NCBI RefSeq assembly: GCF_007860175.1
Contig: NZ_SJPX01000001.1
Coordinates: 682,001-746,000, forward strand
Direction of reading: 5' to 3'
DNA: 64,000 nt
Source: Rubripirellula reticaptiva
GTDB taxonomy: Bacteria > Planctomycetota > Planctomycetia > Pirellulales > Pirellulaceae
Shown here: piece by piece, positions 1-64,000 of the stretch
Position numbering within the stretch: position 1 is the first letter of the stretch
Layout of the letters: every line of letters starts with the position of its first letter
Position numbers and translations under genes: made by a program
Notes under the pieces: model-generated
Databases searched by the model: none
Told to the model about the DNA's origin: nothing
Seen by the model: only the letters and a program-made list of their open reading frames with translations

Positions 1-368
1 GCGGGATCGTTACTGTCGGGGTTCAAATACCAACCCGCTAGCAGCAACACGACCAAGAACAACCCGACGACGAACAACACGCGGCGACGAATCGCTTCCT
101 TGAACGCCAATCTTGCCAGCGCGTAGATGCGGCGGCATGAAGTCCCCGGCAAGTCAAAACGGATCAAATCGCGAATCACTCGCGCGACCGCGTAAAATCC
201 TTCGACTGGTCCGTACCGAGCTGCGGACACGACATAGCCGATCAGCAACCCCAGCACGATCGCCAGAACCAATAGCACGATGCCCTGTAGCGCCGCACTT
301 TCTAAAAAGGCATTCGGCCGTAGCAACCATTCGTAGAACGACCAAAAATCATCCGGCTGAAGCGTCAT
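1..368 (-). CDS. ABC transporter permease, N-terminal part (cut by window edge)
   Basis: The reverse strand from 368 reads an uninterrupted frame to the window edge. It begins [20 protein letters not shown] and has one membrane segment around residues 27-47 (rich in V, L, I, G) and a second starting near residue 98 after a basic stretch (FKEAIRRRV). That layout, with a short amphipathic N-terminus followed by a TM helix, fits an ABC-2-type or similar exporter permease. Its ATG overlaps the stop of the upstream ATPase gene by 4 bases (ATGA, 365-368), so the two are almost certainly translated together. The rest lies outside the window, so the family within ABC permeases cannot be decided. Confidence 0.75.
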
Positions 369-1366
369 TGACCGCCCTCTTGGTTAGGGCTGTTGGCATC
401 CCCAGATTGATCGGGCGAACTGGTCACGCGGCGAGCACCAGGCCGAGCTTCGCTTTCACGAACAATGTTCAAGAACAAGTCTTCCATTGTGGCGGTCGGA
501 TTGTCGATCGACTTGACCGCGCCGCCCTTACGAGCGATCAGCTCAGCAATCTCGGCCTTCGTCGCGTCGTCCAAACCAGTGGCGTGAATTTCGGTAACGT
601 CCTGAACCTTCAACAGTTCAGACACACGACCGAGCTCCTTCAATTCGCCTTGGTGCAAAATCGCAACCCGATCGCAAACGTCTTGAACGTCCGCCAACTG
701 ATGGCTGCACAACAGAATGGTTTTTCCTTGGTCACGAAGAGCCAGGATCAAGTCCTTCATCTCGCGGGTCCCGATCGGGTCGAGGCCCGTCGTGGGTTCG
801 TCCAACAGAATCAAGTCGGGATCATTGATCAGAGCTTGGGCCAAACCGACGCGGCGGGTCATCCCCTTACTGTATTCGCGAAGCTGGCGGTGTTTGGCAC
901 CCTTCAAACCGACCAAATCGATCAGTTCGGCGACGCGACGTTTCCGGTCAGCGCTGGACATGTCGAACAATCGACCATAGAAGTCCAACGTTTCTTCGGC
1001 GGTCAAGAACTTGTAAAGATACGATTCTTCGGGCAGATACCCAATCCGTTCGTTCTTGCTGGTTTCGGTCGCGTCTTTGTCGAAGACCAGAACGCGGCCA
1101 CTGGTGGGGAACAACAATCCCAGAATCAGCTTGATCGTGGTCGATTTTCCCGAACCGTTGGGACCAAGCAGGCCAAAAATCTCGCCTTTCTTGACTTCGA
1201 TATCAAGCGATTTGAGGGCGTGAACCTTTTTACGGCCCCAAAAGTCGCGATATATCTTGCTCAGGTTGCGAGTCTCGATGACGACACCCGAGTCAGTCGG
1301 GTTGGGTTGGGTCTGCGATGAGGCGTTGTTTTGGGCCTCAGCGACCGCGGTTGCTTCGTTATCCAC
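365..1366 (-). CDS. ABC transporter ATP-binding protein
   Basis: This is the nucleotide-binding subunit of an ABC-2-type exporter. Counting from the GTG at 1366, the Walker A loop GPNGSGKST lies near residue 68, the signature YSKGM near 165, Walker B LILLDEP followed by TTGLDP near 185, and the switch His (SHQ) near 222. About 30 residues of low-complexity lead come before the domain, as is usual for planctomycete homologues. The frame stays open up to a GTG at 1576, but that start would leave only two bases to the divergent folC ATG at 1579, and residues upstream of 1366 look non-coding. A TTG at 1372 is a second option. Neither internal start has a clear ribosome binding site. The gene is coupled to the permease downstream. 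Function is firm, substrate unknown. Confidence 0.9.
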
Positions 1367-1578
1367 GGGCAAGCTTCTAGAAAGAGAACTGTGTATCAAT
1401 GATGGAAAGGTACCGGTCTGTACGCTACGGGGCGGCCGGGACAACGGTTCGAAAAGTTTACGGCTCGAAAGACCAAACCACAGTCTCCGAGGCAATTCGC
1501 GGCCGGATTGTCCCCTTGCCGATTGTCCAAAGTACGCAAAATCAGTCATGATGGGCGCAATCGGCGTTTGCGACACCG

Positions 1579-3141
1579 ATGCTTCTTTCCTTCTTGTGCG
1601 ATACGACGTTGACCCAGCCGACTCGCCACGACGAATCCACGCCGGCCTCCTCTGGCAGGGATAAAATTGATTACGAGAATGCCCTCGGTTTTTTGTACGA
1701 CCGGATCGATTACGAGCGGTTGACTACCGGCACGTCGCGGTACCCGTTCCGACTAACGAGGATGCGAGAACTGCTGGGCCGACTGGGGCTGGGGCACTTT
1801 ATCGAACTGGCACCCGTAACCAAACTGGCATCCGCCGCCGAACGGACGTCTGATATCGAACGGGCGTCTAAGCCTGCGGTCATCCACCTAGCGGGGACAA
1901 AAGGCAAAGGATCGACCGCGTCGATGGTTGCGGCAGCTTTGACCGCGGCGGGCCTGAAAACGGGACTCTACACCTCGCCTCACCTGCAACAATTGGAAGA
2001 GCGGTTCCGAGTCGACGGCCAAATCTGTCACCCCAACGAACTGATTTCGCTGGTCGATCAAGTTCGACCGGTCGACGAAGCCTTGATGTCGGATGGTATC
2101 GGTGCGGGATCGTTCTTCGAGCTAACGACCGCCCTATCGCTGCTCCATTTCCATCACAGCGGCTGCGACGCCGTGGTTCTGGAAACCGGCCTGGGGGGGC
2201 GACTGGACAGCACCAATGTGTGCTGGCCCGATGTGACGGCGATCACGTCGATCGGGCTCGATCATCAACATGTCCTGGGCGATACGCTGGCCCAAATCGC
2301 CACAGAGAAAGCAGGCATCATCAAACCCGGCGTGCCGGTGATCAGTGGCGTGCGAGCGGACGAACCCGCCGAAGTGATCGAACGAATTGCGGCGGAGAAG
2401 AACTCGCCGCTGTTGAAAATAGGTCGCGACTTTACCCTGGATTGGCAGCCCAATCCGGTTTGGGGATCCCAAATCACATTCCATGGAAGAACGAACCCGC
2501 TAGGCAAGACTCTGGCCGCCCATGTCGCAATGGAAGGCGAGCACCAAGCCAGGAACGCAGCAATGGCGATCGCCATCGTGCAAGTCCTACGAAACCGCCT
2601 GCCAACTGTCATTCGCGGTGACATCAAGAGTGCCGACATCACTGATGCCACCATCGCGGGCGCGTTAGCCAATCTGCGATGCGATGGACGAATCCAACGC
2701 TATGCGCTATCGGAAAAAACAACTGGCATCATCGATGCAGCTCACAACGAAGACTCCATCGCCGCTTTGTGCCAGACGCTCAAACGCCGAGCTACCACCG
2801 GCCCCGTCGCAATCGTTTTTGGCACCAGCATCGACAAATCATCCGGCCCGATGCTGGAACAGATTGCCGAACTGGCCAAGCACATTGATTTGAAACGAAT
2901 CCAAATCACTCGCTTCAACGGAAATCCACGCTGGCGACCAACGGCCGAACTGATGGCGCAGATGCCCGACTCTCTTCGACCAATCGCAGTCGTCAACGAC
3001 GATCCCATCCAAGCCTGCCAAGCTGGACTGCAAGCGGTGACGCCCGGCGGCATGCTGATCGTGTGCGGATCTTTTTTCCTGGCCGCCGAAACAGCACCAT
3101 GGATGCACTCGATCACGTGCGAAGCAACTGACGCATCCTGA
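1579..3141 (+). CDS. folC: Bifunctional folylpolyglutamate synthase/dihydrofolate synthase
   Basis: A Mur-ligase-type enzyme that adds glutamate to dihydropteroate and to reduced folates in the cytoplasm. Visible motifs are the ATP loop GTKGKGST (about residues 107-113), the folate loop TSPHL (132-136), [13 protein letters not shown] (201-213), and [13 protein letters not shown] followed by EKAGIIKP (224-250). At 520 residues it is longer than the usual 420-450. The first 30 residues are unconserved in character, so the true start may lie downstream of 1579. No clear ribosome binding site decides this. It is divergent from the ABC ATPase gene and is followed immediately by a strong hairpin. 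It appears to be a housekeeping gene unrelated to its neighbours. Confidence 0.93.
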
Positions 3142-3143
3142 AT

Positions 3144-3169
3144 CAACTGGGTCCTGCCGGACCCAGTTG
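3144..3169 (+). terminator. Hairpin just after folC
   Basis: A perfect 11-base inverted repeat, CAACTGGGTCC with loop TGCC and GGACCCAGTTG, begins three bases after the folC stop. There is no long T tract on either side, so it is either a weak intrinsic terminator or an mRNA 3'-end stabiliser. Because the next gene converges on it from the other strand (stop at 3234), it could serve both transcripts. Confidence 0.65.
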
Positions 3170-3233
3170 CGAAGTTTCAAAGTTGTGCTGCGTCAAAGTC
3201 ACGAATCACCGAGCGACGAAACAACCTCGAGGT

Positions 3234-6200
3234 TTAGGCCCAGAGGTTCGAAACGTCATCGGCAAGCAGATCAAGGACATCGATCGAGCCGTCTTCGGCA
3301 TCGTCGCTTTCGCTGTCAACCGACACGATTGACGATGACACGGCCGACGAGCTACCCGCCGATGCGTCGACGATCAAATCATCGCCGCTCAGGTCAGCGA
3401 AGACTGCATCGCTAGCCAAATCCGACGACAAGTCCGTTGGCGTAGATCCTGACTGCCCGACCAACTGCTGAGCAACCGCTTCACCTTCGCCGGCCGCTAA
3501 GTTATTGGATTGACGAGCCAGATAATTGATGACCTGCAGCGCGTCGAGAGCCGAGACACGGTTATCGCCGTTAACGTCGATGAAGACCTGAGGTAGCGAT
3601 GTGCTTCCCGCGACTTCACCTTCGCCCGATACCGAACTCAACCGGCTCATCGCGTTAATGACCAACAAAGCGTCGATCGGCGAAACTAAACCGTCATTGT
3701 TGACGTCTTGAGCCAAGGTTGGATTCTGAAACGCTTGGTTAGCCGGTACTGATCCGCCAACGTTGATGACAAGGCTGTCGTAACGAATTTTCGAAACGTC
3801 AACAGGTTCATCTTCGTTGAACAGCAACGTGTCTTGGAATGGGAACGAATCCGCTGGCGAGCCAACAACTTCGGCTTGCCCTGGTGCGATCGCATCGAAG
3901 AACAACGTTGCCAAACGAGCCGGGTTGGAACCCGTCGCACCGTTGGACAGCAGCGTTCCAAATTCGTTAATGATGCCCAATCGCGATGCTGTACCGACAC
4001 CGGCATCTGCTTCGAACCCTGGACCAAACGCAACATCAAAATTGTACTCGTCACCCGTAACCGTGTTGGCCGGACGAATGATGCCTTGGCTGTAAAGCAC
4101 GTCCAAGTAACCGGCAAAGACATAAGTCGACCCGAGTTGACGCAGGTCTTCGACATCGACACGAATGCCGAAACGATCGCCGACACTCACATTGGTGATT
4201 GGCGTGACACCATCAGCACCCACCAATGAGAAGTCAATCGCAACATCCGCGTTGGCAACCGCATTACCAAGCGCCATCGTGACTTCGGCGGTGCTGCGAA
4301 TGTCGTCCTCGGTCACGACCACATAAGTGAACCGTTCTAAACCGTTCGCATTCGAGTTCGCACGATAACTGAAGAAGTCATCATTCAGGTTGTCTGGTGT
4401 CCCATTGTCATCGATAAAGACGTTACCGAGTGATGGGCTGGTCACCAACCCGAACTCGCGGATCGTTCCGGTTGGCCCCAAGTTATCATTGGCAAGGACA
4501 TCGATGACGCTGCGGGTAATCGTATTGGCGTTGATCAATTGGCCGTTGCTATCACGTCCTTCGGGGAACGAATCATCGATCGCAGACGTGAAGTTATCGT
4601 TTGTAGGAACGATCAACAATTCAGTCTTACCCAATCGCAGTTGTCGGACCAACAACGCAACGTCCGAAGCCAAAACCGTAGTTTCGCTTTCCGCGTCATC
4701 GGCTGGGTTAGATAAGAACTGAGCCACACCTGGCGAAACTGCCTTCATGCGAACCGTGAATAATTCAGCCGGTCCGTCGAACGCAACTTGGCCGGTGATC
4801 TGCTGAACTCCACCGACTTCGTCGATCAAACCAGGAGTCTGAGCATTGGCTCGTTGCAATCCATCGGCTCGCGAAAACAGTGGCCCGAACGTGATGTCGA
4901 ACGGGAAGTCGTCGCTGCCGTCGGTGTCCAGCGTTGACACCAATTCATCGGTGTAAAGCAGGTCAAGGAATGCTGACGCGACGCCTTCGGGATTTGCAAA
5001 AGCACGCAGGTCTTCGACGGAAACTCGCACCAAGAACTCTTGCCCGACTTGGACATTCGTGATCGGGGTTGCAATATCGACAGGGTCAAAAATCTCGATC
5101 GAGAACGCTACCACGTCATCGCTGCGAGTACCTGGCAACAGGTTGACCGTGACGGTCGCACTGCTGACCGAACCAGCCGAGTCTTGGATGCTGTAGGTGA
5201 ATTCTTCGGTGCCGGTAAACCCAGGTTGCGGCGTGTACCGTAGCGACTGACCGCCACCAATGATCTGAATCGTGCCACCGTTGGTGCCCGGCGTCACGCT
5301 GGTAATCGAGATACCACCAGAAAGGCTAGGCACGTCGTTATCGAGAACGTTCAATGGACGTTGCGACGAATCCTGGGCGATTTCGAATGAATCGTCGACC
5401 GCAATGGGAACGTTCGATTGGAACGTGACGTTCACAACCGCAGTGGCGGTCGAACGTGTTCCGAATTGATCAAGAACGGTGTACGTGAACACGTCGCGAC
5501 CGGTGAAACCGTTCGGTGGAGTGTAGAAAATCGTTTTGCGATCGTTGGACCGAACGACTTGGCCGACCGTCCCGGACGTGTTCAGAGTTTCGATCACAAG
5601 TGGGTTGTCAGCCGTCTGGAAGTCGTTCGCCAAGACATCCAGGTTGTTCGACAACGTGTTTCGAGCCACCGAGAATGTATCATCGTTAGCAATTTCAGCA
5701 GCGTTCAAAATCGGAAACGAGTGATCCTCGACTTCGCCCGTCGTCACGAAACCGGTTGGTCCTACGCCCGATGTCTGACTCAAACGGAACCGGACATAGG
5801 TCGTTCCGACGCTAGCACCGACAGGAACATTCACGTTCACCGGCATCGCTTGAGCGACAGTGCCGGAAGCGACTGGCAGGTTGGTGGCGAAATGTTCGCC
5901 GCTGTCCAAGAAGTCGCCGTCACGGTTGAAGTCAATGAAGCCTTGCAAGAATGCGGGCAAGCCCGTCGTGTTGGTCACTGTAACGTTGAACGTGGCGCTG
6001 TCGCCGGGTCCAAGCGGCGAAAGCAATTGCACGCCGTCTTCGTCATCGATCACGCCGGTCGTGTCGTCGCCATTTGCCAAAACCGATGGTGAACCGCTCA
6101 GTTCACGGTCGATGTTGGCACCAATCGTCAAGCCGCTGACGATGCCGTGACTGGCACCATTAGCGCCGACGGTCGTACCGTACGAATCAGGTGCATCGCC

Positions 6201-8333
6201 GTAGTCGCTCGACGACAAGAAACCGAAGTTGAAGTTGTCGGTCAGCGATGTCCCGTCGAAGGTAACAGTGTGCTCACCAAGAGTCGGTGAATCCAAATCA
6301 GGGAACGTTTGCTCAAAACCGGCCGGCGTCACCACTCGAATCGTATACGTGCCTGGGCCTGGAAAATTGATCGAGTACGTGCCGTTAGCGGCTGATTTGC
6401 CGCTTGGCTCGCCAAGGTCAGGACGATTGTCGCCGTCCAAATCGGCGTAAACATAGACGTTCGCCAGGCCACCATCCGACGCATCCCGAATTCCGTCACC
6501 ATCGTTGTCAATGAACGTGGTACCGGTGATGTTCGCGACCACTTGGCTGAAACCAAACTTGATCGAGCTACTGCTGCTGGAAATCGAAGTCGCTGTGGTC
6601 GCTGTAAAGTTTGCCGGCGTGATCGCGCGAATGTTGACCGTTCCAGGCGGCAACGTCAGCGAAAATGATCCATCCGAACCCGTGACGGCGCTTGCTTCGC
6701 TGGCGTCGAATACCGAGTTGTTGTTGACGTCGGCGTAGACGGTAACACCGGCCAAGCCCGCTTCGTTGTTGTCGGCCCCGTTTCGGTTGACATCATTGAA
6801 GACGCGACCGGTTTGCCCGACACCACCTTGGGTACCGGTCGACAAGGCGTGGGTAAGCGCCGCAGTAACACGGTTGAATCCGGCATAAACCTCAGGTGCA
6901 TAGAAGTCATCGCGGAACTGTGGCTTAACGTCATCGAGCGTGCCAAAAATTCCGTCTAGACCAACGCCCAAGTTATTTGCATTGGCCAACAGCGTTCCGC
7001 CGGCATCCGCGATCGTAGCAATTGAATTTGTGTTGACCGTGTGCAACATACCGAACGTATGACCGGCTTCGTGCGAAATCACGCTGGACAAGAACTGGAT
7101 GGTCGCATCCACTTCGCTTGCCGCTGGTGCGATTGGGAAACCAAGCAACGAACCTTGGAAACCGTCGAGCGCAAAAATACCAAATTCGCTCAGGTCAAAG
7201 TTACCAACGTCCACCGACTGAGCGATCCCGTAAACACCCGGGACACCAATGTCTAACCCAGTGCCACCGACCAACAGGCGAGTGATCCGCGGATCGTCAG
7301 AGTTGCTGTTGAACCAATCACGATGCGGGTACGAACCATCGGGTGCCTGGAAGCGGCTCGAAAGAATTCGAATCCCGTAATCACCAGGAACACCGGTCTT
7401 CGTGAAGTCGCCATTCGTGTTCGTCGAAATGTCGCCAAGGTCATTGAAGACCCGAACGACGTCGTCATAAACGGCGGTCGTGATCCGGTTGGCCGTGGCA
7501 ATATCGCCAAATTCCAATCCCAGGAACGGCAGCGAATCTTCAAAGCTTGGTACGACTGTGAAACCGAATGTTGGCAAGCCGGGCACCAACAAATCTTCGT
7601 TGAAGATGTTGTTGTCGATCACACCACCCTCGAAGTCGAGGTACATGATTTGCGCATCACCGACTGAAAGTTGCTCGGTGACCGGGCGATAGGTTCGCAG
7701 TCCGACCGTGTAGGCGTTAGCAAGACCTGCCGAACCAACGGTCATGAAATAACGTCCGTCTTCGGGAATGACCATCGTCCCGTTGGCGTTACCGACCGTT
7801 TGTAATGGAAAGTGCAATCCACCGACCAACACTTGGCTGGTCAACAACTGACTGCCGCGTGAATTAATGATCGAAAACTGACCTGCCGATCCACTGGTCG
7901 CGATGTCAAGAATGTCGCCCGCTCGCAAATCGAACGAGAACGTATCGAGGTCAGACGAAAATCCGCTGGGATTACCAGTCGTTGTCGTAATCGGCAGCGA
8001 TCCAACCACATCGATGGTGTTTTCCTGACCGGCGCCGGTTCCCAACGGAATGAAGTCCGCGTTGGAACGCTGGTCATTCGCGCCAGTCAGCGACGTGCCT
8101 TCGGATTCGAAATACGAAGCAGCAGCGACTGTCCCGATATTTCGAGGCGTCGTGTACTCCGGCAGGTCGGTCGGTGCCGGCTGCGAAGGAAGGCCAGTCA
8201 TCACCGCCATCAATTGGCGACTCTCCAGCCCTTCCAGCGTGAGACGCCGTTTTTTGGCGCGCTCACGTTTGGTCCGCTCGGGAGCATTGTGGCTGGTAAG
8301 TTTCGATTTCTTCGAATCGTTTCGTTTGATCAT
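3234..8333 (-). CDS. Giant secreted surface protein: metzincin-like protease, SdrD-B, GEVED, cadherin-like, cohesin-like and dockerin domains
   Basis: A 1699-residue mosaic protein. Residues 28-43 carry the planctomycete export motif (RRLTLEGLESRQLMA). A metzincin-type zinc site HEAGHTFGMLH sits at 421-431, so residues of about 220-490 may form a metalloprotease. Two SdrD-B-like repeats follow (about 506-600 and 603-705, Asp-rich calcium-type loops). A GEVED domain comes next (about 711-873, ending TTGEVEDHSF), then tandem VCBS/cadherin-like Ig units (880-972, 973-1065, 1252-1355). Two related blocks at about 1071-1240 and 1362-1525 resemble cohesin folds (ITNVxVGxxF, VEDLR). A type I dockerin with two calcium loops (DVNNDGLVS, DVNGDNRVS) lies at 1543-1606, and an acidic tail ends the protein. 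It probably works at or outside the cell surface. Whether the protease is active cannot be judged from sequence alone. Confidence 0.88.
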   Translation of the reverse strand: MIKRNDSKKSKLTSHNAPERTKRERAKKRRLTLEGLESRQLMAVMTGLPSQPAPTDLPEYTTPRNIGTVAAASYFESEGTSLTGANDQRSNADFIPLGTGAGQENTIDVVGSLPITTTTGNPSGFSSDLDTFSFDLRAGDILDIATSGSAGQFSIINSRGSQLLTSQVLVGGLHFPLQTVGNANGTMVIPEDGRYFMTVGSAGLANAYTVGLRTYRPVTEQLSVGDAQIMYLDFEGGVIDNNIFNEDLLVPGLPTFGFTVVPSFEDSLPFLGLEFGDIATANRITTAVYDDVVRVFNDLGDISTNTNGDFTKTGVPGDYGIRILSSRFQAPDGSYPHRDWFNSNSDDPRITRLLVGGTGLDIGVPGVYGIAQSVDVGNFDLSEFGIFALDGFQGSLLGFPIAPAASEVDATIQFLSSVISHEAGHTFGMLHTVNTNSIATIADAGGTLLANANNLGVGLDGIFGTLDDVKPQFRDDFYAPEVYAGFNRVTAALTHALSTGTQGGVGQTGRVFNDVNRNGADNNEAGLAGVTVYADVNNNSVFDASEASAVTGSDGSFSLTLPPGTVNIRAITPANFTATTATSISSSSSSIKFGFSQVVANITGTTFIDNDGDGIRDASDGGLANVYVYADLDGDNRPDLGEPSGKSAANGTYSINFPGPGTYTIRVVTPAGFEQTFPDLDSPTLGEHTVTFDGTSLTDNFNFGFLSSSDYGDAPDSYGTTVGANGASHGIVSGLTIGANIDRELSGSPSVLANGDDTTGVIDDEDGVQLLSPLGPGDSATFNVTVTNTTGLPAFLQGFIDFNRDGDFLDSGEHFATNLPVASGTVAQAMPVNVNVPVGASVGTTYVRFRLSQTSGVGPTGFVTTGEVEDHSFPILNAAEIANDDTFSVARNTLSNNLDVLANDFQTADNPLVIETLNTSGTVGQVVRSNDRKTIFYTPPNGFTGRDVFTYTVLDQFGTRSTATAVVNVTFQSNVPIAVDDSFEIAQDSSQRPLNVLDNDVPSLSGGISITSVTPGTNGGTIQIIGGGQSLRYTPQPGFTGTEEFTYSIQDSAGSVSSATVTVNLLPGTRSDDVVAFSIEIFDPVDIATPITNVQVGQEFLVRVSVEDLRAFANPEGVASAFLDLLYTDELVSTLDTDGSDDFPFDITFGPLFSRADGLQRANAQTPGLIDEVGGVQQITGQVAFDGPAELFTVRMKAVSPGVAQFLSNPADDAESETTVLASDVALLVRQLRLGKTELLIVPTNDNFTSAIDDSFPEGRDSNGQLINANTITRSVIDVLANDNLGPTGTIREFGLVTSPSLGNVFIDDNGTPDNLNDDFFSYRANSNANGLERFTYVVVTEDDIRSTAEVTMALGNAVANADVAIDFSLVGADGVTPITNVSVGDRFGIRVDVEDLRQLGSTYVFAGYLDVLYSQGIIRPANTVTGDEYNFDVAFGPGFEADAGVGTASRLGIINEFGTLLSNGATGSNPARLATLFFDAIAPGQAEVVGSPADSFPFQDTLLFNEDEPVDVSKIRYDSLVINVGGSVPANQAFQNPTLAQDVNNDGLVSPIDALLVINAMSRLSSVSGEGEVAGSTSLPQVFIDVNGDNRVSALDALQVINYLARQSNNLAAGEGEAVAQQLVGQSGSTPTDLSSDLASDAVFADLSGDDLIVDASAGSSSAVSSSIVSVDSESDDAEDGSIDVLDLLADDVSNLWA

Positions 8334-8810
8334 CGAGGGTCTCTACCAAACTGAAGACCAACAACCGCCTGCGGGCGCTGGACCGATCGACTTGGGTGGA
8401 TGAACGGAGTCACTAGTTTAATTTTGCCAGAAAAGTCGCTCGAAAGCGATGATTATCTGACTGCTGAATGGTCTAAACAGAACCAAAGGCTTTAGGCTTC
8501 TTAGACAAACATCGGCCTAAAGTTTCGCTGTCATTTGCCAAATGGCCTTTGCCGTCTTATTCGGACCAGTGCCTTCCCATTCGGAAGCAGGAAAAATGGG
8601 CAAGCTGCGAGGGTTTGATAAGTTGCGTCTGCGATTCTACTTGCACCCCCGAGAGTGTCAACGAATCGCACTGTTTGGGACGCCGAACCTTGAGCAAAGT
8701 TCCCGATCGAACCCTCAAAATCACTTGAACCTTTGCCAAGGACCAACAATAGGCGCACATTCGAACAGGCACCAATTCCTTCAGAATCCGATGAATTACC
8801 GACGAAACGC
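8334..8810. other. Intergenic region between two convergent-order minus-strand genes
   Basis: About 480 bases with no convincing gene. It should hold the promoter and leader of the giant surface protein gene. GAGACC lies 6-11 bases before its ATG and is the only binding-site-like element. Open frames here lack coding character and known motifs. Confidence 0.5.
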
Positions 8811-8847
8811 AAAAAAGCCCGCTTCCAGCGATGCCTGGAAGCGGGCT
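8811..8847 (-). terminator. Rho-independent terminator of the BBP7 gene
   Basis: A perfect 13-base inverted repeat (AGCCCGCTTCCAG at 8816-8828, loop CGATGC, mate at 8835-8847) is followed on the minus strand by six T residues (8811-8816 read in reverse; one is shared with the stem). It lies about 55 bases beyond the stop of the BBP7 gene, in the right orientation to end that transcript before the next gene. Confidence 0.9.
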
Positions 8848-8902
8848 CTTCGTTATTTGTTGGATTCTTTTCTCCCCTGATCAATCGACCAGGGAATTTT
8901 TG

Positions 8903-10759
8903 CTACCAAAGGTATTCAGCACCGAAAGTGAACCCGTTCAGTGTCAGCGATTCGAAGTTCATCCCTGGTCGACCAACGCTGGATGGCGAATCGACGACAT
9001 CTTTCAGGAATGTACCGTTCAGCTCGGGGCTAGCCACTTCGTCGATCGCAACCAGGTAGTAGGCGGATCGAAAGGACCACGAATGGCTGAGGCGATAAAC
9101 CAACTGAGTCGAGAATTCCAAGGCCAAGGTGCCGTTGTCCTCACGATACGAGTCGCTGACCGTCCCGGGACCACCACCGGCAATCGAGTTTGCCGATACG
9201 GTGTAGTTGCGACGTGCTTCGTTCTTCATCCACATCCCCTTCAGCTCGACACCCATTTGGATGCCAGGTGTCATGGTGTACCAAAGGTCGCCACCGATCT
9301 GACCACCGAACATGCTGTTCTCGATGGTGTCCCGCGAGCTAAAGAACCGTTGGGTACCGTCGGTCAGTGTCGCGTTGGTTCCGTCGTTGTTCAGACCAAC
9401 GATGTCCAAACCAATGCGATTGTTGTAGCGAAGGTGACGCATACCGGCCAACCAAGAACCTTGGAAGCGGTTGTACGGTCCAACCGTTCGGCGTCGATAG
9501 CTGACTTCGCCACTATTGAACGTCGCATGGCTGGTCACCGATTGTGAAATCGATCGGTCGGTGTCGTCGAACCCGCCGGCCGGGTCGACACCAAAATCAC
9601 TAATGAAGGAGTAAAGGTCTGCTCCACTGGTGATTGCGAATGGAAAGCTATCCGGACCTGACGTGGCCAGCGGGTCGAAAGTCGGGTTGGCGATCAAGGT
9701 CGCTGGCGATGATACGGATGCTGATCCGTCCCATTCCAAGCCACCAAAGTAGGTCGCTTCGATGTTACCACCGACACCAAAGATCAAAGCCGCTGACAAT
9801 CGAACACCAGGCTCGATATCGCTGTTGATCGCGTCACTGCCTCGCAGTACCGCGACTCCGCCTGGGCCCGGACCACGCTGAGTGATGATCCCGCCACCGC
9901 CGGTCGATCCCGACCGATCCATGAACAGGGCTTCAGCAGAGATGTCGTACCAGCGTTGGGCCGCCTTGCCAGCTTTGCTGTAAGGCCGTAGTGCCCCAAG
10001 CAATCCCATCAATGATCGTCCGCGGAACATTTGGCAAGCTTCACAGCCTTCGCCGCGACAGAACATGCAGATGTGACGCAGCTTCGACAATCCGCCACAG
10101 CTTCCACAGCCGTCCATGCCGCAACCACCGCATGAATCGTCGCCGTAAATTTTGCCGAGCACGCCGCCGCTCGACAGAACCGAACCGCCACCCATGCCGC
10201 AGGCACCAGTGCCGCCACAGATTCCTCCGCAGGCTCCGTCGCATCCGCCATACTGCATTTGCTGACCGTACATTGGCCCGCCATACGATTGTCCATATGA
10301 AGCGTCGCCGCACATGCTGTCACATCCGCCAGGACCACAGCTATCACAGCCGCCGCCTTGCAGAAAACCAACTTGCTGAACCGATCCTTGGGGACCGTAT
10401 CCGCCGGCTTGCATGGCCTGAGCCGTTGCTTGGCCGCTGGCATAGCCGTTGATGGGCGTTGCCGCCATCGGCATGCCGTTATTGGGTGCGCCCGACATGG
10501 GTGGCACATAGCCGGGACCGGCTTGGCCCGCATATCCGGCTCTTTGGACAGGGCCTGACGTCGTCAGTCCCGCAATCGCTCCTGGTGGCATCTGGCCCTT
10601 AGCAGGCATCACAAAGCCGCTGGCTTCATAATCCAGATCGGCGTTCAAAACGCGAGGAGGTTGTGCAGAGGCTTGTCGGCTCTCTGCGGATACGCATATG
10701 ACCAATGTCACTGCGGCGACCAAGATTGTGATTGATTTCATTTGAGTCATTCGTTGCAT
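8903..10759 (-). CDS. BBP7-family outer-membrane beta-barrel protein with Cys/Gly-rich N-terminal region
   Basis: The ATG at 10759 is chosen because GGAG lies nine bases upstream. It opens a signal peptide (MQRMTQMKSITILVAAVTL, cleavage near SRQASAQ). Residues of about 50-135 are Gly/Pro/Gln-rich. About 138-242 hold 16 cysteines in CxxC-like spacings, among them CGGCGMDGC and CMFCRGEGCEAC, the last like half a DnaJ zinc finger. From about residue 275 the sequence has the alternating pattern of the planctomycete BBP7 family (YDISAEALFMDR, EPGVRLSAALIFG, IEATYFGG) and ends in an aromatic residue (FGAEYLW), as outer-membrane barrels do. The barrel assignment is good. The role of the Cys-rich part, perhaps metal binding or disulfide cross-linking, is inference. 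A clear terminator follows. Confidence 0.88.
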   Translation of the reverse strand: MQRMTQMKSITILVAAVTLVICVSAESRQASAQPPRVLNADLDYEASGFVMPAKGQMPPGAIAGLTTSGPVQRAGYAGQAGPGYVPPMSGAPNNGMPMAATPINGYASGQATAQAMQAGGYGPQGSVQQVGFLQGGGCDSCGPGGCDSMCGDASYGQSYGGPMYGQQMQYGGCDGACGGICGGTGACGMGGGSVLSSGGVLGKIYGDDSCGGCGMDGCGSCGGLSKLRHICMFCRGEGCEACQMFRGRSLMGLLGALRPYSKAGKAAQRWYDISAEALFMDRSGSTGGGGIITQRGPGPGGVAVLRGSDAINSDIEPGVRLSAALIFGVGGNIEATYFGGLEWDGSASVSSPATLIANPTFDPLATSGPDSFPFAITSGADLYSFISDFGVDPAGGFDDTDRSISQSVTSHATFNSGEVSYRRRTVGPYNRFQGSWLAGMRHLRYNNRIGLDIVGLNNDGTNATLTDGTQRFFSSRDTIENSMFGGQIGGDLWYTMTPGIQMGVELKGMWMKNEARRNYTVSANSIAGGGPGTVSDSYREDNGTLALEFSTQLVYRLSHSWSFRSAYYLVAIDEVASPELNGTFLKDVVDSPSSVGRPGMNFESLTLNGFTFGAEYLW

Positions 10760-11041
10760 CGCAAACGTCTCCGCCTCACTATGGGCCGGTGTTTTACCTG
10801 GCGAAACGGCTTTCACCTGGGCCTTCGCGGTCGATCGAGAATCCAAATCCGATCGGCCAGCCACAGAGAACAACCGCTCCAAACGGATTTATCGGCACGA
10901 CCGACCTCCAACGTTTGGTTATTCCGCTAGATCGGCATAGGAAAACTTTGCGGACCGTAACTCAGACGCACCCGCCAATCCGATAAAATCCGATTGTTTT
11001 CCCACTTTGTTTAAAGTCACACTCTCCCATGGACCGAACCG

Positions 11042-13057
11042 GTGCTCGATCGAAAAACAATCGAATCGACCCTCGAGAAGATTAAATCAGGTGAACTGAC
11101 GCCCGACGAAGCGACCGAGTTCCTGCTGAAAATCGACTTGGACTCACTCGGCTACGAATCTGGCGACATGCCTTCCACAGCGGTTTCGTCGCGTCTTGCG
11201 ACACCCAACACTGAGCCAGCCGATCCCGAACTGCTCTCGTCCGTGATCCATCGATTAGGAATCCCCCCCATCGAAGTCGTCCACGACTGGTGCGAGCAGC
11301 TAGCCAATATCGCCGCCGATCACGAGTCACGAACCCAACAACCGATCGGCCCAGTCAATGCGTCCGATTGCGCATTGAACGACAACGGCCAATTGATTTG
11401 GAACGAACACGTTGCAACCGACACGCTCGTTTTACCAACATCACTTTCAAGCACGTCCCAAGTTCACATTGATCGATTCCGCCATTCAATCCTTGGCAAC
11501 GAGCCCGCTATCCAAAGCGAACCCGACCTAATCGTTCCCGAACAACAGCGCGACACACCCGATCTTCCCGTGTCACGCACGCGTCCATCCAAACTGCTAA
11601 GCCGATCGCTAGCCGCACTGGCCATCGCGGGCTGCGTTGCAGGCAGCGTTTACGTCGTCCAGCAAATCAACCAAGAACAACCCGTCGCGACGACGGACAC
11701 AAAACCAGCCTCGAAACGCGCTGCGCCGCAGTCGGACATCTTCGATTTCTCGGCTGACTCGGTGACTCAAACGCAAGCGGCCCTCACCGACGCTGCCGAA
11801 GCACTCGAGTCGTTTGAATCGATGACCGAAGCCGAGCTAGAAACATTCGAAAAAGAATCCGCCTCGCAGACCGCCAACTTCTCACTCGACTCATTCATGC
11901 CAGCGACCCAGAGCTTCGCTCCGGCCATCGAAAAAGAACACCCGATTGCACCGGAGACGACTAACCAAGCACTTGCCGATAACATGATTTCGGATCCTCT
12001 GGCGCCGACGACCGTCCCTGTCATGAACAATGCTGTTGACGACGATGCCGAACCGCCACCCGAATCCGAACAATCAACCGCGATCGCCGCGTCCGCGGAT
12101 CCCATCGAATCTGCCGTCGAACTTCCGCCGATCGAACTTCCCGCCAACGGCGAAGACAAGGAGCAGCCAAGCGTCACGCTGGTTAACCGAAACGCCAGTG
12201 GCCTGACGCTGACGTTTCCCTATAGCGTGCCGCTAAAATTGGAAGCCTCTGCCGATGCACTTTGGCACATCATCGACACTCGCAAACCAACGACCGTCGC
12301 GGCGCTGACGTCCGGTGGCGAGGACTTGTCGATCAAGTGGGAACCATCCGCCCAGCAATCGCCCAATTCCAAACTGCTTGCCCACGGCCGACTTCGCGAC
12401 GACAACGGCAACGACCTTTTCCTCCGCCCGCGAATCGCTGCCCCTCCCTACAAGTTCTCGTTCGAAACCTTCGACACGATGCCGACGTGGAATCTTCGCG
12501 CACCGATCCCACCGAATGTCGCGCGCATCGCGATCGACTTTGACATTCCCGACGACCTCGAAATCGGTTGGGTCGAACCCATCGAAGCCAACGCAATCCG
12601 GCGTGCTCGTGGACTGGCAGTGCTGACGAGCACGGACGACGAAGATGTATCGCTAGGGATTCGGTTCGACATCCGCTGCAACCGCAAACTCGAGTGCCGT
12701 CTTCGTTTCGCCGGAAGGCTCGATTCGTCGATGCCCTGGAACATGGTGTCCAACGCTGGCATCGAAGCCTTCGCCAATCAATTGGCCAATCAAGCAGGCT
12801 TGGTCAGCACCGAGGCTCAGCGACTCTCCGGTGTCTACGAAATCGCCCGTACGACCATGGGCCGACGGGTGATCAAAATCAAACAAAGCCGCAACGACGC
12901 ACTAGCCGAAGAAATTCGTACCGCATCCAAACGAGTCGCTCAACTGCAATCGTTGATGGCAACCATCGAGTCAACCGCAACCCTGCGAGTGAAAGTTTGG
13001 ATCGACTGGCCGGATACGGAACAAACGATTCTGACCATGGACTCCGAATCACAGTAA
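11042..13057 (+). CDS. Single-pass membrane protein of unknown function
   Basis: A 671-residue protein that I do not recognise. The start is a GTG at 11042; an ATG at 11029 is out of frame. Residues 5-35 (ESTLEKIKSGELTPDEATEF) look like a short helical hairpin of the kind seen at the N-terminus of regulatory membrane proteins. One TM helix is clear at about 187-206 (LAALAIAGCVAGSVYVVQQI) after a basic patch. Residues of about 210-380 are acidic, low-complexity and probably disordered. About 380-671 look like a folded beta-rich domain. The likely topology is cytoplasmic N-terminus and periplasmic C-terminal domain. It is divergent from the BBP7 gene, sharing about 280 bases of upstream DNA, and its stop abuts the stop of the convergent phosphopantetheinyl transferase gene. 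Confidence 0.75.
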   Translation: MLDRKTIESTLEKIKSGELTPDEATEFLLKIDLDSLGYESGDMPSTAVSSRLATPNTEPADPELLSSVIHRLGIPPIEVVHDWCEQLANIAADHESRTQQPIGPVNASDCALNDNGQLIWNEHVATDTLVLPTSLSSTSQVHIDRFRHSILGNEPAIQSEPDLIVPEQQRDTPDLPVSRTRPSKLLSRSLAALAIAGCVAGSVYVVQQINQEQPVATTDTKPASKRAAPQSDIFDFSADSVTQTQAALTDAAEALESFESMTEAELETFEKESASQTANFSLDSFMPATQSFAPAIEKEHPIAPETTNQALADNMISDPLAPTTVPVMNNAVDDDAEPPPESEQSTAIAASADPIESAVELPPIELPANGEDKEQPSVTLVNRNASGLTLTFPYSVPLKLEASADALWHIIDTRKPTTVAALTSGGEDLSIKWEPSAQQSPNSKLLAHGRLRDDNGNDLFLRPRIAAPPYKFSFETFDTMPTWNLRAPIPPNVARIAIDFDIPDDLEIGWVEPIEANAIRRARGLAVLTSTDDEDVSLGIRFDIRCNRKLECRLRFAGRLDSSMPWNMVSNAGIEAFANQLANQAGLVSTEAQRLSGVYEIARTTMGRRVIKIKQSRNDALAEEIRTASKRVAQLQSLMATIESTATLRVKVWIDWPDTEQTILTMDSESQ

Positions 13058-13819
13058 CTAACTCTGACCTACCAGCTCGTCAAAGCAGTGCAACTCGAAC
13101 GTTGACTTTACTTTTTCGCTTGGCGCAACCGCGACCGCGCCAATGAAACCCGGACGTGGTGTGATCGAAAAGAACTGCCACAACCGATCACTTTCAAGTT
13201 TCGGATTAAGCATCCGAATGGTGGGACAATCCGAATCAATCTGTTCGAAAGCAAAATCCGCCAGCGGTGTCTGCAGTCCTGTTCCGATTGCCTTGATGAA
13301 TGCTTCCTTCAATGTCCACACTCTCAAGAACGCCAAACGTCGGTCTTCGTCGCTGCAATGCGAATGAACGTACTCAACCTCGGGTGTCGAAAAATAACGA
13401 TCGGCCAGCGCCGGATCGGTTCGACGGTTTAGTCGTTCAACGTCGACCCCCACAAGGGTGTCGGAGCGTTCGCCGATACCACACATCACCAAGCCGTCGG
13501 TATGGGCAACATTGAATGGACGTCGGGCCACATTAGGCTCGATCACAAACGGCTTGCCGTACGCTTCAACGTCAAATCGTATCGACTCGGGTGACGTGTC
13601 ACCGACGCCCAATAATCGGCGAGCCATTCCTCGACCGATCACGTGCTGATTCCGGCTGGTTGGCTGCCGAAACCTTGCCGCACGTTCTCGTTCGGATTCG
13701 TCCAACCAGTTTTCGCAACATTGCTCAATCAGTCCGGCGGGCCCCGATGAACTTGTCGCGTGCCACACACGCACGGTCTCGGCGCCGTTGGTTTCGCTAT
13801 TTGGGGTAAGTGAAGTCAT
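13058..13819 (-). CDS. 4'-phosphopantetheinyl transferase, Sfp type
   Basis: This enzyme moves the phosphopantetheine arm of CoA to a conserved Ser on carrier proteins. From the ATG at 13819 it has 253 residues. The substrate region FNVAHTDG lies at 102-109, the Mg-binding GVDVE at 124-128, and the second signature WTLKEAFIKAIG at 168-179, all as in the Sfp/HetI group rather than AcpS. The frame is open to 13924, but the extra residues look non-coding; an ATG at 13834 is a second candidate start. No polyketide or peptide synthetase is in the window, so its carrier-protein partner is elsewhere, possibly the fatty-acid carrier or a polyunsaturated-lipid system. Confidence 0.9.
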   Translation of the reverse strand: MTSLTPNSETNGAETVRVWHATSSSGPAGLIEQCCENWLDESERERAARFRQPTSRNQHVIGRGMARRLLGVGDTSPESIRFDVEAYGKPFVIEPNVARRPFNVAHTDGLVMCGIGERSDTLVGVDVERLNRRTDPALADRYFSTPEVEYVHSHCSDEDRRLAFLRVWTLKEAFIKAIGTGLQTPLADFAFEQIDSDCPTIRMLNPKLESDRLWQFFSITPRPGFIGAVAVAPSEKVKSTFELHCFDELVGQS

Positions 13820-13932
13820 GATCCAGTCCAGCATAGCTGGACCAATCAATACAATCGACGCCATTGATGATGTCGGTTCAATACGAGTTCCGCCAACCCG
13901 ACTGAATGATGCCTGGGTGATCAACCGATCGA

Positions 13933-14460
13933 ATGAGTATGTACTGGATCCTACCCCTTTCTATCGCCCCCCTCGCCATCGCTGATGTTCAACGATCACA
14001 GTTTCTGGCTGTGGCCGGGTTTGTGATGCTCGGCTGGGTGCTAGCGCGTCGTACGCTAAAGATGCGGAAACGGGTCAATGCCGACACCCGCGCAGCCAAC
14101 AAAGAACTCGCCAAGATCCGCAACGCCAAAGCCCCTGTACTGCCGTTATCAGATGCCCCCCCTGAAACCCAGCGGTGGCAAGTCGCACTGTTCGACACCC
14201 AGCGAGAACTAAAGGCCGAACTCGACACGCGAATTGTGATCGTCCAGACTCTATTGCGACAAGTCGACGCCAAGATTCAACGCCTGAGCGAACTTCAAAA
14301 CGTCGCCCCGCCGACTCCGGCGGCAAACCCAGTTGGCAATCGACGCGCCGATGTTGAGGCACTGGTGATGAAAGGCCACACCGCCGAGGAAATCGCTGCC
14401 GCCATCGGTCTGCCTCTCGGCGATGTCGAACTGACGATTGCGACCACTCGCGTCGGCTGA
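13933..14460 (+). CDS. Small membrane-anchored protein with C-terminal helix-turn-helix-like segment
   Basis: A 175-residue protein. Two hydrophobic stretches lie at the N-terminus (about 3-17 and 23-39), then a basic boundary KMRKRV, a helical and probably coiled-coil stretch (about 45-125, rich in E, L, K, R, Q), and a C-terminal segment of about 140-172 (MKGHTAEEIAAAIGLPLGDV) that looks like a HTH of the type found in DUF6115/YlxL-like small membrane proteins. That likeness is from memory and weak. It reads away from the phosphopantetheinyl transferase gene and toward the metallo-hydrolase gene 76 bases downstream, so those two may share a transcript. Function unknown. Confidence 0.7.
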   Translation: MSMYWILPLSIAPLAIADVQRSQFLAVAGFVMLGWVLARRTLKMRKRVNADTRAANKELAKIRNAKAPVLPLSDAPPETQRWQVALFDTQRELKAELDTRIVIVQTLLRQVDAKIQRLSELQNVAPPTPAANPVGNRRADVEALVMKGHTAEEIAAAIGLPLGDVELTIATTRVG

Positions 14461-14536
14461 TCGAGCAAAAGTCATCGAGCAAAAGTCCAAGCCTCTGCCT
14501 TTCGCTTCCCCCACCTGCATCGTTACACTTCACCGC

Positions 14537-15331
14537 ATGGAAGTGATTACCTTGCAATCAGGAAGTAGTGGCAACTGTGTCTTCGTCGAAGCCGACGGAG
14601 TTCGGTTACTTTTTGACGCCGGCATCAGTGCCCGCCAAGCTGAAATCCGACTGGCCGAACATGGCCGCGACATCCGCGACGTTGACGCGTTGGTGATCTC
14701 GCACGACCACCGCGACCATACCGTTAGCATGGGCACATTCCATCGCAAGTTTGGCCTGCCAGTCTACGTCACTGAAAAGACCTTCCACGAAGTTCGTCGC
14801 CGGATCAAAATTGGACATATTTGCGATGTGCGCTACTTTACCGCTGGCGAAACGATTGACTTTGGTCCGGTGTCAGTGGAAACGATCACGACGCCGCATG
14901 ACGCAGCCGACGGCGTGGTCTTTGTGGTTCAAGATTCCAAGCATCGATTCGGATTGCTAACCGACCTTGGTCATGCCTTCAACGGACTTGCCGAGACGAT
15001 CGCGACTCTCGACGCCGTCTTGATCGAAAGCAACTACGATCCCGACATGCTGGACCAAGGCCCCTACCCTGAATTCCTAAAGCATCGCATTCGTGGCCCC
15101 AAGGGACACCTGTCCAACGTCGACTGCGCCATGCTTTTGAAACAAGCTCTTCCCCAGCGTCTGCGATGGGCCTGCCTCGGCCACTTGTCGGAAAAGAACA
15201 ACGATCCCGAGGTCGCCATGCGGACGCATCACGAAATCTTGGGCAGTAGCTTCCCCCTACGTTGCGCCGACCGGCAAGCGGTTTCCGGCGCTATGATGAT
15301 TGGCGAATTGACATCAATCACTGATCCGTGA
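14537..15331 (+). CDS. MBL-fold metallo-hydrolase, WalJ/YycJ-like
   Basis: A 264-residue beta-lactamase-fold hydrolase. The metal-binding signature HDHRDH sits at 56-61, after the typical start MEVITLQSGSSGNCVFVE. Further metal ligands can be seen in TTPHDAADG and in DLGHAFNG. This pattern, with the SGSSGN opening, is that of the WalJ/YycJ/VicX group, which are cytoplasmic 5'-3' exonuclease-like proteins in Firmicutes. The exact substrate here is unknown. The open frame runs 33 codons further upstream to 14438, but that would overlap the preceding gene and the added residues look non-coding. It ends close to the convergent PhyH gene. Confidence 0.88.
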   Translation: MEVITLQSGSSGNCVFVEADGVRLLFDAGISARQAEIRLAEHGRDIRDVDALVISHDHRDHTVSMGTFHRKFGLPVYVTEKTFHEVRRRIKIGHICDVRYFTAGETIDFGPVSVETITTPHDAADGVVFVVQDSKHRFGLLTDLGHAFNGLAETIATLDAVLIESNYDPDMLDQGPYPEFLKHRIRGPKGHLSNVDCAMLLKQALPQRLRWACLGHLSEKNNDPEVAMRTHHEILGSSFPLRCADRQAVSGAMMIGELTSITDP

Positions 15332-15370
15332 ACCACCAACGCTTGATCTCGACACCAATCGATTTAGCGT

Positions 15371-16108
15371 TCAATCTGCCAGCGACACAAATTCGTGCCA
15401 CTCGACTCCATCGGGCAATCTGCGGTCGGCGGAAAATTCCAGATGCAGAATTCGGCGATGACGAGTCGTGCCTGGGACGGATGATCCGCTGCTGTGACTG
15501 ATCAACGGCCGCATGGCAAGCACGCCGCCCACCGACGCATAGATCGTAACCGCCGCTCCGGCGCCGTCACCTTCGCTTGAACTTGAAACATGAGACCGCG
15601 GAATCACCTTCAACGGCCCGTTGTCGTCGGTGACTTCGTCCAAATGCAATCGCAGTGTCAGCATACGGGCAAGCACCGAATCACAGGCCACCAGATGCGG
15701 CACCCCAGCCTTCAATGTTGGCCGCGAAAACGACGGCGATTCAATTGAGTTGTTCTTCACCGCAATCGCCGTGTCCTTGTGCCATGGCAACGCCCATGTC
15801 CGGTCGGGCGGCTTGTCAAAGAACAACACACGAACCAGACCAAACTCGTCCCCCAAGAAATGCCTCAGAAACCCTAGCAGCGGTTCTTGCCGCCACAGGC
15901 TCTTCACGACCGGAACGGCCGTGATCACATTCCGCGCCGCGTAGACGTGACCACGACTCGATCGAGCGAGCGCACTTTGCTGCGATTCCGCGAACACTCG
16001 TTCACACGACGCTCGCAACATCTCGCACGTCGAAGCGTCAACCGCATCTTCCAGCACGGCAAATCCGCGACTGGAAAATCCTTCCGCAAGATCCGCGTCC
16101 ATCTTCAC
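15371..16108 (-). CDS. Phytanoyl-CoA dioxygenase (PhyH) family protein
   Basis: A 245-residue Fe(II)/2-oxoglutarate-dependent oxygenase. The facial triad is visible: H110 and D112 in PWHKDT, and H205 in RPLISHSSG, followed by an Arg (218 or 219 in TRHRR) that would bind 2-oxoglutarate. The typical [10 protein letters not shown] block is at 164-173. Its ATG overlaps the stop of the upstream sulfatase gene by 4 bases (16105-16108), so it is the last gene of the sulfatase module and is translationally coupled. Family members hydroxylate very diverse small molecules. Linkage to sulfatases suggests a sulfated or polysaccharide-derived substrate, but that is inference. No signal peptide is seen, so it is probably cytoplasmic. 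Confidence 0.88.
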
Positions 16109-17700
16109 CTGACGGTTTCTTCCGCAAGTCGAGGCGCGGAATAACCTTGTTCACGAATTTTGGCGATTAGCTTTTGCATCTCAACAACCTTCGCCGGATG
16201 TTGGTCTGCCAAGTTACGCCGCTGGCCAATGTCATTCTTCAAATCATAAAGCTCAACTGGCTGACCATCATCGGCCGGGTATTGATGCCGTTCTTCCCAC
16301 CCTTGATCGCGACCAGACTGGTATCCGTCTTTCGAATCAATCAACAACCAATCGCCGTGCCGAATGGCATAGGCATTCTCACGAGTGTTGTGAATGTGAG
16401 TCGTGCGGATCTTATCCGTTTCCCCGGTCAATAACGGCAACAGGTTATGCGAATCTTCCGCTGAATCATCGGGCAAGTCGAATTCAAGTGCTGCCGCTAG
16501 AGTCGCCATCAAGTCGATCTGGCTGACTAACGCGTCGGAAACTTGTCCGCCTTGCGTGACGCCCGGCCACTTGATGATGTATGGCACATGATGCCCACCT
16601 TCGTAGATATCGCGTTTCAAACCCCTCAGTGGTTCGGCTGACCAGTGCCCAAACTTTTGATCACGAGCGTAGGCGTATTTCTCGGGACCGTTATCCGCCG
16701 TAAAGATAACAATCGTGTTTTCAGCTTGCCCACTTTCCTGCAGAGCACTAAGCAGCTTTCCGCAAGCATCATCCGTTTCAACGACAAAGTCACCGTAGGG
16801 CCCAGCCTGTGACTTGCCATCAAATTCATCATTCGGAATGATCGGCGCGTGAGGCGCAGGGAACGCAAAGTACAAGAAAAACGGTTTATCTTGATCCGCT
16901 TGCGACTTGATGAACTCAACCCCGCGCTCGGTCGTAGTCGGAATATTTTGGTACGGATCCCAGTCTGCATCCATTGGACCAGGGCGACACTCCCAATTTC
17001 CTTCCTTGATCGGTTTCCACTTGGATGTGTCCATGATTGCGCTGGGGGCGCGGACGACTTTGTCATCTTGGATCCAGCAATATGGTGGGAAGTTGATGAC
17101 GGTATCCCCAAAGTAATGATCGAATCCGTGCGCTAGCGGGCCATCCGGAATCGACTTATCCCATTCGAACGCCTCCGGTCCCCAACCCGCGTTCCTGCCT
17201 TCGCCAAACTTCTTCGCACCAGGTTTTCTGATTGCTTCCCAATCCCAACCAAGGTGCCACTTGCCAATGGCCGCGGTATGGTAACCGCTCGATTTAAGCA
17301 TCTCGGCCATCGTCAACCGTCCAGGCTTAAACACCGAACCGCCAAACGCGTTGACGATACCGTGAAAATCACGCCAGTGATGTCGCCCGGTCAGCAGGGC
17401 ATATCGACTTGGCGTACAAATGCCCGATGAAGAATGCCCATCAGTAAACCGCATCCCCTCGGTAGCCAATCGATCAAGATTCGGTGTCGGTATCTTTGAC
17501 TTGGCGTTGTAGCAACCAAGATCCCCAAATCCGAGATCGTCACCGTAAAGAATCAAAACGTTCGGCTGTTTCGCAGACACGTTCGATTCGGCAGTCAAGC
17601 AACCGACCAATGCAGCGCCAAAACAGGCGACGAACAACGTCCATCGCTGCCCAGTGCAACCGGCCATAAAAACTGTGACGGCGGAAAGAATCATCTTCAT
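16105..17700 (-). CDS. Sulfatase (arylsulfatase family), exported
   Basis: A type I sulfatase of the alkaline-phosphatase superfamily. The Cys to be converted to formylglycine is in CTPSR at about residue 95. Metal-binding DD ([11 protein letters not shown]) is near 54-55, and further motifs include [16 protein letters not shown], and [10 protein letters not shown] with the [13 protein letters not shown] block. The N-terminus has a long hydrophobic export signal with LVGC near residue 34, a possible lipobox. The frame begins at a TTG (17709), but the ATG at 17700 is the more likely start. It overlaps the PhyH gene by 4 bases, so the two are co-translated, and it follows two other sulfatase genes on the same strand. 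The natural substrate is unknown; planctomycete homologues act on marine polysaccharides. Confidence 0.93.
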
Positions 17701-17749
17701 GTTGTTCAACTACCCTTTGTTCTCGAAATTTATTTCGATCGCGTTAACT

Positions 17750-19129
17750 TCACTGCGATTGAATTGATTCGCCGTACATATCGACGAGCGGCGGTTCAGC
17801 GACCCCGGCCATGGCCGAATCGATGACGTGCTTTAACTTTGCGATCGCCGCGCGATCCTGTTCGCTTGCTTCGCCAAGATCAATCGGCAATTCCTCTAGA
17901 GGTCGGTCCGTCAGTTTGAACAAACGCCCGTCGCGAAAGTACTTGTACTGGTGGTCCAGCGCAAACACCTCTCGCGAAAACTGTGACTTATCATACCCAG
18001 GGCGAGGATCGTACCAACAGAACACCGACTGCCGCGTCCCATCGGACCGTCCAAAGAGCTGCCCAGCAAAACTGACACCATCACACATCACATCTACGGG
18101 CAACTTGCTACCAGCAAGCTCAAGTAGCGTGGGCATGAAGTCCGACGCATCAACAAGCGAATCGACGACCGCCGGTTTGACGTGTCCGGGCCACGACACG
18201 ATCAGCGGCACATGAACTCCGGTTTGCCGCGTCAGTCCTTTTCCACCGTTGATTGTTCGGCCGTCCGATAGCTGCGACGAAACGTCCAAGTGAGTTCCGT
18301 TGTCGCTATAGAAAATCACGACCGTGTTCTCACGCAGACCCTTCGACTTTAACCCAACAACCAAGTTACCGATCGCCGTGTCCATGTACTCAATCATGTC
18401 AGTCGCATACTCAAGCGACTCAGTCACCGGCTTTTCGGGATCCCAATCATCGCTGTTGGGCGTGGGTACAAAGGGCCAGTGCGGAAGCGCCATGGGATAA
18501 TAGACAAACGCAGGTTGATCACGGTGACGCCCCAAGAAATCGATCGTCTTATCAACCCAAATGTCCTCGCCAAACTTTCCTGGATACGTTTTCAGCTCAC
18601 CAGCTTCGCCCGCGGCTCCCTCTAGCATCGTCGGGTTCGCATATCGCGATCCCTTGTCCTCGGTATTGAGCGCATGATAGAGCGCGTACTCATCGAAGCC
18701 GGTGTCCTTGGCATGCATGCCCGTACCTCGCCTTTCATCGGATCCAGGAAAATCAGGCGGGTCATACGATTGCAATTGCCACTTTCCAAAGATCGCGGTC
18801 GCGTATCCAGCGTCCTTCATCCGATGCCCGAAGGTTGTTTCATTGGGATCAAGCGTGCCAAAGTACGTCCAGTTGCGATGGTTGTACTTGCCGGTCATCA
18901 ACTGCACTCGTGTCGGGGTGCAAAGCGGCTGAGAGTAAGCGTGAGTGAATCGCACGCCATCTCGGGCAAGCCCATCGAGCGCAGGCGTACGATAGGAAAC
19001 TCCACCATAGCACCCCAAGCCTTCAATCCCCACATCGTCCGCCATGATCAGCACGATGTTCGGCGGAGCCTCGGCATTGGCGTGAAAACAACAAATCCAA
19101 GGTAACAATATCAACAAAATGGATCGCAC
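17750..19129 (-). CDS. Sulfatase, exported
   Basis: Sulfatase with the formylglycine site CTPTR (Thr in the fourth position) at about residue 70 and the metal site ADDVGIEGLGCYGG near 30. Later motifs include AIFGKWQLQ, YYPMALPHWPF and YSDNGTH. I chose a GTG at 19129 because it gives a compact signal peptide (MRSILLILLPWICCFHANAEA) with GGGA upstream. The frame is open to 19222 with 31 further residues that do not resemble a leader. It sits 49 bases upstream of the next sulfatase gene and 116 bases after the previous one, all minus strand, so all three are probably one transcript. Substrate unknown. Confidence 0.92.
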   Translation of the reverse strand: MRSILLILLPWICCFHANAEAPPNIVLIMADDVGIEGLGCYGGVSYRTPALDGLARDGVRFTHAYSQPLCTPTRVQLMTGKYNHRNWTYFGTLDPNETTFGHRMKDAGYATAIFGKWQLQSYDPPDFPGSDERRGTGMHAKDTGFDEYALYHALNTEDKGSRYANPTMLEGAAGEAGELKTYPGKFGEDIWVDKTIDFLGRHRDQPAFVYYPMALPHWPFVPTPNSDDWDPEKPVTESLEYATDMIEYMDTAIGNLVVGLKSKGLRENTVVIFYSDNGTHLDVSSQLSDGRTINGGKGLTRQTGVHVPLIVSWPGHVKPAVVDSLVDASDFMPTLLELAGSKLPVDVMCDGVSFAGQLFGRSDGTRQSVFCWYDPRPGYDKSQFSREVFALDHQYKYFRDGRLFKLTDRPLEELPIDLGEASEQDRAAIAKLKHVIDSAMAGVAEPPLVDMYGESIQSQ

Positions 19130-19245
19130 TGTTTTTCCCGATCGTCTTACGAATAAATATCTCGCCGCGCCGTTCCCGAACATCTGCAACCGTGACACAT
19201 TGGCATGCAGCTTTATAAACAACCTGCGGCATCCTGTTGCGACTT

Positions 19246-20709
19246 CTACTTCAATGGTCGGTGTGCTTCATCCATGTACCGTTCCATCTTCTCAACCAAT
19301 GCGGCATTCGTTGCAGCCACATCGTGCTGTTCGTCAACGTCGTCCGCCAGGTTGTAAAGCTCAATGGAAAGCATCTGTTTTCCCAGCTTCTTCTCGGACG
19401 ACTGAACCGCCTTCCAATCGCCCATTCGCAACGATCGGCTGGAATACGGTTTCGCATTTCCATGAATGAATTCCATATAGATCGACTGATGCTTTGCTTG
19501 TGATTCTTCGTCCCCCAGCAAAGTGGGCAGGAACGAAAGACCATCCACCTGTGCCGGAACGGCTTGGCCAGTGATCTCGGCCATCGTCGGCACAATGTCC
19601 CAAAATGCACTGATGTGATCACTGGTTCGTCCGGCAACGATTTTTGCTGGCCAACGTACTAACAGTGGCGTTCGAATTCCGCCTTCGTAAAGGTCACGTT
19701 TGTGACCACGAAACGGACCATTCGAATCCCAGAACTCGGGGTCGTGCCCACCTTCCAAGTGAGAACCGTTGTCACTTGAAAAACAAACAATCGTATTTTC
19801 ATCGACTCCAAGCTCAATCAGCAGGTCAAGAATACTGCCGACCTCGTTATCCAGGTTCTCCATCATCGCCGCAAAACCAGCGATAGGATTTTGAACCGGC
19901 GGGCAATCATCGTCCGGCCCGGCGCCGTATGTGCCGATCTTTCCATCGAACTGAGGATACACCTTACGCCATTTTTCATGCAACTGTTTCGGCGCATGCA
20001 TCGCGGCATGTGGCACCGCGGTCGGGATATAGCAAAAGAACCGCGTTTTGGCACTCACACTCGACCGAATGAACTGTCTCGCATCGTCGACGATCATGTC
20101 ATGAATGAAAGTTCCCGGTTGAAGCGGTTGCTCGACACCGTCGCGGACAATGCTGGATGGAAAGTAGGTGTGCGCGATCCTCTGACTCTTCCAACCCGAA
20201 AAGTGATCGAAACCATGGGTCAGAGGATTCGAGTTGCCGGAGTCCGACGTGATACCGAGCCCCCATTTTCCAAACGCTCCCGTGGCGTAACCTGCATTTT
20301 TAAACATTCGTGGAAGCGTGATCATTTTCGGATCCAGCGCGAACGTGTTCTCTTCGCCGTTGCCTCGGCAATGCACGTGCCCAGGATGCTGGCCAGTCAT
20401 GATCACCGCGCGAGACGGGGAACACACCGTGTTGCCCGAATAGTGATCCGTAAAACGCAGACCTTCGCTAGCGAGCCGATCGATATTGGGCGTCTTCAAT
20501 TTCTGCTGGCCATAACAACCAAGATCACCGATCCCAAGATCGTCCGCCAAAATGAAGATGACATTCGGACTGTCCGAATCAGCACCGCTAACAGGTTCGA
20601 CAAAGATGGAAAACGGTATGGTGCAAAGCAAGATCAATGTGATCCATCGAACCATTGCCGGTCTTGTTAGTAGTACCGAAACAAGGCGAATGGGCTGCTT
20701 CAACGTCAT
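19246..20709 (-). CDS. Sulfatase (N-acetylgalactosamine-6-sulfatase/arylsulfatase A-like), exported
   Basis: A 487-residue sulfatase. The formylglycine motif is CSPSR at residues 96-100, with metal ligands in ADDLGIGDLGCYGQ (55-68), AFGKWGLG, FCYIPTAVPHAAMH, and SSDNGSHLEGG followed by the GGIRTPLLVRWPAK block. The start at 20709 has AGGA about nine bases upstream. An internal ATG at 20655 would also give a signal peptide. Hydrophobic residues 22-37 and a cleavage site near VSGADS suggest export. It is the first of three sulfatase genes downstream of a DUF1552/cytochrome pair. The CSPSR and ARSA-like layout suggest a sugar-sulfate substrate, not proven. Confidence 0.93.
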   Translation of the reverse strand: MTLKQPIRLVSVLLTRPAMVRWITLILLCTIPFSIFVEPVSGADSDSPNVIFILADDLGIGDLGCYGQQKLKTPNIDRLASEGLRFTDHYSGNTVCSPSRAVIMTGQHPGHVHCRGNGEENTFALDPKMITLPRMFKNAGYATGAFGKWGLGITSDSGNSNPLTHGFDHFSGWKSQRIAHTYFPSSIVRDGVEQPLQPGTFIHDMIVDDARQFIRSSVSAKTRFFCYIPTAVPHAAMHAPKQLHEKWRKVYPQFDGKIGTYGAGPDDDCPPVQNPIAGFAAMMENLDNEVGSILDLLIELGVDENTIVCFSSDNGSHLEGGHDPEFWDSNGPFRGHKRDLYEGGIRTPLLVRWPAKIVAGRTSDHISAFWDIVPTMAEITGQAVPAQVDGLSFLPTLLGDEESQAKHQSIYMEFIHGNAKPYSSRSLRMGDWKAVQSSEKKLGKQMLSIELYNLADDVDEQHDVAATNAALVEKMERYMDEAHRPLK

Positions 20710-20831
20710 GGAGATTATTCCTAGTTGCCGGTCAGTTTGGTTTCAAGCGAGCATACCACGACGCGGCGACGGCCTGTGTGATCCACAACGACGATTGGCA
20801 ATCCACATGTTTGGCTTGCACGGAACGTTGC

Positions 20832-22139
20832 CTAGATCGTGAAAAGCTCGTCGATAGCTCCAGTCGAGTCACCAAACGAACCTGCCAAAATCCCACATCC
20901 ACGCAGTGTGCTTAGCCACAGGTTGCACAATGGCGTCTTGGGATCGTCCATCACCAAGTGACGACCATGCTTGAACCCAGCACCCCCGCCGGTCACCAAC
21001 GTTGGACAGTTCTTCAGCGTGTGAACGCTGCTTAGGTTCGTCCCCATCGTAATCGCTGCGTGATCATACAAACTGGACCCATCCGCCTCTTTTGTCGACT
21101 TTAACTTGTCGATGAACTCAGCCAGCAATTTTGCATGCGCCGTATCACGCGATTCCGAGACCGTCCGGCGTTCGCCTTCGGAATAGTGACTCATGCTGTG
21201 TGCGCTCATCGACGCACCAAGACTAGCGATCATCGAATCGACTGGCATGCGATACGTAAAGACACGAGTTGCGTCGACTTGCATCGCTGCAACCATGATG
21301 TCGTACATCATGCGAATTTCTTCAACGCCCTCAAGTGATTCCTTCGGCTGGCTGACGGAATCTCGAGGCACCTTCTTTTCAACGCCCAACCACGTCTCTT
21401 CTTTGGCCAACCGAACTTCGATTTCACGCACCGACTGAAAGTACTCTTCCAATTTTTCGTTGTCGGCACGATTGATTTTTCGGTTCACCGACCTTGCATC
21501 CGACAACACGGTATCAAGCACACTGCGTTGTTCCTTCAATCGTTGTTGCTGTACCGCTAGCGGCGTATTGTCTTGCGAGAACAGGCGATGGAACGCCGCA
21601 ACGGGCGTATCGAGTCCTGCAACGGGCTTCCCCGATCGATTCCACGCCAATGACGATCCCGGCCCGTGACCGTCGTTCGAGGCACCTTTGGCGGCAAGCT
21701 GGATCGATGTGAAACGAGTCTGTTCGCCCAACGTTTCAGCAGCAACTTGATCGACCGAAATCGTGTTATGAAAACTCTGCCCCGGAATCGCGTACCGGTT
21801 CGCACCCGTCAACCAGAAAGTGCTTCCCGAGTGACCGTCAGCGGAATACTGGTGCATCAGATTCTGAATGATCGTGATGTCCTTCTGATGCTTTGCCAAC
21901 GGTTTAAGAATTTCTGGCAACTCATAGTTTTCGCCAACGGTATTCACATCGGGATACCAACGGTCGGCTGTCACTCCAAATCCCATCCCCAAGAACACCA
22001 TTCGCTTTGGTGGCCCACTGTCGATCGGCGCGGCCGACGCGAACCGCCGGAATCCAAACGACTCGAGCGCGGGCAACGCGATCAGTGCACTTGTGCTGCG
22101 AAGAAAACCACGACGTTGAATTTGTTTGCGTTTGCTCAT
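20832..22139 (-). CDS. DUF1552 protein with twin-arginine signal
   Basis: From the ATG at 22139 the protein opens with a Tat-type signal (RRGFLRSTSALIALPALE, Arg pair at 9-10), then the DUF1552 body: KRMVFLGMGFGVTADRWYP near residue 35, IIQNLMHQ, HSGSTFWLTG, SIQLAAKG, and late motifs DHAAITMGTNLSS and LVTGGGAGFKHGRHL. DUF1552 is a secreted family common in planctomycetes and myxobacteria, of unknown function. From memory it is related to the alkaline phosphatase/sulfatase-like DUF1501 group. Tat export implies folding, perhaps with a metal, before translocation. It lies 55 bases after the cytochrome gene, and this pairing of a DUF1592-type cytochrome with DUF1552 is a recurrent planctomycete arrangement. 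The frame is open 32 codons upstream, but that would overlap the previous gene. Confidence 0.92.
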   Translation of the reverse strand: MSKRKQIQRRGFLRSTSALIALPALESFGFRRFASAAPIDSGPPKRMVFLGMGFGVTADRWYPDVNTVGENYELPEILKPLAKHQKDITIIQNLMHQYSADGHSGSTFWLTGANRYAIPGQSFHNTISVDQVAAETLGEQTRFTSIQLAAKGASNDGHGPGSSLAWNRSGKPVAGLDTPVAAFHRLFSQDNTPLAVQQQRLKEQRSVLDTVLSDARSVNRKINRADNEKLEEYFQSVREIEVRLAKEETWLGVEKKVPRDSVSQPKESLEGVEEIRMMYDIMVAAMQVDATRVFTYRMPVDSMIASLGASMSAHSMSHYSEGERRTVSESRDTAHAKLLAEFIDKLKSTKEADGSSLYDHAAITMGTNLSSVHTLKNCPTLVTGGGAGFKHGRHLVMDDPKTPLCNLWLSTLRGCGILAGSFGDSTGAIDELFTI

Positions 22140-22194
22140 TACCGTCTCGTCTAAGTAAGGAAGGGATGGTCGTTTGAAGTGAACTGGTAACGAA

Positions 22195-24744
22195 CTACTT
22201 CGTTTGGAAAGTAGGTGACTGAACGAGTGCGTCAATGAAGTCGCTTAACTGATAGTTGTTTGGCTTTGCCGCGTCGATGATCGTTTTTGCAAGATCATGA
22301 TCCGCGAAACCATAGGTCCGGCCGAGCCCGTAGGTGATTAGCGACTCAGTAAACCCTTGCGCGAAATCATCCGTGTGGCGAGCTACCGCGTCACGCATCG
22401 CGAAATAGTCGGCGAAAGTCTCACCGTCCGGAAGTCGTCCACTTGGATCGATATCGAACACCTTTTCGATTTGCCACTTACCGGCCTTCTGCCTTCCAGT
22501 GCCGATGATCTCTTTATCTCGCCACAATCCCGCCGCGTTAAAGTTTTCCAGCCCAAAGCCAAGCGGGTCAATCTTTCTGTGACAGTTCGTGCACTGAGGC
22601 TGCTCCTGGTGGGCGCGAGCAAGTTCTCGCGCCGACAGAACTTCGCCGGCCAGCCGGCTAAGCTGGGGGACGTTTGGCGGTGCCGGTGGTGGCGGATCGT
22701 TTAACAAGTGACGCAGAACCCACGCCCCTCGCTCGACCGCGGATGCTCGCTGACCATCCGAGCCCATCGCAAGAACCGCCGCCGTGCCAAGCAGTCCACC
22801 ACGCAGCGAATCAGACGGCACCAGCACTTTGCGAAAGTGATATCCCTGAACGTTGGAAATACCGTAATAGCCAGCCATCAAATCATTGACGACTACAAAA
22901 TCCGACTTCAGCAATGTCCCAAGAGGCAGCTTTTCCTTCAACATCAGATGCACGGTTTCAAAGATCTCTTCGCGAGCATTTGCGCGAACGGCATTGTCGA
23001 AGGTCGGGAAATCCCCACCGTCAAACTGAAACATGTCCAGCCGTTCCATTTGCAACCATTGAAACACGAACCCACGAACAAACTCGTCCGCTCGATCATC
23101 TGCCAACAATCGTGCGGTTTGTTGTTTCAACACACTTGGATTCAAAAGTTCACCGCTGCGGGCCAATGCTTGCAGTTGATCATCGGGCGGCGAACTCCAA
23201 AGCATGTACGCCAGTCGCACAGCAAGTTCCGCCCCCGTCAATCGCGGCGAAGATGTGTCGCCCGTTGACTCGACCATGTACATAAAACTGGGCGATGCAA
23301 GCACGACTGCCATCGGGCCGATCAATGCATCAACCGAAGACTCGCCCTTGCTGAGGCTGCCTAAATACTGATCAACCAGTCGATTGATGAACTCGGGTGC
23401 AGGCTCCTCACCACGAAAGGCAAGCGTCGCAAATCGGTGCAGGAATTGCTTCGCGAGTTTCGCGTCGGTTACCAACTCGACTTTCTCTAGCAATTCACTG
23501 GCGGAATGATTCGCCCGACTGGGTACGGGATCTGGCCCGATCAATTCGGCCCAGTCGATCCAGATGCCAGGCGGCGTCCCGATACCATTGGCTCGCATGT
23601 CCAACGTCGCCAAATTCTTGTCGCCGCGGTCTTGGTGACTGCGTTGGTGAATCCAGACCTGTTGCTTCTGGCCCGGCGAATGCTCGATCGGAAACTCAAT
23701 GATCTCAGGACGATTCAGCGGCGCGGTGACTTTGCGCCATCCCAATAGTTTACGGCCGGTTCCGTACCCCGATGTGAATTCTAGATAGTGAAACCTTTCG
23801 CCAGCGTCGGGATACATGGCCGCACGCAAACGAATCACGTATTTGCCATCGGCGTTTTCATGCAGTACCGGCATTTTGACTTTTGTCATTCCGCCCTGTT
23901 TGATCGTCATGATCAAAGTGATGCCGGACTTTGTCTCGGGACGAGCAAGATACTGTTCAAGCTGCGGTAACCATTCGGCAGTACGTTGCTTCCTGGCTTG
24001 GTATTCATCGAGCAGCCCAAAATCAGAAGCAGGTTTTTCGCTTTGCGATAGGAACGCGTTCGACCGCGCGGCGATGTCTCGCATCGCAGCTGCGGCGGCG
24101 GCATAGTGCGGGTTGTATTCAACCTCGGGTTCAATACGAACCGTCTTTGACTTAATGGGCGACTTCGACGTCAACGCAAGCTCAAGCGTTGCTCTTGCCG
24201 TCGCCAAGTACTGCTCGAGCTGATCGCTAGAGAAAAACAGAGACGAACCGACGGTATCGAATCCCGATGTTGCCTGATCGTCAGGCAAAGTCGTGACATC
24301 GGGGCGAACGCCAAGCAGCGACTCAATCGTATTGGCATACTCGCGGCGATTGAGACGTCGTAGTGTGATCGCGCCACCCGAGTCGCTCAGAATCTGACGC
24401 GCCGTCACCATCCGCTGCGACAAGTCTTCAAGAAAGTCTGCCTTCACCGAGTCCCCAAGTGGTTCGACGTCCTCAGGTGGCATTTCACCCGAGTTGATAG
24501 ACCCAAGAACCTTTTGCCAAAGCCCAGCAGTTGCAAGATCCTTGCTGACATCGAAGGACAAATTCTCAAGATCAATATTCGCCTCTTTCGTTGCCCCATC
24601 ATGGCACTCAAAGCAGTGCTCCTTGAACATCGACAAATGCTTTTCGGGCATCAAGGCTGGCGTATCAGCGGTGGCATCAACCGCTCCCGCAGCAACGAGA
24701 GTCGCCACTACAAATGCGACGATAAAGTTCTTCGTATTGACCAT
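22195..24744 (-). CDS. Planctomycete cytochrome c-type protein with DUF1587-DUF1595-DUF1592-DUF1588-DUF1585 domains
   Basis: An 849-residue exported protein. A signal peptide (FIVAFVVATLVAAGAVDATA) precedes a planctomycete cytochrome domain with heme motif CFECH at 44-48. In order then come DUF1587 (ITLRRLNRREYANTIESLLGV), a long central region, DUF1595 (FLHRFATLAFRG), DUF1592 (LAVRLAYMLWSSPPDD), DUF1588 (GGLLGTAAVLAMGSDGQRASAVERG, with a second heme-like CTNCHRKIDPLGFG), and DUF1585 at the C-terminus ending FQTK. The complete domain set is present, so it looks intact. It is probably a periplasmic heme protein acting with the following DUF1552 protein. Its reaction is not known. The ATG at 24744 is preferred because the 20 residues before it do not look like a leader. 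Confidence 0.92.
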   Translation of the reverse strand: MVNTKNFIVAFVVATLVAAGAVDATADTPALMPEKHLSMFKEHCFECHDGATKEANIDLENLSFDVSKDLATAGLWQKVLGSINSGEMPPEDVEPLGDSVKADFLEDLSQRMVTARQILSDSGGAITLRRLNRREYANTIESLLGVRPDVTTLPDDQATSGFDTVGSSLFFSSDQLEQYLATARATLELALTSKSPIKSKTVRIEPEVEYNPHYAAAAAAMRDIAARSNAFLSQSEKPASDFGLLDEYQARKQRTAEWLPQLEQYLARPETKSGITLIMTIKQGGMTKVKMPVLHENADGKYVIRLRAAMYPDAGERFHYLEFTSGYGTGRKLLGWRKVTAPLNRPEIIEFPIEHSPGQKQQVWIHQRSHQDRGDKNLATLDMRANGIGTPPGIWIDWAELIGPDPVPSRANHSASELLEKVELVTDAKLAKQFLHRFATLAFRGEEPAPEFINRLVDQYLGSLSKGESSVDALIGPMAVVLASPSFMYMVESTGDTSSPRLTGAELAVRLAYMLWSSPPDDQLQALARSGELLNPSVLKQQTARLLADDRADEFVRGFVFQWLQMERLDMFQFDGGDFPTFDNAVRANAREEIFETVHLMLKEKLPLGTLLKSDFVVVNDLMAGYYGISNVQGYHFRKVLVPSDSLRGGLLGTAAVLAMGSDGQRASAVERGAWVLRHLLNDPPPPAPPNVPQLSRLAGEVLSARELARAHQEQPQCTNCHRKIDPLGFGLENFNAAGLWRDKEIIGTGRQKAGKWQIEKVFDIDPSGRLPDGETFADYFAMRDAVARHTDDFAQGFTESLITYGLGRTYGFADHDLAKTIIDAAKPNNYQLSDFIDALVQSPTFQTK

Positions 24745-24853
24745 TTCGATTTCTTGGTTGGTTTCTATTCTTAACCGGCGAACAGCGGACGAGCATCTTG
24801 CCACGATTCACAAACACGCGAACGATGGCGGGAAATGACACCTCGCCGACAAC

Positions 24854-26188
24854 TCACTTAATCGTAAATTCAAGCAGCGGACCGGATGCTTCGGGGTTCG
24901 CGTCGTTAGCAAACGCGTGAGCGAGCCCGCGATCCTCGCCTTCGATCAGCCCCGTCGTCCGTACCAAAACAAACGTCACCTTGCCGTCTGGGTCCGCCTT
25001 CAAAAAATCCAGCAACTCGCTAGTTTCGATTCCGACGACGCCCTTTTGTTGACTGCGTGGAATGTCAAAGACGCCAAGCAAAACGCCGTCGTCGACATCC
25101 GGCGCATCTTCCCATGTCGGGTCCACGCCCCAAACTTGCTTGTCGACATGCGTGATTCCGTAGACTGCAAATGTATTGACCACCGGCAATCGAGAAGCGA
25201 ATCCTTTACCACTGGCAACCTGGTTCAAACGCAGGCGAACCGATGTTACCGATGTCAAATCCACTGATGAAACATCCATCGAAAAGAACGCTCGGCTGTC
25301 CCACTTACGATCGTCGACCCACTTCACCACCAACATTTCGGGATGAATCCATTTGCCACGGCGATTGTTCCGGATGACATAGGACGACTGACCCTCGGTA
25401 CCCACACGAATCAGCGGCAAAGTGTCTGCAAAGGCAGCCTCGGGCCTTTCACCATCGTAAGGAATCAGTGTTTTGTGAGTCATCGCAGCACCTTGGCGAT
25501 CGGTTAGCCGAAAGTCTTTCCCGGACGCAGGATGGTGAACCGAAATCTCACCTTTCAGCACTTCGAAATCCGACTTCGCTAGTTCCCCTTGAACCGAAAC
25601 AGCGAACTGGGTTCCGTGATCGACCGCATATCCATCGGGCGTCTCAACGACAAAACCCTCCGCCGATTCGGGGACGTTCACGATTACGGCACCGTCGATC
25701 AACTTACTGCGCATCGATGTCAGCAGCTCAAACTGAGCTGGCGCTTCCAATGTCACCTCGGCGCCGGAACGAAAGCGGATCGTCGCGATTCCCGCTATCA
25801 ACTTTAGCGATCCCGGCGAAAGCGATGATCCCACCGTCGTCGGCAGCGCACTTTCCCAAGCTGCATTTTCACTCGACACCAACGTCGCAACCGACACTGT
25901 CTTTGTGAACTGAACTGCACCGCCCACCAACGCCAGCGCCACCGCAGCGATTGCAACCAAAACCGTCATCAGTTTTGCCCACGAAAGCGAGCCGCCCGGA
26001 CGCGACAAAGCAGGCGGCTCCATCTGGCGTTCCATCGCCACGTTTCGCAAACCCGCATCCGTCGCCGCCGCGACTGCAAACTCTCGGCGCAATGCGGGAT
26101 CGGCAGCCAACAACCGCTCTAGATCGCCCGTCTCGGCTTTCGAACAAAGCCCCAACAAATAACGATGAATTAAATCGCTCGCATTCAT
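24854..26188 (-). CDS. FecR-like membrane regulator with C-terminal DNRLRE-type domain
   Basis: From the ATG at 26188 (one base after the sigma gene stop): an N-terminal helical cytoplasmic part (about 1-65, MNASDLIHRYLLGLCS with acidic and Leu-rich helices) as in anti-sigma or FecR-linked proteins; one TM helix at about 72-94 (MTVLVAIAAVALALVGGAV); a FecR-type beta domain at about 125-235 (FRSGAEVTLEAPAQFEL, FVVETPDGYAVDHGTQFAV); and a C-terminal beta domain at about 295-440 with TSVRLRLNQV and WGVDPTWEDAP, the marks of a DNRLRE domain, a carbohydrate-binding-like fold. It most likely holds or tunes the adjacent ECF sigma factor in response to an extracellular ligand. The sugar-sensing part is inference. 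It is tightly coupled to the sigma gene. Confidence 0.85.
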   Translation of the reverse strand: MNASDLIHRYLLGLCSKAETGDLERLLAADPALRREFAVAAATDAGLRNVAMERQMEPPALSRPGGSLSWAKLMTVLVAIAAVALALVGGAVQFTKTVSVATLVSSENAAWESALPTTVGSSLSPGSLKLIAGIATIRFRSGAEVTLEAPAQFELLTSMRSKLIDGAVIVNVPESAEGFVVETPDGYAVDHGTQFAVSVQGELAKSDFEVLKGEISVHHPASGKDFRLTDRQGAAMTHKTLIPYDGERPEAAFADTLPLIRVGTEGQSSYVIRNNRRGKWIHPEMLVVKWVDDRKWDSRAFFSMDVSSVDLTSVTSVRLRLNQVASGKGFASRLPVVNTFAVYGITHVDKQVWGVDPTWEDAPDVDDGVLLGVFDIPRSQQKGVVGIETSELLDFLKADPDGKVTFVLVRTTGLIEGEDRGLAHAFANDANPEASGPLLEFTIK

Positions 26189-26189
26189 C

Positions 26190-26735
26190 CTAAGTCGCCT
26201 CGGGTTGCAGTCGACCGCGAACGCAATCCGCAAGTTTTAAACGTAGACGCGCCAGCAACTTATAGAATGCATTGACAGACTTCCCACTGGTCTCGGCGAG
26301 TTGCTGGATCCGGCCACCACCCGAATAGGGCGCCAACAAGAGTTGCTGATGCGACGCAGAAAACTGTGTCAGGCACGAATTCAATGCCTCGCGAATCTCG
26401 ACAATCTCGCCCGCGTCGATCGACTCAGCCTCATCGGCGATCTGCTTCAGAACCTCGTCGCTTAGCAAATGCCCATTCCTGCGCAATCCCGAAACAGCCG
26501 ACAAACACTTGAACCGCAGGATTACCTTTGCCCAAGGTAAAAAACCCTCTTCGTCTCGCAATTGCCCCAGCTTTTCCCACATCGTGACGCTGGCTTCTTG
26601 AATCGCGTCGTCAACGGCGTTCCAGTTTGGCAAAATCGACCGCGCAAAGGCACGCAGGGCCGGTTCATGCTTCAAAAAAAGCCGCATGAACTCGCCTTCA
26701 GAAATCGCTCGGGTTGGATCGTTAGAACGGGACAT
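26190..26735 (-). CDS. ECF RNA polymerase sigma factor, Rhodopirellula/Verrucomicrobium family
   Basis: A 181-residue sigma-70-family factor with region 2 at about 10-80 (FMRLFLKHEPALRAFARSIL, then DDAIQEASVTMWEKL and FLPWAKVILRFKCLS) and region 4 at about 118-172 (LNSCLTQFSASHQQLLL, IQQLAETSGKSVNAFYKLLA). The spacing and motifs match the family described as Rhodopirellula/Verrucomicrobium sigma-70 (TIGR02989). It is the first gene of module A. A FecR-type membrane protein starts one base after its stop, so the two are made together. It should direct RNA polymerase to module A promoters. No shared promoter motif was evident to me by eye. Confidence 0.93.
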   Translation of the reverse strand: MSRSNDPTRAISEGEFMRLFLKHEPALRAFARSILPNWNAVDDAIQEASVTMWEKLGQLRDEEGFLPWAKVILRFKCLSAVSGLRRNGHLLSDEVLKQIADEAESIDAGEIVEIREALNSCLTQFSASHQQLLLAPYSGGGRIQQLAETSGKSVNAFYKLLARLRLKLADCVRGRLQPEAT

Positions 26736-26837
26736 AACGACCTATTTGAGTCCGCGGACGATCCTGCCGCAAATTATCCGCAATTTTGCAAATGCACTCT
26801 CTCGTAGGCACGGCTCAGAAGTTCGCGGGTTGCGTCA

Positions 26838-26859
26838 AAACCCTTTCCCTAAAGGGTTT
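26838..26859 (-). terminator. Hairpin between modules A and B
   Basis: A perfect inverted repeat with 9-base arms (AAACCCTTT at 26838-26846, AAAGGGTTT at 26851-26859) and a 4-base loop. It is followed on the minus strand by only four Ts in all. A second, shorter hairpin (arms CTAGCGA and TCGCTAG, 26907-26924) spans the stop codon of the upstream DUF1501 gene. Either could end the module B transcript before the module A sigma gene, or be part of the latter's leader. Confidence 0.5.
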
Positions 26860-26920
26860 CGGACGAATTCCGCGACGAACGATGACCATCCTAAACTGCA
26901 AGACATCTAGCGACGGTTCG

Positions 26921-28405
26921 CTAGGCCAAAATCCCCTTGATCACGTTGCCGTGCACATTGGTCAAACGCCGCTCTAACCCGTTGTGATAATACGTTAGCT
27001 GTTCGTGGTTGAGTCCCATCAAGTGCAAGAGCGTCGCGTTGAAGTCATAGACACTCACTTCATCAACGGCCGCCTTGAATCCGAACTCATCGCTCTCGCC
27101 ATAACTGAACCCCTTCTTGACGCCCGCTCCGGCCATGAAGCACGTGAACGCATCGGGATTGTGATCACGACCGGTACCGTTAGCTTGCAAGAACGGCATG
27201 CGACCGAACTCGGTGCACCAAACGACGAGCGTGTGTTCCAACATCCCACGCTGCTTCAGGTCGGCGATCAACGCCGCCGTCGGCTGGTCCATGATCTCGG
27301 CCTGCATTCCGTGCGTCTTTAATATGTCGCTATGCGAATCCCAATTCGTGATGCCGTTGCCACCGGCCGGGTCACTGCCATTGAATAGCTGCACGACTCG
27401 AACACCCTTTTCGAGCAAACGCCGCGCCAGGATACAGTTGTTCGCATACGCCTTCTTCAGATCCGTGCCGGTATCGGTTCCATAAGCATCGTGAACGTGT
27501 TTCGGCTCGTTCGCGATATCCATCACATCCGGTACCGAGGTCTGCATTCGGCCAGCCAGTTCGTAACTGGCAATTCGCCCCGCCAAATCCGCATCGCCTG
27601 GAAATTGTTGCAAGTGTTGAGCGTTCAACTTTTGTAGTAGCGCCACGCTTGCCCGGTCCGACGCAGCGTCGTACCCAGCAGGTCGACTCAAATTCGACGG
27701 CGGCGCCGAAGCCGTAAAGTCGGTTCCTTGGAAAGCAGCAGGTAAAAATCCACTGCCGAAATTATTCTTACCGCTACGCGCCATTCCACGAGGATCGTTG
27801 ATCGCCACGAACGCTGGCAATTCACTGGTCTCGCATCCCAAAGCGTACGTTACCCAAGAACCAAATGACGGAAAGCCTTCCATCGTGAACCCGGTGTTGA
27901 AGAAGTTCTCGCCTTGCGGATGCGCACTGGTTTGGGTCGAAAGCGAATGAACAAAACAAAAGTCATCGACCATGTTGGCAAGATTCGGCAACAAGTCCGA
28001 AACCATCTTGCCACTTTCCCCGCGCGGTTTGAAATCCCAAAACGGCTTGGCGATGTTGCCTGTTGGACCTTCGAAAGTAATCTCGGGCATGCCTGGCGGT
28101 TTCTGACCATCCAACTTGTAAAGGTCCGGTTTGTAATCAAACGTATCCAGATGGCTAACTGCACCGGGCAAATAAATCACCAACACTTGCTTGGCCGGCA
28201 TTTCGAAATGTGGCGGCCGCGCAGCGTACGGATTCTTGTCATCAATGTCGGGCCGAATCGGCCCCAACTGATCTGCGCCAAGCAACTTGTCCTGGGCCAG
28301 CAATTGCGACAACGCAATGGCTCCCATCGACATACCGGATTGACCGAGGAACGCGCGGCGATCAAGTAAGGATCGCCCGATCGATGATAGTTTTTCTGGG
28401 TTCAT
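26921..28405 (-). CDS. DUF1501 protein with twin-arginine-like signal
   Basis: A 494-residue exported protein. The signal LDRRAFLGQSGMSMGAIAL (Arg pair at 16-17) is Tat-like. DUF1501 motifs follow: KQVLVIYLPGAVSHLDTFDYKP near residue 72, SGKMVSDLLPN, SLSTQTSAHPQGE, GVRVVQLFNGSDPAGG followed by NWDSH, and VVWCTEFGRMPF with GRDHNPDAFTCFMAG. DUF1501 belongs, to my knowledge, to the alkaline-phosphatase/sulfatase superfamily and keeps Asp/His metal-type ligands, but its substrate is unknown. The ATG overlaps the stop of the cytochrome gene by 4 bases (28402-28405), so the heme protein and this Tat protein are made in step, the standard pairing in this phylum. It is the last gene of module B. Confidence 0.93.
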   Translation of the reverse strand: MNPEKLSSIGRSLLDRRAFLGQSGMSMGAIALSQLLAQDKLLGADQLGPIRPDIDDKNPYAARPPHFEMPAKQVLVIYLPGAVSHLDTFDYKPDLYKLDGQKPPGMPEITFEGPTGNIAKPFWDFKPRGESGKMVSDLLPNLANMVDDFCFVHSLSTQTSAHPQGENFFNTGFTMEGFPSFGSWVTYALGCETSELPAFVAINDPRGMARSGKNNFGSGFLPAAFQGTDFTASAPPSNLSRPAGYDAASDRASVALLQKLNAQHLQQFPGDADLAGRIASYELAGRMQTSVPDVMDIANEPKHVHDAYGTDTGTDLKKAYANNCILARRLLEKGVRVVQLFNGSDPAGGNGITNWDSHSDILKTHGMQAEIMDQPTAALIADLKQRGMLEHTLVVWCTEFGRMPFLQANGTGRDHNPDAFTCFMAGAGVKKGFSYGESDEFGFKAAVDEVSVYDFNATLLHLMGLNHEQLTYYHNGLERRLTNVHGNVIKGILA

Positions 28406-31149
28406 GGCAGGAATGCAAATTCGTTAGTGTTGATGAGTGTACGACACAAAAGCGCCAGGCTTTGTTGCTTTGCGAAGTCAATCGCCTCTTCGGCTTCCTC
28501 TTCAGTTGGTTTTCGAGCGAGCAACAACTCGAAACAACGAGTGACCTGCGCCGAGGTATCATTGCCAGCCTCGCGTTTGGCACGCGCAGCCAAGAAAGCA
28601 GCTTGCTCGACCACAAAATCGCTATTCATCAGATTCAGCGCCTGCAACGGAGTGGTCGAGACTGGACGCTTGGCCTTAATCTGTCCACAATCCGGAAAAT
28701 CGAATGCCGTAAACATGTGATCATCGACCCGGCGCATCCGTTCTTGGTACAGCATTCTGCGCCACGTTTGGTCGCTATGGTTGTCAACGACTTCCCACTG
28801 GGCATAGCGTGCCTTGACGTTGTGAATTCGATAGCTCGGTCCGCCGATTGATTCGTCCAATCGTCCAGTGGCCTGCAAAATGGAATCACGAATCACTTCA
28901 GCTTCGACACGGCGAGGCGGGTATCGCCACAGCAATTGCGCGGACGCATCTTTCGACAGACCGTCTTTTTCCGGTTCGCTCGACTGACGAAACGCCCTCG
29001 ATAAAACCATCATTCGGATCATGCGTTTGACCGACCACGGCGTCTGCTGCGACGGATCAATGAACTGATTGGCCAGCCAATCCAACAACTCGGGGTGAGT
29101 TGGTGGGGCGCCGGCTTTTCCAAAATCACTTGGCGTGGAAACAATCCCAGACCCGAATGTGTGATGCCAGATACGGTTGACCATGACCCGAGGTGTTAGT
29201 GGATTGCTAGGATCCACCAACCAATCCGCTAGAGCCGCCCGACGCTGGGGCCCTGGTGCGTCGGGCATCAAATCCAGCGTACCGCCAAGTTGTTTGGGAC
29301 CGGCCGCATCGACCTTCCCGTGGGGCGTCTCGGGACTTCCCCGCAACAATACGAAGGTTTCCACCGGTTCGATAAACGTTGCCAAGAAAGCGGGCTGCGG
29401 TCCTTGCACCAACAGTTCGCTGATCACGTCCTGCATCTTGCTTTGTAAATCTTGCCGTTTTTCCTTTCCGGATTTTCTTTTCTGCATCTCAGCCGTCGAT
29501 GCAAACGCTTTCCAATTCCCCTCGTCGTCCCGCAACTCGATCTTGAATTCGCCGTAGTTCGCTTTGTTCATTCCATTCAAATAGTCTGTCTCTAAAAAGT
29601 CCTCGCGATTGGTGCTGATTCGAATCGTACTGACCGTTACCGGCTCTGGAAACTCAAACTCGACCCACGGACGTTCCTTTGACTTCGGAGGCGATTTCGC
29701 AATCCACCCCTTTGTCCCGAAAACACCGTCCGTCAACTTCGCCGCAGGCTTCCCATCGACTAACGTCGCAGGATTGCCTCGCACAACGGTACCGAACGAT
29801 CGTTGAGCGACGTTTTGACCGCCACCTTTGGCTTCGATGATTTCCAACTCGTCCGCGTTCACCCAACCGTTATCAAACGAAACACGAATCTCTCGAGTCG
29901 TTTTGGGTTGGAAGTGAATTTCTTGGTATCCCTGCCAATCTTCTTTCCATGCCCAGCCGGGAGCCCGCATCTGACCGCGAAGCTCGTTCAATTCGCGTCG
30001 CAACTCTTGTTCGCGAACCACCCGAGGATGCTCCGGTGAAAGCTCTGGATACCGGCTGCCAAATTCGACGTCTTGGAATGCTGCCGACATCGCGTAATAG
30101 TCTTGAATCGAAATCGGATCGAACTTGTGGTTGTGGCAACGCGCGCAACCGATCGTGACTCCCATCACCGACGCACCAACCGTTTGCAAGACTTCGTCGA
30201 TCCGATCAGCACGGGCTTGGCGGATCGCCGTTTCCTCGGCCCCAACCGTAGCCGATGGAACATGCGGCCCAGCAACCATGAACCCCGTCGCGTCGCCTGC
30301 GCCCATCACGTCGCCAGCTAATTGCTCGCGAATGAACAAATTGTATGGCTTGTCCTGGTTGAACGAACGCACGACATAATCGCGATACATCCACGCGTTC
30401 TTTCGGTACAAATTGCTTTCACTGCCGTTGGTTTCAGCCCAACGAATCACGTCGAGCCAATGCTGGGCCCAACGTTCACCAAAGTGATCTGACGCAAGCA
30501 GTTCATCGACCAAAGCGTCATAGGCTGCGTCAGCATCAACCGCAAAGGCGGCCACAAAATCATCACTGCGCTTCGGAGTCGGCGCGATGCCGGTTAACAC
30601 AATCGATGCCCGACGAATTAGCGAACGCGGATCCGCAGCACGATTGAAGGTCAGACCTGCTTCGCCAAGCTTGCTTTCCAAGAATTGGTCAATGCTATTG
30701 TGATCAAACGCGGTTTGCATCGGCAAAAACGACCAGTGGTCGACTTCGTCTTCGGCGACCTGATCCATCTGGCCGGGCCAGTCAGCGCCTTGTTTGATCC
30801 ACCGCGTCAGTATCTCAATTTGTTCGGCAGGAATCTTGTCCTCATCCGGCGGCATCGCCGTTTCTTCGTCAACGTGATTGACCACATCGATCAAGTAACT
30901 TTTCTCGGGATGGCTCGGAACCAACGCCGCCAAACCAGAATCACCACCACGAAGCATCCGGCCGCGCATGTCGAGTCGCAAACCAGACTCTTGTTCATCT
31001 TCTCCGTGACAGTGCAAACAATGCTCTTCCAGAATCGGCAACACATCATCGTTAAAGTCGATCTCGCTCGCCTGCAGGCCACCCGAGAAACCGAACGCAA
31101 CGAAACTGCACGCAACAAAAAAAAGAGCGAGGGTCGAAATTCGTATCAT
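28402..31149 (-). CDS. Planctomycete cytochrome protein with PSCyt1, DUF1549, discoidin-like and DUF1553 domains
   Basis: A 915-residue Sec-exported protein (signal MIRISTLALFFVACSFVAFG). The PSCyt1 domain has heme motif CLHCH at 44-48 and the usual TAMPPDEDKIP block near 98. DUF1549 runs about 145-360 and contains a second heme motif CARCH at 335-339 followed by NHKFDPISIQDYYAM. Between the domains, at about 410-560, is a beta-rich insert (VWVEFEFPEP-like: RPWVEFEFPEPVTVSTIRIS) similar to a discoidin/F5-8C module. DUF1553 follows (RRAALADWLVDPSNPLTPR, MVNRIWHHTFG). Both heme sites are intact, so a periplasmic electron-transfer or redox role is likely. The reaction is unknown. It is coupled by a 4-base overlap to DUF1501. 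Confidence 0.92.
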   Translation of the reverse strand: MIRISTLALFFVACSFVAFGFSGGLQASEIDFNDDVLPILEEHCLHCHGEDEQESGLRLDMRGRMLRGGDSGLAALVPSHPEKSYLIDVVNHVDEETAMPPDEDKIPAEQIEILTRWIKQGADWPGQMDQVAEDEVDHWSFLPMQTAFDHNSIDQFLESKLGEAGLTFNRAADPRSLIRRASIVLTGIAPTPKRSDDFVAAFAVDADAAYDALVDELLASDHFGERWAQHWLDVIRWAETNGSESNLYRKNAWMYRDYVVRSFNQDKPYNLFIREQLAGDVMGAGDATGFMVAGPHVPSATVGAEETAIRQARADRIDEVLQTVGASVMGVTIGCARCHNHKFDPISIQDYYAMSAAFQDVEFGSRYPELSPEHPRVVREQELRRELNELRGQMRAPGWAWKEDWQGYQEIHFQPKTTREIRVSFDNGWVNADELEIIEAKGGGQNVAQRSFGTVVRGNPATLVDGKPAAKLTDGVFGTKGWIAKSPPKSKERPWVEFEFPEPVTVSTIRISTNREDFLETDYLNGMNKANYGEFKIELRDDEGNWKAFASTAEMQKRKSGKEKRQDLQSKMQDVISELLVQGPQPAFLATFIEPVETFVLLRGSPETPHGKVDAAGPKQLGGTLDLMPDAPGPQRRAALADWLVDPSNPLTPRVMVNRIWHHTFGSGIVSTPSDFGKAGAPPTHPELLDWLANQFIDPSQQTPWSVKRMIRMMVLSRAFRQSSEPEKDGLSKDASAQLLWRYPPRRVEAEVIRDSILQATGRLDESIGGPSYRIHNVKARYAQWEVVDNHSDQTWRRMLYQERMRRVDDHMFTAFDFPDCGQIKAKRPVSTTPLQALNLMNSDFVVEQAAFLAARAKREAGNDTSAQVTRCFELLLARKPTEEEAEEAIDFAKQQSLALLCRTLINTNEFAFLP

Positions 31150-31215
31150 GAGAATTAATTCGGGTAGAGCCGTTGGATATCAATTGAAATCAATAGTCGC
31201 GGAAAGCGTTGACCG

Positions 31216-32817
31216 CTAGCGACTTACGAACCCGGCCTGGAGCTGGTCGGTCAATTCGCGAACGAGTTCCTGATTCTCGCTGGCAATGTTCTTCGTTTCA
31301 TTCGGATCGTTTTGGTGATCAAACAGTTCCGTGAACACCGGTTTCGCACTCGAATCACGGTGATCACGCCACTGCACTAACCGATAACGATCGGTCCGCA
31401 TCGTGTAACCCATCAAGTGTTCCTCGAACAGTTCACGGTCCCACTTATCTCCTTGCTGGTCGATGATCCGAGACTCAACTTCTTTGATCAACGGACCGAA
31501 CCAAGTCTCACGCATCCCTTGCGACAACGGATTCGCCGCCCATTCCCGCAGTGCTGGATTTGGATACTGACTAAACGCTGCTTTCTTCCAGGGCTGCGCC
31601 GGATCATCTAGTAGCGGCACGAAACTGTCACCTTCAAGATGCTCGGGTACCGATAAACCAGCCAGCTCGCATAGCGTTGGATAGATGTCGACTAATTCAA
31701 CAAGTGCATCCGTCGTTACGCCGCGCGACTTCATATTCGGCGTCCAGATCATCAAAGGCACGCGAGTCGCGATTTCATAGTTCGTTGCCTTTCCCCACAC
31801 ACCCATGTCGCCAAGATGCCAACCATGGTCGCCCCAAAGCACGATGATTGTGTTGTCACGAACGTCAGCATTCTCCAACGCCTCAATCAACTTTCCAATC
31901 TGCGCATCGACGTAACTAACGCTCGCCAGGTATGCGTGTTTCAACGTTCGAGACAGATCCGGATCGATCGGTCCCGTCTTTGGAATGCCTGATCGAGTCC
32001 GCAGTTCGAATGAAGCGTGCAGCCCCATCGCAGCACCATGGTCCGGTGCATCCACCTCGGTCGCCATTGGAATTGAATCTGCGTCGTAAAGATCCCAGTA
32101 CTTCGACGGTGCGCACCAATTCAAGTGCGGCAACTTGTAACCCATCCCAAGAAAGAATGGCTTACCATCTACCTGAACCATCTCTTTCATGGTCTCGATA
32201 GCCAACTGCGTGTTGTATCCATCCAGGTAAGCAGTATCCGGAACATTGGCTTTCTCGTATGCCGGCCCCGCTGCCAAACCAAGTCGCGCCGCCTCGCCAT
32301 ACTTGGACAACATTTTTCTCATGTTGTCGGCTTTCAACTTGTTATTTTCAGGAAGAGCGTATGCCCCAATTGGCTTCTTGATTCCCTTGATGAACCGCAC
32401 CGGATCACGACTCCACGACCGTCCTTCGTCGGTGTCGCCTTGGTGAAAAATTTTGCCACAATACGCCGCCTCGTACCCAGCGGCTACAAAATGTTCAGGT
32501 AGCGTCAAGATCTCTGGCTGCAACTCACGCAGCGAAACGTAGTTGTGGAACAACCCGGTCGTTTCAGGCCTTGCTCCCGTCATCAGGCTCGCACGCGATG
32601 GACGACAAATTGCTTGCTGACAATAGGCTCGATTGAACAGCAACCCTTCACTCGCCAAAGCGTCCAAATTCGGCGTCACGGCGATCGGCGATCCATAGCA
32701 ACCCAATTCAGGTCTCAGATCGTCAACCGCAATGAACAGAACGTTCGGCTTATCGGCGGCATGGACGATGCCTGCGCAGATAAAAGTGACGACGAATAGC
32801 ATAGTGAAAATTTTCAT
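31216..32817 (-). CDS. Sulfatase, iduronate-2-sulfatase-like, exported
   Basis: A 533-residue sulfatase with clean signal peptide MKIFTMLFVVTFICAGIVHA. The metal site VDDLRPELGCYGS (31-43) and formylglycine motif CRPSR (71-75) followed by MTGARPETTGL are typical of the iduronate-2-sulfatase subgroup, as are YCGKIFHQG, FLGMGYKLPHLNWCAP and LWGDHGWHLGDMG. In the family this subgroup removes 2-O-sulfate from uronic acids in glycosaminoglycan-like chains. The activity here is inferred by likeness only. It sits between the FecR-LamG gene and the cytochrome gene of module B, 66 bases before the latter. Confidence 0.93.
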   Translation of the reverse strand: MKIFTMLFVVTFICAGIVHAADKPNVLFIAVDDLRPELGCYGSPIAVTPNLDALASEGLLFNRAYCQQAICRPSRASLMTGARPETTGLFHNYVSLRELQPEILTLPEHFVAAGYEAAYCGKIFHQGDTDEGRSWSRDPVRFIKGIKKPIGAYALPENNKLKADNMRKMLSKYGEAARLGLAAGPAYEKANVPDTAYLDGYNTQLAIETMKEMVQVDGKPFFLGMGYKLPHLNWCAPSKYWDLYDADSIPMATEVDAPDHGAAMGLHASFELRTRSGIPKTGPIDPDLSRTLKHAYLASVSYVDAQIGKLIEALENADVRDNTIIVLWGDHGWHLGDMGVWGKATNYEIATRVPLMIWTPNMKSRGVTTDALVELVDIYPTLCELAGLSVPEHLEGDSFVPLLDDPAQPWKKAAFSQYPNPALREWAANPLSQGMRETWFGPLIKEVESRIIDQQGDKWDRELFEEHLMGYTMRTDRYRLVQWRDHRDSSAKPVFTELFDHQNDPNETKNIASENQELVRELTDQLQAGFVSR

Positions 32818-32867
32818 AAGTTCATATTTCTGTACGGTGGAACGTCGAGAATGAGTATTGACGAGCG

Positions 32868-34562
32868 CTAGTACCCAAGCGGTTTTCCCTGGTCGTAAAG
32901 CGATTTGATTTCGCTTTCCGTGAGTGCAGCGTTGTAAATCCCCAACTCATCAATCGTGCCATCCAGGTTACGGACAGCAAACTCTGGCGTCTTTCGAAAT
33001 GGTTGGCCCCAGTTGCCGATCTCCGCTGGGCCAATTCGTAAGGTATCGGTGTAGAACTCGTCCTTGATCGTCTCACTGCCGATGCGTACGCCGTTGACAT
33101 ACTGATCGACCCGGCGGCCCACCGGGTCATAAACCGAAGCAAGATGAAACCACTGACCGCTTTTGGTGATATCCCAAAACGGCTCGGTAAAGTAAACGTG
33201 GTGCAAACCGGCCGCTTGAACGACCTGCTGCTCATCTTCGCTGAAATGCGAAAACTCTTTCGTGTCGTCAACCATCACCGACAACATCAGCTTGCCGTCA
33301 TTGCGAATTTGCCAATGCGGCTCGCCGTTCTCGTAGCCATCGCCCATAAACAATGCATTGTACCGATGCGAAAGGTCATCGATCCGAACCCAGGCGGCGA
33401 ACGTAAAAGCCAAGAACGTCCCATCAAGCCGCGTGCGAACTCGAGCGGCCGGTCGATCGAATTCCAATCCGGTCGACCCCTCGCCGAAACGCCCGACTGA
33501 TGCAACGACGGGACCGACCAAAGTGCCGTCACCAGCCGAGCCCGCGACTGCCGCGTTGGTTACCAAACGCGACGAACCAGTCGCGTCACCCAAATCGTGT
33601 TCGAATGGGTAGTAGGCAATCAAACGCTTGTCTTTACGAAGCGAATCAAACGCAACTTGCCAACTCGATAACTTCTGACGCTGAAGCTGCGACTGTTGGC
33701 TCCGCAGTTCCTCGGACGTGGCTATCGACGATTCGTCCTCCGATGCATCCTTTTGTCCGTCCAGCCACTGGTCTTCGCCAGTTGTCAATCGCTTCGGATC
33801 ATGGGCCGACTGATGAATTTCAACTTCCCCATCAATCACCCGGACTCGTGCATTGTTGCTCGTGACGGACAGCGAAAACTCGGTGCCCAGATCAATGATT
33901 TTAGAATCGGCAGCATGCACCACAAACCCGCGAGCAGCAGGAGGAACCGACGCACGCAGTCGCCCCGACACACATGTCAGCTCCCAATCGGACGTGACAT
34001 TTAGTTCCGCAGGCCCTTCCACGACAAGAGAGGCACCACAGAAAAAGTCCATTTCGACGACACCGCTGTCGATTGAAAAGGTGCCCGCAGGAATCAAGTC
34101 CCCCGACCGGTAAGAAGCCGCACCATCCGACCAGCGGACGTTTAGAACCCGACGCAAACTAGCATGGCCAGCAACCATCGTTTCAACATCGTTTGCGGAC
34201 ACAGGGCCAGCAAATTGCTGGGCCGGTCGCTGAACAGGTCGCTGGGCAATCGATTCGCCTGAGGACCGGCGTCCAATCGCAAACGCAGCGAGCGAACACA
34301 CCGCAACCAAAACGGCCGCCACCGCAAACCACGCCGGAAAGTCCTGACGACGGGAAACGGCTTGAACCGCTACTGTTGGGGTGACGGTACCAACGCCCGG
34401 CCAACCGGTCTCGCCAAGCGATTCATAGAGTTCAACACTCTCAAGGTACAACGCCCGTGCTTCGGCACTTTGAATCAGCGATTGCTGCATTGACGCAAAG
34501 TCCTCGAGCCCGATAGTGCCATCAAGCGAGGCGAAGATCTGTTCCTGCAATTTTCGATTCAT
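32868..34562 (-). CDS. FecR-like membrane regulator with C-terminal LamG domain
   Basis: From the ATG at 34562, four bases after the sigma stop: a cytoplasmic helical N-terminus (about 1-50, MNRKLQEQIFASLDGTI, of the anti-sigma type); one TM helix at about 76-97 (FPAWFAVAAVLVAVCSLAAF); a FecR domain at about 130-265 (VVEMDFFCGASLVVEGPAELN, then DLGTEFSLSV and VRVIDGEVEIHQ); a charged linker; and a LamG/concanavalin-like lectin domain at about 335-560 (LIAYYPFEHDLGDATG, FTFAAWVRIDD, WFHLASVYDP, IDELGIYNAALTESEI). This gives a sensor layout: intracellular sigma contact, periplasmic FecR, outside sugar-binding module. That the LamG part senses the polysaccharide is inference. Confidence 0.88.
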   Translation of the reverse strand: MNRKLQEQIFASLDGTIGLEDFASMQQSLIQSAEARALYLESVELYESLGETGWPGVGTVTPTVAVQAVSRRQDFPAWFAVAAVLVAVCSLAAFAIGRRSSGESIAQRPVQRPAQQFAGPVSANDVETMVAGHASLRRVLNVRWSDGAASYRSGDLIPAGTFSIDSGVVEMDFFCGASLVVEGPAELNVTSDWELTCVSGRLRASVPPAARGFVVHAADSKIIDLGTEFSLSVTSNNARVRVIDGEVEIHQSAHDPKRLTTGEDQWLDGQKDASEDESSIATSEELRSQQSQLQRQKLSSWQVAFDSLRKDKRLIAYYPFEHDLGDATGSSRLVTNAAVAGSAGDGTLVGPVVASVGRFGEGSTGLEFDRPAARVRTRLDGTFLAFTFAAWVRIDDLSHRYNALFMGDGYENGEPHWQIRNDGKLMLSVMVDDTKEFSHFSEDEQQVVQAAGLHHVYFTEPFWDITKSGQWFHLASVYDPVGRRVDQYVNGVRIGSETIKDEFYTDTLRIGPAEIGNWGQPFRKTPEFAVRNLDGTIDELGIYNAALTESEIKSLYDQGKPLGY

Positions 34563-34566
34563 AAGA

Positions 34567-35121
34567 CTACTGACTCGCCAACTGCGATTGAACACACTTC
34601 AACATCGCCGATCGCAACGCGTTAACACGACTGTACAAACGTCTTGCTTCGACTCCCATTTGTTTGGCAATCCCCGCTACTGAATCCCCCGTCGCATGTA
34701 CGCTTAGCAACAAACGCCGGTCGTCCTGACTCAATTTACTTAAACACTGAGTCAACGCCGCTTGCCGTGGCGACTCCTTCGCCGCCCACGAACTGGAATC
34801 CTCGGCAAGCAACTCCACTAGTTCATCGCTAAACACCAAACGTTCTCGCGAAGCATCACGCACCCGGCTGAGCACTTTGAATCGAGCGATCACACAAGCC
34901 CACCGAATGAAGGCCTCATGCCGCGAGTCGCCTGGGTCCGCCGATTCCGCAGCATATGAAAACGATTCGAACTTTCGCCAGCACTCCAGCGAAACATCCT
35001 GCATCACGTCATCGATGCCCTCTGCCCCAACCATCAACGACCGGACGAAACGGCGAACGCGATGCTCGCAGTGCCCCAGAAGGGATACAAAGTCGTCGTA
35101 CTGTTCGTCTCGAGTCGTCAT
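34567..35121 (-). CDS. ECF RNA polymerase sigma factor, Rhodopirellula/Verrucomicrobium family
   Basis: A 184-residue ECF sigma factor heading module B. Region 2 is visible at about 8-85 (FVSLLGHCEHRVRRFVRSLM, DDVMQDVSLECWRKFE, FIRWACVIARFKVLSRVRDA) and region 4 at about 120-175 (LTQCLSKLSQDDRRLLLSVH, VAGIAKQMGVEARRLYSRVNAL). The R-F-K-x-LS motif and overall length match its counterpart in module A, though the two have clearly diverged, so they are likely to use different promoters. The FecR-LamG gene begins four bases after its stop. Confidence 0.93.
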   Translation of the reverse strand: MTTRDEQYDDFVSLLGHCEHRVRRFVRSLMVGAEGIDDVMQDVSLECWRKFESFSYAAESADPGDSRHEAFIRWACVIARFKVLSRVRDASRERLVFSDELVELLAEDSSSWAAKESPRQAALTQCLSKLSQDDRRLLLSVHATGDSVAGIAKQMGVEARRLYSRVNALRSAMLKCVQSQLASQ

Positions 35122-35473
35122 GAAGGTTGCTCGCCGTCAAAAAATTGCTCCCTTGTAAGTTCCGTCAGTTGAGTGCTTTACCAAACCAATTTCAAATTTC
35201 CTTGAACTTTTTCGGCCCCGGCCGTCGAAACTCCATCTTTTTGCAGCAAGACTTCGAAGCCTACTTCTCCTTTGATGGCCGATTATTTAGCCACGGCAAA
35301 CGACTCGACCGGGTGGATCGATTCCAAGAGACCAAATTCCGGTTCGTCAAATCGGGCCGAAGAGTTCCGGAAACAGCTTGGTTGGCGGCAAGCAAAGCAG
35401 GCGACGAAAGAACGCCAGTGCAGCCGCTGTGATTTTGCGGCAGGCATCAGTGGTGCGATCTCAATCGCAACGA
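35122..35473. other. Intergenic region upstream of the module B sigma gene
   Basis: About 350 bases without a credible gene. It separates the module B sigma gene from the zinc-ribbon gene downstream on the same strand, and should contain the module B promoter near its left end. I saw no clear operator or hairpin. The 19-base tandem duplication at its right border is listed separately. Confidence 0.4.
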
Positions 35474-35509
35474 CTTATCGGTACTGACTACGCTTATCGG
35501 TACTGACTA
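35474..35509. repeat. 17-base direct repeat in tandem (19-base period)
   Basis: The sequence CTTATCGGTACTGACTA occurs at 35474-35490 and again at 35493-35509, separated by two bases. The second copy contains the stop codon (35507-35509) of the minus-strand zinc-ribbon gene, so the duplication copied the stop. It is probably a recent slippage event. Confidence 0.85.
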
Positions 35510-36235
35510 TGCGATTCGTCGATACTGTGGACGCTGGCCAGATTGTTGATCGGTAAGGTCGGCGCAAATGTCGCTGAACATGTCGCTCATCAACCGATTC
35601 GATTTCCCCCAATCATACAATTGACCAGAGATCGTCGCGTTGAATGTGATTCGGCAATAGCCATCACAGGCCTCGATCAACACATGCAGACGCCCGCGAT
35701 TGGTGATCAAACCCGAGGGAAGCTCTGTGCTCAGCGAACACTGGTCGATCGATTGATGAACTTCATCAATCACCCACGCCTTCGATGCAATCGTGCACAA
35801 AACGGCCAACATCAAACGTCCTGGACTGGTATCAAACACGCCTTGCGTTTGCCGATCCATTTTGATTCCCAGCTTGTCGTAGATCGGAAGAATCGCCTTG
35901 GTGAACTTGCCTAGCGAGAACCCGATGGGCGAGACCGCATCGAAGACTTCAAGCAAATCTTCGCCAGTGACACCAGGCTTCGCGATCTTTGCAGAGGCTG
36001 CGATTCTCGCTCGCGCGACTGGATGGTCAAGCACGGTTTGATAGTGAATCGAATTTGTCCAATCCGCAGATTCATCGACGAGAACCGCTTCGACAATCTC
36101 GTTTTCCACGAGCAATTGATCATCACTCGAAAAGATCCCCCCGGGATCACCGCTCAGCGAAGCCGGGCTCTGGTTCTTACCACATGCTGAACAGAACTTT
36201 GCCGCTCCATCGGCTCCACAATGGACACAGAACAT
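35507..36235 (-). CDS. Zinc-ribbon protein of unknown function
   Basis: From the ATG at 36235 the protein has 242 residues and opens with a four-Cys zinc ribbon (C3, C6, C15, C18: CVHCG and CSACGK). An acidic region and a helical part with no signature I recognise follow (ARIAASAKIAKPGVTGEDLL, then SPIGFSLGKFTKAILPIYDK). The C-terminal third is beta-rich and could be a small ligand-binding domain. No signal peptide or TM helix is seen, so it is probably cytoplasmic. The frame extends 12 codons upstream, but this would displace the ribbon from the N-terminus. It stands alone and ends in a short tandem duplication. Confidence 0.75.
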   Translation of the reverse strand: MFCVHCGADGAAKFCSACGKNQSPASLSGDPGGIFSSDDQLLVENEIVEAVLVDESADWTNSIHYQTVLDHPVARARIAASAKIAKPGVTGEDLLEVFDAVSPIGFSLGKFTKAILPIYDKLGIKMDRQTQGVFDTSPGRLMLAVLCTIASKAWVIDEVHQSIDQCSLSTELPSGLITNRGRLHVLIEACDGYCRITFNATISGQLYDWGKSNRLMSDMFSDICADLTDQQSGQRPQYRRIA

Positions 36236-36383
36236 CGATATCAGCTCGCTGTTTGGAATTGGGTGACACAACGCCCGGGGCGACTAAACGAGGCTACCGA
36301 AATTCCGAAAGAGGGGGCAAGACACAATTCCGCTCGCTCGGGCGATTGACAGGCCCTCGAAACGAACCGTTGGTATCCAATAC

Positions 36384-37637
36384 TCACTTTGCCGGACGAT
36401 TCGGGTTCTCGTACCAAGCCACGTTTGCAGTGCCGCGGCCTGCGTTGAGCAAATCCAAGTCTCCGTCGCCATCCATGTCCACGCTGCTGAGGTGATAACT
36501 TTGTTGGTTGCGATCGAGCGTGTGATGCGTGAATGAACCGCTGCCATCGTTTTCGTACCACATCAATAGCTCGCTTCCAAAGCCGCAAACGGCGGCATCG
36601 ATGTCGCCATCCTGATCGTGATCTGCGACGGTCAAGCTGTGTGGAAATTCAATTTCGGGATCAATGGTATGAATTTTCCAACTTGGATTCTCGAACCAGA
36701 TCACGCCGTTGCCATGACCTCGCGATGCCAACCAATCGACTTTGCCGTCGCCGTTGACGTCCGCAGGCGAGATGTTGGTAGCGGCAGTTTGATCCTCGGC
36801 AAGAATCACCTTCTCCCAGACGCCGTCCACTTTATCCTTGCCAGGGTTCTTCCAATAGGCGAACCAATTCCCATCCGTGAATGGCAGCCCCTTTGCTCCC
36901 ACTGCGATTTCTTTCCATCCATCTCCGTCAATGTCGCCGACACCCATGTAATGGCTGCCACCGCGGGCGTCCTTATCGGCAAAGACATGTCGATCCCAAT
37001 GGGGAGCCGTCGCCGGATCGATCGGAATCGACAACCACGCGATCGAGTCACCGATGCCTCGGTCGGGTTCAAAATTGTTGATCACCAAATCATCACGACC
37101 ATCGTTGTCGATGTCACTTCGCGTCAAACAATGGATACCCGTGATTTGCGGATCAATCGTCCGACTCTGCCAAAATGAATCGACGTCGTAACCCCTCTTC
37201 ACACCACTCTTCCAATCATCTGACGTGGTGACGTTGACCGAACGACCGGGGTTTTCGAGCCAAAACGGATGTTCAGATGCAACCGCGCCGGCCCAGTCCA
37301 AGTCGCCATCCCCGTCAACGTCGATCACGGTGCTGTGGATGCATGTTTGCTTTCGATTCGCAAACCGATGCAATACATGCACTTCATTCCAATTCGGCGC
37401 AAGAAACAAACTGACCGTTCCACCAAAGCTGCAAACCACGTCCATCAGTCCGTCGGAATTTGCGTCGATCGCGACCGCCGTGTTGCAGTGCCCCCGATCC
37501 ATCACAAGATGCTTCTTCCAAGCGACCTCGGTGCCATCATCGGCCGCCACAATGGAAGAACCCAACAGCGTGATTGCAACAACGGCCCGCAACCGCGCAA
37601 ACGCATCGCTGAACTGACACGGATTCGTTTTGGACAT
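36384..37637 (-). CDS. Secreted FG-GAP/VCBS repeat protein
   Basis: A 417-residue exported protein with an N-terminal hydrophobic signal (VVAITLLGSSIVAADDG). At least seven calcium-loop repeats of the D-x-D-x-D-G type are visible: DANSDGLMD, DVDGDGDLD, DIDNDGRDD, DIDGDGWKE, DVNGDGKVD, DHDQDGDID and DMDGDGDLD. The roughly 40-60-residue spacing indicates a seven-bladed beta-propeller of the FG-GAP/VCBS kind. Such proteins are abundant in planctomycetes and are thought to bind ligands or act in adhesion. No catalytic residues are evident. It ends 148 bases upstream of the zinc-ribbon gene; whether they are co-transcribed is unclear. Confidence 0.88.
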   Translation of the reverse strand: MSKTNPCQFSDAFARLRAVVAITLLGSSIVAADDGTEVAWKKHLVMDRGHCNTAVAIDANSDGLMDVVCSFGGTVSLFLAPNWNEVHVLHRFANRKQTCIHSTVIDVDGDGDLDWAGAVASEHPFWLENPGRSVNVTTSDDWKSGVKRGYDVDSFWQSRTIDPQITGIHCLTRSDIDNDGRDDLVINNFEPDRGIGDSIAWLSIPIDPATAPHWDRHVFADKDARGGSHYMGVGDIDGDGWKEIAVGAKGLPFTDGNWFAYWKNPGKDKVDGVWEKVILAEDQTAATNISPADVNGDGKVDWLASRGHGNGVIWFENPSWKIHTIDPEIEFPHSLTVADHDQDGDIDAAVCGFGSELLMWYENDGSGSFTHHTLDRNQQSYHLSSVDMDGDGDLDLLNAGRGTANVAWYENPNRPAK

Positions 37638-37995
37638 ATTGGACTCTGCGATCTATTGACAAAACGTAACCATTTTCGCCCGGATCGAAAGATAAAAACA
37701 TGCGTCAAGTACCACTGACGCCCGGGACCCAAACTATACCTTGCCTATAACAACACAATGTCCAACGACGAGCCTAACGCGGCAATTCAGGTCCGCAAAA
37801 TGTACCTGCAACCCTAACTAGTGAACATCAGATACCCAAGGATCCGAGCCGCAGATTTGGAAAACTCAACGGAACCTGCGCCCCAAATAATGCTGGATTC
37901 AGCCTCTAAAATCGAACACACTTAAAACCCGATAAGCTGTCACGCGCGACATCGACGGGCTATTTTGCCTCCCACCTGAATCCGAAAGCCAATCC
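37638..37995. other. Intergenic region between divergent genes
   Basis: About 360 bases between the divergent FG-GAP and SHD1 protein genes, presumably with both promoters. A short imperfect hairpin (GCGTCA and TGACGC, around 37703-37722) is the only structure I can see. No gene or RNA is supported. Confidence 0.4.
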
Positions 37996-39327
37996 ATGCG
38001 AAATACCAACATCGGTCACGCCGCCTATCTTCGAATGCTTGTCATACCGCTGCTTGCCGGTTTCGGTTTGGCTTTGCCGGCGCAGGCTGAAATCTGGATT
38101 GATACGACCGGAAGTTTCAAAATTGATGCTGAATATGAACGCGTCGATGGCAGCAGTGTCGTGCTGCGTAAAGCCAACGGACAAACAATTGCAGTTCCGA
38201 TCAATCGACTCAGCGAAGCAAGCCGTGCAAGAGCCAAAGAGTTGTACGAGCAAGCCAAGTCAGGCGGTTCGAAGTCGCCGACCAATTTGGCGACCAACTC
38301 TGAGTCAGGCGGATCCCGCTATCAACCAGCCAATCGATTCGCAAACATTGTCGCTCCCTCAGCGCCCGACATTGGTCAGATGGATCCGTTTCCTATCAAC
38401 CCAAAACTGCAACAGCAATTCGACTACATGAAAGCACAGGTGATGAACGGGCACCTGGAAGTGCTTTGGTACTGCCTACCTGACGATGTGCGAACAGAAC
38501 TCGACAGCCAAGAGTTCCGTGATCTGTATCGGCCGATGTTGGAAAACTACGCTGACCAAAATGCCGCAATGGAAAAGATGACCGCAAAGTTGTTGGAAGT
38601 TCTAACCACGAAAAAGGACTTCGTGTTTGGTTCGTCGTTACTCGCTAGCGTGCCACCGGGCGTTCTGCCGATGCTTCAGCAAGGATATGATCCAGGTGTT
38701 GGATTGATGTACGAGTGGATGTCGCTTTCTAAGGGTTTTGAATCGATTCCCGAGACCACTTTCACCGAACTTGCCAACTACCACTTGCCACGCCTAGGCG
38801 CGCACGCAACAGGACTGCTGCCGCTCGCACCAACCGGTTCGATTGACGGACTACTCGACCAAGTGGTCATCGAACAAACCAGTGCAAACACTGGGACAAT
38901 CACCGCACCAAAACAAAACGGCGAGACCGAAACCGTTGAGGTAGTCCTTCACGACGGACGTTGGTTGCCAAGTGAGTTTGTCGACCTGTTGATCGCCAAC
39001 AAAGACAATCTGGTTCAAAAAGCAAAAGAGTCGGCGACTGAGTTCGAGAAAGTCATGAGCCCAGCGAGTCAGGTGCAAACCGCGGCGTTGCTGGAAACCG
39101 TTTCTGTCCCTGTGGGCGCAGCTCTCGACAGCCTGCTGGCCGCCACCAACCAACGGGAATTTGATCAAGCCGCCATGGGAATGGTCCAACAAGCCATGAT
39201 GATGGCCGCCGGCATGGGTGCTGCAAACGCAGCGCCCCCCAGCCCCCCCCAGGATTCTAAAGATGGGCAGCCCCAATCGTCGGTTCGGGTTCCGAGCCGA
39301 CCCACACTGCTTTGGGCAACTTCCTAA
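37996..39327 (+). CDS. Secreted SHD1-domain protein
   Basis: A 443-residue protein with a signal peptide (residues of about 14-32, MLVIPLLAGFGLALPAQA). Directly after cleavage comes an SHD1 domain (about 33-83: IWIDTTGSFKIDAEYERVDG, then GQTIAVPINRLSEASRARAKEL), the beta-barrel module first known in the yeast endocytic protein Sla1 and common in planctomycete secreted proteins. The remaining 350 residues are mostly helical, Met- and Ala-rich towards the end, with no motif I know. The last part of the gene contains runs of six and eight C (39235-39240, 39243-39250), after which the sequence becomes unlike the rest. Its stop overlaps the stop of the convergent porin gene. Confidence 0.82.
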   Translation: MRNTNIGHAAYLRMLVIPLLAGFGLALPAQAEIWIDTTGSFKIDAEYERVDGSSVVLRKANGQTIAVPINRLSEASRARAKELYEQAKSGGSKSPTNLATNSESGGSRYQPANRFANIVAPSAPDIGQMDPFPINPKLQQQFDYMKAQVMNGHLEVLWYCLPDDVRTELDSQEFRDLYRPMLENYADQNAAMEKMTAKLLEVLTTKKDFVFGSSLLASVPPGVLPMLQQGYDPGVGLMYEWMSLSKGFESIPETTFTELANYHLPRLGAHATGLLPLAPTGSIDGLLDQVVIEQTSANTGTITAPKQNGETETVEVVLHDGRWLPSEFVDLLIANKDNLVQKAKESATEFEKVMSPASQVQTAALLETVSVPVGAALDSLLAATNQREFDQAAMGMVQQAMMMAAGMGAANAAPPSPPQDSKDGQPQSSVRVPSRPTLLWATS

Positions 39328-40769
39328 AAGAATGTCCAAAGCTGTGCTCGCAAGAGCGTCCCGCTTGCGCCGGCAACGTAGCCTGTTCGAGACTGCTGTG
39401 CAGGCGAGTCACCGATCGACGTTACGTCAAACGTGAAGCGTGCCGATCGCTGATTAAAGAGGTACCAATTCAAACCAGCGGAGACCTCGTCACCGCGACC
39501 TTGGTTGCCAAACACTTGTGATCCTCGAGCGAAACACTCTAGCTGTTCGGGAATGATAAACGCGCCGCCTTGGACAAAGAAACCGTGATCAAACTGGGAC
39601 GGAAGCGATTCACCGGCAGTACCTTCGATGTTGCGTAACCAACGCAAAAACACTTCTGAGCTAAAACTGAGCCCGCGCCATTTGGTTCCCATGTGAATCG
39701 AATAAAGCCAAAGATCGAACGCGTTCACGCTGACCCCAGGCTCGAGTGCACCCGGCTCGTTCAAACGCGTCCCGTCACTCAAACGAATCACGGTTTGTTC
39801 CGCCCCCGCTTGTGCGTCAATGCTGCTGTCGTTGCGAGTGTACGTAAGCCCGTGACCCACGCGCGCGGCTAGTTGCTGATGACTTTCGATGTCCGAGAAC
39901 CCAGACCCAAAGTCACCTCGCGGTTCCCACCACGAAAGAAACGAATATGCAAACTGAGTGTCTAGTTCCGAAGCACGCAGCGATAGCGTGTTGAATCCAT
40001 TTCCCACCAGCGCGTGGTACGAAATGTCATCGGTCAGCTTGCCAATCGCCCAAACCCCAGCCGTGATGGATGGCCGAAAGAACGTCGTCGCCATCGTTCG
40101 GTCCGCGCCCAATGTGTATCGAGACGTCTCAGTCCATTCCCAAGTTCCGGGCAATTTTCCAAGCCCCATGTAAATGGCAAGTCGATCGTTGATGCGAAAC
40201 GAAGTCCATCCCAACAATAGCTGGATCGGATTGCTCGCAACGGTGCTGTAATCGACGTTCGCATAGAACCGAAGATCTTCGTCAAACGCATACCCTGAGA
40301 ACACGAGGCGTCCACGATTGATGTCGAAATCATTCCGGTTTGGAATCTCGCGAACGATGCCCGCGGCGTCGACCGATGTTGCCTGATCACGATCAAAACC
40401 GGTGTATCGAAATTGCTGGTGCAGCCCGACGGTCAACTCGAAAGGCGTCTCGTCGGAATCGTACGGGCGAAGCGTCCACCCCGCGTCATAAGTCGAATAG
40501 TGAGTCGGACGATGGGTGGATGAGTCCGAACTCAACGCAGATTCAACAAGACGCAGCTCGGAATCTTGCTGCAGTTCGGCCACCATCTGTTCCAACTGAT
40601 CAATTCGGCTCAGCGCTGCTGGCAAACGAGCATCCGCTGCGTCTGCTGACGTTGAAACCAGCAATCCTAATTCTTCGGCGCATCCTACTGAGCCGACGAA
40701 CCCTGTCGTGACGACGACAAACAGAGTTCCCAGAAAATTTATGAGTTGCTTGTGTGCGTATTCTCGCAT
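39324..40769 (-). CDS. Outer-membrane porin, phosphate-selective OprO/OprP type
   Basis: A 481-residue exported protein. The signal peptide (FLGTLFVVVTTGFVGSVGCA) is followed by a short coiled coil (LSRIDQLEQMVAELQQDSEL) of the type that trimerises porins, then an amphipathic beta-strand pattern through to a terminal Phe (AQLWTFF). Family-type segments are visible: NDFDINRGRLVFSGYAF, LRFYANVDYST, LAIYMGLGKLPGTWEW, TFFRPSITAGVWAIGKL and ISYHALVGNGFN. Homologues pass phosphate or other anions, but the ion selected here cannot be told. In planctomycetes such porins also occur without phosphate genes, as here. Confidence 0.88.
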   Translation of the reverse strand: MREYAHKQLINFLGTLFVVVTTGFVGSVGCAEELGLLVSTSADAADARLPAALSRIDQLEQMVAELQQDSELRLVESALSSDSSTHRPTHYSTYDAGWTLRPYDSDETPFELTVGLHQQFRYTGFDRDQATSVDAAGIVREIPNRNDFDINRGRLVFSGYAFDEDLRFYANVDYSTVASNPIQLLLGWTSFRINDRLAIYMGLGKLPGTWEWTETSRYTLGADRTMATTFFRPSITAGVWAIGKLTDDISYHALVGNGFNTLSLRASELDTQFAYSFLSWWEPRGDFGSGFSDIESHQQLAARVGHGLTYTRNDSSIDAQAGAEQTVIRLSDGTRLNEPGALEPGVSVNAFDLWLYSIHMGTKWRGLSFSSEVFLRWLRNIEGTAGESLPSQFDHGFFVQGGAFIIPEQLECFARGSQVFGNQGRGDEVSAGLNWYLFNQRSARFTFDVTSIGDSPAQQSRTGYVAGASGTLLRAQLWTFF

Positions 40770-40992
40770 CCGCAGCTTTCAAGCCGAGTAACTGATCGTA
40801 TAGTCGAATAATCGGTATTCAGCCGAGTCTGATTGCAACAATTGGACAACTTTTCCCGAGTACTTTGGTCACATGCTCCCACCGACGGATGTGAAACGCA
40901 GCCGAGTTGGTTGCCATCACGCACAAATTTTGCGTTAGGTCAACATGATTGCGACCCGTGTCAACGCGTGAAACACGATGCCCATCATTTAA

Positions 40993-42006
40993 TCATGGCG
41001 TCGTCTTTTCAATGACAAGTTTTTGAATGACGTCGAAATCGACCTGGCGATTTTCAGCGGGAAAAGTGTGCGGCAGCAACCACCACTCTTCCGAAAAACT
41101 CGCTGCTTGGCCGGGTGCCAAATTCTCGGCAGGACCAATTGGCTCGAGTTCCACCATATCTTTTTCCGGGTACCAAATCGAAATCGTTAACGATGCAAAC
41201 TCGTTGTATGACCGGTCCGGGAACGTCGCAAAACGTTTGACGAACATATGGTCGTTGGGCACCAAATAAGCGAGCCATCCGGCGTGCGAATCGAAACCCA
41301 GCTTTGGCTTCGCTGGCACATCGCGAACCACCACCGCTCGATCTGAAACGTCGATATTCGGATCCTCTGGTACGATCGTTAGCACGTTTCCGTTCTCGTA
41401 CCGAACGTATCCGTTGGGGAATCGACCAAGCGGTAATCGTGGCACGACGGCAATCCCGCCACCAATCGCAAATGTGCGACTCCAATGACAAAGACTGACT
41501 GGATGATCCGATTCATTCACGATCGTCTGCGTGCACGTCAGTTGCGAAGTTGTAGCGCTGAGCCAGAAGTCACGAATCAATCGAACACCTGATACGGGGT
41601 CAAACTCGCTCGTCATCTTGGCGGAACGCGGACCAGTAACTTCGCCGATCCAAGGACCAGCCCAAAGAACGAAGCCGCGCTTGACCATCTTCTCGGGCCC
41701 GATGTCAAACCGCCCGGCATTCATCGGCATTTTCCCCACACCTTCCCTGTAGGTCCATCCTTCGTCGCCCGCAGGCAAAAAGAGCACGTTGACTCCATCG
41801 AGCGAATACTCAAGCACACGACCGCCAGCCTCGGGACAAAGCGTCACCGTTGTCGACGAGTTACTCAGCCGAATGCAGTGCTCGTAGCCGTAGTACGCAG
41901 TGACCTCGGCATCAGCCGCCATCAAGAACTCACCACCCAAGATCGAGACAACCCAAAGCACGACCACAGAAAACCAACATCGATGACAAACACGACAAGC
42001 AATCAT
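40993..42006 (-). CDS. Exported galactose-mutarotase-like (DUF4380-like) protein
   Basis: A 337-residue protein with an N-terminal membrane-spanning signal (FSVVVLWVVSILGGEFLMA). The body has the supersandwich pattern of aldose-epimerase-like proteins: TVTLCPEAGGRVLEYSLDG near residue 55, then WTYREGVGKMPMNAGRFDIG, GVRLIRDFWLS, and SLCHWSRTFAIGGGIAVVP. This fits the DUF4380 group, which I recall as sugar-binding beta-sandwich proteins. Catalytic residues of true mutarotases are not confidently seen, so binding rather than catalysis is possible. It is transcribed alone, 223 bases from the porin gene. Confidence 0.72.
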   Translation of the reverse strand: MIACRVCHRCWFSVVVLWVVSILGGEFLMAADAEVTAYYGYEHCIRLSNSSTTVTLCPEAGGRVLEYSLDGVNVLFLPAGDEGWTYREGVGKMPMNAGRFDIGPEKMVKRGFVLWAGPWIGEVTGPRSAKMTSEFDPVSGVRLIRDFWLSATTSQLTCTQTIVNESDHPVSLCHWSRTFAIGGGIAVVPRLPLGRFPNGYVRYENGNVLTIVPEDPNIDVSDRAVVVRDVPAKPKLGFDSHAGWLAYLVPNDHMFVKRFATFPDRSYNEFASLTISIWYPEKDMVELEPIGPAENLAPGQAASFSEEWWLLPHTFPAENRQVDFDVIQKLVIEKTTP

Positions 42007-42536
42007 GAGTTAACCCGAATCATGCGAAGCGAAGGGGGACAAGCGAAACCAAGCTTACTCAACGTATTTTCAACCTTCGGTACCCGCAAGCGCCAATGCA
42101 CGCCCCGTACTTCCGATTGCGCAGATCAGTTTTCTGTTCCGACAAGCCAGCTTTTCTCAAACCAGCTTCACTTGCACACGCCCGGCCAATTGCTCGGCAA
42201 CAGAAACCGGGCACGGCAACAGAAAAGCCAAGAATTCGCCAAGCTTTGGCGATCGGAATCCACGCAAGCATCCTGCACAGGAACCGGGCACGCAGCACAG
42301 CAAACAAGCAGCATCGGCAGGCATCACCGACCAGACGCGGTACTTCTAAAATCGTTGATGAGTCCGCAAAAGTGCCGCTAGCGTGACGTTAACCGCACTA
42401 ACGACCGTGGACACTGCCTGTCCCTGCGTCCGGCACACGCATTGCTAATTGGTTAGGAGTTCTGGTGTGGCAAGTGGCGGCAAAGTGCACACCGAATCAA
42501 GCCGAGGCTATTCCCTCCTTTCGGAATTTTTGTTCC
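42007..42536. other. Gene-free region with short dispersed repeats
   Basis: About 530 bases without a credible gene. It holds CGGCAACAGAAA twice (42195-42206, 42214-42225) and AACCGGGCACG twice (42205-42215, 42282-42292), which suggests local duplication or decayed sequence. The promoter of the following small gene should lie near the right end. Confidence 0.4.
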
Positions 42537-43007
42537 ATGACCATTCATGCAAGACGATTGCCAACCCGCTTACAGCAAACCTACGCCCATATCCGAGTCC
42601 AAGCAGGGCAGGCGTGCGACGTCACTTACGAAATCTTTGACAGTGCAAGTCAGAGCCCGGTCGACTGGTCCGGACAAGACTCGCGGTTCAGGGTCTATAG
42701 CCAGGTCGTCGACCGTTCGGTGGTGATGGAAATCACAGATCCAGAACGTTGCACTTTGGGGCCCGACGGAAACTGGCGGTTGCAGTTGTCAGCCAGCGAG
42801 ACCGAACGACTCCCCCGTGGCGGAATGACCTTCACGCTGGAGCATCGCAATTCGAATAGCGACTACCTTCCAGGTCTGAAGGGCGGGATCAGTTGCTTTG
42901 ATCCCAACTCTGCGAGTCCACAACGGGTCGATCCCGCAAGCACACGACAGCAGCCGATCAGCCGCAGTCGGCTCCGCAGGAATCTAGTCGGTGAAAGCTC
43001 TTACTGA
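42537..43007 (+). CDS. Small beta-sandwich protein of phage-like type
   Basis: A 156-residue protein from the ATG at 42537 with no signal peptide; the frame is open to 42465. The central 90 residues (VQAGQACDVTYEIFDSASQS, then VDWSGQDSRFRVYSQ, LSASETERLPRGGMTFTLEH) follow a pattern I know from small phage tail or baseplate-associated beta proteins, in which a pro-x-aspartate-x-ser/thr turn is followed by a ligand-strand pair and a late L-P-x-G turn. The C-terminus is basic. I know no function for it in planctomycetes. Neighbouring genes are not phage-like, so it is either an isolated relic or a domesticated gene. Confidence 0.55.
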   Translation: MTIHARRLPTRLQQTYAHIRVQAGQACDVTYEIFDSASQSPVDWSGQDSRFRVYSQVVDRSVVMEITDPERCTLGPDGNWRLQLSASETERLPRGGMTFTLEHRNSNSDYLPGLKGGISCFDPNSASPQRVDPASTRQQPISRSRLRRNLVGESSY

Positions 43008-43050
43008 GAAACGACTGAGGCTGCGAAGCCCCAGACTCGCCACGAAGTAG

Positions 43051-43513
43051 TCAAGTCTTAGGGCAGACCATCCAAAGCACCAATACCCCGCGGACGGTCC
43101 AAAGCACCGTTCGCAACCAATTTCCCGTAACCAACTTTCGATGCGTCTCGGCGTCAAACGACGCCGTTAAAATTGCATGCTGAGGAACCTGAACGGTAAA
43201 AGTGATTAACCAAATCGCTGCGACAAGTCCAATCCCCAACCAAATCGCAATCGACCCGACACCCATCGGGCGATACCAGATCAACAACACCGCAGTTGCA
43301 ATTTCGGTCAGCATCAGTGGCATCACAACCCACGTCGTCAGTCGCTGGTGATCCGTCTCGTATCGCTTGAATTCGCTTTGCCCAACTCTCGAGAAAAGTG
43401 GATAGTGCACGACCTGGACAAACCAAATCAGTCCCACCATCGCCAGCGTCGAAGCAACTTGCAGAAGAAGGGTTGCGATTGCCATTTCAGTTTTCTGTGT
43501 GTTTACGGTGGGA

Positions 43514-43524
<11 letters not shown>
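43051..43524 (-). CDS. Four-TM membrane protein next to photolyase
   Basis: From the ATG at 43524 the protein has 157 residues and overlaps the photolyase stop by 11 bases; an ATG at 43485 is an alternative. It has four hydrophobic helices: about 15-38 (IATLLLQVASTLAMVGLIWF), 66-84 (VVMPLMLTEIATAVLLIW), 90-111 (SIAIWLGIGLVAAIWLITF) and 137-154. Conserved-looking residues include FVQVVHYPLF, YETDHQRLTTW and QVPQH. I recall proteins of this shape often beside photolyase genes in bacteria, but I know no function. It is in the same transcript as the photolyase and SDR genes. Confidence 0.72.
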
Positions 43525-44956
<1,432 letters not shown>

Positions 44957-44993
44957 AATCCATTCAGCAAGAAAAATTCAAGGTGATTCCGCG

Positions 44994-45698
44994 TCAATTT
45001 CGCAGCGTCGACATGCCTCCGTCGACCCCCATCACTTGACCGGTCATCCAGCCGGATTGATCTCCGAGCAAAAACTCAGCCGCAGCGGCTATGTCATCAA
45101 CCGTTCCGATTCGCTTCAGGGGATATCGGTCCGCCATCGCGTTACGCTTCTCGTCATTGCCCAAGAACTTTGCTGCGAGCGGCGTATCGGTCAGCGCCGG
45201 AGCAATGCAGTTGACTCGAATCTTTGGGGCCAACTCGACGGCTAACGTTCGCGTCAGGGCTTCGACCGCACCTTTGGATGCAGCGATCGAGGAATGCATC
45301 GGCAAGCCCTGTGCCACCGCCACCGTGCTGAAGAAAACGATCGACGATTTTTCGGCCGCCTTCAACCCCACTAGCGCCGCCTGCAAACACTTTACACCGC
45401 CGACCACGTTCAATTGAAAATCATCTAGCATCGCCGCCGGCTTCAGACCACGAAACGGCCCCAAATTGATTGAGCCAGGACAATATGCCAGACCGTCAAT
45501 CGATGCCGGCAATTGGCTTGCAGCGATTTCGTCAGTGGTCACATCGACGGGTAGGTGCAACACGCCATCCAAGCCCGCAAGTTGATCGCAGGTCCGCGAA
45601 ATCACGAGCACTTGATCGCCCTTCGAAATCAACCGTTTGACGATTCCCAAACCGATCCCATGACTACCACCGACAACGACATATTGTTTACCAGCCAT
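44994..45698 (-). CDS. SDR-fold protein lacking the catalytic Tyr
   Basis: A 234-residue Rossmann-fold protein of the short-chain dehydrogenase superfamily. The nucleotide loop GGSHGIG is at 10-16, acidic VDV at 51-53, NVVG at 97-100, Ser in FFST at 124, and Lys at 142 in AASKGAVEALTR. Where the family has Tyr four residues before the Lys, this protein has Ile (138), and a His sits at 135. The C-terminal GVDGGMSTL is typical. So it probably binds NAD(P), but the usual Tyr-dependent hydride chemistry cannot work. It precedes the photolyase gene by 37 bases, an association I have seen in other bacteria. The ATG at 45698 is chosen because the 39 residues upstream look untranslated. Confidence 0.88.
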   Translation of the reverse strand: MAGKQYVVVGGSHGIGLGIVKRLISKGDQVLVISRTCDQLAGLDGVLHLPVDVTTDEIAASQLPASIDGLAYCPGSINLGPFRGLKPAAMLDDFQLNVVGGVKCLQAALVGLKAAEKSSIVFFSTVAVAQGLPMHSSIAASKGAVEALTRTLAVELAPKIRVNCIAPALTDTPLAAKFLGNDEKRNAMADRYPLKRIGTVDDIAAAAEFLLGDQSGWMTGQVMGVDGGMSTLRN

Positions 45699-45858
45699 GC
45701 GAAAAAACGACTTTCTGTTTGATTGATTCGTGAGTGCCGTAGCTACCAAAAACTGTTTCGCGTTGAACGAATTTTCAATACTGCGAACAATTTTTGTAGT
45801 GTAGACCAACGTCAACCAACACCACCCGAACGGACCGGTTCACTCGCAAGCGAACTCG

Positions 45859-46290
45859 TTAATTCAGAAGCTTAGGCAATCGATCGATCACAAAACTGCG
45901 AATCTCATCACGAACACGTCGATACTGGTCCATGGCCTGATCTTCGCTAGCGGCTTCCTTGGCAAGCTTGGGTGGATCGTCGAAGCCGACGTGGACAAGC
46001 TTTGCTTTCGTCAAGAACGCCGGGCAATTTTCGTCGGCGTGACCACACACAGTGACGACCAAATCGAGAGGCACATCGGTAAGACTGCTTGCAAGTTTTG
46101 ACGATTGGCCCGAAATATCAACACCGGCTTCTTTCATCACTTGCATGGCGTTGGGATTGATACCGTGAGCCTCGATTCCAGCCGAGTACGACTCGATCTT
46201 GTCGCCATGAAAGTGCCTTGCCCAACCTTCCGCCATCTGGCTGCGGCACGAATTACCAGTACAAAGAAACAGAACATTTTTCTTGGTCAT
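45859..46290 (-). CDS. arsC: Arsenate reductase, thioredoxin-coupled
   Basis: A 143-residue enzyme that reduces arsenate to arsenite. From the ATG at 46290 it has the low-molecular-weight phosphatase-type loop CTGNSCRS with C10 and C15, and the resolving pair C82 and C89 in VTVCGHADENCP. This is the exact layout of the Staphylococcus plasmid pI258 enzyme, so thioredoxin is the expected electron donor. It is the last gene of the ars operon, 13 bases after arsA. The frame extends 15 codons upstream, which would overlap arsA. Confidence 0.96.
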   Translation of the reverse strand: MTKKNVLFLCTGNSCRSQMAEGWARHFHGDKIESYSAGIEAHGINPNAMQVMKEAGVDISGQSSKLASSLTDVPLDLVVTVCGHADENCPAFLTKAKLVHVGFDDPPKLAKEAASEDQAMDQYRRVRDEIRSFVIDRLPKLLN

Positions 46291-46303
46291 GTCTTTACGT
46301 TCG

Positions 46304-48079
46304 CTAGTGCGTGAGAGAGGAATTGGAACCGACAACGCGTCGCAGTCCCGCCAGTCCGACAGGCGGTACCGCTTGCCAAGGGATCAGTGCAACGCGACTG
46401 GCCAGCGACGACTTGACTTCGTCGATGAACGGCAACTCGTGATGTTGCCGACGACGCAGGGTTGGGTCTGTGACTGCGAGCTGCACGAGACTTTGATTGA
46501 TGACCCACGCGAACGGTTCAATTTCCGCACGTCGCAAGTCTTGCTGCAACTTGGCTGCTTCGTGAACCGGCGTCGCTTCGGGCAGAGTCACCACGAGCAC
46601 GCGAGTGAACTCGGGGTCACGCAAACGCGGCAACAAGTTTTCGACCGACTCAGGCATCCCGCTGGCTTGCCGTGTCACTTCGCGGTGGTAGGCGAGTGCC
46701 GAATCGAGCAACAAAATGGTATGACCCGTTGGCGCGGTGTCCAAAACGACAAAGCCGTTGGTGCCTGCGGAAACGGCTTTCGCGAACGCTCGAAAGACTG
46801 CGATTTCTTCGGTGCAAGGGGAACGCAAATCTTCTTCTAGCAACGCCTTTCCTTCGGCATCCAAATCGCCGCCCGCAGTCTGCAACACCTCGTCGGTGTA
46901 GTCAGCAGTTTCCTTTGCCGGATCGATGCGACCAACCGTTAACCCTGATAAATCTTCGGCCGCGATCGTTGCGGCAATATGAGCAGCCGGGTCCGTCGTC
47001 GAAAGATGCACGTCGAACCCACGCTCGGCCAAGGCAACTGCGACCGCCGCCGCAACCGTCGTTTTTCCAACGCCGCCTTTCCCCATCGCCAAAATCACGC
47101 CATGACCGGTCGCCGCCAAATCGTCGATCAAGGAACCGAGACCTTCCGGATACGAATCGATCAATGGCAAGTCATTGTCGTCATCGACTCGATCCGCCGC
47201 TGGCTTGCCAACTTTTCGAAGCGAATCAACACCCATCAATCCATCCCAGGTCAAAGGAATCGTCGTTCGCTCGAAGCCTCGAATAGAATCTGGCATCGCC
47301 GCAATCGCATCGTTCCCACGAATTTGCATCGCCGTCGCAATCGGGTCGTCCGTCGAATTAGCTGTGAAGACACCGTTGACGATCAGATGCAGATTGTTCA
47401 CACCCAAATTCTGCAATTCGACGCTCGTTCGAGCAGCTTCGCGAAATGCCGACGGCTCGGGACGGGTGACCAATACCAAGGTAGTTGAGTTTGAATCTGC
47501 TAATGCTTCGACAGTGTGTTTGTAGAGCAACGTCTGAGCTTGCAATCCCGCCAACGGCCCCATACACGATGTTCCGGTGGTGTTGTTTTCAATGAACCCC
47601 GACCATGCCGACGGCAGAGTCAGCAAACGTAACGTGTGACCGGTCGGTGCGGTGTCAAAGATCACGTGATCGAATTCGGATGTCGCTTGTTTGTCACCAA
47701 GCAACTTTGAAAACTCATCGAACGCCGCAATCTCCAGCGTGCAGGAACCCGAGAACTGCTCTTCCATGCTGCGTACCGCCGCATCGGGCAGCACGCCGCG
47801 GTATGGCCCCACCATTCGTTCGCGATACTCCTTCGCCGCCGCCTCGGGATCCAGGTTCATGGCAAACAAGTTTGGCACCGATTCGATCGGTGTCGGATGG
47901 TTGCCAAGTTTCGTGCCAAGCACTTCGTCGAGGTTCGATGCCGGGTCAGTCGAAACGAGCAATACTTGCAGCCCGCGATCAGCCAACTGGATCGCCGCCG
48001 CGCACGCCATCGACGTCTTCCCGACACCACCCTTGCCGGTGAAGAACAAATTTCGCGTCGCTTTGTTTAAATATCGCAT
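46304..48079 (-). CDS. arsA: Arsenical pump-driving ATPase
   Basis: A 591-residue protein made of two homologous halves, each with a P-loop (GKGGVGKT at 15-22 and 333-340) and a DTAPTGHT signal-transduction motif (142-149 and in the second half). The three cysteines that bind arsenite in the E. coli R773 protein are present at the same positions: C113 (SGSCTLE), C172 (TSCMG) and C422 (PCTEE). It should therefore be activated by arsenite or antimonite delivered by ArsD and drive the efflux pump. Located between arsD and arsC in the operon. Confidence 0.96.
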   Translation of the reverse strand: MRYLNKATRNLFFTGKGGVGKTSMACAAAIQLADRGLQVLLVSTDPASNLDEVLGTKLGNHPTPIESVPNLFAMNLDPEAAAKEYRERMVGPYRGVLPDAAVRSMEEQFSGSCTLEIAAFDEFSKLLGDKQATSEFDHVIFDTAPTGHTLRLLTLPSAWSGFIENNTTGTSCMGPLAGLQAQTLLYKHTVEALADSNSTTLVLVTRPEPSAFREAARTSVELQNLGVNNLHLIVNGVFTANSTDDPIATAMQIRGNDAIAAMPDSIRGFERTTIPLTWDGLMGVDSLRKVGKPAADRVDDDNDLPLIDSYPEGLGSLIDDLAATGHGVILAMGKGGVGKTTVAAAVAVALAERGFDVHLSTTDPAAHIAATIAAEDLSGLTVGRIDPAKETADYTDEVLQTAGGDLDAEGKALLEEDLRSPCTEEIAVFRAFAKAVSAGTNGFVVLDTAPTGHTILLLDSALAYHREVTRQASGMPESVENLLPRLRDPEFTRVLVVTLPEATPVHEAAKLQQDLRRAEIEPFAWVINQSLVQLAVTDPTLRRRQHHELPFIDEVKSSLASRVALIPWQAVPPVGLAGLRRVVGSNSSLTH

Positions 48080-48168
48080 AGTGAAACTTCTCGATTACTT
48101 GGAGTTGTCTGTTAGTCGGTCATCGTATCTCGCGAACGATTTCGCAAGCTGGAACCTCACGCGACTCA

Positions 48169-48543
48169 CTAACAACAACCCGTGCTGCCGCCACAGCAAC
48201 CTGAATCGGCCGCCATCGGTAAAGTCGGTTTTGGTTTTACCGATGTACCTGTCCACATCGCAAGATTCTCTCGCGATGGATACTCGCTGCGACTGACAAC
48301 ACGATCGTCGACAATCACCAACGGCAAGCACTCGACGCCTTCGTCAGCAAGCATCTTTTGCACGGTCGTATTCTTAGCGAACTCGGCTGGCTCTTGAGCC
48401 AAATTGAAGCGTGCGACGTCGTGACCTTGGGACTTCAACCAATCAAGATCAGCGGCAAATTTCGGCAACACCGGATCAACTTGTGGCCCGCAGACGCCAG
48501 TCGAACAGCACATGGCTTTGTCGTAGATTTGAACTTTTGTCAT
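48169..48543 (-). CDS. arsD: ArsD arsenic metallochaperone
   Basis: A 124-residue protein from the ATG at 48543; a GTG lies just before it. Cysteines C12, C13 and C18 (CCSTGVCG) match the arsenite-binding triad of R773 ArsD. Two vicinal pairs end the protein (GCCGGSTGCC), as in the R773 protein, where they add metal-binding capacity. It takes arsenite from glutathione or thiols and hands it to ArsA. It lies 27 bases downstream of the acr3 stop and 89 bases upstream of arsA. Confidence 0.95.
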   Translation of the reverse strand: MTKVQIYDKAMCCSTGVCGPQVDPVLPKFAADLDWLKSQGHDVARFNLAQEPAEFAKNTTVQKMLADEGVECLPLVIVDDRVVSRSEYPSRENLAMWTGTSVKPKPTLPMAADSGCCGGSTGCC

Positions 48544-48570
48544 CACGTTTTCTCGTATGGTAAGGGGATA

Positions 48571-49791
48571 CTAAACAGAGCGTCTCAGTTTGCCTTCGTC
48601 GAAAGACTCGGCTGGGAACCAGCCTTTCGTTTTGATGCAAAACTTGACCAAGCCCAGCATCAATGGCACCTCGATCAGCACGCCCACAACAGTCGCCAGT
48701 GCTGCCCCGGACGACAATCCGTACAACATCGTGGCCGTCGCGATCGCGACTTCAAAGTGATTCGATGCTCCGATCATTGCGGTCGGAGCAGCGGACTCGT
48801 AGTTGAATCCCATCGCTTTGCTGATCCCGTAGCCAAGTGCAAGAATCACTAGAGTTTGAATCGTCAACGGAATGGCGATCCACAAAATCGTCAGCGGGTT
48901 TTCAACAATGGTTTCGCCTTTGAAGGAAAACAACAAGACCAGCGTTGCAAGCAGAGCTGTGATCGTGATCGGCGTCAGGAAATGCAAAAACTTTTCGCGA
49001 AACCACGCTTCTCCTTGGGTTGCGATCAGCCATTTTCGCGAGATGTAACCGGCCACCAAGGGCAACGCGACATAGACGCCAATCGACAACAATAACGCTT
49101 GCCAAGGAACAGGAAGCTGGCCGACTCCTAGCAGGAACCCACCAAGAACTCCGTATAGAACCAGCATCACCAGCGAATTGATCGCGACCATCACCAGCGT
49201 ATGCCCATCGTTCCCTTTCGCCAAAGAACCCCAAACCAGAACCATCGCCGTGCAGGGAGCAATTCCAAGCAAGATGCAACCTGCCAAGTAACTTCGCCAA
49301 AGCGGAACTTGCAGCATCTTCACTCCGTCGACCAGCACCACCTCACCAGCACCATACGATGCACCAAGCTCAAGACTGCTGCCCAAAGGAGCTTTTACGT
49401 AATCGACGGCATCGGGGCCAATGAAGCCCAGAAACAAGGTGCCAAGGAAGAAACTGGCGATCGCGTACATCGTGAACGGTTTGATCACCCAATTGAGAAC
49501 CAGAGTCAAACCAACAGGCCGAATCGCTCTGCCCGCTTTCACGACTTCGCCGAAGTCAATCTTGACCATGATCGGGTACATCATGAAGAACAAACAGACT
49601 GCGATAGGAATCGAAATCACGGGCGCATCGTTGACATAGATTGCCATCGCGTCGAGTGACTTGGCGATCCCTGGAGCGATCTTGCCGAGCGTGATTCCGA
49701 CAACGATGCACAGGCCAACCCAGACGGTCAGATAGCGTTCAAAGAAGCCGATTCCTTTTTTGTCGGTGGGGCAGGTATCGGGTTGATTCAT
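48571..49791 (-). CDS. acr3: Arsenite efflux pump, ACR3 family
   Basis: A 406-residue membrane protein with about ten TM helices. ACR3 features are visible: [17 protein letters not shown] at the first helix, [20 protein letters not shown], and the conserved Cys at 180 in [15 protein letters not shown], which is needed for transport in characterised members. It expels arsenite. With ArsA present it may be ATP-driven. The gene follows arsR with 76 bases between, a gap that contains a palindrome resembling the operator in front of arsR. Confidence 0.95.
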
Positions 49792-49822
49792 TTCCGTTCT
49801 TCCAAGAAGCCGGTTTAATATC

Positions 49823-49846
49823 GTCTATCGCCGCTAAACGATAGAC
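49823..49846 (-). promoter_or_regulatory. Candidate ArsR operator between arsR and acr3
   Basis: A perfect 8-base inverted repeat GTCTATCG (49823-49830) and CGATAGAC (49839-49846) with an 8-base spacer lies in the 76-base gap. Its core ATCG/CGAT and the neighbouring TAAACGATA resemble the palindrome in front of arsR. That suggests ArsR also binds here and tunes the structural genes separately. The assignment rests on likeness and position. Confidence 0.6.
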
Positions 49847-49867
49847 ACGAGTAAAAAGAGCACACGG

Positions 49868-50194
49868 TCACAATCCAGCCACCAATGCCTTGAGTTGTTT
49901 GAGTCGCTCGGCGTTGATGCAGTAACAGACCTTGGGCCCGTCGACTTCCCCCTGGATCAAACCCGACTCTTTCAGAATCTTCAGATGCTGAGAAACGGTC
50001 GACTGAGCCAGTGGCAACTGGTCCACGATTTCGCCACACACACATGCCTCGCGACCAATCAACAGTCGCACGATTTGCACACGAGCCGGATGAGCGATCG
50101 CCCACGCGAGCTTGGCGAAATCGTCCGCCGTCGGATCAGCCTTCAGCTTGACCGGCGTCGAATCACAGAGTTTCTTTGGAGATTGCTTTGCCAT
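49868..50194 (-). CDS. arsR: ArsR-family arsenite-responsive repressor
   Basis: A 108-residue winged-helix repressor of the ArsR/SmtB family. The DNA-binding part LPLAQSTVSQHLKILKESGLI lies at 60-80, preceded by HPARVQIVRLL and the metal-binding segment ACVCGE (C51, C53), equivalent to the ELCVCDL site of R773 ArsR. Arsenite binding to these Cys residues would release it from DNA. It is the first gene of the ars operon, so it represses itself and the pump genes. A clear palindrome sits just in front of it. Confidence 0.96.
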   Translation of the reverse strand: MAKQSPKKLCDSTPVKLKADPTADDFAKLAWAIAHPARVQIVRLLIGREACVCGEIVDQLPLAQSTVSQHLKILKESGLIQGEVDGPKVCYCINAERLKQLKALVAGL

Positions 50195-50202
50195 GAGATC
50201 CC

Positions 50203-50224
50203 TTTATCGTCCATCTACGATAAA
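50203..50224 (-). promoter_or_regulatory. Candidate ArsR operator in front of arsR
   Basis: A perfect 8-base inverted repeat TTTATCGT (50203-50210) and ACGATAAA (50217-50224) with a 6-base spacer, nine bases upstream of the arsR ATG. A further half-site ACGATA directly follows (50223-50230 region). Position over the likely leader and promoter, and likeness to the palindrome in the arsR-acr3 gap, support an ArsR binding site. Confidence 0.75.
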
Positions 50225-50752
50225 CGATAACACCAAATACCAACGGCGACAACAGAAAAAGCAAGAATCGAAAACACCGCCGTCACCCGATGATCGCGTT
50301 GCCCGCGATTAAGCGTTCTCGGCCGAACAAAAAAGCACGCAAAAAGAGCGAATTTCTGAAGCGTGCTCGCAGCACCGAATGCCAAACATGAGGCATCGAA
50401 GCAATGATGTTCCAATCGATTCTTCAAGGAGGCTTGTTCACAACGACTAACCACCACAGCGCGACTTCGCCGAAATTCTCTTGATCTAGCCAGCCAGCCA
50501 CCTTGCTTGAGCATGGGAATCAGCTGTTCACTGAAACCCATTCGGCCCACCGGACCGACGATTGAAGACTCTGCTCTCGCCGTGGCCAAGATCGCTGAGT
50601 GTTGGGGTTGCCAACGTCGATCGCTTCTCGCTCGTCTGCAACGGACACCACGTATCCGCCCCGGATGACAACCCGAACCAGACTGTCCGGCTCATGGTCG
50701 ACGGTTGAAAAAGACGACTTCGAAAATGGCCTGATTTTTCGGATTACGAAAA
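50225..50752. other. Gene-free region upstream of the ars operon
   Basis: About 530 bases with no credible gene. Open frames on both strands lack any motif or coding character that I can support. Given the decayed gene that follows, this may be further degenerated coding sequence. Confidence 0.4.
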
Positions 50753-51779
50753 TTGTGTCTCTTCGCGACATTCCACGGTTCTCCGGGCAGCACATCATGC
50801 CAGCCTCCCCCAGCAAGCCATGAAAACGCAAACAGCTTGGACTACGGCGGGTACAGCGAAGTCGTTGCCAATCAGAGCGGGTATGGCGAAATTGATCCTG
50901 TCGGGGCGGTGGACTGCGCCTACGACAATCACATGGCATCGATCGCAGGTGTTGCGGTCGCGCAGCACAAAAAGAAGATCTGAGAGGATTTTCACGATCA
51001 ACTAAACACGCAACTCCGAATTGCGCCGTCGGGAAGTGATTCGCTTAGAAACCTGGCACTGGGCAAATACAAACTTGAACAACTGGACAGCCAGCATCGC
51101 ATGGGTGACCTGCTGCACGCATACTTGACGCATTATAAAGAAGTGAAAGCGACCTTGCCGTTCTTCGAGTGGCTCAACGGGCTCGGTGAATTTGGTGCGG
51201 TCGTCGCAGTCCGTCACGCCTTCCAGCGTGGAAACTCGGCGGGCAAGGACAACGGCGCCAACGTCATGCCGTCCGCAGTCAAATCGATGATTCGTGGCGT
51301 AGCCAATCTCGATGAACAGGCTCGCGTCCGCTACCGCGTTGACCGACATGCAGAAATTTTGTCCCAAGCTGGCCGACCACTCGACACCACCGACATGCAG
51401 ACAGGCCTTCTCGGGAAGAGGATGGGCAATATTTGTGCTAAGCCCAATTGACGTTTTCTATACTGGCAGCCACATCATCGGCCAGTTTCACCATTCCAGC
51501 TTCCTGCGGGGAAACTCGGTGAAGGGGGCTGGCGAGTGGATGGTCAAAAATGGAACGCTGAAAATCATCACGTCCAAGAGCGGACACTATCGGCCCCAAA
51601 AGATACATTTCATCAACTGCTTCAAGTCGCTCGGACCGCTATCGCGCAGCCACGGGACGCAAGTCCGCGTCTAACATGTCAGCGACAAAGATCCAAAGAG
51701 CAAGGGCCTACTGGTCGCTGCCACCGAATTTCTTGCAAATGACAAAAGCTATAGCATTTTCAAATCCGACGGCGTTTAA
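50753..51779 (+). pseudogene. Broken gene with an IQM-like C-terminal domain
   Basis: One protein can be followed through two frames with three defects. Frame one (50753-51451) contains GGYSEVVANQSGYGEIDPVG, an in-frame TGA at 50981-50983, then a helical stretch (LGKYKLEQLDSQHRMGDLLH, FFEWLNGLG) and YRVDRHAEILSQAGRPLDTT. At about 51390-51405 the sense moves to the other frame: AFSGRGWAIFVLSP, GQFHHSSFLRGNSVKGAGEW, ITSKSGHYRP. It then passes a TAA at 51672-51674 and ends at 51777-51779. The FHHSSFL...GAGE...SGHYRP series is the signature I know from plant IQM calmodulin-binding proteins and their bacterial relatives. The left limit is uncertain. Sequencing error could explain one defect but hardly all. 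Confidence 0.75.
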
Positions 51780-52074
51780 AAACACCGTCGAAAACTCACG
51801 ACTCGATTCGGAACGAGCCCGCCGAGCGGCTCATAAAACTCTTCGAGACAGCTGCACTGGATTCCTGGAGAACGCCCCCTGAAGGAATTCCTAGCATCCA
51901 AGCGTTTGCCAGGTTTCTTCCAGGTCTCGTGGCAAGATGCCGTTGCCGCCAACGTTGGTACAAAGAACAATTGCGACGCCAGTTTGCCTGAAAACAATGA
52001 TTCGATGCGTTTGCCAGCCGGTCGAGCTAAGATGCTAATCTTAGGTTCGGCGGGGAAATCGATCGAAATCATTT

Positions 52075-53787
52075 ATGCAAAGGTGTCTCGTGAACTATCG
52101 AATTGTCTATTTGTTGTTGACGCTTCTTTGCGGGCCAATTTTGTTTGGCGATGCGTGGGCGGAAGGCTTGGCCTATCGCTGGAAGGTGGGCGATCAGTTT
52201 GCTTATCAGGTCAAAATCGAAGTCGACAAGCCCGACGAAGTTGAGACGTACGAAGGCGTACTGCGATATGAAGTCAACCAGTCTGACGATCGATGGTCAC
52301 AGTTGACGTTCCGTGGTGGGATGCCCAAACAATCTAAACGTAAAGCTCAATATCAAACACGCGATCCTCGCGAAATGATCATCAGAATGCCATCGTTCCC
52401 TGATCCGTTTGCTCGAAATCGATTTGCGGGAACATCATCGACCACCAACAAGCTGACGATCAGCTCGACCGGCGAAACGGTCGCGATGGAAGGCGATTCG
52501 CAACTGCCATATCTGATTGGCAACATTTCGCAGTTGCCGTTTGAACACTTGCAAGGATCGGGCGGCAATGGCAATGCAGACGCCTGGCAGATCGTAGGCG
52601 ACATCACCGTCGAGCAGAGTGATGGCCAAAGCCGATCGATGTTTCCGTCTGCGTTTGGTCAGCAAGCACCGCGAAAAGTACGTACGGCAAGCGAACAGAC
52701 AAGCTTTCAGTTGCAGGGTATCGAGGGCTCACTGAAAACTTTCAAAAAGACGTACCTTTTGAAAGCTCCACCGATCGGTGACAAGGCTGCCTATTCAATC
52801 CAGGGCCAAGGCACCTGGGTCTTCGATGCCGTCAAACAACGTCCACATTCGCTACGTTTCGAGCAGTCGTTGATGACCGAGGACAGTAACGTCTCGGTTC
52901 GTGTGCCGATCAAGATCACCTATGACCTTTTGTCCGAAGAACAATTGGCGGAAATGGATCGAGAGTCGACTGAACGCCGCGAAAAAATGGCGCGAGATGC
53001 AGAAGAGCGGAAGCGCCAACAAGAAACTCCGCTGACCATCGGCGAGCAACGCCTGGCGCTCAAGAGCTTGGCATCGGGCAACGACGCACAACTCGTGCAA
53101 ACACTCAACGAGTTGGCCCAAAAAAATCTGCAAAACCCTGATCCAAAAATCGTCGCCGCGATTGAAAAACGGTTAAATGATCCGAATCGCGCCGTCGCCA
53201 GTTCGGCGGACCGAGCCATGAAAGCTTGGTCGCCGGTTTACGAAGAAACAGTCAAGCTAAATCAAGCCTACCACGATCGCTCATCGCCCGTGGATTCAAC
53301 CGGACTCAGAGTCCAATCGACGCGTCAGCTCTTCGGCGGCCAGATCATTCAAGCTCAAAACCATGGTTCGTTCTGGTATCCCGCCGAAGTGATGGAACTT
53401 CTTCCCAGGAACCGAGTGTTGGCAAAAATGCGTGGCGGGTCACGCGAAGAAATTGTGCTGGACCTTACCAAGATTCAATTGGCGCCCGACTTAGTCGATC
53501 AACCAGCGCGGCCGTCGCGTTCATCACGGTCACCTTCGTCTCGGTCAACGCCGTCGCCGTTTGAACCAGAAACCGACACCGAATCGGAAGATCACCCTTG
53601 GACAGACGTCACCGGCAAGCACAAAATCGAAGCCGAGTTCATCGAGATCAGTGGTGACTCGGTCAAGCTAAAACGGGTCGACGGAAAAGAGATCATCGTC
53701 CCTCTAGAAAAACTTAGCCAATCCGATCAACAGCGAGCCAAGGCTTTGCAAGACGCAATCGAAGCGGATGACAATCCCTTTGATTAA
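52075..53787 (+). CDS. Secreted protein with C-terminal SHD1 domain
   Basis: A 570-residue protein with signal peptide (IVYLLLTLLCGPILFGDAWA, about 10-29). The N-terminal half (YRWKVGDQFAYQVKIEVDKP onward) is beta-rich, of a type seen in planctomycete secreted proteins where it reads like a lipoprotein-carrier or beta-barrel fold; I cannot name it. A helical, charged middle (about 280-360, ESTERREKMARDAEERKRQQ) follows, then a region with a possible small beta domain (QNHGSFWYPAEVMELLPRNR), a Ser/Arg/Pro linker, and an SHD1 domain at about 505-560 (PWTDVTGKHKIEAEFIEISG, EIIVPLEKLSQSDQQRA). Compared with the other SHD1 protein here, the domain is at the opposite end. Role unknown. Confidence 0.8.
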   Translation: MQRCLVNYRIVYLLLTLLCGPILFGDAWAEGLAYRWKVGDQFAYQVKIEVDKPDEVETYEGVLRYEVNQSDDRWSQLTFRGGMPKQSKRKAQYQTRDPREMIIRMPSFPDPFARNRFAGTSSTTNKLTISSTGETVAMEGDSQLPYLIGNISQLPFEHLQGSGGNGNADAWQIVGDITVEQSDGQSRSMFPSAFGQQAPRKVRTASEQTSFQLQGIEGSLKTFKKTYLLKAPPIGDKAAYSIQGQGTWVFDAVKQRPHSLRFEQSLMTEDSNVSVRVPIKITYDLLSEEQLAEMDRESTERREKMARDAEERKRQQETPLTIGEQRLALKSLASGNDAQLVQTLNELAQKNLQNPDPKIVAAIEKRLNDPNRAVASSADRAMKAWSPVYEETVKLNQAYHDRSSPVDSTGLRVQSTRQLFGGQIIQAQNHGSFWYPAEVMELLPRNRVLAKMRGGSREEIVLDLTKIQLAPDLVDQPARPSRSSRSPSSRSTPSPFEPETDTESEDHPWTDVTGKHKIEAEFIEISGDSVKLKRVDGKEIIVPLEKLSQSDQQRAKALQDAIEADDNPFD

Positions 53788-53826
53788 AACGATCACGCGA
53801 TCTCGGCATCCCCACAACTGCCTTCG

Positions 53827-54138
53827 CTATTTCTTTTTCTTTCGCGCTCGATCCCATGCACTTTCCGTTTCGCTCTGTCCTGCATCGGTTTCAGGTTTGT
53901 TCTTGCCGTGCCGCTCGTCATAACTGATCGAGTTCAAATACAACCGTTCAACTTTCGCTCGGGCCCAATCTGTTTTTCGCAGAAACTTCAAGCTGCTGTT
54001 GATGCTCGGCTCGTCGTTGAAGCAATTGATGTTGATGCGGTCACCCAACTGCTCCCATCCGTACTCAGCAACCAAGTACTCGAGAATGGTTTTCAGAGTA
54101 ATGCCGTGCAACGGATCGTTAGACTGAGATTGATTCAT
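53827..54138 (-). CDS. VF530-family (DUF2132) small protein
   Basis: From the ATG at 54138 the protein has 103 residues. It shows the whole VF530 core: NDPLHGITLKTILEYLVAEY, GWEQLGDRININCF and PSINSSLKFLRKTDWARAKVE. The family is small, helical and was named from Vibrio VF530, thought to bind DNA. A charged, Lys-rich tail (DRARKKKK) is an addition that fits nucleic-acid binding. The frame extends 29 codons upstream without family likeness. It is convergent with the SHD1 gene and stands alone. Confidence 0.88.
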   Translation of the reverse strand: MNQSQSNDPLHGITLKTILEYLVAEYGWEQLGDRININCFNDEPSINSSLKFLRKTDWARAKVERLYLNSISYDERHGKNKPETDAGQSETESAWDRARKKKK

Positions 54139-54435
54139 GGCTCTAGATAAAACGAACTGGTTATTCTGATCAAACAGTGACCGCCGACCGAAGTGCACTT
54201 GCCAAGTTCCTGGATCGGGCAACAAGTCTCGCTGTCTCGCAGCGACATTCTAGACTTGCCCACGTAAGTTCTCGATGGGGAACAAATCCAACAGTTAAGA
54301 AGCATTCGAACAGCAAACTCAGGGCGTAGCTCAAATGCAATTGCCAATCGCGACAGGTTCCGTTCATTGGTATTGTGGGTATGTTTTTGTGCTGAGTGAT
54401 TTTAAACTGATCCCAATTGTGAATTGCGCCTCCTT

Positions 54436-55311
54436 ATGACCATGCAACTGATCGTGACCCATCCGGGCGGAGCCCACAAAGACGATTTCCTTGCCTGCAG
54501 TCTGCTGGCACACTTGCATGGGGTCCCAATCCAGCGGCGCGAGCCAACGGACGAAGACTTAGCCAATCCATCAATCTGCGTCGTCGATGTCGGTGGCGCT
54601 CACGATCCTGAACGGAACAACTTTGATCATCACCAGTTCCCTCGCGATGCTCCGCCACTTTGTGCCTTATCGCTTGTGCTGCAAAGCATGGGACTTTACG
54701 AGGACGCATTGTCCTTTTGTGCTTGGCTTCGTCCGGCAGAATGGCTCGATACGTTAGGCCCAAACCAAGCCGCCAAGTTGATGGGAATTCCTCGCACGGC
54801 ATTGGGAGCACTGAATTCGCCCGTCGACATCACTTTGCTTAACCGATTCGCTGGCAGCACCGAGCTCAATCCCGACAATCCCATTTACCAAGTCATGTGC
54901 ATGGTGGGCGAAGACATTGTCAACTACTTGAAAACGTTGCGGCAGCGATTGGACTACCTGAAAGAGCACGGTCAGTACTGGACGATTGAAACGGATGGCG
55001 AACCGATCGGAGCATTGTTCCTGGAAAAAAGTGATGCGATCTCAGGTGATCCGTCCTTTGGGATCCACGCGTTCATCGAGAGCGAAGGAAAGGAGAATGA
55101 GATCCAAGCGTTGGTCTATCCTGATCGGCGTGGCAGCGGGTACGGATTGACTCGGTACAACGACAGCCAGCGTTTGAATTTTTCGCAAATCGAATCACAC
55201 GATGAAGTTCGTTTTGCCCACAAACATGGCTTCGTCGCAAAAGTCTCAACAACGGATCCAGCAAAGCTGAGAGAACTACTGAAACTCGCCGTTGCCAAAA
55301 TCAGTAGCTGA
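54436..55311 (+). CDS. MYG1-family metal-dependent nuclease-like protein
   Basis: A 291-residue protein of the MYG1/UPF0160 family (DHH-type fold). Metal-site motifs are VTHPGGAHKDDFLACSLL at the N-terminus and VDVGGAHDPERNNFDHHQF near residue 45. The C-terminal half carries FGIHAFIESEGKENEIQALV and AHKHGFVAKVS. Eukaryotic MYG1 is a 3'-5' RNA exonuclease of nucleus and mitochondria. Bacterial members are little studied. The frame begins at a TTG at 54424, but the ATG at 54436 or 54442 is more likely; the next few residues begin the conserved strand. Slightly shorter than eukaryotic members (about 340), mainly in the middle. Confidence 0.87.
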   Translation: MTMQLIVTHPGGAHKDDFLACSLLAHLHGVPIQRREPTDEDLANPSICVVDVGGAHDPERNNFDHHQFPRDAPPLCALSLVLQSMGLYEDALSFCAWLRPAEWLDTLGPNQAAKLMGIPRTALGALNSPVDITLLNRFAGSTELNPDNPIYQVMCMVGEDIVNYLKTLRQRLDYLKEHGQYWTIETDGEPIGALFLEKSDAISGDPSFGIHAFIESEGKENEIQALVYPDRRGSGYGLTRYNDSQRLNFSQIESHDEVRFAHKHGFVAKVSTTDPAKLRELLKLAVAKISS

Positions 55312-55571
55312 ACCGGCAACGTGACACGAGAGCGTCTGGGCTCGGCAAACGCCAGGAAAAATCATCCTCCACGTCCGATCCGCCGCAAACATCCTGAAAG
55401 ACGCGATGAGCGCTTAGATTCGCGATTGATAACGGACAAGGCAGAATTTTAATTGCCAACCCTACCGGTTTTCCGTTCAATCCGTTTGGAAATTCATTCC
55501 GAACCGTGGCGACGTGGATTCCATACTGCGACAATGGGCTGCTTCTGAACTTGAACATTGGGTGACGTGTG

Positions 55572-56507
55572 ATGCGATTCTTTTGGTTGTCGTCGATCGT
55601 TTTTTGCTTGACGCTGGCCGCAGTTGCCGACGACTTAATCTTTTCGGGGCCTCAGGTAGGCGAGCCAGTCGTCCCGTTCGAAGCCAGGATCGTGTTCGGC
55701 GAGGACGCTGGCAATCACGTCAACGTGATCAAGGGCATCGATGACGGTCCAGTCATGTTGGTCTTCGTTCAACAGGTCACCCGGCCCTCAATCGCGCTGA
55801 CTCGCTTGCTTGGCAACTACGCCAGCACGAAGAAGGACGAAGGTCTTCAATGCCGACTGATCTTTCTGACCTCGGATCCGACGGAAACGGAGGCCTGGCT
55901 TCGCCGTGCTCGTGGAGCGTTGCCCGAAGGTGTCTCACCGATGATCTCGATGGATGGAATCGAAGGTCCGGGTGCCTATGGTCTCCATCGAAAGATGACG
56001 CTGACGATCCTGATTGCGAATCAAGGGAGAGTGGTCGCGAACTTTCCCCTAGTTCAACCGAGTATCCAAGCCGATGCAGTCAAAATCGGCCAAGCGATCG
56101 AAAAAGTACTCGGTCGCAAACAGACGCCTAGCTTAGCCGAGATGGGATTCGAAGAACGCCAAATGGGAATGCGAGGACGTGCCGATTCGTCTGAACAAGA
56201 AGGCATCTATCGCCAAATGATGTCGCCGGTCATCCAGAAGACGGCGACACCTGAGGACGTCCTTGCAGCAGCCGAGCAGGTGGAACAGTTTGCGGCTAAG
56301 AATCCCTGGTTCAAGCAACGTGTTCACAAGGCCACCAATCTGATCGTCGATGGCGGCAAACTTTCCAACTACGGGACCTTATCGGCACAGAACTATCTCA
56401 AGAAATGGGCCGACGAGTTTGCACCTGACAATGACGAAGACAGCGATGAGAACGGCGGCAAACCAGTGCCAGCGAGCGATGACTCAAAAGACGCCGAATC
56501 TTCATGA
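55572..56507 (+). CDS. Secreted thioredoxin-like protein
   Basis: A 311-residue exported protein (signal MRFFWLSSIVFCLTLAAVAD). The core of about residues 30-185 has a thioredoxin-like order of strands (PVMLVFVQQVTRPSIALTRL, RLIFLTSDPTETEAWLRRA, MTLTILIANQGRVVANFPLV), but the CxxC pair is absent: the position after the first strand reads VTRPS. It is therefore not a disulfide enzyme. The C-terminal part is helical. Its stop overlaps the next ATG by 4 bases, so it is translationally coupled to the cytochrome protein and heads the operon of four genes. A GTG at 55569 directly precedes the ATG. Confidence 0.75.
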   Translation: MRFFWLSSIVFCLTLAAVADDLIFSGPQVGEPVVPFEARIVFGEDAGNHVNVIKGIDDGPVMLVFVQQVTRPSIALTRLLGNYASTKKDEGLQCRLIFLTSDPTETEAWLRRARGALPEGVSPMISMDGIEGPGAYGLHRKMTLTILIANQGRVVANFPLVQPSIQADAVKIGQAIEKVLGRKQTPSLAEMGFEERQMGMRGRADSSEQEGIYRQMMSPVIQKTATPEDVLAAAEQVEQFAAKNPWFKQRVHKATNLIVDGGKLSNYGTLSAQNYLKKWADEFAPDNDEDSDENGGKPVPASDDSKDAESS

Positions 56508-58735
56508 AACATTCCTCGCTCGATCGCTGTGCTGTGCTTCAGTTCGATGCATTGGCTCGTGCCTTGTTCTCTAGCGCTGCATTAATTAGCACGTTGATCA
56601 TTGCGATGTCCAACGTCAATGCAGAGGCTGCGGAGATCGATTTCGATACCGAAATTGTGCCGTTGCTGTCGAAAGCGGGCTGCAACGCCGCGAGCTGTCA
56701 TGGTGGTGCGGCGGGCCAAGCCGGGTTTCGCCTTTCGCTGTTCGGCGGTGACCCCGAGTTCGACTATCGGACGATCGTTCGCGAACTTTCTGGCCGCCGA
56801 GCGAACCTTGCACGCCCCGCCGATAGCCTGATCCTGTCAAAACCGACTGCTCAATTGGAACATGGCGGCGGGCAAGTTCTGGAACCCGATGGAGAACCAG
56901 CAGAGACGATCGAACATTGGATCGCCACCGGTGCTCGTCGAAGACAACTTCGGAATCTGGAGCATTTGCGAGTGACTCCAACGGACTTTGTCGCTGACTC
57001 TGTGCCGGCGACCGTTTCAATCCAAGTGACGGCGTTCTTTGACGATGGTCTTCAGCGAGACGTAACTGCCCAGGCAGTTTACGTTAGCCAAAACGAGTCC
57101 GCCGTGACCGTCGACGATTTTGGCATCGCGACAGTTACTGCCCCCGGCCGTCACTGGGCAACGGTACAGTTCGCAGGCCAAGTGGCGACGGTTTCATTCA
57201 CCACGCCAATGGGCTCCGAAAAATTCACGCTGCCCAGCTCTGCGACAAACAATTGGATTGACGAACAGATCAACACAACCCTTCGTCAGTTGCGAATTGC
57301 CCCCGCAAACCCCACAAGTGATTCCGCGTTCCTGCGAAGGTTGTCGCTTGATCTGACGGGTCGATTGCCTTCTCCCACTCAGATTGAACGCTTTGTTGAT
57401 GACGAGGCAGACGATGATGATTGGCCGGCCAAACGTTCACGCATGATCGACGACCTTCTAGATTCAGAATCGTTCGTCGACTACTGGACGCATCGCTTGG
57501 CCATCCAATTGCGGCTTCGCAAACCCGGCACCGATGAAGTCGCGGCCGACGTGTTCTACGACTGGCTAAGGGACCGCGTTGGCGACGACACCGGCTGGGA
57601 CGAGATTGCAAAGTCGTTGATCCTTGCCGAAGGGGACACGCACCAAAACGGGGCAGCGACCGTCCACCGTTTCTTCGCAACTGCACGCGAGGAAGCGGAG
57701 TACATCAGCGAAGTATTGATGGGGGTCCGGCTGAGATGTGCGAATTGCCACAACCATCCGCTGGACCAATGGACTCAGGACGACTACCACGGGCTGGCTG
57801 CTATCTTTGCCGGGTTCGAACGAAACCAGCATGTGCGATTTACCGGGCGTGGAACCGTCATTCACCCACGCACCGGATCCGACGCGCTGCCTCGCATCCC
57901 CGGTGGTCATTTCCTGCCACCGAACGCCGATAACCGCCACGAATTTTCCCGGTGGCTGACCGACAAAGACAATTCGTACTTTGCTAGGGCCATGGTGGGT
58001 CGCGTTTGGCAATCGTTGATGGGACGTGGCCTGATTCATCCGGTCGATGACCTTCGCGCGACCAACCCCGCTTCGCACCCCGGACTGCTGGATCAACTGA
58101 CACGTTTCTTTGCCGAAAATGATTTCAAGCTCCGTCCGCTGATTCGACTGATCTGTAACTCCGCCGCTTACCAACGATCCTCGGCGGCACCTGCGACAGG
58201 TCCGACCGACGACACAATGCAGTTCTACGCCCGCGCAATCGTCAAACCGCTAGACGCTGAAGTTCTGGCCGATGCGATCAGTGACGTGACCGGCGTCCCA
58301 GAGAACTTTAACGGCGTGAACCGGGCTATCAACGTGGTCGACCGTGCGTCGACGTCCGACAGCTTGCAGTTTCTTGGACTGTGTCTGCCTGGCGAAAACT
58401 GTTCCACGCCCAGCAGCTCGGGTCGCGGGATCGCATCGAAACTGCATCTGATGAACGGAGATTTGCTGAACGCCAAAATCATCGACAACGATGGTCGGCT
58501 GCAGAAGATGATTAGCAAGAAAATGGCAACCAGCGAGATTGTTCGTGAGCTCTATGTTCACGCATTGTGTCGCGTTCCGTCGGACCGCGAGCTGACTCAG
58601 TGGATCGAACGCATCGATGCCAGCGCGAATGCAAATACACAAGAACAAGAAGCGGAAGCGGAACAGAGGCATCAGCGGAGCGAAGACTTTTTTTGGGCGC
58701 TGCTGAATTGCCATGAATTCACTCACAGCCATTAG
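56504..58735 (+). CDS. Cytochrome-like protein with Ig-like, DUF1549 and DUF1553 domains
   Basis: A 743-residue exported protein. The N-terminal domain has the heme-like motif CNAASCH (C60, C65, H66) with the GGAAGQAGFRLSLFGGDPEF context typical of the CX4CH subgroup of planctomycete cytochromes. A bacterial Ig-like (BIG2) domain follows at about 160-235 (VTPTDFVADSVPATVSIQVT). DUF1549 runs about 245-430, with a second heme motif CANCH at 412-416 in NHPLDQWTQDDYHGL. DUF1553 is at the end (RVWQSLMGRGLIHPVDDLRA), shorter than in the module B protein. It is coupled to the thioredoxin-like gene by a 4-base overlap and lies 7 bases before the DUF1501 gene. Confidence 0.9.
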   Translation: MKHSSLDRCAVLQFDALARALFSSAALISTLIIAMSNVNAEAAEIDFDTEIVPLLSKAGCNAASCHGGAAGQAGFRLSLFGGDPEFDYRTIVRELSGRRANLARPADSLILSKPTAQLEHGGGQVLEPDGEPAETIEHWIATGARRRQLRNLEHLRVTPTDFVADSVPATVSIQVTAFFDDGLQRDVTAQAVYVSQNESAVTVDDFGIATVTAPGRHWATVQFAGQVATVSFTTPMGSEKFTLPSSATNNWIDEQINTTLRQLRIAPANPTSDSAFLRRLSLDLTGRLPSPTQIERFVDDEADDDDWPAKRSRMIDDLLDSESFVDYWTHRLAIQLRLRKPGTDEVAADVFYDWLRDRVGDDTGWDEIAKSLILAEGDTHQNGAATVHRFFATAREEAEYISEVLMGVRLRCANCHNHPLDQWTQDDYHGLAAIFAGFERNQHVRFTGRGTVIHPRTGSDALPRIPGGHFLPPNADNRHEFSRWLTDKDNSYFARAMVGRVWQSLMGRGLIHPVDDLRATNPASHPGLLDQLTRFFAENDFKLRPLIRLICNSAAYQRSSAAPATGPTDDTMQFYARAIVKPLDAEVLADAISDVTGVPENFNGVNRAINVVDRASTSDSLQFLGLCLPGENCSTPSSSGRGIASKLHLMNGDLLNAKIIDNDGRLQKMISKKMATSEIVRELYVHALCRVPSDRELTQWIERIDASANANTQEQEAEAEQRHQRSEDFFWALLNCHEFTHSH

Positions 58736-58742
58736 GTCAACC

Positions 58743-60071
58743 ATGACACCACACGGCACATCGCTTGGACGTCGAGACTTCCTTCGCGTTGGCGGGATTC
58801 CTGCCCTGGGATTGGGAATGCACGCTTTGCCAACCCGATCCGCGGCGGGGGCGGAACTGGCGAAGGCACCGGCCAAGGCCAAATCTTGCATTTTGATCTG
58901 GCTCGACGGCGGACCAAGCCACCTGGAATCGTTCGACCCGAAACCAAACTCGCCACGGGAAGTCCGCGGGCCGTTTGGCGTTATCGGTACGTCAGTGCCC
59001 GGCATTCACGTAAGCGAACTCTTGCCACGAACGGCTGCGACGATGCAGCATTCGACGATCATTCGATCGATGACGTCGCCATTAGGCGAGCACAATTTTG
59101 GTACGCATTATCTGTTGACCGGATACAAACCAACACCCGCACTGAACTATCCAGCCATGGGTTCGGTCATTTCGCATCTCGGTTCCCGCGAAACCTCGAT
59201 TCCGTCGCATGTCGCGGTACCCGACCTACGAGTTGGCGGCGGCAAGTTCCTGGCCCAGGGCTATCTTCCCGCCAATGTTGCTCCGTTCGAAGTTAGCGGT
59301 GATCCAGCAAACAAAGATTTTCGCGTTCGCGATCTCGATCCGTTCCCGGGTATCGTGGACGAACGGATTGACCGCCGAGCTGCCTATTTGCGGGCCCTCA
59401 ATCGCATCGACGAAAACGTGCAATCGAGCTCACCAGACGACCCCGCCTTCGAACAAGCCTATCGGCTGATGACGTCAACTTCCGGCAAGCGTGCCTTTGA
59501 CCTGTTGGCAGAGTCCTCGGAAACTCGCGGCCGTTACGGTGCGAAGTCGATTGGACAGTGTTGTTTGCTGGCCCGTCGATTGGTCGAAGCCGGCGTTCCG
59601 TTTGTGACCGTCAACAATCGTGGCTGGGACACGCACAACGATTTGGTCACACGGCTGAAGGAGGGATTCACTGGCGCGAAACAACCCGTAGGGCTGATTC
59701 CATCACTCGACATGGCCTATTCGTCGCTAATCACCGACTTACATGACCGCGGACTACTCGGCGAAACGTTGGTCGTCGTGATGGGCGAATTCGGACGCAC
59801 TCCCAAACTCAATACGCTCGGCGGTCGAGACCACTGGCCACGTGTGTTCAGCGTGATGATGGCCGGCGGCGGCATCGGGGGCGGGCAAGTGATCGGGTCC
59901 AGCGACGACATGGGCGAAAGTCCTCACGACCGCCCCGTGACGCCAGCCGACCTAGCCGCAACCATCTATCAATTGCTGGGGATCGATCCCACGACCATCT
60001 TGAACACGGCAGACGGCCGCCCTGTCAAAGTGAGCTTGCATGGCACTCCGATCAGCGAGTTGGTTGGATGA
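58743..60071 (+). CDS. DUF1501 protein with twin-arginine signal
   Basis: A 442-residue protein with Tat signal (LGRRDFLRVGGIPALGLGM, Arg pair at 10-11). DUF1501 motifs are SCILIWLDGGPSHLESFDPK, VSELLPRTAATMQH, SMTSPLGEHNFGTHYLLTG, VTVNNRGWDTHND, VVVMGEFGRTPK and GGRDHWPRVFSVMMAGGG. The WDTHND and GRDHWP sites are the Asp/His pairs expected for metal binding in the alkaline-phosphatase-like fold. It starts 7 bases after the cytochrome stop; an ATG at 58713 would overlap that gene and gives no better leader. Its stop overlaps the WD40 gene start by 4 bases. This is the third cytochrome-Tat pair of the window. Confidence 0.93.
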   Translation: MTPHGTSLGRRDFLRVGGIPALGLGMHALPTRSAAGAELAKAPAKAKSCILIWLDGGPSHLESFDPKPNSPREVRGPFGVIGTSVPGIHVSELLPRTAATMQHSTIIRSMTSPLGEHNFGTHYLLTGYKPTPALNYPAMGSVISHLGSRETSIPSHVAVPDLRVGGGKFLAQGYLPANVAPFEVSGDPANKDFRVRDLDPFPGIVDERIDRRAAYLRALNRIDENVQSSSPDDPAFEQAYRLMTSTSGKRAFDLLAESSETRGRYGAKSIGQCCLLARRLVEAGVPFVTVNNRGWDTHNDLVTRLKEGFTGAKQPVGLIPSLDMAYSSLITDLHDRGLLGETLVVVMGEFGRTPKLNTLGGRDHWPRVFSVMMAGGGIGGGQVIGSSDDMGESPHDRPVTPADLAATIYQLLGIDPTTILNTADGRPVKVSLHGTPISELVG

Positions 60072-61222
60072 ATCCTTGGCATCCTCGACGAAAATTCCAG
60101 TGTCGTTTGCTGATCGCAATCACAGTGGCGATTACCGTATCGCTTTCGCCATGCCTGGATTCGGTTGCAGAGCAGCCCGAAAACGAACGCGCTGCCGCAT
60201 CAGTGACAGCGCCGCCCGTGACAGCGTTAGCGATGGCCCCGTCCGGTGACAGGATTGTTTCCGGATCACAAGCCGGAATCTCGATTTACAAATGGCCATC
60301 AATGGCGATTGTTGAAAGTCACGATTTCGAAATCGGGCAAATCCAAAGCTTGCGATTTTCACCAGACGCAACACGATTGCTGATCGCCGGTGGCAAACCG
60401 AGCGAGGTTGGACAGTGGCAAATCGCGACGTGGCCGGACCTTTCGATCGTCGCATCAAGCTCGGAGCACGACGATGTGATTCACTCTGCGATCTGGCTTT
60501 CGGATGATCGATTCGTCACAGGGGCCGCAGACACCGAAGTGATCCAGTGGCAAATGCAGTCGCATGCGGACGCCAGCAGTCGAGCCACAATTGTCAGGCG
60601 CCTGACCGGCCATTCTCGCCGAGTGCTCAGCGTCGAATCAATCGACCGTGGTCGGCTGTTGATTTCAGCCGGTGTTGACCAGAGCCTGCGAGTGTGGAGC
60701 AACGACGCGGATTTGGTGACGCCGCTGCGAGTCCTGGACAACCACACCGGCATCGTGCGTGACCTCGCCAGACGCCCCGGTGATCACCCGATCGCATACC
60801 TGGCATCAGCCAGCGCGGACAAGACCGTTCGAATCTGGCAACCGTCGATCGGCCGACTTGTACGATTCGCCCGGTTGCCGGTCGAACCACTTTGCATCGC
60901 TTGGTCCAGCGACGGCAATCAGATTGGCGTCGGCTGCATCGACGGCAAGCTACGGATCGTCAACGCTAACACCGTCACAGTGGAACAAACGCTGCCAGCG
61001 GTCAACGGCTGGGCCTACTCCATCCTGGCCACCCAAGACGGCAGCTACATCATCGGCGGCACCGACGGAAAACTAGCCCACGTCAAACCCATTCCCCCCA
61101 CCAACCCGCTAATGCAAAACCATCAATCCACCCCAGCGACGCAAGGCGGACGTCGTGCCGTCATTCAGCCGGGTCTTTCGTTGGCATGTCCCAGCGGATT
61201 TTGTAGAGACGCTGATCACTGA
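60068..61222 (+). CDS. Secreted WD40 repeat protein
   Basis: A 384-residue exported protein (signal LLIAITVAITVSLSPCLDSV). WD40 repeats can be followed through the body: VTALAMAPSGDRIVSGSQAG, IQSLRFSPDATRLLIAGGKP, HSAIWLSDDRFVTGAADTEV, VLSVESIDRGRLLISAGVDQ, LASASADKTVRIWQPSIG and IAWSSDGNQIGVGCIDGK, giving one seven-bladed propeller. It is probably a protein-binding scaffold for the coupled cytochrome and DUF1501 proteins, an inference from the operon. The last 21 codons overlap the end of the convergent gene and look unlike a propeller, so the tail may be a chance extension. Confidence 0.88.
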   Translation: MNPWHPRRKFQCRLLIAITVAITVSLSPCLDSVAEQPENERAAASVTAPPVTALAMAPSGDRIVSGSQAGISIYKWPSMAIVESHDFEIGQIQSLRFSPDATRLLIAGGKPSEVGQWQIATWPDLSIVASSSEHDDVIHSAIWLSDDRFVTGAADTEVIQWQMQSHADASSRATIVRRLTGHSRRVLSVESIDRGRLLISAGVDQSLRVWSNDADLVTPLRVLDNHTGIVRDLARRPGDHPIAYLASASADKTVRIWQPSIGRLVRFARLPVEPLCIAWSSDGNQIGVGCIDGKLRIVNANTVTVEQTLPAVNGWAYSILATQDGSYIIGGTDGKLAHVKPIPPTNPLMQNHQSTPATQGGRRAVIQPGLSLACPSGFCRDADH

Positions 61223-62087
61223 TTTGAATTGGCTTCGCGTCGGTGAATCGAATCGTGTCGCTCCACCAATCCTCTGCCGTAGCTTGGTGAAAGACGATTC
61301 GATTCGACGTGGCGTGACGATCGACCGACTTGACCTTTTCTTGATCTCCAAAACCTTCGGCGACAAGGAAGTTGAGTTCGTCACAATCGAAAGTCAACAC
61401 TTGCGTGTCTGTGGTCACGTAGAGATGTTTAGCATCGTGTTGCGGCGAAAGATCGTGTCCGCCGTTACTAGGTAAGGACGTCCGTGAACGTACCGACCAT
61501 CGTACAGCCGGCTTTGCGTTGGCATCGGCAACCAACGCCAGCAACTCCTTCTCACCGAGCGCCCAGAGGCAGTCGCGTTGGGCGTCCCAAACCAATCCGT
61601 GGGCTCCCAACAACACAAGTGACTGCACGACCATCGCAGGCTGTTGAATTTCGTCGCGATCGAAGAACTGAACTTGATCACCACCGAAACTCGAAGCAAC
61701 CGCAACCTGACGACCGGGCAACAAGCAAGCACTGTGCGCGTTGCGTGATTCGGCTAAGAACTTGCATGCTTTCGAGGATCGATCTATCAGTGCGACCGCG
61801 CCACTCGACGACGTGATCAACAGCAAGTCGCCTTCACACGGCTTGCAGTCGTCCGTCGAACGAAACCGTTTTCTAATGTCTTCTGGAATGGATGGCGATT
61901 GTTTCGAATGCCAACTCCATTTCTTGACCTTCGGGTCTTCGATCGCGATGACAAACACCTCATCGCCGCCACAACAAATCAGATCATGCGTGTCCGCAAA
62001 CGCTGTCGTTGAAAGCGTGGCGATAGCGAGGAAGCAAGCTAGAAAGCAGATCATAAAAGTCGCACAGGTATCTCTAGCACGCTTCAT
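61161..62087 (-). CDS. Secreted DUF6528-like protein
   Basis: A 308-residue exported protein (signal FMICFLACFLAIATLSTTAFA). After cleavage it begins DLICCGGDEVFVIAIEDPKV, which I recall as the opening of DUF6528, a predicted beta-propeller family. Repeated strand-turn units follow (LLLITSSSGAVALIDRSSKA, VAVASSFGGDQVQFFDRDEI, GLVWDAQRDCLWALGEKELL, HDAKHLYVTTDTQVLTFDCD). Function unknown. It converges on the WD40 gene with a 62-base overlap of the two 3' ends. Confidence 0.75.
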   Translation of the reverse strand: MKRARDTCATFMICFLACFLAIATLSTTAFADTHDLICCGGDEVFVIAIEDPKVKKWSWHSKQSPSIPEDIRKRFRSTDDCKPCEGDLLLITSSSGAVALIDRSSKACKFLAESRNAHSACLLPGRQVAVASSFGGDQVQFFDRDEIQQPAMVVQSLVLLGAHGLVWDAQRDCLWALGEKELLALVADANAKPAVRWSVRSRTSLPSNGGHDLSPQHDAKHLYVTTDTQVLTFDCDELNFLVAEGFGDQEKVKSVDRHATSNRIVFHQATAEDWWSDTIRFTDAKPIQISDQRLYKIRWDMPTKDPAE

Positions 62088-62228
62088 CGGTGGTCTCCAA
62101 AAAAGAGATGTTGGACAGATTAGATTCCGAGACCCTGGCCCTCTGCGCAGTGTTCACCAACTAGCGCGAATGTTATTGAGGGCAATCGTCCATGACGAAC
62201 TGCCGCCATCCGCGTTGATTCCTGGAAC

Positions 62229-62543
62229 CTATTGAAAAAAACTGAAAGCAAGTGTGCCGACGGTGATGAATCCCAGGACGACAATCAACAGGTTTGGCAT
62301 GACCTTGAACTTCTTCAGCAACGAGGGGCCAAACTGGCTAAGCAACACCAGCGAGACAACGATCCCAAGAATTGCCCCCGCTGTGATGCCTCTCGCAATC
62401 AGAAACGCCGACAGCAGGAGGAGTCCGCCGGTGATACTGCCGGCGATCAAAGAAGCTTTGCTTGCCGCTTTGACATACCCGATGACTCCTCCAAAGACGA
62501 CAAAAGCTCCGAAGATTGCTGTCACGATTACCGGATAGTCCAC
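62229..62543 (-). CDS. TMEM14-family small membrane protein
   Basis: A 104-residue protein with four predicted membrane helices (about 4-22, 31-49, 52-70, 82-102). It has the family marks GGVIGYVKAASKASLIAGSI and the Gly-rich second helix GGLLLLSAFLIARG. Eukaryotic members sit in inner organelle membranes (fatty-acid or heme-precursor transport). Bacterial members have unknown roles. No coupling to its neighbours. Confidence 0.85.
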   Translation of the reverse strand: MDYPVIVTAIFGAFVVFGGVIGYVKAASKASLIAGSITGGLLLLSAFLIARGITAGAILGIVVSLVLLSQFGPSLLKKFKVMPNLLIVVLGFITVGTLAFSFFQ

Positions 62544-62967
62544 AAAGTCTCTTTAATTTCAATGGCCAATTTCTGGCAGAAGTGATTCTGCGGATTCGAA
62601 CACAAGTCCATCCACACAAACTGCCTTTCACTGAATTGTAATGGCTCGCCCCCAAGGTACCAGCCACCAGCACCACCTCCACGCACTTCGCACACCCGCG
62701 CAGAACTCAAAGCTGCTTCTGGACAAAGGGAACTTCCATCAGGTGCCATCCATCAACCCGGCGGGGACTTCCGTGAACTGTCGGTCGACTTCGGCCGCGC
62801 GTGCGCGGTGCTCAATAGTTTCTGAGTCCTTGAACTGCAGCGCCCGAGTGCTCGATTGCCGAAGTGCTTATAGCACGGTGCGCCTGGGCAAATCGTTTCA
62901 CTGAGATTGTGGAGAACGCGATTGTCGTTACAAAACAGGCTTTCACGTTCTCTCTAAGCGAAGCGTA
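62544..62967. other. Gene-free region upstream of MFS gene
   Basis: About 420 bases between the divergent TMEM14 and MFS genes, presumably carrying both promoters. No reliable gene, hairpin or operator was seen. Confidence 0.4.
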
Positions 62968-64000
62968 ATGCTCCACCGGGCTTCGGATACATTGGCCGCC
63001 AGGCTGCCGTTTTTCTACGGATACTTGATGATTCCGCTTGCGATGGTGCTGCAAATCACAACCAGCCCTGGGCAAACGTTTGCCTTTAGCGCGTTCACGC
63101 CGTCGTTTCGCCAAGCGTTTGCGATGAGTGACAGTCATCTCACATTGGCTTACATGTTGGGGACGTTCTTGGCGGCGATCCCACTCACCATTGTCGGTCC
63201 GCTGTCGGATCGTTTCGGATTGAAGTGGTTGTCAGCGTCGGCTGTTCTGGGAGTGTCGGCAACCTGCTGGCTCGCCGCGACTGCATCGGGCTGGTGGAAT
63301 TTGTTGCTGGTTTTCTTCCTACTACGTTTTCTCGGTCAGGGAGCATTGAGCTTGTTGAGTGGAAATGCGATCTCGATGTGGTTTCGAAATCGCATCGGCC
63401 GAGTGTCGGCGATGATGAGCATCGGAACAGCACTCGCGTTCGCTTGGGTGCCGGGGCTGATTGCCGACTCCATCAATTCCATCGGCTGGCGGCAAACGTA
63501 TCAGGGGATCGCGTTATTGGTCACGGTCTGCACCCTGCCACTTGTGTTGATCTTCTTTCGGAATCGACCTGAAGAGATTGGTCAGTGCGTCGATGGCGGG
63601 CAACCGCATCGCACGCTCAACTCCGGCGCCGTCCCCAAGAATGACGGCCTTGACGAGCCCATCAAAATTGAGACCGAGCCGTCGCTGACATTCGCTCAGG
63701 CGATACAGACGCCAGCGTTTTGGATCCTCGCCGTGACGAACTTGGCCTGGGCGCTCATCGGAACGGGCGTTGTGTTTTACCTCTATACCATTTGCCAACA
63801 GCGTGGTTTCGACGCCCGCGTTCCCAGCAACCTGTTCAAGACTTTCGGCCTGTGCATGTTGGCCGGACAACTTGGAGGTGGAGTGCTTGCTGACTTTGCG
63901 CGTTTGAATCGAATGCTTGGCGTTGGCACAGCGATGCTGTGCATCGGCATCGGTTCTTTGCTGGTCGGGCGAAGCGAAACGACACTGCACACATTCACCG
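62968..64000 (+). CDS. MFS transporter, N-terminal part (cut by window edge)
   Basis: The frame from the ATG at 62968 is open to the window end (344 codons). It encodes at least eight TM helices of the major facilitator superfamily. The loop between helices two and three reads GPLSDRFGLKW, the A-motif of the family. A hydrophilic central loop (RNRPEEIGQCVDGG onward to about residue 240) separates the two halves, as expected. The N-terminus (FFYGYLMIPLAMVLQITTSP) resembles monocarboxylate or oxalate/formate-type antiporters. The substrate is unknown and the C-terminal part lies outside the window. Confidence 0.88.
   Translation, partial: MLHRASDTLAARLPFFYGYLMIPLAMVLQITTSPGQTFAFSAFTPSFRQAFAMSDSHLTLAYMLGTFLAAIPLTIVGPLSDRFGLKWLSASAVLGVSATCWLAATASGWWNLLLVFFLLRFLGQGALSLLSGNAISMWFRNRIGRVSAMMSIGTALAFAWVPGLIADSINSIGWRQTYQGIALLVTVCTLPLVLIFFRNRPEEIGQCVDGGQPHRTLNSGAVPKNDGLDEPIKIETEPSLTFAQAIQTPAFWILAVTNLAWALIGTGVVFYLYTICQQRGFDARVPSNLFKTFGLCMLAGQLGGGVLADFARLNRMLGVGTAMLCIGIGSLLVGRSETTLHTFT

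Follow-up and report, generated by a model that had tools for sequence, protein, structure and literature searches.

Four adjacent genes of Rubripirellula reticaptiva form a conserved operon that joins a cytochrome with an unusual CX4CH haem site (CYT) to a DUF1501 protein, a WD40 propeller and a cysteine-free protein of predicted thioredoxin fold (TRX). The gene order recurs beyond chance, and the four-gene set is less ordinary than the PSCyt2/DUF1501 pair within it; the pair itself is ordinary, and both such pairs and WD40 neighbours are already in the literature. The best explanation of the whole, which we regard as plausible but just short of probable, is that the products make up an exported four-protein unit in which a DUF1501 metalloenzyme core sits on a PSD1/DUF1800-type partner to which haem has been added. 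Planctomycete genomes are full of both families (this one has 46 PSCyt2 and 56 DUF1501 matches), and no demonstrated function for either was found in the literature. The conserved four-gene version, with its odd haem site and its Cys-less partner, is a small, testable unit.

Layout and recurrence of the four genes

The window is the whole 64,000-nucleotide stretch of R. reticaptiva DNA analysed here. It contains the operon as four intact and tightly coupled open reading frames, all on the + strand. The first, which starts at GTG 55569 or ATG 55572 and ends at 56507, encodes TRX, with a signal-like N-terminus. CYT (56504–58735), also with a signal-like N-terminus, comprises a CX4CH domain, an Ig-like domain, DUF1549 (PSCyt2) and DUF1553 (PSD1), and carries two haem c motifs. 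It is followed by the DUF1501 protein (58713–60071), with the twin-arginine motif RRDFLRVG, and by a WD40 protein (60068–61222) whose N-terminus is signal-like and which lacks a haem motif. The overlaps of 4 bases between genes 1 and 2 and genes 3 and 4, described in an earlier sequence-only reading, are present in these coordinates. The 7-base spacing that it gave for genes 2 and 3 requires a DUF1501 start at 58743; from the ATG at 58713, which is preferred, the two genes overlap by 23 bases. The same overlap is found in the three closest relatives, two of which lack the second Met, and the DUF1501 gene probably does overlap the CYT gene rather than starting 7 bases after it.

Scans for promoters (one site, against 2.2 in shuffled sequences) and terminators (7 against 7.1) gave no signal, and NCBIfam at E≤0.001 supplied no name for any of the four proteins. 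No carbohydrate enzyme or sulfatase adjoins the locus at 55569–61222. A defence system was considered and rejected: PADLOC matched none of the proteins but WD40 (HEAT-ARM model, 4e-14), and nothing else pointed in that direction.

The complete set, in order, is present in 33 of 80 scanned loci, these being the best 80 of 158. Within the same 80, the cytochrome gene comes next after TRX in 53 of the 73 loci that have a TRX reading frame and 700 bases beyond it, 23 of the 25 rows of the seed alignment having been drawn from cytochrome-linked loci. Single-protein searches of 60 relatives place TRX upstream of 32 of the 39 cytochrome matches above 500 bits. Both TRX (>60 bits) and the clade cytochrome occur in 27 of the 60 genomes, neither in 28 and just one of the two in 5 (Fisher p 3e-11, uncorrected for phylogeny). 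With every reading frame taken from its earliest available start codon, the exact 4-base overlap is seen at 20 of 53 TRX-CYT and 15 of 33 DUF1501-WD40 junctions. The distances of the four proteins within the clade are correlated (r 0.73–0.91). Accessory genes do differ between copies of the pair, as the sequence-only reading had it, but its "exchangeable scaffolds" are too loose a description here, given that TRX is usually kept within the clade and that the distances correlate.

The cytochrome and its two haem motifs

CYT matches both DUF1549 (125.3 bits, cut-off 29.8; residues 252–438, 57257–57817) and DUF1553 (126.9 bits, cut-off 28.5; residues 477–699, 57932–58600) in one protein. The two attachment motifs noticed earlier are both there: CNAASCH at residues 60–66 (56681–56701) and CANCH at residues 412–416 (57737–57751), the latter within DUF1549. 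The attachment motifs, the first in the form CX4CH, are invariant in the 38 aligned clade sequences, CYT of the window included, and so is His120 (56861–56863) of an HxG motif.

The N-terminal domain is not matched by the PSCyt1 Pfam model PF07635 at E≤10, nor is CYT among the 61 PSCyt1 matches in the genome. Profile comparison, however, relates this domain to PSCyt1 (hhalign probability 96.9, E 1.6e-10, against 0.0016–0.31 for seven other slices). CX4CH and HxG are found in 38 of 38 clade sequences, whereas all 30 PSCyt1 domains compared have CxxCH and MPP. The domain is therefore related to PSCyt1, with CX4CH in place of CxxCH and the invariant HxG in place of the distal Met-Pro-Pro. His120 is a candidate distal ligand, and the first haem is probably His-ligated; with HxG standing where PSCyt1 has its distal Met, it is probably bis-His and of lower potential. 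In the predicted model the haem-1 loop (64–72) and the HxG loop (114–122) both have pLDDT below 50, and the solved-structure matches for CYT, by sequence and in the leading rows of the structure search, fall only on the Ig-like domain. No literature on CX4CH haem sites in cytochrome c maturation was found.

The operon thus has the domains and adjacency of the planctomycete PSCyt2-PSD1 and DUF1501 pair, all far above Pfam cut-offs, but differs from the usual pair, in which the N-terminal haem domain is of the CxxCH/MPP kind; here it is CX4CH/HxG and its PSCyt1 character escapes Pfam.

The DUF1501 protein and its partners

The third gene is a clear DUF1501 match of Tat type (334.5 bits, cut-off 27), and the twin-arginine motif recurs in 31 of 31 aligned sequences. 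Residues D75, H127, W305-D306-x-H308, E359, R372 and H374 are conserved in 16 of 16 sequences, K77 in 15 and D373 in 14. This set of Asp, His and Glu residues looks like a metal site, although D65, the first Asp of the putative site, is not conserved family-wide. The C-terminal part has a weak similarity to sulfatases, of the alkaline phosphatase/sulfatase superfamily (hhalign E 8.3e-4, probability 24%, 89 columns, four-row template). No convincing solved relative was found by sequence (best E 0.089 and 0.34); for none of the operon's proteins is a missing match evidence of a new fold.

In the R. reticaptiva genome DUF1501 is found near all 46 PSCyt2 matches, and 53 of the 56 DUF1501 matches have a partner no more than 5.5 kb away: PSCyt2 for 51 of them, with strand shared in 46 cases, and DUF1800 for the other 2. 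The pair is therefore nearly constant, as had been proposed. The window holds only two copies of PSCyt2-PSD1/DUF1501, at 26921–31149 and in this operon, and not three. A further locus at 20832–24804, which encodes PSCyt1/PSD2-5/PSCyt3 with DUF1552, was apparently counted as a copy; it likewise sets a haem-motif protein beside a partner of no assigned function, but both Pfam families differ. One joined PSCyt2-DUF1501 reading frame in the genome looks like a deletion product, and we do not take it as proof of interaction. Decayed DUF1501 fragments are also present.

Those fragments, together with the 46 copies of PSCyt2, are what might be expected if the operon were a decaying or neutral duplicate within a large paralogous family. 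Such a reading is contradicted by the intact frames, the invariant motifs and the order kept across many planctomycete genomes, and we consider it highly improbable.

Several comparisons bear on which part of the pair is its core. The PSD1 half aligns with DUF1800 at E 3.3e-4 (54 columns, probability 38.5%), against 0.07–0.23 for four controls, and the DUF1800 profile matches a PSCyt2-PSD1 reading frame of another genome above cut-off (E 4.5e-6); for CYT of the window, there is no match to the DUF1800 model PF08811 at E≤10. Unlike CYT, DUF1800 proteins have no haem motif (0 of 11), yet they too are paired with DUF1501, both in the two instances in this genome and, according to the available text of PMC5122149, in Proteobacteria; the same text has DUF1501-DUF1800 in bacterial chitin synthase operons. 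With PSD1 related to a haem-free family that is itself a DUF1501 partner, haem is probably an addition, and the constant part looks like DUF1501 with a PSD1/DUF1800 scaffold. This link defines a shared core and predicts haem-independent DUF1501 chemistry.

The sequence-only reading had instead taken the pair, as a periplasmic redox unit, for the constant core. Worked out, this would be an electron-transfer unit that feeds or drains a redox enzyme, with DUF1501 a redox metalloprotein. The invariance of both haem motifs in all 38 sequences and the presence of PSCyt2 near 51 of the 56 DUF1501 matches are in its favour. The haem-free pairing just described runs counter to it, as do the conserved DUF1501 residues, which are of the kind found in hydrolytic metal sites; we consider it doubtful.

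In the preferred explanation, the core would be DUF1501, by its looks a hydrolase or transferase that depends on metal. A partner of PSD1/DUF1800 type would hold it, having gained two c-type haems in planctomycetes, the first of them carried in this clade by the PSCyt1-derived CX4CH domain. The most likely substrate of the unit would be a polymer of the cell surface or periplasm, whole or in fragments, and the haems would give or take electrons. The proposal of a polymer substrate draws on the chitin synthase operons and on the available text of PMC5615132, in which PSCyt genes lie beside sulfatases and carbohydrate-binding modules are present in some of them.

The thioredoxin-fold and WD40 proteins

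The first gene had been read as thioredoxin-like without CxxC, and this is borne out by the sequence, by a confident predicted model (pLDDT 88.4) and by structure matches, even though Pfam gives no thioredoxin-like match at E 10 and no solved relative is convincing by sequence (best E 0.024 and 0.094). The best structural match is DsbE (Z 16.1, rmsd 2.2, 140 aligned), followed by ResA (Z 14.0), with peroxiredoxins scoring almost equal to ResA. Z is at least 8 for 822 of the 1000 chains compared, which places the predicted model in the thioredoxin-fold superfamily, with a fold of TlpA/ResA/peroxiredoxin type. The mature protein begins FSGPQxGE and has a helical C-terminal region. A conserved TRP-type segment lies between the strand at 60–66 and the helix at 71–86; from the fold topology, it would occupy the position of the cysteines in redox relatives. 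TRX has the predicted fold of the ResA, DsbE, CcmG and peroxiredoxin proteins but differs in its cysteines: none of the mature domains of 76 relatives has the CxxC active site of the ResA/CcmG thiol-disulfide oxidoreductases and only 10 have any Cys, so that standard thiol chemistry would not be possible for this Cys-less protein.

In a phylum-wide sample of 199 genomes, no more than 15 have a match to the TRX profile at E≤1e-15, the source genome included, and R. reticaptiva has a single match; six sister CX4CH proteins of the same genome have no adjoining TRX gene. In 20 of the 73 scanned loci TRX has no cytochrome nearby, which points to a second use or to action in trans; in some of these it lies beside a VWA gene. 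The passages of the literature covered here name no thioredoxin-fold partner of the pair, and the word "thioredoxin" is not used in the main text of PMC5615132.

We propose that TRX is dedicated to the cytochrome as a partner in its structure or assembly. A more specific possibility is that it is a maturation factor, a Cys-less holdase like ResA/CcmG that presents the CX4CH apocytochrome to the synthetase, comparable to SirG/CcmI for SirA. DsbE/ResA-type thiol-disulfide proteins are its best structural matches, the end of its gene overlaps the start of the CX4CH gene by 4 bases in 20 of 53 loci, and available text describes the reduction of apocytochrome c by ResA (PMC3884852) and dedicated chaperones for atypical haem sites (PMC6976685). 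Against this stand the sister CX4CH proteins without an adjoining TRX, the single TRX match in the genome, the loci with VWA and no cytochrome, and peroxiredoxin matches nearly equal to ResA, and we think the idea rather unlikely. It is more speculative still, and improbable as a whole, that a Cys-less ResA-like apocytochrome chaperone helps to build a low-potential, His-ligated CX4CH haem, and that the two-haem protein then drives or gates a DUF1501 metalloenzyme seated on a WD40 platform. The operon would in that case be a planctomycete branch of DUF1501/DUF1800 machinery that modifies an exported polymer by redox means.

WD40 and Ig-like modules are binding folds. With the Cys-less thioredoxin module they might bind partners in a signalling or attachment complex, where haem would only sense oxygen or redox state. 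Two loci (L086 and L087) have a TRX copy after a sigma/anti-sigma-like pair, so labelled from sequence with no profile hit, and sigma-70 factors and DUF1501 are frequent neighbours of planctomycete WD40 genes in the available text of PMC5587647. The invariant DUF1501 residues, however, resemble a catalytic or metal site more closely than a surface for binding, and such a complex seems to us unlikely. In the four-protein unit that we prefer, the haem-less propeller would serve as a docking platform.

The WD40 assignment of the fourth gene is confirmed by Pfam, and none of 33 WD40 partners in the clade has a haem motif. Beside sister CX4CH copies are found WD40-PSCyt1 proteins (L006, L007, L009 and L010; fused in L008), so that there too a propeller adjoins a CX4CH cytochrome and DUF1501; these proteins, and with them most WD40 partners of sister copies, have CxxCH, whereas those of the clade of this operon do not.

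Operon layout and conservation of the four-gene set

The PSCyt2-PSD1/DUF1501 pair is already known, and what is new here is its four-gene version, with a CX4CH/HxG haem domain and a Cys-less thioredoxin-fold partner. Four co-directional genes fill positions 55569-61222; Pfam assigns DUF1549 (PSCyt2) and DUF1553 (PSD1) to gene 2 (the cytochrome, CYT), DUF1501 to gene 3 (DUF) and WD40 to gene 4 (WD), and matches no domain in gene 1 (the thioredoxin-fold protein, TRX). The 4-base overlaps of genes 1/2 and 3/4 in the sequence-only reading are present in the ORF coordinates. Its 7 bases between genes 2 and 3 are replaced by a probable 23-base overlap, with ATG 58713 better supported than 58743 as the DUF start because the overlap is kept in the three closest relatives, two of which lack the second Met. 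Nor is this a third cytochrome-DUF1501 operon, as had been proposed: the window has two PSCyt2-PSD1/DUF1501 pairs, at 26921-31149 and 55569-61222, and the locus at 20832-24804 holds a parallel but different pair, PSCyt1/PSD2-5/PSCyt3 with DUF1552. Sulfatase genes (16105-20709, 31216-32817) adjoin the two other loci and not this operon, as first described. In the 20832-24804 pair (minus strand) the two genes overlap, and DUF1552 has 20 matches genome-wide. The upstream neighbour of the operon (54424-55311, plus strand) matches the MYG1 exonuclease family over residues 10-71 only, and a convergent DUF6528 gene (61161-62087, minus strand) shares ∼60 bases with the 3′ end of the WD40 gene.

The set TRX-CYT-DUF-WD is conserved. 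Among the listed matches of the window CYT in 60 related genomes, 39 exceed 500 bits, followed by a gap to 440 or below; TRX matches in the same orientation lie no more than 600 bases upstream of 32 of the 39, and 26 are followed by a WD40 match (E≤1e-40). The seven without an upstream TRX include a second copy in genome G011 that begins 170 bases from a contig end, one in G023 with TRX just downstream of the cytochrome instead, one in G026 with a different ORF upstream, 0.7 kb before the contig end, and one in G032 whose upstream gene reads as a sulfatase. The same upstream check found no TRX beside six lower-scoring cytochromes; among the other lower-scoring matches listed, with shared contigs checked by eye, TRX lies beside one, a partial match in G015 that shares CX4CH and CANCH with the clade (the close relatives of the window CYT). 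Counted by genome and uncorrected for relatedness, TRX (>60 bits) and the clade cytochrome occur together in 27 of the 60, TRX alone in 3, the cytochrome alone in 2 (in one of these, G008, a weaker TRX match adjoins the cytochrome) and neither in 28. The window's genome has a single TRX match.

The TRX alignment, searched against named genomes, identified 158 relatives. Among the best 80 of these 158 loci, 33 read TRX-CYT-DUF-WD, 7 lack only the WD40 gene, 1 has TRX-CYT only and in 12 the retrieved sequence stops shortly beyond CYT or DUF; 20 have no CYT within 700 bases, 3 are cut right after TRX and in 4 no TRX ORF was called. The resulting frequency of CYT next to TRX (53/73) may be an overestimate, because 23 of the 25 seed alignment rows came from cytochrome-linked loci, and these counts are not independent of the 60-genome counts, since no fewer than 12 of the 80 loci lie on contigs that also belong to that set. 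In 34 operons, the 33 and that of the window, the distances of the four proteins are correlated (r 0.73-0.91, a level reached in 0/2000 permutations); joint inheritance would produce this, but so would shared species history. The TRX family is thinly spread over the phylum, with matches at E≤1e-15 in 15 of a sample of 199 genomes.

Several fetched loci depart from this arrangement. At L086:2688-7128 and L087:6520-10720, TRX copies that have no adjacent cytochrome follow genes resembling sigma and anti-sigma factors and precede a 565-566-residue gene (with a VWA domain in L086). A second TRX-like gene follows the WD40 gene of the operon in L094 and L154. A cysteine-bearing AhpC/TSA peroxiredoxin (L058:7071-7676, minus strand) lies ∼0.7 kb upstream of a TRX-less CYT-DUF-WD set, and at L063:1073-2467 the TRX position is taken by a gene that reads, from its sequence, as a sulfatase. 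After the operon in L059 (7170-8904) come a SASA carbohydrate esterase and a creatininase-family gene, with like-sized ORFs there in L055.

The thioredoxin-fold protein and the haem domains

A sequence profile search found no convincing relative of TRX among solved structures. The structural model (pLDDT 88.4, built from 41 sequences) matched mainly thiol-disulfide oxidoreductases and peroxiredoxins, which make up nearly all of the 50 Foldseek matches shown (best E 3e-6); a second aligner gave Z scores of 16.1 for DsbE, 14.0 for ResA and about 13-14 for peroxiredoxins. SGPQ, P60, F65, R71, D102, GPG, YGL, R140 and N157 are invariant or nearly so. No cysteine is conserved; CxxC occurs in none of 76 mature domains and any cysteine in only 10. 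The description of gene 1 as thioredoxin-like but lacking CxxC thus holds, and TRX, as modelled, is a thioredoxin fold that would be incapable of standard dithiol chemistry. Ten further operons have a longer form (469-579 residues); in the eight aligned, whose identity to the first of the set is 64-73%, the thioredoxin-like part lies nearer the C-terminus and likewise has no CxxC.

Both haem motifs ascribed to the cytochrome proved invariant: all 38 aligned CYT sequences retain CX4CH, H120, CANCH, H418 and H429, and also cysteines 627 and 633, which could perhaps form a disulfide. Residues 44-146 matched an alignment of 30 PSCyt1 domains, taken from 61 matches in the window's genome, at E 1.6e-10, against 0.0016 to 0.31 for seven other CYT slices, the lowest being that with the other haem motif. 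CxxCH and MPP are both present in all 30 PSCyt1 domains. In the clade CYT and in six other CX4CH proteins (from loci L006-L011, the sister copies fetched from the window's genome) H-x-G replaces MPP, and His is therefore predicted to be the second haem ligand of the CX4CH domain in place of Met. In the haem-free AlphaFold model both loops, 64-72 and 114-122, have pLDDT <50. An Ig-like domain sits between this haem domain and DUF1549.

DUF1501 and its partners

Sixteen DUF1501 sequences from the window's genome share G66, D75, H127, W305, D306, H308, E359, F360, G361, R362, R372 and H374, with K77 in 15 and D373 in 14; D65 is not conserved among them. In a weak alignment with the window's sulfatases, E359 falls near the sulfatase C-terminal Asp-Asn-Gly. 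We regard DUF1501, with moderate confidence, as a putative metalloenzyme and a relative of the alkaline phosphatase group, a reading in line with its Pfam clan assignment.

In the window's genome the pair is nothing unusual, with 46 PSCyt2 matches and 56 DUF1501 matches (including fragments and one below the cut-off). The nearest partner of the 56 is a same-strand PSCyt2 in 46, an opposite-strand PSCyt2 in 5 (three being, by position, pieces of one decayed gene), DUF1800 in 2 and neither in 3; these last include a stop-containing fragment and a match scoring under the cut-off. The PSD and PSCyt domains were reportedly named by Studholme et al. in 2004. R. baltica has 41 PSD1 and 41 PSCyt2 (PMC2754498), PSCyt2 and PSCyt3 genes usually adjoin one of two unknown-gene families and have Big_2 and WD40 among their associated domains (PMC5615132), and in planctomycetes WD40 genes often have DUF1501 as a neighbour (PMC5587647). 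One ORF (L043:3516-4991, minus strand) runs from the N-terminal region of a PSCyt1-PSCyt2 protein into the end of a DUF1501 and looks like a deletion fusion.

The sequence-only reading took the pair to be the constant part of the three loci and a periplasmic redox unit. The pairing is indeed near-constant, all 46 PSCyt2 matches having a DUF1501 within 5.5 kb, but a redox unit as the constant core, although possible, is not favoured, since DUF1501 is also paired with DUF1800, and none of 11 DUF1800 proteins has a haem motif. In the window's genome two DUF1800 genes adjoin the two lowest-scoring near-full-length DUF1501 matches, and both families match in the same 2 of 14 control genomes. In Proteobacteria, DUF1501, carrying a Tat motif, and DUF1800 are reported to share operons with chitin synthases (PMC5122149). 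The DUF1800 profile matches (positions 224-418, E 4.5e-6, above the cut-off) a PSCyt2-PSD1 ORF in G037 that is itself a match of the window CYT, and also further ORFs at similar profile positions. For the clade's PSD1 half, the alignment with DUF1800 gave E 3.3e-4, over 54 columns and at a probability of 38.5%, compared with 0.07-0.23 for four unrelated control alignments. More than any other evidence, this link argues for haem as an addition to the DUF1501 partnership, not as its core.

The WD40 partner and a proposed working

Haem motifs are absent from all 33 WD40 partners in complete operons; in another set of relatives' loci, one WD40 gene, that of L053, has a CxxCH near its end. The sister copies L006, L007, L009 and L010 have WD40 partners with CxxCH, L008 has a fused WD40 and L011 none. 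We read this as loss of a haem-bearing WD40 in the clade, or failure to acquire one, with TRX as the added part.

We suggest that DUF1501 would fold in the cytoplasm, probably with metal, leave by the Tat route and then join the PSD1 scaffold, which would also be exported. The two haems could act as electron donors or acceptors, or sense redox state; the WD40 protein may hold or dock parts and TRX may help build or hold the cytochrome. From context, the substrate would most likely be a polymer or polymer fragments. At L010:10420-14775 (minus strand), three tandem DUF1501 genes neighbour a single CX4CH cytochrome and a WD40 gene with a haem motif.
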